A DNA stretch of 44,680 nt, from IMG/VR virus record IMGVR_UViG_3300031566_000093, positions 1 to 44,680 of that record. One strand, given 5' to 3'. A program made the translations under genes and the position numbers. The stretch comes from a virus. This document shows positions 1-44,680 of the stretch, in pieces; the first letter of the stretch is position 1, and each line of letters starts with the position of its first letter. The notes under the pieces were generated by a model. It had not been told where the DNA came from. It saw nothing but the letters and a program-made list of their open reading frames with translations, and did no database searches.

Positions 1-3000
1 TTATTAGCTGCTGGATTTGAATCTAAGTTTGGAGCTAGAACGTTTAAATCCCTTAAAGATGTCATGGGTAAGGGCATGATGGCTAAGGGTGAAAAGATAG
101 TCCCAGAAGATCTTGAATCTAAAGCAAAAGTTGCTTATGACAAGATTGTTGAATTTGTTAAGTTTCAAGTTAGTTTTGTAGAACAGCTTAGAAGAGTGTC
201 AGAGATATCTAAAACTGTGCCTACTCAAAAACTATATTTGAGAGAAGCTTTTCCAAGCTTTGATCCTACCACGGAATTTAAACCTGCCTTTGAAGGAATG
301 TCAAAAGCCTCCACTGAATTTATTGACAAAGAAAAAGCTGTTGCTAATTTGTTAGGAGAGTACTACAAAGAACAGTCTACCACTCGTTTATCTGATATAC
401 AAAATGCTATAAAGACTACTACTGCTCCTGTTGCTTCTGCTGCGGGAGAAGATCTCAAAAAAGAATCTGCTAAAGCTGTTGATGAGCTTACAGATGTTAT
501 AACTAAATCGCTAGTTGAAAGAAAAAGAGATGCTCTTAAATATTTAGAGTCGAAAGCGGAGGGCGACAAACCTGCTCGTGGAGCTCTTGGAGTAAGGACT
601 GAACCTCTATTTAGCACATTTAGAGCCAGTGGTGTTCAAGCTGGCGGCGGATACGGTGGTGGTTCACAACAAGAATCTATTATGAAAGAAATGTTGGGCG
701 TCAAAGATCCTAGTATGCTATTAGAGGCTACTGGCTTTAGAGGCCAAGCTATTCATAGAAATATACAAAAAGAGTTTGTAGGTAAATATCCAGACGCTGA
801 AATTGAACAGCTTATGGAAGATTTTGAAAATAAGATAACTGGTCATTTTGACGTGCTATATGAAAAATCTGGTCAAAAGATATTAACTGATATTAAAACT
901 GTTTATAGTACAAAGCAGTTTGAAAGGCTGAAAGAAATAGCTGATGAAGTCAGCAAAAGAAACATAACTATTCAACAAAAATTAGAGGAACTTAAAGCTT
1001 CTGATCCTACTTCTAGTGTAGAAAAGAATGTTATACGTAGATTAGAAAATTATATAAGCCAAGTAAATATATATCTCAAGGGCACAGAGGGCGCTATAGG
1101 AGAACTTCTAATAGCGAGCAGTTTTGATCCTGCTGATAGGATTACTATTCCTACAGGTAAGTTTGATCCTAAACTATTTAGTAAAGATATTGATGTTATA
1201 AATAAATCTAAAGCTAAAGTAATAGAAATACTTAAATCTATAAGTACCACAGGTAGATTACCTGAAGATTTATTGAAAGAGTACCCTAAAATATATAAGG
1301 TACTAAGTGAAAAATTAGAGCAGGGTGGTGTTGAAGGGTTTAAGAAATCATTACCAGTTCAAACACTCCCAATGAATATAGGTAAAGTAGGTAAAATAGG
1401 TGCGTCAGCTCAAGAGGTGTTGGGCAGACTTACAGAAAATCAGCAAGAACAATTTGACCGCTTGAGTACTGAATACCTTAATATATTTGAAGGATTAGGA
1501 GGCCCTGGCGGCGCTGAAAAACAATATAAATTATGGTTTGCTGGCGGTGCTGGTGCTGCTGGAGCTCCACCAGCTGCTCCGCCTCCGCCACCCCCTACCG
1601 GTCCTGGAGGCGGTGGGTTTGATGACGACGAAGAATTTAGAAAGAAAATAGAAGCATTATTAGCTAGAATACAATCAGGCATAGAACCAGATGTTGCCGA
1701 AATAGATAAACTTGTAAGAGCGGTAAGAGAAGCTGACGACAGAGCTGCTGCTGCTCTACAAAGAAATGAAAAAGGCGATGATCAATTAGCAGCTGCACTT
1801 TCTGATCTAGCCGATAGAATTAGGGAAGTTATAGAAATGACCGGCGGAAAGAAATCCGCTGAAACAATATCTAAATTATATGATACTATTAACAAAGTTA
1901 AGATGACAGGAGCTCCCAGAGGAGGAGCAGATTTTGGTGATTTCAGAACTGTTGATATAGAAAGAATACAACCAGACAAACCTGAAGCTATACATAAAAA
2001 TTTGATAGCTCTATATGAAGCTGCTATCCGAGTTAATCGTTTAGCAGATAGTGAAGAAATACAGAGATTTGGGCCTGAGATAGCCAAGCTCTTAATGGAA
2101 ACTGCTGAAAAAGGCCCAGCTGGTATAAGTCCTCAGATAAGTGAAGCCATTTCTGGTTTACCTCCTGAGAAAAAAGGCGGAATGGCTAAAATATGGATGC
2201 TCTATAAGAAAGCCGTTAGTGATTATTTTCTAAAAAGATTAGAGAGTCTTAAGAGCGAAATAGAAAAAGAGGGCGGTACCCCAGAAGGTAGAAAGGCGTA
2301 CATGGAATATGAGCAAGTTTTAGATAAGTATTTAGCTAATATTCGTGGAACTATAGGACGTACAAGTGATATATTTACTACTAAGGGCCCTACTGGAAAA
2401 AAGGATCAGTTCGTAGACTCAGATATTGCAAGATTGGTAGGGATTTATAAGTCTCCTAAGCAAATACAGGAAACAGTAAAGCAAAGCAATCTATTAAGTG
2501 GTGAATATAAGCCCATAATGGATGTGTTAGTTGGTGACCTTGATCCAACTATGTTAGATGATATAGCAACACCTCTTGAAAAAGTACGTACCGCTTTTCA
2601 AATGCTTACAAAAGAAGATTCTGGAATGAGAGCCATTTTAGATGATGCAGACGCATTCAGAAGAATAGGTTATGAAGCTGTAAAAGCTTGGGACTTTGAT
2701 TCATTAGTTAAAGGCATTACACAATTAAGAGGGGGATTACAAGCTTATAATCAATTACAAATAGGCGGGTTTGGAGGCTTAGGAGAAGATTATACTGAGC
2801 AAATCAGAAAAAATGTTACAGATACTTTAAATTATTTAAAACAACTAGAAAAAATGGTCTCCTCTACAGGAGCAGGAGCTTCTCCAATGGGAGCTGTAGG
2901 AGTCGCCCCATTCTTAGATCCTAAGACCCAGGAACTATTACATAAGAGAAATATAGTTCAGGCACAAAAGTATTTTGCTAAACCCGCTCAAGAGGGCGGT

Positions 3001-6000
3001 CCTGAAATAGGCCAAGCTTTTACCTATAGATATAAAACAGTTGACCCAGCTACTAAACAAACTTTATCTAGTATGGCCGAAGAATTTAAAAAAATAGGTG
3101 AAGAGACTAATAAGGCTGGCCAACAGGTCGGAATATTTACCCAACGTTCTGAAGATTTGGTAAAAGCTTTCCAAGGTAAAAGAAGTATAGGACAAGCTTT
3201 TGGAAGAGTTATTAGATGGGGGCTTGCTAGTAGAACTGTATATGGGCTAATAAGTGCTTTACAGAGTATGGTAAGTACTATAGCTGATGTTGAGTCCGGA
3301 ATAGCTGTGCTTCGCCAGGTTATGAGTCCTTTACAAACTGATTTTGGACAACTTACTCAGTCAGCCTTGGATTTTTCAAAACAATTTGGTGTACCTATAA
3401 GACAAGTAGTTGATTCTATGCGAGTGTTTGCACAACAGGGTTTGGCCCAGCAAGAAGTTGTAGATAGAACTAGAACTTCTATGCTTGCTGCTAATGTTAC
3501 TACGTTGAGTGCTGCTGAGGCTACAGAAGCTATCACTGCTGCAATGAAAGTTTTTGGTACAGAAGGCCAGAGTACTATAAGTTTCTTAGATGCATGGGCT
3601 GAGGTTGAAGCAAAGCATGCTATTACATCTGGGGACCTTGCTAATGGATTGAAGAAAGCTGCAGCTGTTGCTAAAACATCTGGAGTTACATTTGATCAAT
3701 TAAACGCCATAATAACTGGTATAGGAGAAACCTCTCGTCAAACCGGTAAAGAAATTGGTACTTCTTTAAGATTTATGTTTAGACGTATACAAGCGGATAA
3801 AGGTCCGAAACAATTAGCTCAAATAGGTGTACCAGTGGTAACTGGGACCGGAGAACTTAGAAGTACTTTTGATATTTTGGATCAGGTGGCTGGTAAATGG
3901 GGAGAGCTTACAAATGCTCAAAGACTAAATATTGCTACGTCTATTGGTGGTAGACGTCATTATAATAGTTTATTAATTCTAATGGATCATTGGAATGATG
4001 TTTTGGATACATTAGAAGATAGTTTGAATTCTAAGGGCGCCGCTGAAAGACGAAACGCAATAGTCATGGAGACTTATGCAAAGAAATTGCAACAAGTTAG
4101 AGCAGCTGTATCTGAATTACAGGTACAATTTGGAAAATTTGCACTACCAGTAGCAAAAACACTGTTAACTGGATTAAAAGGTGTGTTGGAAACCATTGCT
4201 AATATTCCAGCAGGTTTAAAGATAGCTGCTTTAGGGTTTGCAGCTTTGTTTGTAATAGTAGCCAAAGGCCAGAGTTTAATTAGTAATGTAATTGATAGAA
4301 TTAAAGGTTTTATGGGTGCTTTTGGTGATCTTGGCCCTCAGTTTATGAAGCAATTTAAGATTGGTATATTTGAAACTTTTGGAAAATTACCAAAAGTTTT
4401 GGCAGATATAGATGTACGCGGTTTGTCTAATATAGGCCAGGCAGGAAAAGGAATTCAAGATTTTGAATCCGTTCTTGGAAAAGCTGCTTTTACTTTAGCT
4501 CAATTTGGTAGAGGTTGGAACGCTGTTATGTCGGAAATAGCTTATACTGGAACAGTTACGTCTGAAACTGTAGGTAAAGCTTTTGGTAAAATTACTGGAG
4601 GGTTAGGAACTGCTGCAATTAAAGTAGCTACTAAGCACCCGGCACTTGCTGGTGTTTTGGGAGTTATGTCGCAGGGAGCTAAGGGAGGCGAAGCTGGTTT
4701 TCAAAAGCTAGGTGAGATGATAGGAATTCCTGCTGAAGGCTTGGCTAGATGGAGCTTGGAGAATGCTAGTTTTGTTAAATCCGTAGCACCTCTAGCAGGA
4801 TCTATAGCTGCTTTGATACCAATAGCCGGAGTAGCTGGAGATCAGTTTAAAAAACTGGCCTTTTCAGCGGATGGTTATGAAAAATCTCTATCCCCGTTAA
4901 GAAGAAAATTGAGCGGTGAATTAGCTACTATAAATGAACTCAGCCAGGGGTATAGAAGGCTTAACGAAGATATAAAAAGCGCTGCTAAAACATCCGAACC
5001 AGAAGCAACTAAAACCGCTATAAGTAGAGAAGAGTATGTAAGCCCTGTACTTACTTTAGGTAAAACTTATGACAACGCTAGAAAATTTGCTAACCAGTTA
5101 TCTACAACAAATATAAGTATGATACAAGGCTTTGATAGTCTTGGTAATGCTGTATTAAAAACTACGGGTAATTTCGAGGATTATTTTAGAGTACTTAGAG
5201 CTGCTAAGTTAAAAGAATTAGCGGATACTAGTGTATCTGCGTTGGAAAAATATGCGGAAGAGTTGACAAACGCTGGCGCGATGGGGTCTAGATTTAGATC
5301 AGAGCTTAAAAAGTTTGTGGGAGAAGTTCCTGCATTAGGGCCGATTCTTGCTAAACAGATTCAAGTATCACCAGCTCAAGAATTAGATGAAGCTACAAAA
5401 TCAGTTAATAAAATATTAGCTGTTAGAGAAAAATTTCCTATGACTACCGCTTTTGATGAACTTTTCCAAAGATACTTAGGAGATTTAGAAAACGTAAGAA
5501 CGCGATACAATGAATTCTATTCTAATTTCAAACGAGTTTTAGCAGACTTACCAACAGAAGGGTTATCAGCTGCTCAGATTTCAAATATGTTAGATAAAGA
5601 AACTTTACAACCTGCTTTTGAGTTGATGATAGAGTTTGAAGGCCGCTTGAAAAGATTATCTGAAGCTGGTAAAATAGATTGGAAAGATATTTTAGGAACA
5701 GAAATTCTGAAAAGAGTACATCCAGAAGCAAGTTTGGACTATGCTGCCCCACTAACTAAAGAGATGTTAAGGCAGAATAAAATTGTTCAAAGAGGAACAG
5801 AAGCTTTTGCTGGCGATGTTGTTTTGTTTAATGAAGACGTAGATAAAAAGTTTGATGTAGCAGGAAATCAGGGTATTCTTAAATATAGAGAAGGCTTAGG
5901 ATATTTTGTGGAAGGTATTGATAAGGAGCTTAGAACGGTTAGAGAAATTCCTTTTGACACTGTTCGTCAGTTTGTTGATAGTGTGTTTCCTGCCAACAAG

Positions 6001-9000
6001 ATAGCAGATCAGCTAGAGGAAAATTTAGATATATTAAGAGAATCTTTGGTGGGTGCTGCTGCTGGTATGGTAGGTGTTACTGCTAAGGAGTTTAAGCGAA
6101 TTGGTGGCTTGGGACCAAGATTCTTTGAACAAATTCCTACTGAAACTTTACTTCAAACTTCTGGTGGATTCGGAGGGACGGGCGGTGGGTATGGTGCCCA
6201 ACCATTCAAGGCAGGGCTGGGAGGTCTTGGGTTTGAAACTATAGTAAAAGATTATTTTATTAAGCCAATGAAATCATTGGAGTATTTAGTTGAAGAACCT
6301 AAAAAAAGACTGGAAGCCGGTGAACCATTTGATCCTGGATTTGAAAAAGATATTGAAAGATATGGCACTATAATAAAAAATAACCAAGTAATTGTACAAT
6401 ACATGGCTCTTTTTGTAGATTTAAATAAATCTCTTGCCGAATCCGCTAGAGTATTAGAAGAAAATATTGCTGTTGAAAAAGCTAGGAATGAAATATTAAC
6501 AACAACTGCTGGGTTGCTCAAAGGATTTCCAGAAAGTATGGCTGATATGAATCTTGGTGTTAGAGATTTTTTTCAATTAACCACACAACAAAGGGCATTG
6601 GTTAAAGAAAGAGCATTACCGCCAGAAAAAAGAGAGTTTGATATATTAAGAAGACGTGTTGGCACAGAGGATATAAGGCGCAGATCTTTTGCAGTAGAAG
6701 CAGAAAGAATACAAAGAGCTATAGTACAATTGGGATTTATACGTCAGCAAGCTGAAGCGGCTGGTGTTACTATTCCTAGAGAAGATTTAATGAGTATAAC
6801 CGAATCTGTGATTGCAGGCGGTACCCCGGCTGAAGGCGCTCAATTAGCAGTTCAGAAAGGTATTAAATCTGATACCGGTGCTATGGTAACTGGTATAAAT
6901 GATTTAGTAGATGCATTAGATCCTAGCAAAGCTGCAGCTAGAGCTAAGATGGACACCGATAATCTTGGAAAGGCTATAGGTAGAAATGTAGAATTACTTA
7001 AGGATCCAAGAGCTATTGATAGATTAAATACAGCTTTTGGTATGGATTATTTGGAGGTGGAACTCAAATCCCAATTTGATAAGCTAGCTAAATTAAGAAA
7101 TTTACATGAAAAGAAAGGTAATGAGTCTGTAGTAAGAGCTATAGACAGTACTATGACAGAGTCTTCTAGAGCTCTAATAGGTGCAATAGGAATTAGAGGA
7201 GCTACTGGAATAATATCACCAGGGCTTCCTACTCCTCAACGACTGATTACTAAGCAAGCTCAGAGATTAATGGATCCTATAAGGGATCCTGTAACTGATG
7301 TAACTAACTATCTACCTGGCGAATTTAATGTTGGTAATTTAATAAGCAGAGCTTTAGGTGGAGAAGGTTTACGAGAATTTAGACAGAGAATAGAAGAAAC
7401 TCAAAAAGGGGTTACTAAAGAAGAACAAACAAGTGCTAAAGTAATAAGAGGCTTAGCTCCAACTTTTGCGCCTATTATAGGCCCGTTAGGGTATGCTCTT
7501 GCTAGAAGCGAAGCTACTGGTTTAGAGAAAGGCAGTTATAGTAGATTAAAGGAATCCCCTGAGTTTAAAGAGTTGTCTACGCTTATGGATGACCAGAATA
7601 AGATAAGCGTAATTAATTCTAAAACTTTGACCAAATTATTTTTTGGTTATACAGCGTTTAATACTATAGCTAAAAGAGCCTCTGAAAGAGAACAAAAAGC
7701 TTACCAAATACAAGTAGACCAATTAAAACAACAGAGGTCAGGAGTAGTTGTAAAATACAAAGCAGATGAGATAGGACGTGGTGATTTTAAATCTCAGATA
7801 AAGGAATTAAATACTGAAATTATAGATTTAACTAGAAAAGCTAAAGAAGCTGGCGCAACTTCTAAAGAAAGAGCTACTAGAGAAGCTGTTGGTGTTGTGG
7901 CTGGTGCCGGAACTGCTTTTGCTAGAGCATTAGGAGTTAGTGAAAAAGCTTTAGTAGGATTAGGTGGAACTGCGGCTTCTACTATCATAGCTTGGAATGC
8001 TTGGACAGCATTAACAGGCGAAAAAATGCCAGAAATGGTAAAGAAAGCTACAGATGCAGCTAAAAAATGGGGAGATACATTAGGTAAAGAGGGTATAACT
8101 TGGTTAGATAAAGTTAAAATTTGGTTAACAAGGAAACACCCTTTGGGTAAGTATGCCCCTGGAGTGTTTGGAGCGGCTGGACAAGCTACTGCGGCTGCTA
8201 GAGATGTGGAAGAAGCGTCTAAAGCTCAAAAGGGTATGTTCACTGAGCAGGAAAAAGAGAAGTTAAAAAGAATAAAGGATTATGAAACTAGTGAAGAAAA
8301 TGTCAAAAGTACTGATGAGTTATTGAATAGTTTTAAAGCTGGTGATATTAAAAAACTTGATAAAGATACCCAGATGCTTAAGATTAATGATGATCAATTA
8401 ACTACTTTGCTATCTATTGATGAAAATACTAGACAAACAGCTGAAGGAACCGAAAGACCTGAGGCAGAGGGTAAAAAAGAGGAATCTAAACAAGGTGAAA
8501 TAGTTAAAGGATTAAGATCTAAATTAGATGAACTTAAACAAGAAAGGTTGGCAAAAGGTGGAGACACAGCTACTAAATTAAAAGATTTACTAGCAGGGGC
8601 TATATTGGTAGCTTCTGGAGGTTATTTAGCTGAAAAAGGCGGGCTGAGCGATGAATTAGGAGAAGCTACTAGAAGAGCTGAAAAAATAAATACAGCTTTT
8701 GGAGATTTAGTAAATAAATTTCCTAAAGAAGTAGAAGAACTGATTCAAAAAATGCAAATACGTAGAGCGGAGATGGTTAAAGCAGCGGCTGAGACTGGCG
8801 GGGAGGTTGGTAAAAAATCTCTATTATTAGACACACCAAAACTTTATGATGAATTTTTAAATGAATTAGTAGGGTTGGCCGACAGAGTTGGCTCCGCAGC
8901 TACTAAATCTGGTGAAATAATAGGTGCAGCAAAAGATAAACTATATTTAAAACAAACTGGCGAAGAAATAGCTAAATCTATAGGAGATTTTGCTAAAACT

Positions 9001-12000
9001 ATTATAGATGCTTCTATAGATTTGGAAATAGGTTTGAAATTAAGAACCCAAACTTTCGGCGCTATGAAAGGATTGCCTGCTTTTGAAGAAATATCGATGG
9101 GAAAACTGCCTCATGAATTGACCGCTACTGAAAGATTGATGAAGGAAGGCGGACCTGCTTGGCAGGATATGTATAAAACTTTTAAGAATTTAGATAATAT
9201 AAGAGAAAATCTGATATCATTATCTCAAGCCCAGGCTAAGGGTATAATTACTTCTCAAACAACTCTTTGGGCAGATACTAGAGACCAACAACAAGTTGTT
9301 AAAAGTCAACGAGAAGCTATTGAAAAAGAAGCTGCAAAATTTGCGCCAGGTAGAGGAGTAGCCGATCCTGGAATTGCTAAGGGCGCAGTTCAAATGCGTA
9401 AAGTTGTTGAAATTTATAACAAAAGTATAGACCCAAGTTTGATTACTAAAGAGATTGAGTCTAAAAAATCTGAGTTAGATATATTTAAGAGAAGTTCTAA
9501 AAAATTAGTTGGGTGGTATAGAGAAGCTCTAGAGCCAAAGAGTAAAATGTATGAGCCTGGCGCAGCAGATGTAGTGGGGACATCATTAGGCCAAACAAAT
9601 ATAAGTGTTATTCAAGCAAAACAACAAATTCAAGCATTACAAGGATTGGGCACTGAACTTGGAGAAACCGGATTAGGCAAAGCTGCTTCAAGTCTTAGAA
9701 CTAAAATTACCGAGACTATGGAAAAGATCAAAATGCAAGTAAATGTCTACAAGGATTTGGAGGGAGCGGCTAAAACGGCAACAGGATTAATGGAAAAATT
9801 GCACCTAGTGATGAATGCTACTGGACTAAATATTCAACAATTAATTGGTGATTTCGAACAAATGAAAGCTGGCTTTACTCTTGAAGAGGTACAACAACAA
9901 TTTGTAGAGGCGGCTGAGACGTTTGAACAGATTAGAAGAGGCGGAACTGCTCCAGGAGCTCCTGTATGGCCTACTTTCGAAATGATGCAAGCTGGTATGG
10001 CTCCTGAGCAGATGAATGTCGCTACCAAGCGTGACGCAGCGATGGCTGCTATTATAGCTCAAGGTAGAATGCCGACTGGTGAGGATATACAACGCCTAGA
10101 TTTTGAGGAGCAGAGAGAGAAGATACAATATAAGCAAGCTAAGGAAGATGCTAAGTTAAATAGACAACAAAGTGCGGCTGCTGAACTTCATAGAAGAATT
10201 TTAGAGGCTCAGAGAAGAGCTGGAATGATAGAAGGTAAAGAAAATGAAGGAATGCGAGAAGCATTAATAAGCAGGTTCGAAAACATTAGAACTGGTCTTT
10301 TAGGGCAATCTCGTGTAGCTGGTAGGGCACGTGAAGAAATATCACCAGGCATATTTGAAAGATATGGTTATAATTTTGATATTGTAGAGGAAGGTTTAAA
10401 AGATATTGGAACGGAGTTTGGAGGCAAGGGTGCGGAATTAGTAAGCGAAATTGGTGATTTAAATAAAATAATTGATCAGTTGGGTCTCGGTACTTATAGT
10501 CCAATAGTTAGTGAATTAACTAAAGCTAATGATTATTTAAATGCTATAGCTAAAAATACAGGAACTAGCCCTGAAGTTCTTAAATCTATACAGGATAGCT
10601 TAAAACCTATAGGTCTTCCAGCGAAAACCCCTTTACCAACAAGCCCAAAAGAAGAAGCTGCTGTGGCTGAACCTAGTAAATTTGTAAATCCTCTTACATG
10701 GTGGAAAGACCTATTTTTTGGAAAACAGTCTGGCGGTAGTATAACTGGACCTGGAGGACCCAGGGACGATCGTGTGCCTATAATGGCAAGTCCTGGAGAA
10801 TTTGTGGTTAAAGCGTCATCTGCTAAAAGATTAGGAAAGCCTACACTTGAACATATGAATCAAACTGGCAGTGTGCCAGGCTTTGCTGAGGGTGGCTATA
10901 GTAGGAATCCAGGTAATCCACTTATGACACCGGGCGCTCTTATGCATAAAAGATGGATGGAGAAGCCAGAAGAGTATAGAACTGCTGAGACGCCTTTTCA
11001 AAAAGTGATGCCTAAACTAAGTAAAGGGATAACTGAAAAAGCTCCGTGGTTGCCATTAGGAGAACATGTGCCAGAATGGGCTAAGAAACATCCCAAACTA
11101 TATGGTGCATTTGGAGCAGCCAAAACATTTACCCCTTATCATGAAGCTGAAATGACATTGGGTGGGAGTGAACTTGGTCTTTTGAGCTTAGCCGTTTTAC
11201 CGTTTTTGGGTTTAGGTACGAAAGCAGCAAAAGGAATTTATCAAGGGACTAAATTAGGTGCCAAATCACTATTAAAGTTGTTTGGAAAAGGCAAATTAGG
11301 GACTGCTACTGCTAAGAAATCTATAACTAAAACTACTCTTACAGGTAAATACGCAGATGAAATAACTAAACAAGTTATGGAAACCAGAGCTGGCCAAACT
11401 AATCTTGGCTACGCGTTAGGCATAAGAGCTGCAGAACAAGATGTTAAGATTCTAGCTCCTATGGCTAAACTTCGTAAGCAGATCGGTGCTGGGTACGAGG
11501 ATGCTATGAAAGCTGGTGATTACGATACAGCGGCACTTTTAGGCAGCAAAGCGCAGGGTATGAGAGAGGGTAAAGAAATGGCCGAAGCATTATTAGCAAT
11601 TAAGGCTGGAAAAACTCCTCCTGTTAATAGTGCTACTACTAAGGCTATACAGTATATGGAAGAAGGAAATTTGCCTAATTTGCCTAAATTAGATTTTCCT
11701 GTAGCTAAAAGTAAAAACGCATTGATGGCAAAACTAACAGAAGAAACAGGATTAGGACCTCCTGGCGGCGCATTACAGATGGTAGGAGAAATTGCAGGAG
11801 CTGCTGTTAAACCAAAAAAACTCACTGCTATAGGCCCATTAAAGATGGAATCCTATGTTAAAAAGCCGGTAAGGGGTGCTCCAGAGAGTGCTTTTGAAAC
11901 TATATTAGAACGTAAAACTAAAGCATCTAAAGATGAGATAGCGATGATGAGAGAGAAGTGGAGTAGGTATAAAGATATTCCTCCACTAGAGGCTTTTGAA

Positions 12001-13245
12001 ACTATATTAGAAAAACGTGAATTGGCTAAACTTAGCGAAGCTGCTAAGGTAGTAGGTGATGTAGTACATACAGGAGGCAGTGAAATTAGTAAGACTTTAC
12101 ATACTACTGCTCGTGAAATATTACAGGGGCCTAGTAAGGTAGGTATATTAAAAGAAATACCAAAAGGAGCTAAGGCTATAAGAGGCGAAGCCGAAATTGG
12201 TAAAACAGCAATCGTATTGGATCTGCCTGGTAACAAGGTTATGCGTATTGGAGATAAAACTCTGTCACGACTTAATATACCTGAAATGTTACAAGCAGAA
12301 AGTAGGAAAGTAATTGGAGATTATCAAGTAGAAGTTATACCTAGAATTACAGGAATTGGTACAGCTACTAAAGAACAAACTAGGATGTTAAAAGATGCTA
12401 TAAAGGCTCGTGGAGAAGCTGTTGGAAAGAAATATGATTTTTGGGATTTTCACGCTGATAATATAGGATTTGTAGGTAAAAAGCCTATAGTTATAGATCC
12501 AGGAGCTATTAAATATTTTATGGGCGGGCTGATACCTTCTTTTGGTAAAGGAACTTCATATGTGCCTCAAACTCAACTAGCTATGGTGCATAAAGGAGAG
12601 GGTATTATCCCTGCTGAATATAATATGGGCGGTTTTATAGGTGCTCCAAAATTTTTAGAAGGCGGAGGAGTAAACCCTTTAAAAGTAGTTGAAAATGTTG
12701 GAGAAAAAATAGGTGAAATTATAGCTAAAAAGATGGAAGAAGCTAATATAACACTTAATGTACCAGACGCTTCTGATCTACCTACTTTGAAAATAGGTAA
12801 TTTAGATGAATTAAAAACTGTTCTTAGTGAAGGAGCAGTAGGTGCTGATAGAACTTCTAAATTGGATCAATTTATAGATTCTGCTACTAATAAATTAGAC
12901 AGGTTAGAAGAACAAACTGTGTCCACTGTTGATCGTATAACAGTAGTTGAAGCGAAGACGTCTGATCTTACAGAAATAGGTAATTTAAAATTGAGTATTA
13001 ATGATCTTGAGGGTAAAATGGCTGGTGTTTATACTACTATGGAAAATAGGATAGATTCTGATATAGATGATTCTTATCTGGAAGCTAGATTACATGAGGT
13101 TATTTCTGACCTTAAAACAGATGAAATATTACCAATTAGATCTAATATTCGTATAATAGAATTGATAATTAGCGATTTAGGACGTGATATTAACAACCAG
13201 TACGATATTATTTATTCTAACATTAATAGGTTAGGTTTGGCATAA
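1..13245 (+). CDS. Giant tail tape measure protein (5'-partial) with embedded nuclease-like and kinase-like domains
   Basis: This protein sets tail length and fills the tail tube; in known phages it is expelled with the DNA. The frame is open from base 1, and the first ATG (64) has no ribosome site, so the true start lies upstream. Residues are numbered from that ATG. In order: helical N-terminus; Gly-rich linker (about 190-205); PD-(D/E)XK nuclease-like region (about 215-370); Pro/Gly-rich linker (about 498-520); long helical stretch; TP901-type tape measure core (about 1030-1400) ending in a hydrophobic segment (1386-1400); more helical and hydrophobic segments (about 1578-1592, 2842-2855, 3703-3718); a typical C-terminal motif reading GPGGPRDDRVPIMASPGEFV (from about 3562); a kinase-like core (about 4040-4155); a second such motif (LAMVHKGEGIIPAEYN, about 4173-4188); and a coiled-coil C-terminus. 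At least 4,414 codons is far above the usual 700-2,000. Tape measure identity is near certain; the embedded enzymes are inferred from motifs. Confidence 0.95.
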   Translation, partial: LLAAGFESKFGARTFKSLKDVMGKGMMAKGEKIVPEDLESKAKVAYDKIVEFVKFQVSFVEQLRRVSEISKTVPTQKLYLREAFPSFDPTTEFKPAFEGMSKASTEFIDKEKAVANLLGEYYKEQSTTRLSDIQNAIKTTTAPVASAAGEDLKKESAKAVDELTDVITKSLVERKRDALKYLESKAEGDKPARGALGVRTEPLFSTFRASGVQAGGGYGGGSQQESIMKEMLGVKDPSMLLEATGFRGQAIHRNIQKEFVGKYPDAEIEQLMEDFENKITGHFDVLYEKSGQKILTDIKTVYSTKQFERLKEIADEVSKRNITIQQKLEELKASDPTSSVEKNVIRRLENYISQVNIYLKGTEGAIGELLIASSFDPADRITIPTGKFDPKLFSKDIDVINKSKAKVIEILKSISTTGRLPEDLLKEYPKIYKVLSEKLEQGGVEGFKKSLPVQTLPMNIGKVGKIGASAQEVLGRLTENQQEQFDRLSTEYLNIFEGLGGPGGAEKQYKLWFAGGAGAAGAPPAAPPPPPPTGPGGGGFDDDEEFRKKIEALLARIQSGIEPDVAEIDKLVRAVREADDRAAAALQRNEKGDDQLAAALSDLADRIREVIEMTGGKKSAETISKLYDTINKVKMTGAPRGGADFGDFRTVDIERIQPDKPEAIHKNLIALYEAAIRVNRLADSEEIQRFGPEIAKLLMETAEKGPAGISPQISEAISGLPPEKKGGMAKIWMLYKKAVSDYFLKRLESLKSEIEKEGGTPEGRKAYMEYEQVLDKYLANIRGTIGRTSDIFTTKGPTGKKDQFVDSDIARLVGIYKSPKQIQETVKQSNLLSGEYKPIMDVLVGDLDPTMLDDIATPLEKVRTAFQMLTKEDSGMRAILDDADAFRRIGYEAVKAWDFDSLVKGITQLRGGLQAYNQLQIGGFGGLGEDYTEQIRKNVTDTLNYLKQLEKMVSSTGAGASPMGAVGVAPFLDPKTQELLHKRNIVQAQKYFAKPAQEGGPEIGQAFTYRYKTVDPATKQTLSSMAEEFKKIGEETNKAGQQVGIFTQRSEDLVKAFQGKRSIGQAFGRVIRWGLASRTVYGLISALQSMVSTIADVESGIAVLRQVMSPLQTDFGQLTQSALDFSKQFGVPIRQVVDSMRVFAQQGLAQQEVVDRTRTSMLAANVTTLSAAEATEAITAAMKVFGTEGQSTISFLDAWAEVEAKHAITSGDLANGLKKAAAVAKTSGVTFDQLNAIITGIGETSRQTGKEIGTSLRFMFRRIQADKGPKQLAQIGVPVVTGTGELRSTFDILDQVAGKWGELTNAQRLNIATSIGGRRHYNSLLILMDHWNDVLDTLEDSLNSKGAAERRNAIVMETYAKKLQQVRAAVSELQVQFGKFALPVAKTLLTGLKGVLETIANIPAGLKIAALGFAALFVIVAKGQSLISNVIDRIKGFMGAFGDLGPQFMKQFKIGIFETFGKLPKVLADIDVRGLSNIGQAGKGIQDFESVLGKAAFTLAQFGRGWNAVMSEIAYTGTVTSETVGKAFGKITGGLGTAAIKVATKHPALAGVLGVMSQGAKGGEAGFQKLGEMIGIPAEGLARWSLENASFVKSVAPLAGSIAALIPIAGVAGDQFKKLAFSADGYEKSLSPLRRKLSGELATINELSQGYRRLNEDIKSAAKTSEPEATKTAISREEYVSPVLTLGKTYDNARKFANQLSTTNISMIQGFDSLGNAVLKTTGNFEDYFRVLRAAKLKELADTSVSALEKYAEELTNAGAMGSRFRSELKKFVGEVPALGPILAKQIQVSPAQELDEATKSVNKILAVREKFPMTTAFDELFQRYLGDLENVRTRYNEFYSNFKRVLADLPTEGLSAAQISNMLDKETLQPAFELMIEFEGRLKRLSEAGKIDWKDILGTEILKRVHPEASLDYAAPLTKEMLRQNKIVQRGTEAFAGDVVLFNEDVDKKFDVAGNQGILKYREGLGYFVEGIDKELRTVREIPFDTVRQFVDSVFPANKIADQLEENLDILRESLVGAAAGMVGVTAKEFKRIGGLGPRFFEQIPTETLLQTSGGFGGTGGGYGAQPFKAGLGGLGFETIVKDYFIKPMKSLEYLVEEPKKRLEAGEPFDPGFEKDIERYGTIIKNNQVIVQYMALFVDLNKSLAESARVLEENIAVEKARNEILTTTAGLLKGFPESMADMNLGVRDFFQLTTQQRALVKERALPPEKREFDILRRRVGTEDIRRRSFAVEAERIQRAIVQLGFIRQQAEAAGVTIPREDLMSITESVIAGGTPAEGAQLAVQKGIKSDTGAMVTGINDLVDALDPSKAAARAKMDTDNLGKAIGRNVELLKDPRAIDRLNTAFGMDYLEVELKSQFDKLAKLRNLHEKKGNESVVRAIDSTMTESSRALIGAIGIRGATGIISPGLPTPQRLITKQAQRLMDPIRDPVTDVTNYLPGEFNVGNLISRALGGEGLREFRQRIEETQKGVTKEEQTSAKVIRGLAPTFAPIIGPLGYALARSEATGLEKGSYSRLKESPEFKELSTLMDDQNKISVINSKTLTKLFFGYTAFNTIAKRASEREQKAYQIQVDQLKQQRSGVVVKYKADEIGRGDFKSQIKELNTEIIDLTRKAKEAGATSKERATREAVGVVAGAGTAFARALGVSEKALVGLGGTAASTIIAWNAWTALTGEKMPEMVKKATDAAKKWGDTLGKEGITWLDKVKIWLTRKHPLGKYAPGVFGAAGQATAAARDVEEASKAQKGMFTEQEKEKLKRIKDYETSEENVKSTDELLNSFKAGDIKKLDKDTQMLKINDDQLTTLLSIDENTRQTAEGTERPEAEGKKEESKQGEIVKGLRSKLDELKQERLAKGGDTATKLKDLLAGAILVASGGYLAEKGGLSDELGEATRRAEKINTAFGDLVNKFPKEVEELIQKMQIRRAEMVKAAAETGGEVGKKSLLLDTPKLYDEFLNELVGLADRVGSAATKSGEIIGAAKDKLYLKQTGEEIAKSIGDFAKTIIDASIDLEIGLKLRTQTFGAMKGLPAFEEISMGKLPHELTATERLMKEGGPAWQDMYKTFKNLDNIRENLISLSQAQAKGIITSQTTLWADTRDQQQVVKSQREAIEKEAAKFAPGRGVADPGIAKGAVQMRKVVEIYNKSIDPSLITKEIESKKSELDIFKRSSKKLVGWYREALEPKSKMYEPGAADVVGTSLGQTNISVIQAKQQIQALQGLGTELGETGLGKAASSLRTKITETMEKIKMQVNVYKDLEGAAKTATGLMEKLHLVMNATGLNIQQLIGDFEQMKAGFTLEEVQQQFVEAAETFEQIRRGGTAPGAPVWPTFEMMQAGMAPEQMNVATKRDAAMAAIIAQGRMPTGEDIQRLDFEEQREKIQYKQAKEDAKLNRQQSAAAELHRRILEAQRRAGMIEGKENEGMREALISRFENIRTGLLGQSRVAGRAREEISPGIFERYGYNFDIVEEGLKDIGTEFGGKGAELVSEIGDLNKIIDQLGLGTYSPIVSELTKANDYLNAIAKNTGTSPEVLKSIQDSLKPIGLPAKTPLPTSPKEEAAVAEPSKFVNPLTWWKDLFFGKQSGGSITGPGGPRDDRVPIMASPGEFVVKASSAKRLGKPTLEHMNQTGSVPGFAEGGYSRNPGNPLMTPGALMHKRWMEKPEEYRTAETPFQKVMPKLSKGITEKAPWLPLGEHVPEWAKKHPKLYGAFGAAKTFTPYHEAEMTLGGSELGLLSLAVLPFLGLGTKAAKGIYQGTKLGAKSLLKLFGKGKLGTATAKKSITKTTLTGKYADEITKQVMETRAGQTNLGYALGIRAAEQDVKILAPMAKLRKQIGAGYEDAMKAGDYDTAALLGSKAQGMREGKEMAEALLAIKAGKTPPVNSATTKAIQYMEEGNLPNLPKLDFPVAKSKNALMAKLTEETGLGPPGGALQMVGEIAGAAVKPKKLTAIGPLKMESYVKKPVRGAPESAFETILERKTKASKDEIAMMREKWSRYKDIPPLEAFETILEKRELAKLSEAAKVVGDVVHTGGSEISKTLHTTAREILQGPSKVGILKEIPKGAKAIRGEAEIGKTAIVLDLPGNKVMRIGDKTLSRLNIPEMLQAESRKVIGDYQVEVIPRITGIGTATKEQTRMLKDAIKARGEAVGKKYDFWDFHADNIGFVGKKPIVIDPGAIKYFMGGLIPSFGKGTSYVPQTQLAMVHKGEGIIPAEYNMGGFIGAPKFLEGGGVNPLKVVENVGEKIGEIIAKKMEEANITLNVPDASDLPTLKIGNLDELKTVLSEGAVGADRTSKLDQFIDSATNKLDRLEEQTVSTVDRITVVEAKTSDLTEIGNLKLSINDLEGKMAGVYTTMENRIDSDIDDSYLEARLHEVISDLKTDEILPIRSNIRIIELIISDLGRDINNQYDIIYSNINRLGLA
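700..1180 (+). other. PD-(D/E)XK (RecB/Cas4-like) nuclease-like domain within the tape measure protein
   Basis: The region carries the ordered signature of the RecB/Cas4-type PD-(D/E)XK superfamily: a GxxxxH-type helix start (G227, H231), an Asp in a beta strand after a Gly-His (GHFDVLYE, D263), a second strand ending D276-I-K278-T, and a downstream helix with Q333-V-N-I-Y337, the QxxxY motif. A further strand follows (GELLIA). Spacing D263 to D276 is 13 residues, normal for this fold. It sits after a Gly-rich linker and before a Pro-rich linker, which suggests an independent folded unit. Metal-dependent DNA cleavage is known for the superfamily; activity here is inference. Confidence 0.75.
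12130..12530 (+). other. Kinase-like catalytic core within the tape measure protein
   Basis: Residues about 4040-4155 read as a compressed protein-kinase-like fold. There is an N-lobe-like pair of strands (IVLDLPGNKVMRIG), a hinge-like strand (YQVEVIPRI), a helix, then the catalytic-loop pattern D4128-F-H-A-D-N4133 (DxxxxN) followed 12 residues later by D4145-P-G in the position of DFG. The usual VAIK lysine is not obvious (an Arg follows VM), and little C-lobe is left after the DPG, so it may be a minimal or inactive kinase-like fold. It lies between two standard tape measure C-terminal motifs, as if inserted. Confidence 0.55.
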
Positions 13246-13251
13246 AGGAGG
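13245..13251 (+). promoter_or_regulatory. Shine-Dalgarno site that selects a GTG start at 13259
   Basis: AAGGAGG overlaps the last base of the tape measure stop codon TAA and sits 7 bases before GTG at 13259. No ATG in the same frame lies nearby, so the 719-residue gene most likely starts with GTG, coupled to termination of the tape measure gene. Confidence 0.8.
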
Positions 13252-13258
13252 GTAATAG

Positions 13259-15418
13259 GTGCCCAGGGATTTTGAATACTTTTATGAATGGGATGGACTT
13301 GCAGAACAGTGGATAACTAGTGAGGATACTTTTGATCAAGATTTTCCATCTAAACCGCAGGATCCAGGGACTTCTTTAGCTGCATGGGTGATAGAGACCA
13401 TTTTTGGGCTTGAGTTGGCGTCTGGTGATCAAGCAAAAGGTGGCTATTTACCAGGATATGATGTGGTTAGTAGGGAGGCTTATGAAATAATACAACTTTC
13501 TTTAGCTACTGAATTGCGAGATGGTAAATTGGTAGAATGTTATGCTGACGGTAATGGTGTTGTGCATTTTTATACGCTAGGAAGCCGTAGTAATATTTCT
13601 AGCGATGTTCTTTATTCAATAAGCACTGGTAGCTTGTCAAAACCTTGTGACAATGTTATGGTAATTGGGTATGATCCCCCACCTAAAAGGTACGCTGGCG
13701 CCGAGATTGATGTGCTTACTTTTGGTAATTATATGCCAGACGAGTATTATTATAACCACTTATCACCAACGCCTGCTGACGTAGACAGAGGTTCTTTTCC
13801 AATATACCATGTTCTTGGATCACAGGATTTACTAGGACCAGAAGGATGTAGTTGGTTTAAGAAAGGATATATTGAATATGCAGATCAAGGCATGGATCAT
13901 GAAGGTTGGTTAATATCGCAGGGAGTGTTTGATCCTAAAAATTACGAAGCAGTGTCTAGTTATATGTACAAAATAGAAGTAGGTTTTTATAAACAAGGAA
14001 GTACTAATGTTTCTTTTGCTAATACCACACCTAAATATGTTTTATTAAAAGATCAAGCTGGTAATCCTACTATGGGTAAGTTACAGAAACGTAATTATAG
14101 AGATAGAAATCTTTATGTTTCAGATTATTGTTTAGAAGACCAGACTCCTGATATTGATACTGGTGTAAGATTGCCTAGAAGTAATGAGCGTAAATTTCTA
14201 GGTGTACGTGAAGTTTATATTTATGGGTATTATTTGACGCAACTTATTCCAGATTATTATAAAAATGGTAATAACAGAGAAGAAGGCCCTAGCGAGTTTA
14301 TAGCTGCGCTTGACACCAGAATGTCACAACCATTTAAATTGTCTGAGGGTGAGGATTATTTGATTACTAAAGATCCATCAGATGATAATTACTATCGTAT
14401 AGTATTTTCTTGTAATGTTAGTCCTACTTATATTGATAAATTTGGCGGTAATTTAACTGAGGGCGTGTATAATACTAGTTATAGAATAAGCCCTTCTAGC
14501 TTATATGTAACAAACACTGATGGGAGTATATGGCATGCTGGATATGTAAGTGTAGCTGCTGATCCTTATGATAGTGATTTTAAGGTGAGTGGTTATTTAA
14601 GGGATGGCCGCACTGAAGATGGTATATACGACAATCAAACTAGATATCCTGTTACTATTTTTCCTATGAATGAAGGACAATCTGGGTATGTAGTTAAAAG
14701 GATAGTTATAGTTTACGAATGGGATAACCCTTGTGTAACTATAGAGGATCAAGAAAATACAGTAACACCTGAGAATTTAAAAGATAACTTTAAATTTACA
14801 TTTTATCCAATGATTAATAGAGATGTTACTAAACCAGTAGCTTTAGTTAAAACAGGATCTTCTACCGCCCAATTATTAGACGATCAAGAAATAGTACCAG
14901 ATTATGATGATACTACTGTACAAAATTTAAACTCTACTGAATACGCTAGAGCATTTACTTCTTTAGAATCTGGAGACATAAAAGTAACCTTACCATTTTT
15001 AGATGGAGATGAATGTATATCAGTAGCTGGATTTATTAAAGAACTACAAAATGAAGTTATAGAAAGTACCACATATGTTTGTGATCCAAATGCTGAGCCT
15101 GTTTTAGGTGAAGTAATAGATGGGAAGACTATTAATTCTATTGATTACTCATATCAAGACAGTAGTCAGTATTTAATTTCTGTGCAAGCCGGACCAGTTT
15201 GGAGAGGATTATCTGGTTGGGATACAGCTCTTTATCAAAACCAAACAGTACAATTACAAAGGGAGGGTATTGTAACTAATGTTTATCCAGATAATATGAA
15301 ATGTCAGGTTAATCTTGGAGACCTTGGTATGATGGAATGTATAAATGCGACCAGAGACGTTTTGGAAAAGGGGGACAGGGTTTCAGTTACTATTTATAAT
15401 AACCCTGTAGGTACTTAA
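13259..15418 (+). CDS. Putative tail hub / baseplate protein (719 aa)
   Basis: First gene after the tape measure, the usual place for distal-tail or hub proteins. It starts with GTG behind a strong AAGGAGG and ends in a TAATG overlap with the next gene. The N-terminal 120 residues have an alpha/beta make-up with a DGKLVECYADGNGVVHFY strand pair of the kind seen in hub domains. The middle is beta-rich with many Tyr and Asp. The last 60 residues (about 660-719: REGIVTNVYPDNMKCQVNLG followed by GDRVSVTIYNN) look like an OB-fold barrel, as in tail spike or hub proteins. No lysozyme or peptidase motif is visible. Hub identity rests on position and fold-like patterns, not on a family match I can prove. 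Confidence 0.6.
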   Translation: MPRDFEYFYEWDGLAEQWITSEDTFDQDFPSKPQDPGTSLAAWVIETIFGLELASGDQAKGGYLPGYDVVSREAYEIIQLSLATELRDGKLVECYADGNGVVHFYTLGSRSNISSDVLYSISTGSLSKPCDNVMVIGYDPPPKRYAGAEIDVLTFGNYMPDEYYYNHLSPTPADVDRGSFPIYHVLGSQDLLGPEGCSWFKKGYIEYADQGMDHEGWLISQGVFDPKNYEAVSSYMYKIEVGFYKQGSTNVSFANTTPKYVLLKDQAGNPTMGKLQKRNYRDRNLYVSDYCLEDQTPDIDTGVRLPRSNERKFLGVREVYIYGYYLTQLIPDYYKNGNNREEGPSEFIAALDTRMSQPFKLSEGEDYLITKDPSDDNYYRIVFSCNVSPTYIDKFGGNLTEGVYNTSYRISPSSLYVTNTDGSIWHAGYVSVAADPYDSDFKVSGYLRDGRTEDGIYDNQTRYPVTIFPMNEGQSGYVVKRIVIVYEWDNPCVTIEDQENTVTPENLKDNFKFTFYPMINRDVTKPVALVKTGSSTAQLLDDQEIVPDYDDTTVQNLNSTEYARAFTSLESGDIKVTLPFLDGDECISVAGFIKELQNEVIESTTYVCDPNAEPVLGEVIDGKTINSIDYSYQDSSQYLISVQAGPVWRGLSGWDTALYQNQTVQLQREGIVTNVYPDNMKCQVNLGDLGMMECINATRDVLEKGDRVSVTIYNNPVGT

Positions 15419-16014
15419 TGGCTACTATAGAAAAACAAAAAGTAAGAGCAAAAATAAAATTTGGTAATATTACAGTAGAAACACCGGATGTAGTTTCTTT
15501 TGGTGTTAATCGTTCGAGAAATCAAATGAGTGCTACTTTTTCTGCTAGTGTGAGGATAGGGTATGATGAAATTGGTTCATCTATAGAAATTCTTGCTGAA
15601 ACTATAGTTATAGAAGCCGGCCTAAAGAATAATTTAAATACTGTTTTTACTGGACAAATAGAGAAATGTATAGTAAACCCAGTAAGAACCGATGCTTCTA
15701 AAGTTATACTTAATTTATCTGGTAGAGATGTATTAGCAGTTCTAGAAGGTCAGAAACTTAATCGCAGATTGAAAACATATAAAGATGGAAGCACCCCTCC
15801 AGATAGATGGGGGGTAATTAACAATATAGTAAAACATAATACTCCAGTTATTCAGAAATTTAAGGACAAGATTTATGATAAAAAGCCTAAGGTTACTAGT
15901 AAAATTCCACAATTCCCATTGTATAAGACTCCGGACGCATTTAATGTTAATAAAGATTTACCCACCAGAGTATATGGTGGAATAGAAATTTCTAGTGGGG
16001 AGATAGAGAACTAA
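15418..16014 (+). CDS. Putative tail hub-like (gpD/gp27-type) domain protein (198 aa)
   Basis: Overlaps the previous stop by one base (TAATG). The first 120 residues look like the N-terminal beta-barrel of tail hub proteins: a short strand with a viewpoint such as VSFGVNRSRNQMSATFSAS, an acidic strand pair, then FTGQIEKCIVNP and a strand ending LNLSGRDVLAVLEGQKLNRR, close to the pattern 'tG.v..i.......i.l.grd....l.....' of hub families. At 198 residues it is only about half of a typical hub protein, so it may pair with the 719-residue protein upstream to make the complete tip. The C-terminal third is basic and proline-rich. Confidence is good for a tail-tip role and moderate for the named family. 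Confidence 0.55.
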   Translation: MATIEKQKVRAKIKFGNITVETPDVVSFGVNRSRNQMSATFSASVRIGYDEIGSSIEILAETIVIEAGLKNNLNTVFTGQIEKCIVNPVRTDASKVILNLSGRDVLAVLEGQKLNRRLKTYKDGSTPPDRWGVINNIVKHNTPVIQKFKDKIYDKKPKVTSKIPQFPLYKTPDAFNVNKDLPTRVYGGIEISSGEIEN

Positions 16015-16015
16015 A

Positions 16016-16408
16016 ATGGTAGAAGCACCATCTAATTTAAATGTAGATAGTCAAAATGTAGTATCATTTACTTTGAGTGTAGGTGATAAAGTGAAGCTTT
16101 GTGCTCCGGTTCATTATCCGCCAGTAACATTTCCTTCTGGTTATGATGCTAACTATTATTTGAATGGATTTATAGTTTTAGATCAAGGAATTGGAAAGTT
16201 TGAAGGTGTGCCGCCCGGAAGTAATTTGTGTGTATACTATAGACATCAAAAAAGCGGCAGACAAATAATACAATATTCTTCAGACGCATTAGGAGATACA
16301 ACTTTTTATGCTATTCTAGAAGGTATTACAGTACATGATCATGCAAGTGTTCCACAAGGTGGTCCGGCCTACGCTACTTATTGGGCCGAAGCTAGGGAGG
16401 AAGAATAA
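16016..16408 (+). CDS. Hypothetical tail-region protein (130 aa)
   Basis: I do not recognise the family. The protein is beta-rich and acidic with no signal peptide or membrane segment. It begins one base after the previous stop codon and ends in a TAATG overlap with the next gene, so it is translated as part of the tail operon. A conspicuous local sequence near the C-terminus is VHDHASVPQGGPAYATYWAE. Position between hub-like proteins and small structural proteins suggests a virion or tail assembly role, which is inference only. Confidence 0.7.
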   Translation: MVEAPSNLNVDSQNVVSFTLSVGDKVKLCAPVHYPPVTFPSGYDANYYLNGFIVLDQGIGKFEGVPPGSNLCVYYRHQKSGRQIIQYSSDALGDTTFYAILEGITVHDHASVPQGGPAYATYWAEAREEE

Positions 16409-17031
16409 TGGCCACTTGTGTATGTCATGTTGCTGGGGAATTTCCTATACTAGGCAGTCTAGGAATATTTTCTGCTAATTTGAGAACGAATATAGATGTG
16501 ACTGTAACTGAAGGTGGTTTAGTTTTATATGGGCCTGCTTTTGGGGATTTGTCAATATCAGCGTATGCGCCTTTAGTAGCGGGGGAAGAAACATCTTTAG
16601 GATGTCCAGGTAAAGCTGGGGCTAGTTATAATTGGGATAGGAGATATGATTGTGATGAGACTAGTGTGATCAAAGTTTATTTTATTCCTAGAGGTAGAAC
16701 GAGATCTTATAGAGAAGGAGATATAACCAGTCTAATTAATATGACGGCTATAGAGACTTATCCATTTTTCAGTGCATCGGCAGCTAGTGGACCAACTACT
16801 CCATATCTTATACAAGACCATACTGATGCTTATAATTTTAGCTATAATGGAGGCCCTATTTCTATAACCGCACAAGATGCTTACAATGAAAAGACTGTGG
16901 GTATTTTTACTAGTATTTTGCCAGCAGGTTCTAAATTATATTTACAAAGTTTTAATTGGGAATACACCCCACCCAATGTTCCTACAGTTTCATATTCTTT
17001 TTTATTTACTTATTTTGAAAATGTACCATAA
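16408..17031 (+). CDS. Hypothetical tail-region protein (207 aa)
   Basis: No family recognised. It is Gly, Tyr and Thr rich with alternating strand-like patterns, typical of virion beta-proteins. Cysteines occur at the extreme N-terminus (CVC) and in the middle (SLGCPGK, RYDCDET). It starts in a TAATG overlap and is followed by a stop codon fused to the next ribosome site (TAAGGAGA at 17029). No catalytic motif is visible. Confidence 0.7.
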   Translation: MATCVCHVAGEFPILGSLGIFSANLRTNIDVTVTEGGLVLYGPAFGDLSISAYAPLVAGEETSLGCPGKAGASYNWDRRYDCDETSVIKVYFIPRGRTRSYREGDITSLINMTAIETYPFFSASAASGPTTPYLIQDHTDAYNFSYNGGPISITAQDAYNEKTVGIFTSILPAGSKLYLQSFNWEYTPPNVPTVSYSFLFTYFENVP

Positions 17032-17042
17032 GGAGATAAGAT

Positions 17043-17345
17043 ATGGATGGTAATTTTTATACTACCTATACCTATAGATTAAGATCGTCAGGGGCTGTTC
17101 CAGTAAATCCAGGCCAGTTTTTAGCTCAGACTTTTGGCGGAGACAAAAACCAAGTAAAAACATATGAGGCTACAGAAACTATCACTAGAAGTGACGATTT
17201 TGCAGGTGCTAGTGTTAATGGTCCATATATTTCTGCTAGTTTTCAGAGATTGCCTTATTTAACCGATGATAGAAGCCAGGTTTTTAGTGGTCAAACTGTG
17301 GGTAGAACTGAGTTTATTGATGAAGATGCGATTCCAGGATCTTAA
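17043..17345 (+). CDS. Hypothetical small tail-region protein (100 aa)
   Basis: A short protein of unknown family with a strand-rich Tyr/Thr-rich start (FYTTYTYRLRS) and many Ser, Gly and Asp residues. AAGGAGA, fused to the preceding stop, precedes the ATG at normal spacing, and the gene is followed by another stop-fused AAGGAGA. The regular spacing and shared style with its neighbours support a real gene in the tail operon. Function unknown. Confidence 0.65.
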   Translation: MDGNFYTTYTYRLRSSGAVPVNPGQFLAQTFGGDKNQVKTYEATETITRSDDFAGASVNGPYISASFQRLPYLTDDRSQVFSGQTVGRTEFIDEDAIPGS

Positions 17346-17356
17346 GGAGAAGATAA

Positions 17357-17596
17357 ATGGCGGTAGAATTCATAGACTGTTCTTCATTATCTATAAGTTA
17401 TGATGCTACAGGTAAAGCTACTGTATCGCTAACTGTTGTAAGAGATGATAGAAATCAGATAACCAGCACTTATACAAACAGGTCGTGGGGAGGGGTGCGT
17501 TTTGATTGTGTGATTATGAGTTCTTCTCAAAGACCTATGATAGGTAGTGGCGGTTGGAGTGAGTGGTCACTTCAAATGGAGGGTGTGGGAAATTAA
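17357..17596 (+). CDS. Hypothetical small tail-region protein (79 aa)
   Basis: Small beta-type protein of unknown family, with a first half of alternating hydrophobic strands (LSISYD, ATVSLTVVRDD) resembling part of a tail-tube or Ig-like sheet. It has a good ribosome site (AAGGAGA) and ends in TAATG, coupling it to the Cys-rich gene that follows. Nothing in it suggests an enzyme. Confidence 0.65.
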   Translation: MAVEFIDCSSLSISYDATGKATVSLTVVRDDRNQITSTYTNRSWGGVRFDCVIMSSSQRPMIGSGGWSEWSLQMEGVGN

Positions 17597-17805
17597 TGGG
17601 CTGCGGTTGTGGAGGAGCTAAAAGAATACACGTTAAAGATCCGTTAGATGTTATGTCTGGGTACAAGTACCTTAAGCCACACCAAATTGCTGCCCGTTTG
17701 GAAATTTACAAGAAGCGTTATTGTAAGGAATGTGAACTTAGGTATAAATGTGATTATAATAATTATGTGAATTGTTCTAAAAAGCCAAAGATGAAAGCGT
17801 CTTAA
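17596..17805 (+). CDS. Small Cys-rich protein with N-terminal MGCGCGG (69 aa)
   Basis: Starts at the ATG in a TAATG overlap; the longer reading from 17563 would overlap the previous gene and lacks a ribosome site. Cysteines are at 3, 5, 43, 46, 52 and 60. C43-x2-C46-x5-C52-x7-C60 looks like a small metal-binding knuckle, and the N-terminal CGC pair could add ligands. The protein is basic with a KKPKMK tail. It could be an assembly factor or metal-dependent chaperone for the tail proteins around it, or a minor virion protein. I know of no named family to assign. Confidence 0.7.
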   Translation: MGCGCGGAKRIHVKDPLDVMSGYKYLKPHQIAARLEIYKKRYCKECELRYKCDYNNYVNCSKKPKMKAS

Positions 17806-17815
17806 GGAGGATATA

Positions 17816-18553
17816 ATGAGTATCATAATAGGCGGGATGACGGTCGTAAGTGTCCAATTTGTAGCTCAAAATACAGTAACAGATGCTTTCCAGTCTGTGA
17901 ACTGGAATATTAATATGCAACCTAATAGACTTTGGGTGCTGGGAAGTTGGGACCCATATAAGACGCAGGTAGGCAAAACTGTTTCTGTGAGTTTTACTAC
18001 GTATGCATCGAGAGCATCAAATGGATCGTTAGATCCAAATCTTATACAGCCTATAACTTTATCACCAAGTACTACTTGTGAGAATAGTAATGCTAGGGCT
18101 CATGTAATAATACATGTAGATGCTTGTGGACCTACCTCTGAAGTAGATGTTAACCTTGAGAACATGTATCTTACTAGTTATTCTTATGCTAAAGGCGATG
18201 CTATTGGTTTTGGTACTGAAAGTTGGTCGTTCCAAGCGTGGTTGGCTAGTGATGTTACAGGAACTGAGTTTCTTGAAATACCTGATCCTAGTTATATTCT
18301 ACAAGGAAGATCAGAAGGCAGTTATAGTGGTAATGTAGGCAGTGGTCCAGAAGATATGGGACTAGTGTTAGATGCAGATGGTCAAGTTACTGGACAGCAG
18401 GGAAGTGTTTCCGCAGGTTTTCCAGGTGTTGGAAATGCTGATGATATTACTTTAGGTTTGGTTGATAGAATTGGAGGCGGCAGATTAGATGCTGATGGAC
18501 AAATGGGGCAGAGTTCAGCCAGTATTCCGCACCAACCTTTATATATAGGCTAA
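17816..18553 (+). CDS. Putative virion beta-protein, possibly tail-tube-like fold (245 aa)
   Basis: Has one of the strongest ribosome sites in the window (AAGGAGGA fused to the preceding TAA), suggesting high expression. The first 160 residues alternate strands and turns (VVSVQFVAQNTV, SWDPYKTQVGKTVSVSFTTY, ESWSFQAWL), compatible with the beta-barrel of tail tube or distal tail proteins. The C-terminal 80 residues are Gly/Asp/Gln-rich and low in complexity, with two similar segments (LVLDADGQVTGQ, RLDADGQMGQ). The main tube gene is normally upstream of the tape measure, so this is more likely a tip or collar relative. Family assignment is tentative. Confidence 0.65.
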   Translation: MSIIIGGMTVVSVQFVAQNTVTDAFQSVNWNINMQPNRLWVLGSWDPYKTQVGKTVSVSFTTYASRASNGSLDPNLIQPITLSPSTTCENSNARAHVIIHVDACGPTSEVDVNLENMYLTSYSYAKGDAIGFGTESWSFQAWLASDVTGTEFLEIPDPSYILQGRSEGSYSGNVGSGPEDMGLVLDADGQVTGQQGSVSAGFPGVGNADDITLGLVDRIGGGRLDADGQMGQSSASIPHQPLYIG

Positions 18554-18562
18554 GGAGAAATT

Positions 18563-18991
18563 ATGAAATTTAGAATAGCGGAACGTTATCGGCTAGAGAT
18601 ACATTGGGAAAAGGCAATATATGAAAAAGATAGTATTGCTAAGTTAGAGGGCTGTTATTTGAGTGGTCCTGCAATCAAAGAAGTTTTACAAATGAATGAA
18701 AAGGATGGTATTGTATTAGATTTTGCTACGCAGTATATGGTATTTGTAAAATACTATTATGTAGCTAAATTAGTTTGGCAAGGTGTTAAGCACGATGTGG
18801 ATAAGATTTATCTTTCAAATGTTACTTTATCTAATAGACATTTAAACTCAGTTCCTAAATTAAACGATAATGATTATATAGTGATTGACACAAAAGATCA
18901 TGAGAATGCTAAACACCAAATGAATTTGAGTTATAAATCTTACTTGATTAAATCAGATGGGGAATTATATGACTTTGTTGGGAGTAAATAA
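18563..18991 (+). CDS. Hypothetical tail-region protein (142 aa)
   Basis: Unknown family. Mixed alpha/beta protein, basic at the start, with an aromatic stretch (QYMVFVKYYYVAKLVW) around residues 53-70. Ribosome site AAGGAGA fused to the preceding stop; ends in a TAATG overlap. No catalytic or metal-binding motif seen. Confidence 0.7.
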   Translation: MKFRIAERYRLEIHWEKAIYEKDSIAKLEGCYLSGPAIKEVLQMNEKDGIVLDFATQYMVFVKYYYVAKLVWQGVKHDVDKIYLSNVTLSNRHLNSVPKLNDNDYIVIDTKDHENAKHQMNLSYKSYLIKSDGELYDFVGSK

Positions 18992-19428
18992 TGCCAAGAT
19001 ATCCAAGAAGTACATGTGGTAGAGGAATAACAGATGGTAATCTGCCGACGTATAAAACTAAAGAATGTGTTTCTAGTGTAATAAGTGCAGCTGATTTGTC
19101 TCAAATACGTGCTCATTTTCCTTGGGTTGGTATAGAAGATTTTCATTATTATCACATCAAATGCCCTTTTTCAACAGAGGCTGGCATGCACTTTGTTAAA
19201 GATTCAAACCCCACAAGTCCCACATATTTTTGGGCTGTTGATGTAGAAGGTTCGGCTGTAAATCATACAGTAACTAGTGGTATTATGATAAGATTTTCAC
19301 GCGGGTCTAAACATGGATGGCTTTGTGTAGATCCTAATTGCCCATATTATAATGGGGTTGCAACTGGAACAACTATAAGTGGTAATGTCACTTTTAATAC
19401 TAGCGGCATTCCTTATTTTTACATTTAA
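18991..19428 (+). CDS. Hypothetical Cys-containing tail-region protein (145 aa)
   Basis: Unknown family. Five cysteines (9, 26, 58, 112, 117), the last two in CVDPNC, together with several His (51-55 region FHYYH) might bind a metal. The C-terminal half is beta-rich (TISGNVTFNTSG). Starts in TAATG overlap with the previous gene and is followed by a strong AGGAGG for the next. Confidence 0.65.
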   Translation: MPRYPRSTCGRGITDGNLPTYKTKECVSSVISAADLSQIRAHFPWVGIEDFHYYHIKCPFSTEAGMHFVKDSNPTSPTYFWAVDVEGSAVNHTVTSGIMIRFSRGSKHGWLCVDPNCPYYNGVATGTTISGNVTFNTSGIPYFYI

Positions 19429-19430
19429 AG

Positions 19431-19438
19431 AGGAGGAG
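19431..19438 (+). promoter_or_regulatory. Shine-Dalgarno site selecting ATG 19446
   Basis: AGGAGGAG lies just after the previous stop. A TTG at 19440 would be almost in contact with it, while ATG at 19446 has a spacing of about 8-9 bases. I therefore start the next gene at 19446. Confidence 0.75.
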
Positions 19439-19445
19439 TTTGGTT

Positions 19446-20375
19446 ATGGCACGAAATATTACAGTTTATGATTTAGAGAATTATCCAGACAACAGTAAAA
19501 CTATAACTGTTGACCAGCAATCAGTTGTGCCCACCGGATACGCTGGTGACGAGCAGTGGGTATTATCTTTTACAACTAATGCTTATAGCGACAGAGTTCT
19601 CAGCACCGCTATTCAAGACATTTATGTACAAGAAATGAAAACTGGTTGGTATAAAAGTTCTGGTCTTGTTACTATAGGATCTACTATTGCAGTGTCGTCT
19701 GGTTCTAAAACTTTAGGATTAAATGTGGATAATAGTAGTAAAGTGTATTACATTGAATTAACAGAAGAAAATTATGGCCCTGATGCTTTAGCTGAGCATA
19801 TTGAAGATCAAATTAGAGCAATTCCCACTGCTGGTAGTTGGAGTTCTAGTGATGATACTCTTTCGTATAAAAATGTTCAGGTGGAATATCTTAATGGAAA
19901 ATTTAAGATAATTTCTGGCACAGTTTCCGAATTTTACACCGGTACTACTCGTACTTCGGTGGCTGTTACTTATTCTGGTTCCGATACTCTTTATTACGAT
20001 TTAGGATTTGATTTGGGAATTGGTAGTTATGATGTAGCTAGCACTTCCGTTACAGAAAAATTAGTTACATCAAGTTGTGGACCCACAAGTTCTGCTATTG
20101 TTATAAATACAATGACCGGATTAGTTGCTGGTGACCCCATAGCTATTACTAATAATACAAATACTGACTATGTTATTGCTCAAGCTGGTACTACTACTAC
20201 TAACATAGTTATAATTAGTGGTTCTTTAAACAGTAGTTATACTGCTGATAGAGCTAGAGTTCAAAAATTAAGAATTCAAGATCCAGATCAGAAACCAGTT
20301 ATGTACCATTCGGAAGTAGATAGTATTATGAGATGGGGCGTTATGAGTATTTTAAACCAGATAGACTTCAGTTAA
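19446..20375 (+). CDS. Modular virion protein with flagellin-IN-like beta module (309 aa)
   Basis: A beta-rich structural protein. Residues about 88-195 contain a module that also appears in the 534- and 2,484-residue proteins downstream: strand pair, a helix that begins with an 'ALAEHI'-type segment, then a strand (GKFKIISGTVSEF), a Val/Thr/Ser strand and an LGFDLG turn. The pattern is like the IN motif of flagellar hook-associated proteins. Residues about 205-280 form a second small beta module (GDPIAITNN ... IVIISGSL ... ) related to segments in the three paralogues that follow. Role in the tail or fibre base is inferred from context. Confidence 0.7.
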   Translation: MARNITVYDLENYPDNSKTITVDQQSVVPTGYAGDEQWVLSFTTNAYSDRVLSTAIQDIYVQEMKTGWYKSSGLVTIGSTIAVSSGSKTLGLNVDNSSKVYYIELTEENYGPDALAEHIEDQIRAIPTAGSWSSSDDTLSYKNVQVEYLNGKFKIISGTVSEFYTGTTRTSVAVTYSGSDTLYYDLGFDLGIGSYDVASTSVTEKLVTSSCGPTSSAIVINTMTGLVAGDPIAITNNTNTDYVIAQAGTTTTNIVIISGSLNSSYTADRARVQKLRIQDPDQKPVMYHSEVDSIMRWGVMSILNQIDFS

Positions 20376-20376
20376 T

Positions 20377-20382
20377 AAGGAG
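20377..20382 (+). promoter_or_regulatory. Shine-Dalgarno site selecting ATG 20390
   Basis: AAGGAG follows the previous stop directly and is 7 bases from ATG 20390. The longer reading from 20333 would overlap the previous gene by 43 bases without a ribosome site, so 20390 is preferred. Confidence 0.75.
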
Positions 20383-20389
20383 TTACTAT

Positions 20390-20905
20390 ATGGCGGAGTT
20401 TTATGTAAGAAATAGCTTGAACTATAAGAAAGCAGTTAAATTCAATATTACTCTTCGATATTTTGTAATAAAAGGTGTAAAAGGAGAGTACGTATGGACC
20501 TTAGAGATAGGGACTACCTATCCTGATATTAATGGTGATCCTATTTCACCGGCAAGAGTTCATAGTATTTCTGCTAATAATTTTGATGAAGTAATAGAGT
20601 CAGCGTTGGCAGAGCTGTGCACTCAAATAGACTGGTCTCCTTTGGTACGGGATAGAGAAGCGCCTTATGTAGATAGTTCAAGACCATCAGATGGTGAAAC
20701 TGATGTTAGTATTAATTCTAATATAGATATTGTTTTGAAAGATGGTTTGCCGTCTGCGGGAATAGATTTATCTAATATGAAAATTATACTTAATAATAGT
20801 ATGACAGATTTTGATATAACTGGAGAAGTAGAAATAAGCGGTGATCCCTATATTTATATGCTTAAATGGAGACCGCCTATGAGAGTTTATAACACCTATG
20901 CTTAA
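20390..20905 (+). CDS. Tail protein with C-terminal SbsA-type Ig-like domain (171 aa)
   Basis: The first 90 residues are a small alpha/beta domain of unknown family (FNITLRYFVIKGVKGEYVW then a helix DEVIESALAELCTQI). From about residue 95 the sequence follows the SbsA Ig-like (Big_5) pattern: APYVDSSRPSDGETDVSINS, then a strand IDIVLKDGL and 'GIDLSNMKIILNN'. The same Ig-like pattern recurs in the 871-residue protein downstream. Ig-like modules in phages are usually surface-exposed and help virions stick to carbohydrates or cells. Strong ribosome site; next gene follows after 14 bases. Confidence 0.75.
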   Translation: MAEFYVRNSLNYKKAVKFNITLRYFVIKGVKGEYVWTLEIGTTYPDINGDPISPARVHSISANNFDEVIESALAELCTQIDWSPLVRDREAPYVDSSRPSDGETDVSINSNIDIVLKDGLPSAGIDLSNMKIILNNSMTDFDITGEVEISGDPYIYMLKWRPPMRVYNTYA

Positions 20906-20919
20906 AAAGGGGTATTGGT

Positions 20920-22203
20920 ATGGCAGCGACAGAGAATATAAAATTAATTAAAACTAGTTTTCAGCAAGCTAATTTTACAGTTGATCAAGGGTATTTCTAT
21001 ACTTTTGATAATCAACAGGATAATTTATTGCAGAAGACTGATGATGGTAACACGTCTTTTTCTTATCCGTTTGATACATTATTAGCTAATACTTCGGCTG
21101 ATGCTGTGAGAAGCGCTGAGTTTGATGGGGTATATTTTTGGTCATTACAAAATGCCACTAATCTTACTATCAGACGTTGGAAGATAGATAATTATGTATG
21201 TAAACTTCAGCAAACTTTTGAATACACTGATAGTGGATCTCATACTTATGATTCCACTGCTTTTTCTGTAGAACATTACCATACACAGTTATCTTCTGCT
21301 GTAGTTAGTGGTGCTATGAATATTTATTTCGATGACTATTGGGACGACACTACTTTGATGAATTTTACTACTACTAGTGGGGCGGGATTAACTATTCACT
21401 TAGGGCCAAACGCTAATGGTGAAGAAGAAGATGTAGAAGTTACTGCTACTATATCAGGTGGGGTTACAATTTCAGGGGCTACTACTCAATACGCTCATGC
21501 TGAAGATGCACCAATACATTTTTATACTTATTTATGGGTATTTAATAACTATGATGGCATAAGTAATGCTACTGGTGCTTTATATAAATTTGATGCTTAC
21601 ACCGGTGATTATATAACTAGATATGCTGGTGGGGCATACTCAGCTGTCAATGCCGCTACGTTTTATAACGTGGATTCATTTCCTACTTACGGTATTGTTG
21701 ACACACTAGCTTACGTAAAAGGAACTAATACTTTATTTATAAATATAGGAGCTGTTGGAGCTTCATTACCTTACTATGGGTCTATGGTTATGGAAAACAT
21801 TAAGTTAGATGAAGCTGCTGTTATTACTATATACGATATTTGTATGGATAATCAAAATATCTATAGACTACAAGAAACTCCAGACGGCACTGCTACTATT
21901 TGGACATATTATAGTTATTTGCTTTCATCACTAGATGCTTTTGTGACTTCTATTTCACTTGCAGCTTATCCCGCTATTATTGCTGCAAATACAGTAGCTA
22001 CTACTGGTATAGTGGCAATAGTTAAAGACCAGTTTTTGCAGCCAATAATAGGTAGAACGGTGTATTTTACTGAAGATGATTCTGTAGGTGTTGTGGTTCC
22101 TGGAACTGATCCAACCGATGGTGATGGTAAAGCGGAGACTACATATACTTCTGGAAACACTGCTAGAGAAGTTAAAATTACGGCGGTTGTGGAGCAGGTT
22201 TAA
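20920..22203 (+). CDS. Tail protein, paralogue 1 of 3: propeller-like region plus Big_1-like Ig domain (427 aa)
   Basis: First of three tandem related genes. The N-terminal 340 residues hold repeated blade-like strands (GYFYTFDNQQDNLLQKTDDG; FDGVYFWSLQN; TLWVFNNYDG-like LYKFDAYTGDYI), which resemble a beta-propeller that reads as a 'trajectory' of strand-turn repeats. An embedded module (LTIHLGPNANGEEEDVEVTA) recurs in the other two. Residues about 343-427 form an invasin/intimin-type Ig domain (Big_1): AIVKDQFLQPIIGRTVYFTE, then a D-G-K-A turn and a final strand. Likely a fibre or decoration protein exposed on the tail tip. Ends in TAATG with paralogue 2. Confidence 0.75.
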   Translation: MAATENIKLIKTSFQQANFTVDQGYFYTFDNQQDNLLQKTDDGNTSFSYPFDTLLANTSADAVRSAEFDGVYFWSLQNATNLTIRRWKIDNYVCKLQQTFEYTDSGSHTYDSTAFSVEHYHTQLSSAVVSGAMNIYFDDYWDDTTLMNFTTTSGAGLTIHLGPNANGEEEDVEVTATISGGVTISGATTQYAHAEDAPIHFYTYLWVFNNYDGISNATGALYKFDAYTGDYITRYAGGAYSAVNAATFYNVDSFPTYGIVDTLAYVKGTNTLFINIGAVGASLPYYGSMVMENIKLDEAAVITIYDICMDNQNIYRLQETPDGTATIWTYYSYLLSSLDAFVTSISLAAYPAIIAANTVATTGIVAIVKDQFLQPIIGRTVYFTEDDSVGVVVPGTDPTDGDGKAETTYTSGNTAREVKITAVVEQV

Positions 22204-23384
22204 TGACCTATGAGAACTTGAATTTTAAAAAATTTAACATGACTTTTGTAGATGGGTATTTCTACATGGTAGCAGAGGATGATGATTTGTTAGTGCAGAA
22301 ATTGGACGATGGTGCTACAGCTTTTAGTTATCCTCTAGGCGCATTACTTACTAATGCAGTAACGAGTTTAGAGCATGATGGTATAAATTTTTGGAGCATG
22401 CAAGACATTACTGCTGGGGCGTCGGTGTCTATTAAGCGTTGGCATTTAGAAAATAATATAGTTGAATTAAAAGATACTTTCAATTTTACTCCCAATTTTG
22501 ATTCAGATGCTTTTACAGTAGAACATTACCACGATACACTTGCTAGTGGAGTAACGGTTAGTGGGACTGTGATATATTTAAATAATTATACAAGTGTGGT
22601 ATCCAGTGGTATAGTGATTACACTGGGCCCAAACTCCTCCAATCAGTATGAAGAAGTAAATGTAAGCACAGTCAGTGGTTCTAGTATAATTTTAGTTTCG
22701 GGCACTCAAAATTCATACGATTTAGGTGATAATGTAAATTTTTATAATAATTTGTGGATATTTAATAATTATGGTACTGGTGCATTACATAAAATAAATG
22801 CTTATACCGGTATCAATTTAAACACTTATAACGATGTAGAATATGATAATATAAGAGCTTGTACATTTACCCAAGCTTCATTAGTGTATGTTAAGTCAAC
22901 TAATTTAAAATTTTTGAATGTTAATACTATGAATTTATCTGGGGTAATGACTATAGATAATTTGAGGGCGAACCAAGTTACTGAAATTATTGTATACGAT
23001 TTAGTTATATCTGGCAATAATATTTATAGATTACAAAAGGAGGCCACATATTATGGAGTTGATTATCCCTGGTCTTTTTACAATTATGTATTATCAACTA
23101 GTAGACCGTTTTTGGATACAGTTAGTATATCAGCTTACCCTGTAATACTTCCAGCGAATAGTGTAAATATAACTAAAATTACAATGTTAGTAGATGATCA
23201 ATATGGGGATGGTACCTATTACACACCTGTGTTTTTTACTGATAATGATAGTGTTGGACATATGACTATAAATCCTGCGTATACTGATTATTTTTTTGGA
23301 ACTGGGGAAGCTATATCTTATTATAGGGCTGGGGTAGCTTATGCTACGGTAAATATAGAAGGTACAGCTACACAGTATGATTAA
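22203..23384 (+). CDS. Tail protein, paralogue 2 of 3: propeller-like region plus Big_1-like Ig domain (393 aa)
   Basis: Closely parallels its upstream neighbour: FVDGYFYMVAEDDDLLVQKL matches VDQGYFYTFDNQQDNLLQKT; VEHYHDTLASGV matches VEHYHTQLSSAV; LGPNSSNQYEEVNV matches LGPNANGEEEDVEV; NLWIFNNYGTGALHKINAYT matches the corresponding blade. The C-terminal 85 residues form the same Big_1-like domain (MLVDDQYGDGTYYTPVFFTD). The gene begins in a TAATG overlap and ends just before AGAGGT for the next gene. Tandem duplication with divergence is the simplest history. Probable surface-exposed tail protein. Confidence 0.75.
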   Translation: MTYENLNFKKFNMTFVDGYFYMVAEDDDLLVQKLDDGATAFSYPLGALLTNAVTSLEHDGINFWSMQDITAGASVSIKRWHLENNIVELKDTFNFTPNFDSDAFTVEHYHDTLASGVTVSGTVIYLNNYTSVVSSGIVITLGPNSSNQYEEVNVSTVSGSSIILVSGTQNSYDLGDNVNFYNNLWIFNNYGTGALHKINAYTGINLNTYNDVEYDNIRACTFTQASLVYVKSTNLKFLNVNTMNLSGVMTIDNLRANQVTEIIVYDLVISGNNIYRLQKEATYYGVDYPWSFYNYVLSTSRPFLDTVSISAYPVILPANSVNITKITMLVDDQYGDGTYYTPVFFTDNDSVGHMTINPAYTDYFFGTGEAISYYRAGVAYATVNIEGTATQYD

Positions 23385-23394
23385 GAGGTAAAAC

Positions 23395-26010
23395 ATGGTG
23401 TATGAGAATGTGAGAATACCAGCTAGTCCTGACTGCCCTAATTTTTGTGTTTGTCCTAGAAGCACAAATGAATTTTGCTATGTAGATCATGTAAATGATT
23501 TGTTTAGAATAGTTAGAGCAAGTGATGGCGCTGTTCAGCAGACCTATACTATTTCTAGTGGAATAGATCAAGTTGTATCTCTTGAATATACTGGCCCAAG
23601 AAATTTGTTAGGGAGCTTTGCTCAATTGGGGGATGAATTACCATTTTTTACTTTGGAACATATTAGCTCTACTAGTTGCGAAATTAAATGGTGGAAGCTA
23701 AATAATACAAGTAACACTTTAGATTGGCAGAAAACCATAACATTATCTGGATCCAATTATGATTGTTATGATATGGCAGTAAAACATCGTGAAACTTCTT
23801 TTGCTGCTAACACAACTAGTGGCACTGGGGTTATACAATTAACCTCTGTAAGTGGCGTTGAAATTGGTGATGATTTATTACTAGGTCCTAGTAGTGATGG
23901 CGATAATTTTAGCGCTTTTGAATACGTTACTGTAACGGGGGTTTCTGGTGATTATGTATATCTAGATAGTAGCAAACCAATATATGAATATAGAACTGAT
24001 CATGTGGATGGCCCAGATCCTATAACATTTTGGAAATATGCTTATATTTTTAGTGATGTTGGTCAAACCGCCGAAACTAATAAAGGATCTTTGTATAGTG
24101 TTAAAATTAAAGATGGTACGGTTTTAGAAGTTGATAATAGTGGAATTTATTCAGGAGTAAGAGCTTCAGCTTGGAGCCGTAAGTATCAATCAGTGGGGTT
24201 TGTACAAGATACAAGTATTTTGTATGTGAATACCGATACATGTCAGATTCAAAAATCACAAGCTCTTACAAACATAGACGATGATGATGTTACTATTATA
24301 CCTGTTTATGATTTAGTTTTTGATGATGTAGCTATTTATAGATTACAAAAAGCTACTACAAGGGCGGCGGAAAACGGCGATAAAACTACAGAGACTTGGA
24401 CAACATATAATTATCAGTTTGATACAATAGTACCTTACACTAAGAGTATTATAGTATCCACTGTGCCAGATAGTATAGTGTTGAACGCTGAGCAAGTTAC
24501 TGTAAAAGCTATAGTTAGAGATCAATTTGGAGTGGGTATAAATCTTAAAACAGTTACATTTTCCGATTCTCCAGATTTTGGTGCTTTTACACCAATAGAT
24601 GGGCAGGCTATTACTAATACTAGTGGAGTAACTAGTGTGGTTTATACAACCAATTATTATAATCCCGCAGATGCTGGTACTGACACAGAAGATATTACAA
24701 TAAATGTTAAAACGACTGGTGGGGTAGACGAAATAACTGGGGATGATAATGTATGGGACAGGGCAGATTTACTTTTCCATAAGAAATTTACAATGGAACT
24801 TGATGGTACTGTTATTCAGAAACCTACTTTGAGTGGATCATGGCCAACCGAAGGGTCTGATTTATATACTCAGCTATATATGACACAAGTATCTGGGATG
24901 GAAAATGCTTTTTATGTTAAGAGTTTAAGCAAGTTTCAATTTCCTGGCGGTGATTGGATAGTAACTGGAGCTCCAAACGATAATGCTACTTCAATTACAC
25001 AGATCTTGGATTTTTCAAGCGAAATGAAATTTGATCAGCTTTCTAGTGGCGTTGAAAATGAATTACCGGTAATCCAAGATAAAGAACAATCTAATGATTT
25101 ACAAATTAGTCAACTATATATAAGTAGGCATTATTCAACTGGGCATAAAGATAATGTAAATATAGCGCAGTTTAAATTTATTGAGGACGCTATTCCAGCT
25201 TTTTGGTCAGAAAAAAATCCAGTTAATACTAATATTTATATACATCTACTAAAGTACGCTTTTGATTTAAATCAAAGCACTTTAGTTTTTAAAGTGAGAG
25301 AAGTTTCTTATGCTGGAGATACTGGTTATGTAGTTGTAACTCCACAAACTATTACAAGCGATGGTTCAGGAGGGTTACATGTTACATACGATCCTCCAAA
25401 TGATTTTCATCATAATGCTACTATTTATGTATCTATAGAAATTTATGATGTAGCTCCTATACCAAATATTATTTTAACCGATTATTGGTTTAAAATAATA
25501 CCTGATTATAGAGCTCCTTACATAGAAAACGAATTTCCTACTCGTGAAGAAGAGAATGTAAATACTGATACAAATATTTCATTTGATGTTTTTGATGCTG
25601 GTGTTGGAGTTGATATAAATAGTTTAGAATTTTATGTGAATAATAGATATAAAGTTCCTACAATTACAACAATTTCTGGAGGATACCATGTAAGTTATAA
25701 TCCTACAACTGATTTTTATTATGGACAAACTGTAGAAATAACTGTTAAAGTAAGAGATTTATCGGGTTACCGAAATCAGCTTTATGATATGTGGAGATTT
25801 TATTGTGAAGGCAGTACAGGACCTTGGATTGATCCTGATAGTTTTTATCCAAGAAATTGTAGTAAGGGAACTTATAGAAAATTAACAGGAATTTCAGCTA
25901 ATATTTATGGGATTAATGACACGGGGATAGACCAAAGTAGTATATTGGTAAGGATAGGGGGCAAGACTAGAGATGTCACTATAACTCCTATAATTTATCG
26001 AATTGACTAA
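23395..26010 (+). CDS. Tail protein, paralogue 3 of 3: propeller-like region, Big_1-like and several Ig-like domains (871 aa)
   Basis: Residues 1-345 parallel the two upstream proteins (YENVRIPASPD start as YENLNFKKFN, a DDLLLGPSSDGDNFSAFEYV module, YAYIFSDVGQ blade). Residues about 350-445 form the Big_1-like domain (AIVRDQFGVGINLKTVTFSD). A central unassigned region follows (about 445-605), then Ig-like repeats at about 609-703, 705-815 (APYIENEFPTREEENVNTDT; GGYHVSYNPTTDFYYGQTVE) and a short one from 825. The last repeat stops after about 45 residues, roughly half of the others, before the strand equivalent to GGYHVSY. It is twice as long as its paralogues, by added Ig domains. Likely adhesive fibre protein. 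Confidence 0.78.
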   Translation: MVYENVRIPASPDCPNFCVCPRSTNEFCYVDHVNDLFRIVRASDGAVQQTYTISSGIDQVVSLEYTGPRNLLGSFAQLGDELPFFTLEHISSTSCEIKWWKLNNTSNTLDWQKTITLSGSNYDCYDMAVKHRETSFAANTTSGTGVIQLTSVSGVEIGDDLLLGPSSDGDNFSAFEYVTVTGVSGDYVYLDSSKPIYEYRTDHVDGPDPITFWKYAYIFSDVGQTAETNKGSLYSVKIKDGTVLEVDNSGIYSGVRASAWSRKYQSVGFVQDTSILYVNTDTCQIQKSQALTNIDDDDVTIIPVYDLVFDDVAIYRLQKATTRAAENGDKTTETWTTYNYQFDTIVPYTKSIIVSTVPDSIVLNAEQVTVKAIVRDQFGVGINLKTVTFSDSPDFGAFTPIDGQAITNTSGVTSVVYTTNYYNPADAGTDTEDITINVKTTGGVDEITGDDNVWDRADLLFHKKFTMELDGTVIQKPTLSGSWPTEGSDLYTQLYMTQVSGMENAFYVKSLSKFQFPGGDWIVTGAPNDNATSITQILDFSSEMKFDQLSSGVENELPVIQDKEQSNDLQISQLYISRHYSTGHKDNVNIAQFKFIEDAIPAFWSEKNPVNTNIYIHLLKYAFDLNQSTLVFKVREVSYAGDTGYVVVTPQTITSDGSGGLHVTYDPPNDFHHNATIYVSIEIYDVAPIPNIILTDYWFKIIPDYRAPYIENEFPTREEENVNTDTNISFDVFDAGVGVDINSLEFYVNNRYKVPTITTISGGYHVSYNPTTDFYYGQTVEITVKVRDLSGYRNQLYDMWRFYCEGSTGPWIDPDSFYPRNCSKGTYRKLTGISANIYGINDTGIDQSSILVRIGGKTRDVTITPIIYRID

Positions 26011-26048
26011 ATAATCTAACTACTTTATTATAGAGGATTATACTCGAA

Positions 26049-26663
26049 ATGACCATCGTAATAGATAATTTTTCACTGGGAGTGGAAGATTGGATATCAG
26101 TATCGAATTTAAATTACTTTGCTGTAGACGTGGTAGATCCCACTTATGGCATTAATGCGTCTGATACCTATTTTGTTCATGATGGTCAAGTTGTTTCAAC
26201 CACTCATTCAGGTATAACTGGTGGTTATACATGTTATTACACGCCTAGCGGTGTTTATTCTGACGGAACTATAGATTTAACTATTCATGCTGAAAATACA
26301 GTCAGCGGAGTAGAAGAACAAACATTTCATTTGTTATATGGATATAACGTTAGTTTTAATGAATTGATTGATTGGGGTCCAAAAACCGAAGTAATTACAA
26401 CTGTACAGGCATCCAACATAGCTTTTTGCCCTAATATAGAAGCTAAATCATTTTATTTTGAAACTGCGGATTTATGGTCAACAGATTTAAATGCTACTAT
26501 ATACCCTGTGGGTAGTGTGGATTTAGGTGCGGTTATTTTTCCGCAGAACACATTCTTTTTTTACGGGCAAACCTACACAATTACTGTGAGTGGGGTTTTG
26601 GATTATCATGGAAATACAATGGATCCATATACTTTTAGTTTTAGAGTTGAGAATCCAATTTAA
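26049..26663 (+). CDS. Ig-like tail protein (204 aa), possibly a split-off end of the upstream fibre
   Basis: Begins at ATG 26049 behind AGAGGA (spacing about 11). Residues 20-95 match the Ig-like repeats of the 871-residue protein (YFAVDVVDPTYGINASDTYF; GGYTCYYTPSGVYSDGTIDL), and the second half is another SbsA-like domain ending with LDYHGNTMDPYTFSFRVE. An in-frame TAG at 26031 separates it from upstream sequence, and the two genes are in different frames. It may be an independent small Ig-like protein or the C-terminal remainder of a longer ancestral fibre. Probably exposed on the virion. Confidence 0.72.
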   Translation: MTIVIDNFSLGVEDWISVSNLNYFAVDVVDPTYGINASDTYFVHDGQVVSTTHSGITGGYTCYYTPSGVYSDGTIDLTIHAENTVSGVEEQTFHLLYGYNVSFNELIDWGPKTEVITTVQASNIAFCPNIEAKSFYFETADLWSTDLNATIYPVGSVDLGAVIFPQNTFFFYGQTYTITVSGVLDYHGNTMDPYTFSFRVENPI

Positions 26664-26686
26664 TATATTTATAGGAGGTTTTAATT

Positions 26687-28291
26687 ATGTGTGCAGCAAT
26701 TACAAGGTGGGTTTCGTATGACATAACAGCTTCAGGTATCGCTACTGGTGGTGATCCTGGTACTCGTGGATACTCTATTGGAACTGCCGATCTTGATATT
26801 GACCCTGGAATTGATATTGGTCCAACAACTAATAGATTACATTTAGCAATCGATGGTCTAGCAGGTAATTATATTACACTATGTTCTGGGTCAGGGTTGG
26901 ATCCAAGATTTGTAGCCAAAGATATTACTGAAAAAATGCATACTCTTCATGCAGATCCAGGGACGGAAGGATGGAAGCAAGCAATTTGTACTTGGGAAAA
27001 CATAACTATTGCTGGTAGCCATACTAAACGAAACAGATTTGTTATTCGTTCTGGATTATTGGGTTCTAGTTCAGAAGTGATTGTTGCTAGTGGTACCAAT
27101 GATGCACGCGATGTTCTTGGGTTTACCACTAAATCTGAATCTGGTGGGGTAGTTACTCCGGACGGAAAAGCAGGATATACTTTCACTGGTGAGGTAATTA
27201 TTGGGGGAGCTTATTATGGTTTTTTCGATGAGGTGTACAAGATTGTTGCGTGTAGGGGGAATGATGCTGTAAATAACATAGGAACTCCCTCTAAGGGAGG
27301 TAGTAATACTTATGCTGGAACAATGACTACTGGAGGCATATTTAATCATACCAGTGATACCCAATATGTGATTGAAATTGATGCTACTAATGGACAAACT
27401 ATGGGGGCTGGTACTGGACAGGTTCCTATGATGAAGTGGACTTCTACTGGTAGTGATGGCCAGACGGATGATACAGAACTTCTTTATCCAAATTATTGGT
27501 ATAAAGTAGGAAGTTATGGTTTGATGGTTAAATTTACTGATGCAACATTTATTAGCATTGATCCTGCGTGGACTATACAATGTTATAAGCCAGATTATGT
27601 TTCAGGGTCTGATGCAACCGCTGCTGTTGGAACAGCTCAATATATGTGGAGTTCTGATAGAGGTGATGATAGTGCGGCAGCAGTAACTACTCAATCTGGG
27701 TCATATACAGCTTTAGGTACGAGAGGTTTAACTATTCAGTTTACTGGTGGTGCAGGGTCTAATCTTGGTGCTGGGGATTGTTATTATGTAATTTGTTCTG
27801 CTCCTAGACCATCAAGTGGTGACGCTGGAATAACTAGTTTGAATTATGGAAATGTTACAGTTTCTACTGAGAGCGATCTAAAAGCCGTTATGTTTGAAGT
27901 GACCTCCGGAGCTGTTGAGATGAATACTGTTAAGTTTGGATTACAAAATCATGGATCATTCAGTCATCATGATGCTGGAAACAGTGACACTTATTTTAGG
28001 TTTGGGACTGTAGGACCTGGTGTTGGTAATACTGGTTCTTCACCAGCAGGTACTGAATGGTGGCCAAATTTACTTGCTACTGATATTGATAGTGATTCTC
28101 CTCCGACTTATTTAAATGCTACTGAGGATAATTTACCGATGGTTGCTACGGCAGACGCTAGTGAAGCTGTAGGAAGTTACCCATTGAAGGGAATGACAAG
28201 CAACCCTATGTGGGTTAATATAAGGCTTGGGGCAAGTGAGACGGGGGCTAATAGTTCTATCAATATGAGATTATATTTTGACTATTCGTAA
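26687..28291 (+). CDS. Large structural protein, probably fibre or tip component, with flagellin-IN-like module (534 aa)
   Basis: A perfect AGGAGGT 7 bases before ATG suggests high expression. The sequence is rich in Gly, Ser, Thr and Asp with few Lys/Arg, typical of virion fibres. Residues about 50-160 hold the module seen also in the 309- and 2,484-residue proteins: RLHLAIDGLAGNYITLCSG, a helix, then NRFVIRSGLLGSSSEVIVAS and DVLGF. The C-terminal half has beta strands with an FSHHDAGNSDTYFRFGT segment. It is the last gene before a 164-base intergenic region, so it may end a transcription unit. Exact role unknown. Confidence 0.72.
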   Translation: MCAAITRWVSYDITASGIATGGDPGTRGYSIGTADLDIDPGIDIGPTTNRLHLAIDGLAGNYITLCSGSGLDPRFVAKDITEKMHTLHADPGTEGWKQAICTWENITIAGSHTKRNRFVIRSGLLGSSSEVIVASGTNDARDVLGFTTKSESGGVVTPDGKAGYTFTGEVIIGGAYYGFFDEVYKIVACRGNDAVNNIGTPSKGGSNTYAGTMTTGGIFNHTSDTQYVIEIDATNGQTMGAGTGQVPMMKWTSTGSDGQTDDTELLYPNYWYKVGSYGLMVKFTDATFISIDPAWTIQCYKPDYVSGSDATAAVGTAQYMWSSDRGDDSAAAVTTQSGSYTALGTRGLTIQFTGGAGSNLGAGDCYYVICSAPRPSSGDAGITSLNYGNVTVSTESDLKAVMFEVTSGAVEMNTVKFGLQNHGSFSHHDAGNSDTYFRFGTVGPGVGNTGSSPAGTEWWPNLLATDIDSDSPPTYLNATEDNLPMVATADASEAVGSYPLKGMTSNPMWVNIRLGASETGANSSINMRLYFDYS

Positions 28292-28455
28292 CAAAATCAG
28301 TAACTTACAGAAATTGATTACTATAGTTTAGAATTTTGTTTATACTAAGTATATTGATAAATAAATAGTGGGGGACAGCGTCGACGGATGTTGAGAAGAT
28401 GCCTTGCTCATTTTCTCTAACCCCCTAATAATAAATCTAGCATGGAGATTAAATT
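28292..28455 (+). other. Intergenic region holding a folded RNA candidate
   Basis: The only intergenic region of size in the window. No open frame fits. The left half is A+T-rich. A T4-late-like GATAAATA (28356-28363; consensus TATAAATA) is visible, but phage late promoter use here is unproven. The right part is much more G+C-rich than its surroundings and folds (see the separate entry). GGAG at 28444 serves as ribosome site for the endonuclease gene. Confidence 0.6.
28370..28425 (+). ncRNA. Structured RNA candidate upstream of the homing endonuclease gene
   Basis: GGGGG (28370-28374) can pair with CCCCC (28421-28425), closing a 46-base interior. Inside, GAGAAGATG (28393-28401) pairs with CATTTTCTC (28409-28417) with one G-U pair and a 7-base loop, and CGTCGACG (28379-28386) is self-complementary. 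No U-run follows on the + strand, so an intrinsic terminator is unlikely in that direction. It might be a leader that controls the endonuclease gene, a remnant of an intron-like element, or a cleavage-site related structure. I cannot match it to a named RNA family. Confidence 0.45.
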
Positions 28456-29229
28456 ATGGAAAGAATGAAATGGTTGGATGAGAAAAAAGAGGAAATTATT
28501 AAGATGTATGGAGATGGCTATAAGCAGATAGAAATAGCAATCCATTTTGATGTATCACAAACAGCTATTAGCTCTAGATTGAGAAAGTGGGGGGTTAGTA
28601 ACCCAGATGGTAATAGATTTAAAAAAATTGACATACCGAAAGATGTGCTTTATGATTTATATTGGAATAAGGAACTGCACCCTGTTAAAATTGGAGAAAA
28701 ATTTGGATGTAGTGTTATGACTGTGCACCACAATTTACAAAAATATAACATTCCAACTAGAACTAAAAGCGAATCTCGTATAGGAAAATTAAACCCTATT
28801 TATGGTGTAGGGCATACTAAAGAGACTTGTAAAAAAATGTCTTTAGCTTTTAAAAATGGACGTAAAATGGGGTATAATAATCATTGGGGTAAAGGGGCTT
28901 ATTATGATACACCAAATCAAGGCCGTAAATGGATGCGCTCAGGTTGGGAAATTAAAACCGCTGATTATCTTACTAATAAAGGCATTGATTGGTATTATGA
29001 GTATAGATGGTTATCTATAGGGATAGATAAACATTATCTTCCAGATTTTTATTTACCAATCGAAGATAAATATATTGAAGTTAAAGGTAGGAAGAGAAAA
29101 GTTGATATGGTTAAAGTAGAACTAGCTATGGAAAAATATGATATTGAATTGTGGGATGGTGAAGAATTATTGAAACGTGGAATTATAAATAATTGTGGTA
29201 TTACAGAAATAAACAGAAAATATAAATAG
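28456..29229 (+). CDS. Free-standing homing endonuclease, PD-(D/E)XK type with HTH and NUMOD3-like DNA-binding modules (257 aa)
   Basis: A selfish DNA endonuclease, not a structural protein. Residues about 8-46 form a helix-turn-helix (GYKQIEIAIHFDVSQTAISS), and about 61-98 a second one (HPVKIGEKFGCSVMTVHHNL). About 105-135 is a NUMOD3-like minor-groove segment (GKLNPIYGVGHTKETCKKMS). Residues about 148-235 carry a VSR-like PD-(D/E)XK core: W154-E155, Y184-x-P186-D187-F188, and I197-E198-V199-K200-G. NUMOD3 is known from GIY-YIG and HNH homing enzymes; joining it to a PD-(D/E)XK core with two HTHs is less common. The gene lies between two structural genes without interrupting either. Ends with TAG. 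Confidence 0.85.
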   Translation: MERMKWLDEKKEEIIKMYGDGYKQIEIAIHFDVSQTAISSRLRKWGVSNPDGNRFKKIDIPKDVLYDLYWNKELHPVKIGEKFGCSVMTVHHNLQKYNIPTRTKSESRIGKLNPIYGVGHTKETCKKMSLAFKNGRKMGYNNHWGKGAYYDTPNQGRKWMRSGWEIKTADYLTNKGIDWYYEYRWLSIGIDKHYLPDFYLPIEDKYIEVKGRKRKVDMVKVELAMEKYDIELWDGEELLKRGIINNCGITEINRKYK

Positions 29230-29262
29230 AATTAATAATTTAGGATTAAAGGGGGTTGAATA

Positions 29263-29586
29263 ATGGCAAAAGAATTTGTAGGCTGGGAAGCACAACTTAA
29301 TAGCGGAAAAATTTTAAGAGAGGGACAAATCGAATGGAGAAAAGTGCCTAAAAGGGACATAGTTCGACTGTCCCTCTATCATTATGGGGGTAAAAGATGG
29401 GATTTGACTGATAAAGAGGCATATGGAATAAAGACCAGAGCTTCTGTATCGCCTGGTGCACCCAATAGTTTTCGAATAGAACGTAGAACAATTTTTTATT
29501 ACGAAGGAGCAAAAAAAATTTGTTATCATGTAGAAGAGGCTACAGGTAAATTTAGCATGGAGGTAATTGATAATAGTGGTAGATGA
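29263..29586 (+). CDS. Hypothetical small basic protein (107 aa)
   Basis: Unknown family; a small beta-rich protein with a start like GWEAQLNSGKILREGQIEW and a central RLSLYHYGGKRWDLTDKEAY. AAAGGGGG lies 7 bases before ATG. The 3' end overlaps the start of the 1,815-residue gene (stop TGA at 29584), so the two are probably coupled. It may be an assembly helper for the giant protein next to it, judged only by position. Confidence 0.7.
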   Translation: MAKEFVGWEAQLNSGKILREGQIEWRKVPKRDIVRLSLYHYGGKRWDLTDKEAYGIKTRASVSPGAPNSFRIERRTIFYYEGAKKICYHVEEATGKFSMEVIDNSGR

Positions 29587-32500
29587 GCCGGTAAAAAATA
29601 TTTGTCAATATTGGAGTGTAGATTCTCAGGGAAATCCTAATGAGCCACCAACTTGTTCACACTGGGACCCAACTGTTCCTATGTGTACATATGCAGGGCC
29701 TGTTGGAGAGAATGCTGAATATGCTCCCTATTGTAATTTGCTTGGTACTAAACATAGTTGTGATCAATATGATGGTACTGGAGATCTCCAAGCTATATGT
29801 ATTCGACCAGATCCGTATAGATCTGTATCTAATAGGAAAACTGGGAGAACTTGGGTTACTTTACCAGTATTAGATGATAATGGTGAAATAGTTGAAGCTG
29901 GTAATTTTGATGATATAAGTGAATATAACGATGGTGGCTGTGATGGGGCTGGTACAGCTGGGCAATGTACTGGATATGCTCCATATCATTTAGGATTTTC
30001 TGTTTTACAACCCGACGATAAAGATGGTTCTTTAGGGTATGATGATGGCGCATTTACTAGTCTGAGTGGGGCTGTTTTAAGATTACCTCTAGGGTTTGAA
30101 ATTTATAATAGGCGAGCTTTATTAGGTCGTTGTTATTGGTGGAAACACGACCATGAAGATTTTACAGTGCCAACTAATATCAGTACGTCAGTTTCTCCTA
30201 CAATAGTTAATACAGTGACTTTCCGTTGTACTAATCCTGATGAAATAACAACTAATTATAATGATTTCAAGTGGGATGGTGAATTAAATATGTATAGGCC
30301 GCCATGTAATGGTGTTAAGCCAGAATGCCCTAGATATACTTCTGGTATTTGTTGGCAATATTGTATTGATGAAAAAATGCGGCATGGGGATAAAGTTTTA
30401 GCTGAGCAAGTATTAGAACTTAGATATTATATAAAACGTGAGAGATGGGATGCTGATAAATATGAAGAATCATTTAAATACCCCGATATTCAAGCTTGGT
30501 TAGGCTCGATTAGTTACGGTACTGACGCTGTTGGTACTACTACATACCTTATACCAGCGAGACGAGTATATATTTCTAACTTTGAAGATTTTACTGTAGA
30601 GACTAATGATGCGATGCTTACAGAGGGCATGGTAGCTGAAGATGGTAGAGGAAGGTATCCAGATTTAGTAGAGGAATTAAGAGATATAATTTTAACCCCG
30701 CTGATTAAAAATATTTTTGAAACCATTGATGATGAAAATGTATTTGAAGTTACTAGTTTAAATCATGACACGGTTCCTATATTTGGAGATGTATTTTACT
30801 ATAATGTTGAGACATATGGAATTAATTTAAAGGACCCAGAGTTGGATCTTCCTTCCCATGTGTTAGAAATATTTAGAACATTTGATAGTATGGAAGACGC
30901 CAAAGCTAATTTGGAGGTATCGTTTGACGATATTTATAGAGACTTGGATTGCACTTTAGACTTTTTACTTTTGGCTATGCCAGACAAGATACCTTCTTCA
31001 ACTTTTGGTAAAGATCAAAATTTATTTTATGTAGAAATGCCTACATTTTTTGGTGATAATGAGATAATAATTTTAAATAAAGGAACCGGCAGATGGGAAT
31101 TTGATAAAATAAGCTTTAAGAAAATTTTTTGTGGTGGGGTGATAGGTCAAACATCATTTTCTTTACAAGGAGCTGGAGAAGTTAACTACTTACCAGATTA
31201 TGCTAGCGATTTGGGAGCATACAACAATAAGAATGGAATTATAGGATTTACTTTTTTTCCTTTGATATCAGCGGCTCATGGCGATGCTTCTATATTAAGC
31301 TATGTTTATAATGATTCAGTTAGAAAAAGAATAGCTGCCAATCCAATGTACCCACCAAGCCATGCTACATATGATATGTCTTATAAATTGTATAAGACCA
31401 AAGCTTTTGAGGATGCGAAAATATTAGATATAAGTAACATGCGCTTCTTTGGTAATTCTGGATATGTGTTGGTAACTATTCCAGATGAGGATAAAGTATT
31501 AAGCAGATCTATTAAGCCGTGGGAAGTAAATAATGATATTTATTTGGTTTTCCATGATGGTGAACGAGTTTTAATGGAGGTGTTTGATGAAAATAATAAC
31601 CATTTAGAACCTAATCAAATAATATTAAGACCTAAAAATGTAGATAATTTCAGAGATCCATGCAATGGTTCGTTTATAATATTAAATAAAATATTCATTT
31701 ACGAAAAAAGAAGCTTCGATGAATTACCATCATTAACTTTTGAATATGAAGTAGTTAGCGAACCTTTTATAGGTGAAGATGATAACATAGTTTATAGAGA
31801 CGCTAAAATAACAGAAGTTTTTGCGGATAGTTATCAAATAACAGAGTTTGGTTACGAAGCTTTGACTATTGCGGCTGTGTTTAAAGGAATAACAGGTAGA
31901 GTAAAAGGCCAAACAAAGACTAAAATGATAACTTGGGTTAGGCAGCCTTATTGTAGGGATGTTGAAATTGGGTATGGCTGGACCGCTGGGTATACTCATT
32001 GGCGCTTATTACCAGAGTATAATTGTTATGGCCCAACCAGTGTTAAGGCTGATGTGGCTACTCATTATAAAACCTATGGTCCTATGTGTGGGGATCATGA
32101 TCTGTCTTTTAATACTGGTACTGGTCCTATGTGGTATCCTTATGATGATTGTGAGGATACAGCTAACTATAATATTACAGGTAATTTAACTGAATATGAT
32201 ACTCGCATAATGGAAGTTTTTAAAGAAAATTACCCGGCTGATCCGCCACATGGAAGCCATGATATGCGTATGCTTGGCCCAGCAGATAGTTTTGGGTATA
32301 CTTGTGATAGTCATGCGCATTTATGGGCTTGTACATGTGATTGGTCATTTTGTAATTTAACAAAAAAAACTGAGAATATCTTTGGGGGTAGTGGTAATTA
32401 TAGAGGAGGTTTAAATTATGCAGCTAAGTTAAAAGCGATCAGAAATTATGGGTCTTTACCTAAGTTTGGTAATACTTACAGGGATTTTTTGAGAAGTTAT

Positions 32501-35023
32501 AGATCCATGGATAATATAGATTATTACTATTGGAATGGGTATAATTTTGCAAGAAAGCGTAAATGGGTTCCGATGGCTGAGTTCTATACAAGTGCAGATA
32601 TAACAAAATCTGCCCAAGATTTTCCCTATTTGCTTTATTGTAGTAGTGATTACTATGATGACGGATCTAGTTTTATACATCCTATGGGATTAATGCTTGT
32701 TTTGGGTAGCATAGAGGAGGTAGAAATTAATGAAGAGATAGATACAGATTTTAGTGGCGCGCCTGCCAGATATCATTTTGAAGATATATTTAAAACTCAT
32801 AGTAGTCTAGCTGGTATTTACTATCCTTATCCTAAAAACACATATTACAGGCTTGTTGGAGCTGCTCTTACCCCCATAATGACGTGGTATACTTATAAAG
32901 ATTATCCGGGTATTGCTGCTGGAAACGTGTCTATACAATGGGCTTGGCAAGAAGATTGGAAAGATATTGAACGTGGATCAGCTAATTTAGAAAGTATAGA
33001 TTGTTCAAATTATAGTGATTTACCTTGTTGTGCAATGTCTAATATAGTTGGTAAAGATTGTTTATTTTCAACCCCATATTTTGCAGAGGGGTGTGATAGT
33101 ATACCTGAAGGAAGGCATTTATTTCTTAATATAGGCTATCCAGATTATAAATATGATTATAAGATTGGAGAACATAGATTAGTAGCGGAAGAAGATGAAT
33201 ATTTTATTAGTATTATCCCGCCAACTTTTACAGTAGTTTCTGGAGCTGATAGTAATCTTACTATTAATGAGTTTTTTTGGGCAGATATAAGCACTGGCCC
33301 ATATAGAGCTTTTGATTTAGACGGTAATTGGGTTGCTGGTAGTGGAGTAGCACCGAGAGATGGAAATGAAAATTTGTATTATGAATTATACGATACATGC
33401 ACGGTTGCACCGTGGGCTACGGAAGCAACTCTTTTTGCTCCAGGGTACACCGATAAGACAGAAGCTGGAGCTGAGTCTGATGATAGAGTAATAATAACAT
33501 ATGATGATATAGGGGATGAATTAAAAGAGTATTATCAAAGAGGTTTAGCTATATCTTTTAATACAAATAGATTTGATTATTTAGCTCAAAAAGAAACTTT
33601 ATTACCTTATGAGACTTATGATATGGTTTTTTCTGCTAGACCAACATGTATGGATCTTACAGATTCTAATCCTTTCGCAGCTTTGGATCCCGGTGATCCT
33701 TATCCTGGAGTGTATAATTTAGACATTGATTACTGTATGGGAGATCTGGGAGCTGGGACTACTATTTCTATAGATTTTATAATTAGAAGAGAGTCAGACG
33801 ACGTCTCTAAAGATAGTGGTGTAGGAGCTATAAGTAGGATAGAATGTGAATTTGGTTATGGTGAATTTATAGAATCGTTGTATCATATACCAGCGGTAAC
33901 TATAGTGGTAGATGGATCTACTAAGTATGAGTGTAATATTATGTCCATAGCTGATAAGGGCGATTTTGAAACTAAAAGATGTTCTTATAGTTGGTCAGTT
34001 CCAAGCCAAGATATTTTTGGCGCTAAGAAAGAAGAAGCAGATAATCGTAAATCTATGATGGAGACCGGAGATAGTATAGAAACTACAAATACAGTTACTA
34101 TTACTTTTAGAATATCCCCAACTGCTGAAGAACTTGATGCTGGAATAGGGAATGATTATTTAAATTATGTCAATATGATAAATTTAAAAAATATATATTT
34201 ATATGATGCTAATTTTGTTGAATCTATAGAAACTGTTGAAGTTTATGAACGAAAGTATAACATTTCATATGGTACACATGGAGATTTTCCGCCCCATGGA
34301 TATGATAGTACTGGGTCATTGTTATACCCCCTTTCTACTGATAAGTCTTCTGTCTATCAATATGACACTTTGGCGGGTGTGGTAGGTTTAGCCGGAACTG
34401 CCGGAGAACATAAAACAATGAATAAAGTACGCGGTAGAATTATGAAGGAATGTCACCCAGACAAAGAACCTATAGAAGGCCCTAAAAATCTTTATAAATG
34501 GGAAGCCAAACAAAAAGAAATTCATGACGAGATAGCTATAAATTCTGGGGCTACTGCATTTTCTATGACTGCTAATGCTCCGCCAGCTATAGAAGACAGG
34601 CTTAATGAAATTGATATGTCGTTTCCTCAATGGAATTGTAGTTTTGACAATACTGTGGTGAGACCTTTGGAAGCTGTTCAACAATATTCTACTTATAGCC
34701 CTTGTGGCCATAGATTTACTTGGGACTTTGAGCATATGTATAGATTTTATGCTTGCGGTGCTCATGGCAGACTATATGGTAGGTCAGTTCAAGACGTGTT
34801 TGATTATGTATTTGAAACCGCTTGTCCAGAATATGGCAATTATGAAATTACACAAATAGATGTTTTAGTAGCCTATTATAATGGCATAGCTCGAGTATTA
34901 GTGAATCCATTTGAATATGTGCAGGGTGATTTGACATGGAGAGATGAAATTCAGCAGCGCATAGCTTCTCAGCCTAGCACTGTGGTTATGGATTTTCCCG
35001 CTGCTGTAGATAATATAAATTAG
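29576..35023 (+). CDS. Giant Cys-rich tail protein (about 1,815 aa)
   Basis: I do not recognise a family along most of its length. By eye it has about 42 cysteines, 14 of them in the first 270 residues, many in pairs or close sets (CYW, PPCNG-x5-C, ICWQYC, WACTCDWSFC, LPCCAM). It is Tyr, Asp and Trp rich, beta-type, with no signal peptide or membrane segment. Such Cys density suggests disulfides or metal sites in an extracellular part of the virion. No initiator ATG exists: GTG 29576 (12 bases after GGAGG) is my choice, TTG 29567 (only 3 bases after) is the alternative. It overlaps the previous gene. Size and position between fibre genes suggest a central tip fibre or receptor-binding protein. 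Confidence 0.75.
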   Translation: MVDEPVKNICQYWSVDSQGNPNEPPTCSHWDPTVPMCTYAGPVGENAEYAPYCNLLGTKHSCDQYDGTGDLQAICIRPDPYRSVSNRKTGRTWVTLPVLDDNGEIVEAGNFDDISEYNDGGCDGAGTAGQCTGYAPYHLGFSVLQPDDKDGSLGYDDGAFTSLSGAVLRLPLGFEIYNRRALLGRCYWWKHDHEDFTVPTNISTSVSPTIVNTVTFRCTNPDEITTNYNDFKWDGELNMYRPPCNGVKPECPRYTSGICWQYCIDEKMRHGDKVLAEQVLELRYYIKRERWDADKYEESFKYPDIQAWLGSISYGTDAVGTTTYLIPARRVYISNFEDFTVETNDAMLTEGMVAEDGRGRYPDLVEELRDIILTPLIKNIFETIDDENVFEVTSLNHDTVPIFGDVFYYNVETYGINLKDPELDLPSHVLEIFRTFDSMEDAKANLEVSFDDIYRDLDCTLDFLLLAMPDKIPSSTFGKDQNLFYVEMPTFFGDNEIIILNKGTGRWEFDKISFKKIFCGGVIGQTSFSLQGAGEVNYLPDYASDLGAYNNKNGIIGFTFFPLISAAHGDASILSYVYNDSVRKRIAANPMYPPSHATYDMSYKLYKTKAFEDAKILDISNMRFFGNSGYVLVTIPDEDKVLSRSIKPWEVNNDIYLVFHDGERVLMEVFDENNNHLEPNQIILRPKNVDNFRDPCNGSFIILNKIFIYEKRSFDELPSLTFEYEVVSEPFIGEDDNIVYRDAKITEVFADSYQITEFGYEALTIAAVFKGITGRVKGQTKTKMITWVRQPYCRDVEIGYGWTAGYTHWRLLPEYNCYGPTSVKADVATHYKTYGPMCGDHDLSFNTGTGPMWYPYDDCEDTANYNITGNLTEYDTRIMEVFKENYPADPPHGSHDMRMLGPADSFGYTCDSHAHLWACTCDWSFCNLTKKTENIFGGSGNYRGGLNYAAKLKAIRNYGSLPKFGNTYRDFLRSYRSMDNIDYYYWNGYNFARKRKWVPMAEFYTSADITKSAQDFPYLLYCSSDYYDDGSSFIHPMGLMLVLGSIEEVEINEEIDTDFSGAPARYHFEDIFKTHSSLAGIYYPYPKNTYYRLVGAALTPIMTWYTYKDYPGIAAGNVSIQWAWQEDWKDIERGSANLESIDCSNYSDLPCCAMSNIVGKDCLFSTPYFAEGCDSIPEGRHLFLNIGYPDYKYDYKIGEHRLVAEEDEYFISIIPPTFTVVSGADSNLTINEFFWADISTGPYRAFDLDGNWVAGSGVAPRDGNENLYYELYDTCTVAPWATEATLFAPGYTDKTEAGAESDDRVIITYDDIGDELKEYYQRGLAISFNTNRFDYLAQKETLLPYETYDMVFSARPTCMDLTDSNPFAALDPGDPYPGVYNLDIDYCMGDLGAGTTISIDFIIRRESDDVSKDSGVGAISRIECEFGYGEFIESLYHIPAVTIVVDGSTKYECNIMSIADKGDFETKRCSYSWSVPSQDIFGAKKEEADNRKSMMETGDSIETTNTVTITFRISPTAEELDAGIGNDYLNYVNMINLKNIYLYDANFVESIETVEVYERKYNISYGTHGDFPPHGYDSTGSLLYPLSTDKSSVYQYDTLAGVVGLAGTAGEHKTMNKVRGRIMKECHPDKEPIEGPKNLYKWEAKQKEIHDEIAINSGATAFSMTANAPPAIEDRLNEIDMSFPQWNCSFDNTVVRPLEAVQQYSTYSPCGHRFTWDFEHMYRFYACGAHGRLYGRSVQDVFDYVFETACPEYGNYEITQIDVLVAYYNGIARVLVNPFEYVQGDLTWRDEIQQRIASQPSTVVMDFPAAVDNIN

Positions 35024-35032
35024 GAGGATTAA

Positions 35033-35425
35033 ATGTTTAGTATTTTATGTGATAAATGTGGAGAAGATTTAATAATAGATGGTAGAGCTACATCCGATGA
35101 ATACATGAAGGATATGAATTATTTAGTTGTAGAGGAAGGTAAAATAGTAGAAAAGTCTTTACAACAGTATTTAATTTATAGATGTGGATTATGTGATAAG
35201 ACATATAGACTTACATATAAAGAATGGGAAGCTAAATACAGACAAAAAATAGCTATGGAAGTTATGGAAGTGCGTAAGCAAAAAATGTTCTCGGAGAATA
35301 TAAATCCACAAACTATAAATCCAGATAATGGATTAGAGTATTGTGGTCAATGCAGTGGGTATGCTGGAGATGGGCACTGTTTAGTAGATGTAATAAAACA
35401 ATGTACTATAAGGAAAGATAAATAA
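35033..35425 (+). CDS. Small zinc-ribbon-like protein with eight cysteines (130 aa)
   Basis: C6-x2-C9 and C51-x2-C54 make a typical pair of zinc knuckles (CDKCGE; RCGLCDKTYRLT), and a C-terminal cluster has C104-x2-C107, C116 and C124. A basic helix lies between (EWEAKYRQKIAMEVMEVRKQ). It probably binds one or two zinc ions. It is coupled to its neighbours by a stop-fused AGGAGGA and a TAATG overlap, and sits between two giant fibre genes, so it could be an assembly or folding factor for them. DNA binding is possible but the context argues against it. Confidence 0.75.
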   Translation: MFSILCDKCGEDLIIDGRATSDEYMKDMNYLVVEEGKIVEKSLQQYLIYRCGLCDKTYRLTYKEWEAKYRQKIAMEVMEVRKQKMFSENINPQTINPDNGLEYCGQCSGYAGDGHCLVDVIKQCTIRKDK

Positions 35426-38400
35426 TGGCTTATAATTTTCTGAAAGATGCCAGAACGGTAAAAAATTCAGAACTTTGTATACACGACAATTTAGATGGAT
35501 ACTCATCTGATTTTCATGAGAATGGAAACATAGATGGATGGGACATCTATGACAACATTTATTTGTATGGGTGTTGGAATAGTGTATTGTTTGGCACTTC
35601 TTATGATAGAGAGTGTTATATTAGTAGATCTAACATCTTTTCTATAGTAGAAGCTGAAGATTACTATTATATAAAAATTATGATGAAGATTACTGATAAT
35701 AGCCCAGAAGCTTCTGTTACTACGCTAACCACGGGTAGAATTCAGTGGACTAGGTTGGGGGACAGTAATTGGGCTTCAGATAAACAAGTGGATTTTGAGA
35801 TTATTGCTGATAATAAATGGCGCCTTTATACTATTAATATGGGTCCAGCCCAATGGTGGCAGGGTGATATTGATAATTTGAGAATATACCCTTTTATAGA
35901 TGGCAGAGAAAGGGACCAGTTTGCTATAAAATTTATAAAGATTAGTTCATTAGATACATTTGCGTGCGATAATACACAATGTTCTTATTATTTGCAATAT
36001 TCGCATCCTTGTCAGGGCGCTGGACGTCGTGGTACATGTGAAGCTGGGATTTCTAAATCATTGTACACTACTGTATCTGGGGTTAGTGATGGTTTAGTAG
36101 TAAACATAAATGATTATGGCGAAGAACATTTTACATTAGGTAATAATAGTAATCTAACTGGTGTAGAGATGGCTAAAATTATAGCCAATAAGATAGGCGC
36201 TCTTAATATAGGAGGATATGCATATTCATTTTGTGAATATTCTGAATTTGATAAGTTAAAGATAACTTCTGGATCTGTGGGCACTAGTAGCTCGGTTAGT
36301 GTTTCTGGGACTGCTGTTGAAGCTCTTGGTTTTTATAATTTAGGTGTTGATGTTTCTACAAAATTAAATGGTATTGAATCAGCTGATGGCTTTGATTATG
36401 CCTCATCTAGAATTTTAACTGCTTTTGAAATTAATAAATTAATAGATGGTAATTCGAAAGACTTTGCTTATATACATAATCCTTTACAATATAGTGTAGA
36501 AGGCGGACGAAGAGATTTTAACGAAATGGGAACTTCACAACTTTTATCTAAGCTGGGAACTCAAAATTATTATGGTGAATATTATGATTCGCTAAATAAC
36601 GAGGGTAGAACATTGATAGATTTTTCCCACCCTTTCAATAATAATGGTAGAATAACAGCTATCTATATGTATGGTGTTGTGGATGTTCTATCTAAAGTAA
36701 AAATTTTGAGACCTCGTAGAGATGGGAGCGTGACAGTAATCCATTCTTTGGATTTGCCTTTAGAAAACATCTCTTATATGTATACAACCAATCCTATAGT
36801 TTACAGAGTGGATTGTAATGTTTTAGTAGAAAAAGGTGATATATTAGGAATTTATAATGCTAATTTATATGTAGGAGTTTCACCTTTAAATTTACCAGAG
36901 GCTACTTTTACTCAAGTTATTGGTGATGTGTCTGGTACATTTACTCCTGGCGATCCTATCTCGTTCGGGGTAGGGGGATTTGCTATTTATGCCAGAGGAG
37001 ATAGGTGGCAAACTAATACAATTATTGACATAGATTTGGGGGATAGGGTTAATATTGAAGAGATGAATTTTTATGGTAAAGAAGAAAGCGAGTATTTCGA
37101 ATTTAATATTGCTTGTTGCGAAGATGTTAATTGGGAGGTAGATTTATTTAGTGAATCACATCAGCATTCAGGTATAAACTGGTTTAATGGGGACCGTTTT
37201 ACTCATACACATCAAAACATTTATTATGGTATTGATTGTTTGGATGATTGTATTAAGACAGCTGATAACGGTCAAGTAGGCACTTCCTATGGAAAGGATA
37301 GTAATGGAGTATGGACTGCTGGAGATAATCATTCATATTTTTATGTTAACGGTGATGCTGAGTGGTTATATTATTGGGATTGTTCTGTTGGTAGTAGATA
37401 TGAATATTGTGGTAATTGGGTGCCATACGGCACTAAGCAATATATTTATGACCCAATAGCTTTTACTTTAAAATTTCCTTATGAATTTGAAGCTGAAATT
37501 CATAAAAGTATAATATATTTCAAGAATCGCAATAATTTTAGAGATTTAGCGCTGTCTTATTATTTAGGTAAGTATAGTAGTCTTGGAAATACATATGATA
37601 TGAAGTTTAGATATATACCAGGGTACACAAGCATTAGATTGGATGGTTTATTATATGATTCTACGGATGATTCAGTATCCAACCCTTATATATTTAGCAA
37701 TCCTATGAGTTCTAAACCTATCTATGCTAGGGGTGATGCTGATTTGATAAATTGGGAAATAGTTCAAGCTGCTCATGCTACTTATTGGACTATAATAGAA
37801 CATAATTTTGCACCAATTTTATGCAAAGGTTTTAGAATTTATACTAATCATCATTATAGTACTAAAATAACAGAGCTGGAACTTTATAGTAAGATGTCTA
37901 CCTCGCCCTCATTGGTAGATAATATTACTTTATCTTTTTCTGATTATGGTGATTTATGGACAGATGTAAGCTTTGAAGAAATAGATAGTGAACATATAAA
38001 TGCTTTTATTGGAGGTGCTCCAAGATATTTTACTTTGGAATTTGAATCCGCCAATGAATTTTCATTGAATGAAATAGAAATGTTAGTCGGTGATCAAGTT
38101 AAGACTGAGAAGTGTGGGGATATTATTTTACTTGATCATGCTAAGTCTGGAGTTGTAAATGAATCTACAGCTATATCTATAGAAAATGTTTATGATAAGT
38201 CGTTCGATCTTTATGTGGATTTACCTAAAGAAACTAGTGAAACTGATAATCTTATATTTTGGAGTAAATTAGGATCTTATGATCAAATAGAAGAACCTGA
38301 AATCGGTCCGGGGTGCAAATTACATAAACAAGATGATTACCCTATAAGAAACGACAATGGTCAATGTGCTATTAATGTGCCAGCATATGTATTAAAAAAT

Positions 38401-41400
38401 TTAGTTCATAATAAAGAAGCTTATTATAGTTATAACGATGAGGACTATATTTATTGGGGAACTATATCAAGTGGTACATCTATAGATTTTTGTAATGGTT
38501 TGTACATGGATATGCATAAAAGTGAATTTACTTTTAATGTGCCGGTATCTAGCCAGTATTGGAAAATAGGTATTGTAAATGCAGGCTGTGCTGGTGTAAT
38601 AATTAAAGATATAGTTGCTTATTACGATGATAATAAAGTTGATATTACTAAAGTTTATGTTTCAAGTACTCCTGGATCTAGTAGTCAACTCTATAGTTTC
38701 GATTCAGATGGAACTAATATACAAGGATTACCAGGCGTAACAGATAATTTTGATGATGCTACTTATGTTGGTACGTGGACTATTGGTGGTACTGCAAATA
38801 GCAGCTTAGTAGAATCTGATGGTAAAATATGTGTTAGTTCATATGGCACTTTAACTGGTTGGATTGGCCCTACAATGACTGCTGATTTAGAAAATGACCT
38901 GTTAGACTTTTATTTATTTGCGCAATTTCGTATAGATTATGATCAAATGTTTATGTACGAAATTACATTACAAGATAATGTTGGTACTCAAATAATAAGA
39001 TGTGTGGTAACTGACTCTTGGGCTGTTGGTGATACTAGAGTAGTACAGCTTTTTAATAAAGCAAATGTTAATATCACTGGTAATTTAACTATAACCATTA
39101 CTGAAGGCACTACAGTACCTATAGAAGTATTTAGAATGGGCAGCGCAATTAGAGTTAAAATAGCTCAAGTTGATTGGTCTGGAACTATAGATACAGATGT
39201 TATAAGTAAAATTAAGATTAGCTATACATATAATACTATCTATGGTATAGCACCTACGGAATTCTGTACAGAATATATTTCTGTTACGTCGATGCCAATG
39301 CTGTATAGTGGTGGCGCTTTTGGGTTCAAATTGAATAGTTCGGATCCATTGAATAAAATAAAATTAATTCACGGGGATTGTGGTATACTTAGTGATTCTA
39401 TCTATGTTAGCCCAAATAATGGCAATAATTATATTTCGGTAGCTGATCTTAGCCCTTGCACGTGGAATAAATATGATAGAACAGATGATACTATGGAATT
39501 ATCCAATGGCAATTTGACAGTTGAGCACACCACTCTTGGTAGTTGGAAGGCTGTGAGAAGTGCTGTATCGAAGAGCTCAGGTAAATGGTATTGGGAAATT
39601 AAAATAGATGAAGCAAGCGCTTCTCGTTATATTATGATTGGTGTTGGCACATCTTCAGAAACATTAACTTATCCTGGTGATACTTTAGCAGGTTATGGTT
39701 ATTATGGAACTTATGGGTATAAATACCATGACACTCCCGCTGTGTATGGTGATAATTATACTACTGACGATGTAATAAGTGTAGCCCTTGATCTAGATAA
39801 TGGTAAAATTTGGTGGGCTAAAAATGGTACTTGGCAGGCGTCCGGTGTACCGGCTTCTGGTACAAATCCAGCTTATATAGGAGTATCTGGCGATTTTTAT
39901 GCTATGGTTGGTCTGTATTATATTGTTGGGCTTAAAATTACTGCTAATTTTGGGGCGTCAACATTTCAACACCCGATACCAACTGGATTTGAGCCTTTAT
40001 ACACTGAACAAACAAGTCCTGAAATTACATTAACTGCTGATAATGAAATTATATATGTTAGATTTGCTATCGATTTAGAGCAGCGATATGATTTAGATAT
40101 AATAAGAAATTATGGTAGCGCAGACAATTTAGACTGGATTAGTACTTCTTCAGCTACTGATTATTCTAACAGTGTGACAAGTGATATTGATAGTGTTAGT
40201 TGGAATAATAGTACTAAAAACGATGTTAGATGGTTAAGAATTAATTTAATAAATGATTATACTTTGAATTGTATTAGAAAATTAGGAATTTATCCCGATA
40301 TAAGTTCTGTTTTTTGCCAAGGCGGGGGGTATAATTGTGAATGGCTTCCTATTGGCAATATATTATCTGATTATATGGTTCCGTTGAACATAGCTTATGG
40401 AGCTACTACTACTGGCACTAACTATTATTATTCTGATTATTACCCAGATAACGTTGTGGATGGTATATCCACTGATTATAGAGCTCAAGCTTGTTGGGGA
40501 TTTCAAAAAGTTGATGGTGTAGACCCTTATTTAGAGTTAGATTTTGGACAGTTATATTTGATAAATAAAGTAGTTTTATATCATGGGTATGACCCGAGGG
40601 ATAGTTCTTATGTAAATACGGATTACACGTTTAGCGTGTCTACTACAAGCACTGGTTCCTTCACCACAGTTTTTTCTACTAGTGGCAACACCCAATTACA
40701 GAGGACCCACCAATTTGATCAGGTTTATGCTAGACGTGCACGATTACTGATTACTGGTTATGACAGTGAAGAACAAATAATTGGATTTGATGAGACTACT
40801 GCTCAATATATAAAATTTGATGGTTGTTATTTGCGGGAGATAGAGGTTTATACTTATACTGATGTTGGATATATAGACAGTGAAACTTGGCCGATAGCAT
40901 GTATGGATCTACAAGATCAGTTTAATATAGTAGGGCACGATGTGATTAATAAAGATGTTACTGATACTGATACGGATTGGGGCAATAATGACGAATTTTT
41001 TATGTACTCTGATAATGTATTTGATGATCCACAAAAAGTCTCATTTACACAGCCAGGAGAAAATAAAACATATTATCAGAAAACAGATACTTTTATAAGC
41101 ACTGATCTTGGGACAACCGAGTATTCATTCAGTTCAGTTTCCGGAGTTTATTTTGATGAAGGTAGATATGTAGTAGAATGGGATGCGTGGGCAGGCAGCG
41201 ATTTATATGGGTCCAGTTACCCGCCAGAAGAGAAAATTAGTTTGAGGTTGGATGGCCCGGCTACAGTAGATCATTTCGCTAATGTAAACGCTGCTTCTGC
41301 TTGGATGCATCAAACTGGGGATTTAGAGATACTAATACCTGGTTTTTATAGTGTTAAAGGTATACAGCATATAGATGCTACATATGAGTGGGGAGTAAAA

Positions 41401-42879
41401 AATCCTATTATATATAGACCAATAGGCTTACATAAATGGGCAGCTGTTAAAAGGGATACGGCTGAAAACTATTCTTATGATGATGATTCTAATAAATATG
41501 GTGCTGATTATTTAAGTTCATTTAGAGTATATGGTGATGAGAAGTATAATCCAACAGAGTATAGTTGGTGGTGGACTTCTACTTTGAGCACTTTAGAGAA
41601 TGATCATTTAAAAGTTAGAGTGGGTGCTAAATCTTTAAAAATTTCATACCCAACATCTTCAGGAGTTGATACGCTTTCTTTTATTGAAGGAGATGATTTT
41701 GGTTCTGATGCTTTTTTTGAATCTAAAGACATGCTTCATTTTTGGTGGTATGTAAGTGATGTAACTAAATTAGATGTTGACTATGGTGATATAACATTTG
41801 GGGTTATAAATAGCTCAGATCCAGCTTACTATATGTGGACTATTAGTGGTACTAATTTAGTTACTGGTTGGAATGATGTTAAATTGAAATTCGAAGACGC
41901 AGATTATTTTTATCCTGTGTTAGAGAGTTATTATGCTTTATCAGATTATTTCGATAAAAAATTAGATTTTAGAAATAATGGTAAAGATTTATCTTCATTT
42001 AGGATTAGATATAGGGGTAAAGGGCAGTCTTTTACTATGAATATCGATGATATGAAAATTGAAAGAAATGTTTTTGTAGACAATGTCAAGTTTGGCAAAG
42101 GGCTTTGTTTGACTGGTTATGATTATTTGGAAATTCCTTTATCTACTATTACGCTGGAAAAGGGAACTATTGAATTTTGGGTGAAGTTATATACAGATAC
42201 CTACGGCAGGAATAAATATTCTGATTTTAACTCAAGAGTGTTGTTTACTTTAGTAAACAATAATAACGATATAATTTCGCTGGGTATAAAATCAGGTGTT
42301 TGGTTTGAGCCTTTGAGTGGGCATATAAGAAAAGCTTTGAATATGTTTGATATTTCAAACAGTGATCTGCCGATATCTGCTTTTTATAATATCAATGAGA
42401 TTATTCATTTGGCCATGGTTTGGAGTAATGATGGTAGCTTTACAGACAACGGCGATACGTTGAGGTTTTATATAAATAACGAACTGATTTGTAGAAGCAA
42501 AACTACTTGGGAAGTAGAAGACACTAAATCAGCCATATTAAAGTTGGGAGGCGCCACAACACAGATGGCTCTTAATAAGGACCCCTATGGTGCGGCTGTT
42601 TTTGACAACATAAAAATCTATAACTATTGCAAGGACAGTTTTGATATAGAGCAAGAAGGTGTAGAAAAGGATATAACGTTCACGCCCAACGAATTTCTTG
42701 AGGTCAGCAAAAATAATATAGATTTCTATGGCGTTGGTTCTGCAAACTTGCCATTGATTTATCAGAGCGTTCCTGCCGGAGAATCGCGGATCATTTATGT
42801 AAGGGCGGATAAAAATGATAACTTTAAGCAGAGTAAATCTACTGCCACACTGATTATTGACTGGTTAACGACGGTTTAG
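35425..42879 (+). CDS. Giant modular tail adhesin with SPRY, F5/8C (discoidin) and LamG-like domains (2,484 aa)
   Basis: Probable receptor-binding fibre. Visible modules in order: N-terminal carbohydrate-binding-like jelly roll (about 20-175); flagellin-IN-like module (about 214-320); discoidin-like segments (about 370-560 and ending about 820, KITELELYSKM); a long unassigned part; SPRY domain (about 1346-1521; GKWYWEIKI, VISVALDLDNGKIWWAKNGT, TANFG, PTGFEPL); F5/8C domain (about 1653-1812; NIAYGATTT, PDNVVDGISTDYRAQACWGF, LYLINKVVLYHG); LamG-like jelly roll (about 2224-2410; GTIEFWVKLYTD, LRFYINNELI, FDNIKIYNY); a final Ig-like domain. SPRY and discoidin families bind peptides and glycans. 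Start is fixed by a TAATG overlap. Confidence 0.88.
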   Translation: MAYNFLKDARTVKNSELCIHDNLDGYSSDFHENGNIDGWDIYDNIYLYGCWNSVLFGTSYDRECYISRSNIFSIVEAEDYYYIKIMMKITDNSPEASVTTLTTGRIQWTRLGDSNWASDKQVDFEIIADNKWRLYTINMGPAQWWQGDIDNLRIYPFIDGRERDQFAIKFIKISSLDTFACDNTQCSYYLQYSHPCQGAGRRGTCEAGISKSLYTTVSGVSDGLVVNINDYGEEHFTLGNNSNLTGVEMAKIIANKIGALNIGGYAYSFCEYSEFDKLKITSGSVGTSSSVSVSGTAVEALGFYNLGVDVSTKLNGIESADGFDYASSRILTAFEINKLIDGNSKDFAYIHNPLQYSVEGGRRDFNEMGTSQLLSKLGTQNYYGEYYDSLNNEGRTLIDFSHPFNNNGRITAIYMYGVVDVLSKVKILRPRRDGSVTVIHSLDLPLENISYMYTTNPIVYRVDCNVLVEKGDILGIYNANLYVGVSPLNLPEATFTQVIGDVSGTFTPGDPISFGVGGFAIYARGDRWQTNTIIDIDLGDRVNIEEMNFYGKEESEYFEFNIACCEDVNWEVDLFSESHQHSGINWFNGDRFTHTHQNIYYGIDCLDDCIKTADNGQVGTSYGKDSNGVWTAGDNHSYFYVNGDAEWLYYWDCSVGSRYEYCGNWVPYGTKQYIYDPIAFTLKFPYEFEAEIHKSIIYFKNRNNFRDLALSYYLGKYSSLGNTYDMKFRYIPGYTSIRLDGLLYDSTDDSVSNPYIFSNPMSSKPIYARGDADLINWEIVQAAHATYWTIIEHNFAPILCKGFRIYTNHHYSTKITELELYSKMSTSPSLVDNITLSFSDYGDLWTDVSFEEIDSEHINAFIGGAPRYFTLEFESANEFSLNEIEMLVGDQVKTEKCGDIILLDHAKSGVVNESTAISIENVYDKSFDLYVDLPKETSETDNLIFWSKLGSYDQIEEPEIGPGCKLHKQDDYPIRNDNGQCAINVPAYVLKNLVHNKEAYYSYNDEDYIYWGTISSGTSIDFCNGLYMDMHKSEFTFNVPVSSQYWKIGIVNAGCAGVIIKDIVAYYDDNKVDITKVYVSSTPGSSSQLYSFDSDGTNIQGLPGVTDNFDDATYVGTWTIGGTANSSLVESDGKICVSSYGTLTGWIGPTMTADLENDLLDFYLFAQFRIDYDQMFMYEITLQDNVGTQIIRCVVTDSWAVGDTRVVQLFNKANVNITGNLTITITEGTTVPIEVFRMGSAIRVKIAQVDWSGTIDTDVISKIKISYTYNTIYGIAPTEFCTEYISVTSMPMLYSGGAFGFKLNSSDPLNKIKLIHGDCGILSDSIYVSPNNGNNYISVADLSPCTWNKYDRTDDTMELSNGNLTVEHTTLGSWKAVRSAVSKSSGKWYWEIKIDEASASRYIMIGVGTSSETLTYPGDTLAGYGYYGTYGYKYHDTPAVYGDNYTTDDVISVALDLDNGKIWWAKNGTWQASGVPASGTNPAYIGVSGDFYAMVGLYYIVGLKITANFGASTFQHPIPTGFEPLYTEQTSPEITLTADNEIIYVRFAIDLEQRYDLDIIRNYGSADNLDWISTSSATDYSNSVTSDIDSVSWNNSTKNDVRWLRINLINDYTLNCIRKLGIYPDISSVFCQGGGYNCEWLPIGNILSDYMVPLNIAYGATTTGTNYYYSDYYPDNVVDGISTDYRAQACWGFQKVDGVDPYLELDFGQLYLINKVVLYHGYDPRDSSYVNTDYTFSVSTTSTGSFTTVFSTSGNTQLQRTHQFDQVYARRARLLITGYDSEEQIIGFDETTAQYIKFDGCYLREIEVYTYTDVGYIDSETWPIACMDLQDQFNIVGHDVINKDVTDTDTDWGNNDEFFMYSDNVFDDPQKVSFTQPGENKTYYQKTDTFISTDLGTTEYSFSSVSGVYFDEGRYVVEWDAWAGSDLYGSSYPPEEKISLRLDGPATVDHFANVNAASAWMHQTGDLEILIPGFYSVKGIQHIDATYEWGVKNPIIYRPIGLHKWAAVKRDTAENYSYDDDSNKYGADYLSSFRVYGDEKYNPTEYSWWWTSTLSTLENDHLKVRVGAKSLKISYPTSSGVDTLSFIEGDDFGSDAFFESKDMLHFWWYVSDVTKLDVDYGDITFGVINSSDPAYYMWTISGTNLVTGWNDVKLKFEDADYFYPVLESYYALSDYFDKKLDFRNNGKDLSSFRIRYRGKGQSFTMNIDDMKIERNVFVDNVKFGKGLCLTGYDYLEIPLSTITLEKGTIEFWVKLYTDTYGRNKYSDFNSRVLFTLVNNNNDIISLGIKSGVWFEPLSGHIRKALNMFDISNSDLPISAFYNINEIIHLAMVWSNDGSFTDNGDTLRFYINNELICRSKTTWEVEDTKSAILKLGGATTQMALNKDPYGAAVFDNIKIYNYCKDSFDIEQEGVEKDITFTPNEFLEVSKNNIDFYGVGSANLPLIYQSVPAGESRIIYVRADKNDNFKQSKSTATLIIDWLTTV

Positions 42880-42888
42880 GAGAATTGA

Positions 42889-43749
42889 ATGAGTAAAAAA
42901 CATGATATAAATTATATAAGGAAACAGTTTGAAAAAGAGGGTTATGAGTTATTAAGTGAGGAGTATGTAGGTGCTCATACAAAGTTGAAATATATCTGTC
43001 CTGAAGGACACGAACATAGTATAAGTTGGAGTAATTGGCAACAAGGCCAACGTTGTCCTTATTGTGTAAGTTTGGGCAAGCCAAATATAAGTTCTATAAA
43101 ATCAGAATTTGAAAAGGAAGGATATGAGTTGTTAAGCGAGGAATATGTAAATGCTCATACAAAACTGGATTATATCTGCCCTAATGGGCATAAACACAGT
43201 ATTACATGGGATAATTGGAACCATGGTACGAGATGCTCGTATTGTGCAAAGGTGGGTAAGCCGACTATAGAATTTATTGAATTTGAATTTGAGAAAGAAG
43301 GTTATCAACTATTAACCACTGAATACATAAATAATAAGCAGAAATTAAAATATATTTGTTCTAACGGGCATGAACATGATATAACTTGGTCTGACTGGAA
43401 AACAGGGTGTGGATGTCCTACGTGTCGAGCTATTAATATGGTAGGGGAAGGTAATCATCAATGGAAAGGAGGTATTTCATGTGAGCCTTATTGCGATGCC
43501 TGGGCCGATAAAGAATATAAGCAATCGATTTTGGAAAGAGATGATCATAAATGCTTGAACCTATGTTGTAACTCTAACAACCTAAATGATTTAACGATAC
43601 ATCACATAGATTATAATAAGAAAAATTGCCGCCTAGAAAATTTAATAACACTTTGTAGAAGTTGTAATTCAAGGGCGAACAAAGATAGGGAATGGCATAC
43701 AGCTTATTATAGGGAAATAATGCGAAGGAGAAATTTAGTAAATGGCTAA
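42889..43749 (+). CDS. Free-standing HNH homing endonuclease with three zinc-ribbon repeats (286 aa)
   Basis: A mobile endonuclease. Residues 1-180 are three tandem 60-residue repeats, each with a CxxGH and a CPxC-type pair: C37/H41/C56/C59, C97/H101/C116/C119, C157/H161/C176/C179. These resemble zinc-ribbon DNA-recognition repeats. The C-terminal part (about 205-270) is an HNH nuclease: Cys cluster C222/C226/C227, H238-H239, N246-N251 region and C256-x2-C259. The gene starts with a ribosome site fused to the preceding stop (TAGGAGAA) and its last 8 bases overlap the start of the next gene. It has no RuvC part and so is not IscB. It sits cleanly between two tail genes. Confidence 0.88.
   Translation: MSKKHDINYIRKQFEKEGYELLSEEYVGAHTKLKYICPEGHEHSISWSNWQQGQRCPYCVSLGKPNISSIKSEFEKEGYELLSEEYVNAHTKLDYICPNGHKHSITWDNWNHGTRCSYCAKVGKPTIEFIEFEFEKEGYQLLTTEYINNKQKLKYICSNGHEHDITWSDWKTGCGCPTCRAINMVGEGNHQWKGGISCEPYCDAWADKEYKQSILERDDHKCLNLCCNSNNLNDLTIHHIDYNKKNCRLENLITLCRSCNSRANKDREWHTAYYREIMRRRNLVNG
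42904..43440 (+). repeat. Three 180-bp in-frame repeats encoding zinc-ribbon modules
   Basis: The period is exactly 60 codons (180 bp). Units 1 and 2 are very similar in protein (FEKEGYELLSEEYV-x-AHTKL in both) but many third positions differ. Unit 3 is more diverged (FEKEGYQLLTTEYINN). Synonymous divergence shows that the duplication is not recent, or that selection holds the protein. Confidence 0.85.
43725..43730 (+). promoter_or_regulatory. Ribosome binding site of the last gene, inside the endonuclease coding sequence
   Basis: AAGGAG 11 bases before ATG 43742. It lies within the last codons of the HNH gene, so the downstream tail gene depends on sequence carried by the endonuclease gene, consistent with translational coupling. 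Confidence 0.65.
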
Positions 43750-44680
43750 GTATAATTTAATAAGAAATTCATATTTTGATTCACTAACATCATCTGGAAC
43801 TGGAGATGTAGATCTAACATGGAATCAGCTCGAGTCCTTAATGGACGGCAATTTGACCAGTTCAGGGGTGACTTTGACAGCGCCAGATACGCTTTATCTT
43901 GAGGTAGATCTGAGTCAGCGTATAAAAGTGGACGGTATAAGATTATATGCTAGTGATCTAACTAAATCTGCAAACATAAAATTTTATTATAAGAATTCAG
44001 AAAGCGATAGTTATTCTGGCTTGGCCACACAAGTAGGTTCCTATTATTACACTACGATAGCCTCTCCTTCGGCGCCCAGATATCTACGAGCAACAATCAG
44101 TGGTGTAGCCATGGAGCTTTATGAATTCCAGGTGTTCAACGACGATTACATAGTCGCATTCGGAGAAGACGGAAGCCTATACTCTGAATATCTAGACAAC
44201 ACACCAGTAGGAGAACTAGGAAGCCCAGAAGTTATAAAACTATTTAACAATAATATTGTTGGGTCTATGCCAGCAACCGCTTATGCGTGTATAGATTACA
44301 CCGATAAAGAAGGTGATTGGTATGTAAAAATTTCTTCGTCGGAAAATGGAACTTATTACTCACTTAATGATGGAGCTGTTCTAGATGATAACAATTTAAC
44401 CTCCACTTACATATGGGATATGGGTAACCATACTGATACTACTATTAGTGGGTTTGCTTTAGTTTTGGACGGTACTGCTTTAAATGGTACTTATGTTTCT
44501 CCTATTTTTGAAACGCTAGACGGGTCAGCGTCCAGTTATTTCATTGTAGATGCTACTACTACTAGTGGAATTAATAGTGTGAGTTATGACGCTGGTTCAT
44601 ATAATGGGACTATTAGGGTGAAAAGTAATAGTACAGCACCTATAGATATGAATGAGGTTTATTTACCAACGATAGTTGCT
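43742..44680 (+). CDS. Tail protein with discoidin-like N-terminus (3'-partial, 313 codons visible)
   Basis: Runs open to the right edge. It begins MAKYNLIRNSYFDSLTSSGT and overlaps the HNH gene by 8 bases. Residues about 20-130 follow the F5/8C (discoidin) pattern: LMDGNLTSSGV, LYLEVDLSQRIKVDGIRLYA, a strand NIKFYYKNSES, then RYLRATISGVAMELYEFQVF. After this come further beta repeats (DWYVKISSSENGTYYS; STYIWDMGNHTDTTISGFAL), similar to fibre repeats. It is probably another receptor-binding fibre related to the 2,484-residue protein. The first 480 bases are more G+C-rich than the rest of the window. The complete domain order is unknown because the gene is cut by the window. Confidence 0.8.
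   Translation, partial: MAKYNLIRNSYFDSLTSSGTGDVDLTWNQLESLMDGNLTSSGVTLTAPDTLYLEVDLSQRIKVDGIRLYASDLTKSANIKFYYKNSESDSYSGLATQVGSYYYTTIASPSAPRYLRATISGVAMELYEFQVFNDDYIVAFGEDGSLYSEYLDNTPVGELGSPEVIKLFNNNIVGSMPATAYACIDYTDKEGDWYVKISSSENGTYYSLNDGAVLDDNNLTSTYIWDMGNHTDTTISGFALVLDGTALNGTYVSPIFETLDGSASSYFIVDATTTSGINSVSYDAGSYNGTIRVKSNSTAPIDMNEVYLPTIVA

Follow-up and report, generated by a model that had tools for sequence, protein, structure and literature searches.

The giant tail tape measure protein (TMP) encoded at the start of the window, by which we denote the entire analysed stretch of 44,680 bases (36% G+C) from a virus record of the IMG/VR type, contains a PD-(D/E)XK domain at residues 217–454 of its open frame. 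We consider it likely that this region is a real and very probably active DNA nuclease, carried as fixed cargo between a probable virion RNA polymerase (RNAP) and the TMP core, and acting at the site of DNA entry. We observe the class of its fold, a complete and invariant active site, a fixed architecture of the surrounding protein and the co-inheritance of the domain with RNAP and TMP.

TMPs are usually viewed as rulers and pore formers, and Thermus phage P23-45 has shown that an RNA polymerase is possible as their cargo. Here we describe uncultured phages, forming one lineage, in which the TMP bears a conserved nuclease as well. A literature search, which did not cover most subscription papers and bioRxiv preprints, revealed no publication that describes a nuclease within a TMP, and among the annotated phages of the searched collection none with the domain was found.

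A nuclease domain in a giant tape measure protein

The TMP is encoded on the plus strand by a single stop-free frame (positions 1–13245) with 4414 visible residues. Its true start is absent, as the contig begins within the gene and the N-terminus is missing, and by comparison with relatives the full protein is expected to encompass about 7000–7700 residues. The frame matches TIGR01760 at residues 1081–1417 with an E-value of 9.6e-43 (146.5 bits compared to a curated cut-off of 28.8), and it also matches PF10145 (7.9e-30), phrog_4211 (7.5e-79) and several PHROG tape-measure families, on the basis of which its product is assigned as a TP901-type TMP. The TIGR01760 match defines the tape measure core (3241–4251, plus strand), and the protein is collinear with its relatives. 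Over the 4414-residue frame PhageMin_Tail is the sole Pfam family, and neither Pfam nor NCBIfam scans of the window sequence alone, including its own nuclease stretch, returned a nuclease family above threshold. TP901-1-type TMPs such as SPbeta YomI share a core that is 25–30% identical to that of the window protein, but they contain only roughly 300–600 residues ahead of it, in which no nuclease was found.

The nuclease domain, as delineated by profile, AlphaFold2 and Foldseek, spans positions 649–1362 on the plus strand, with a catalytic core at about 712–1200. It is preceded by a segment (1–642, plus strand) that, as judged by blastp to the relatives L106 and L091, corresponds to the region between RNAP and nuclease in these proteins. 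The sequence-only reading had described the domain as bounded by a Gly-rich and a Pro-rich linker. The former (643–663, plus strand) indeed adjoins the domain, whereas the latter (1567–1596, plus strand) exists on the C-terminal side of the nuclease region but does not form its immediate border, since it lies about 70 residues past the modelled end. The same reading had named a set of active-site residues, each of which is present at the assigned position, with numbers counted from the ATG at base 64. On the plus strand these comprise His231 (754–756), the helical active-site histidine, the GHFD motif (841–852; G260-H261-F-D263), where Asp263 is the motif I metal ligand, motif II (889–897; D276-I-K278) and the QxxxY motif, contained in S-Q333-V-N335-I-Y337 (1057–1074), with Q333 to Y337 at 1060–1074. 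To these we add Glu248 (805–807), which aligns with a conserved glutamate of the Cas4 structure 4ic1. The window TMP contains a strict version of the motif string once, and 2000 shuffles that preserve its composition contain none. With a looser version, 68 of 2000 shuffles (3.4%) matched, and the motif on its own is thus only suggestive, while it is the relatives that make the case conclusive.

Across 24 distinct domain copies, originating from 28 loci, nine positions are invariant (H231, E248, G260, D263, D276, K278, Q333, N335 and Y337), at a mean pairwise identity of the domain of about 30% (20 loci). For L091 and the window, identity amounts to 60–78% in the domain, as opposed to 44% in the preceding and 36% in the following stretch. 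The free variation of D263, D276 and K278 that would have refuted the original proposal is therefore not found, and the alignments place the active site under strong constraint. Its invariance amid a diverged domain and diverged flanks argues that catalysis has been retained, although activity itself is inferred.

Fold and family of the domain

An AlphaFold2 model based on the window and 10 relatives (pLDDT 85.9, pTM 0.80) displays the topology alpha-beta-beta-beta-alpha(s)-beta, which corresponds to the PD-(D/E)XK core. The all-helical structure, or lack of this core, that would have spoken against a nuclease is thus not predicted. Foldseek returned Cas4 SSO0001 (8.2e-6), MGME1 (1.7e-5), lambda exonuclease (1.3e-4) and LHK-Exo (1.8e-4), in addition to AdnAB and RecE, and of the 25 matches to the pdb at E<=0.001, one DinG helicase entry is the sole one that is neither a PD-(D/E)XK nuclease nor an enzyme carrying a nuclease. 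TM-scores to solved structures are moderate (0.33–0.54 over 237 residues), as expected for a construct of 237 residues that carries extra helices. In a library of viral structures the top matches are phage Cas4-like nucleases; the BFVD match A7KUR9_2 is a fragment of a larger protein, which may come from Bacillus phage 0305phi8-36.

Comparisons of profiles lead to the same family. A profile with 11 members (A4) found its best match among PDB sequences in 4ic1 (annotated SSO0001, E 2.8e-4), a known Cas4 nuclease, in an alignment covering the E...GxxD...IKT stretch. The PHROG family 'CRISPR/Cas system associated' (phrog_1706) was matched in 8 of the 11 members with a best value of 2.8e-8 (a value of 4e-6 is also recorded for phrog_1706), and PF12705 (PDDEXK_1) in three of 11 (best 3.3e-5). 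The claim that a PD-(D/E)XK domain of the RecB/Cas4 type resides within a TMP is hence borne out by predicted fold, profiles and the PHROG and Pfam scans of relatives, which together assign the domain to the Cas4, MGME1 and lambda-exonuclease group of the superfamily. In the absence of activity data, we infer that it is very probably catalytically active on DNA.

The domain differs from each of its closest counterparts. Cas4 (SSO0001, 4IC1; Pcal_0546) is the best match in both profile and fold and shares the order H...E...GxxD...(D/E)-x-K, but it is a CRISPR adaptation protein whose four cysteines bind an Fe-S cluster, whereas the domain described here is part of a TMP and there is no cysteine in the 4414 residues read. 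Since the cluster cannot form without cysteine, we do not call the domain a Cas4. Lambda exonuclease, LHK-Exo and RecE, and also MGME1 (fold matches with E 1e-5 to 8e-4), likewise lack an Fe-S cluster, but they are stand-alone enzymes without significant direct sequence match to the TMP nuclease; of a lambda exonuclease/YqaJ signature we found only weak PHROG exonuclease matches and no Pfam YqaJ. In RecB, AddAB and AdnAB the nuclease is fused to a UvrD-type helicase, whereas Pfam detects no helicase family in the 4414-residue frame.

Relatives and a probable RNA polymerase ahead of the nuclease

With the nuclease stretch of the window alone as query, no match was obtained in viral contigs, annotated phages or prokaryote genomes, and the TMP core as query in genome contigs did not retrieve a relative either. 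Relatives were instead reached via the TMP core, which was first aligned to TMPs of annotated phages and then to L007, the best metagenomic relative, and later via alignments. The search with the core yielded nine close relatives (L089–L097; core 54–79% identical), and in all nine the nuclease motif precedes the core on the N-terminal side. The A4 profile locates the nuclease in 10 of 13 records searched, with one copy each, in frames of 2524 to 8619 residues, most near 7000 (mostly 6400–8619). In total more than 20 relatives with the domain were found, all of them giant TMPs. In one record (G031; L134/L096) stops interrupt the TMP frame, leaving pieces of 1150, 338 and 2524 residues plus a shifted frame, which reflects either a sequencing error or genuinely split genes; the frame of its relative L095, whose nuclease domain is 84% identical, is not broken in this way.

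In all close relatives a DxDGD motif, invariant and with a conserved histidine after it, lies within a conserved region of 800 residues, about 500 residues N-terminal of the nuclease; examples are the giant TMP at L106:650-20593 and, for the RNAP, residues 1182–2020 of L091. The distance between the profile matches of both domains amounts to 386–586 residues. PF00623 (RNA polymerase Rpb1 domain 2) matches at the DxDGD motif inside the TMP frame in 8 of 12 records at E<=0.1, exceeding the curated cut-off in one (G001), and one further match lies outside a TMP. Compared to the PDB, a profile of the region aligns mostly with the catalytic loop of RNA polymerase largest subunits, at weak E-values of 0.07–1.3. 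As its AlphaFold2 model is poor (pLDDT 62.9, pTM 0.32), we refer to it only as a probable RNA polymerase, and judge from sequence that the TMPs of the relatives probably carry a two-barrel enzyme with a DxDGD motif N-terminal of the nuclease. The loci L089–L097, L106 and L119–L150 thereby represent a metagenomic family of TMP-fused probable RNAPs beyond the Thermus phages. In the L150 record (237,910 bases) we also noticed a second RNAP-like frame of 1180 residues outside the TMP (G037:C1:115457-115672), which, by analogy, is possibly a non-virion RNAP as in P23-45.

A polymerase of the window's TMP would lie outside the sequenced part. In blastp alignments residues 1 and 9 of the window protein align to residue 2923 of L106 and residue 2303 of L091, where the RNAP matches end at 2648 and 2020, respectively. 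The window thus starts about 280 residues past the end of the RNAP match, between the two domains, and from this collinearity with the stretch following the RNAP we infer that the missing N-terminus of its TMP very probably also carries the polymerase.

The closest characterized counterpart is gp96 of phage P23-45, a TMP with an N-terminal RNA polymerase that was identified through its DFDGD motif, whose activity has been measured and which transcribes the pre-early genes; the study proposes that the fused polymerase operates at the pore while DNA is entering (PMC10770324). Like the proteins described here, in which the RNAP is only probable, it is a giant TMP whose N-terminal part comprises a two-barrel RNAP with a DxDGD motif, and it places an enzyme on the tail tape. 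In contrast, gp96 does not match the nuclease profile and the respective study never mentions a nuclease (PMC10770324), and its RNAP shows no detectable sequence similarity to that of the relatives except for the DFDGD loop. In hhalign comparisons of the RNAP profile with P23-45 gp96 and YonO we found no significant match, with gp96 aligning exactly at DFDGD.

Co-inheritance of the probable RNA polymerase, nuclease and core

A scan with the RNAP profile identified 32 loci. Excluding L140, L146 and L150, which are cut off too early, 29 were testable, in that they contain the stretch from RNAP to core or at least the nuclease, with near-duplicates counted. The nuclease is present in 27 of these, in the order RNAP, nuclease and core. 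Conversely, in TMPs without a match to the RNAP profile (L008, L099–L102 and P23-45) the nuclease profile found no match. When pairs of loci are compared, nuclease distances correlate with RNAP distances at a Spearman coefficient of 0.81 and with core distances at 0.71 (Mantel p<=5e-4), which implies that the domain is inherited with the protein and not as a mobile insertion.

The existence of two RNAP-TMPs without the domain indicates that the nuclease is not essential to the RNAP mechanism. In L126 (record G042) it is cleanly missing while the flanks are kept, with a short unrelated stretch at residues ~2940–3085 in its place. This is a natural deletion, and the domain can thus be lost. In the L007 record (G001) the TMP, L149, lacks the domain, and the record encodes a separate Cas4/RecB-like nuclease gene, which may fulfil the same task as a free protein or be unrelated.

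Discussion

A TMP with two putative enzymes ahead of its core suggests that tail tapes can act as cargo strings which bring several enzymes into the cell before gene expression, and these phages may deliver two ready-made enzymes together with their DNA. TMPs leave the tail together with the DNA or before it, and are located at its entry point. In case of lambda, the TMP is the only phage protein that was robustly labelled at the entry site of the inner membrane (PMC13190303). In the process that we envisage, the TMP, which fills the tail tube, would pass into the cell envelope before the DNA upon infection, where it would form or line the entry pore and where its N-terminal cargo would refold at the pore exit. 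The RNAP could then begin pre-early transcription at the pore and the nuclease might act on DNA at the same place. Catalytic activity, delivery into the cytoplasm and the DNA substrate of the nuclease are all inferences. The suggestion that the nuclease acts before any phage gene is expressed becomes more plausible by the location of the RNAP N-terminal to it in relatives, although this too is inferred.

The likeliest substrate would be the few DNA ends that are present, foremost those of the incoming phage genome, whose resection could serve circularisation or recombination, or expose single strands for the RNAP. We favour these ends over host DNA only weakly, with the latter being nearly as likely, on the grounds that end-dependent exonucleases make up most of the closest folds and that few TMP molecules enter each cell. 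One tail holds only few copies of the TMP, and few DNA ends would hence suit it better than bulk digestion. This choice of substrate rests on stoichiometry and fold class alone. In its most specific form, a virion-delivered module of two enzymes in which the nuclease resects the incoming genome at its ends, either for circularisation or for opening single-stranded templates or promoters, while the tethered RNAP transcribes at the entry pore, the model is speculative and we regard it as rather unlikely to be correct. A nuclease at the pore could also harm the phage's own DNA, which counts against any action of the domain there.

The main idea of the sequence-only reading, that the delivered nuclease attacks host, competitor or plasmid DNA early, and thereby cripples the host or feeds nucleotides to the phage, is possible but in our view less likely than not. 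It would be consistent with the fully conserved active site and with a delivery along with the TMP, which is plausible from P23-45, and the separate nuclease in the L007 record, whose TMP lacks the domain, may indicate that such function is needed either way. It is disfavoured by the low number of TMP copies per cell, presumably membrane-tethered and so poorly suited for bulk digestion, by the prevalence of end-dependent exonucleases among the closest folds, and by the lack of any sign of DNA modification that would shield the phage genome. For the latter, the searched relatives contained no 7-deazaguanine transglycosylase (TGT) and only one partial match to the thymidylate-synthase family, which constitutes an incomplete test. 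An activity during virion assembly instead of after injection, where the nuclease would trim or detach DNA at the head-tail joint or free the TMP from DNA, appears improbable. The N-terminus of siphophage TMPs is generally assumed to point towards the head, near the end of the packaged DNA, which would place the domain appropriately, but head-tail joining normally requires no DNA cutting beyond that of the terminase. The linked RNAP is moreover of a kind that is used after entry (PMC10770324).

Since TMPs are structural proteins, the fold could also have persisted as a DNA-binding or structural element, such as a clamp for the incoming DNA or the virion RNAP, without catalysis, and there is a reported precedent in the Cas4-derived nucleocapsid protein of TTV1 (PMC4625639). 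We nevertheless hold this for quite improbable and have rejected a dead structural fold, because D263, D276, K278, H231, E248, Q333 and Y337 are 100% invariant in a domain with a mean identity of about 30%, which would be unexpected after a loss of catalysis. There is even less reason to assume a mobile insertion in the TMP gene of the intein or homing-endonuclease type. The clean absence of the domain in the close relative L126 would be compatible with such an origin, and the window does contain two free-standing genes of homing-type endonucleases, one at 28456–29229 with HTH, NUMOD3-like and PD...EVK endonuclease parts, and a second at 42889–43749, an HNH enzyme with three CapR/treble-clef zinc-binding repeats. 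However, the position of the domain is identical in all carriers, its distances track those of RNAP and core, the protein contains no cysteine, no intein family was matched, and the fold is of the Cas4/lambda-exonuclease class and not of the homing type, so that we have dismissed this explanation. Finally, the location of the domain within 1.4 kb of the contig start and the appearance of the loose motif in shuffled sequences might have pointed to a chance match or an assembly artefact at a contig edge, for which virtually no room remains, since more than 20 independent contigs carry this domain at the same position and it is supported by predicted fold and profile matches.

Our study offers a defined and testable answer to the question of how a phage can act on DNA at the very start of infection, with the residues to mutate being known.

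Additional features of the protein and the window

The TMP of the window contains no cysteine in its 4414 residues, compared to 1.1–1.6% in other open reading frames of the window. P23-45 gp96 also contains none in 5002 residues, and there are between 0 and 4 in the other TMPs read, their RNAP and nuclease domains included. This scarcity may reflect the passage of TMPs through the tube or the envelope in an unfolded state, and that it extends to the enzyme domains bears on the question of how folded enzymes traverse a narrow tail tube.

Near the C-terminus of the TMP (12380–12520, residues ~4127–4170) we noticed a kinase/phosphotransferase-like signature, 'WDFHADNIGF...IVIDPG', which matches no family and is absent from the relatives checked. 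Further downstream, positions 35425–42879 encode a protein of 2484 residues with SPRY, F5/8 type C and laminin-G-like domains, which is probably a tail fibre or adhesin.
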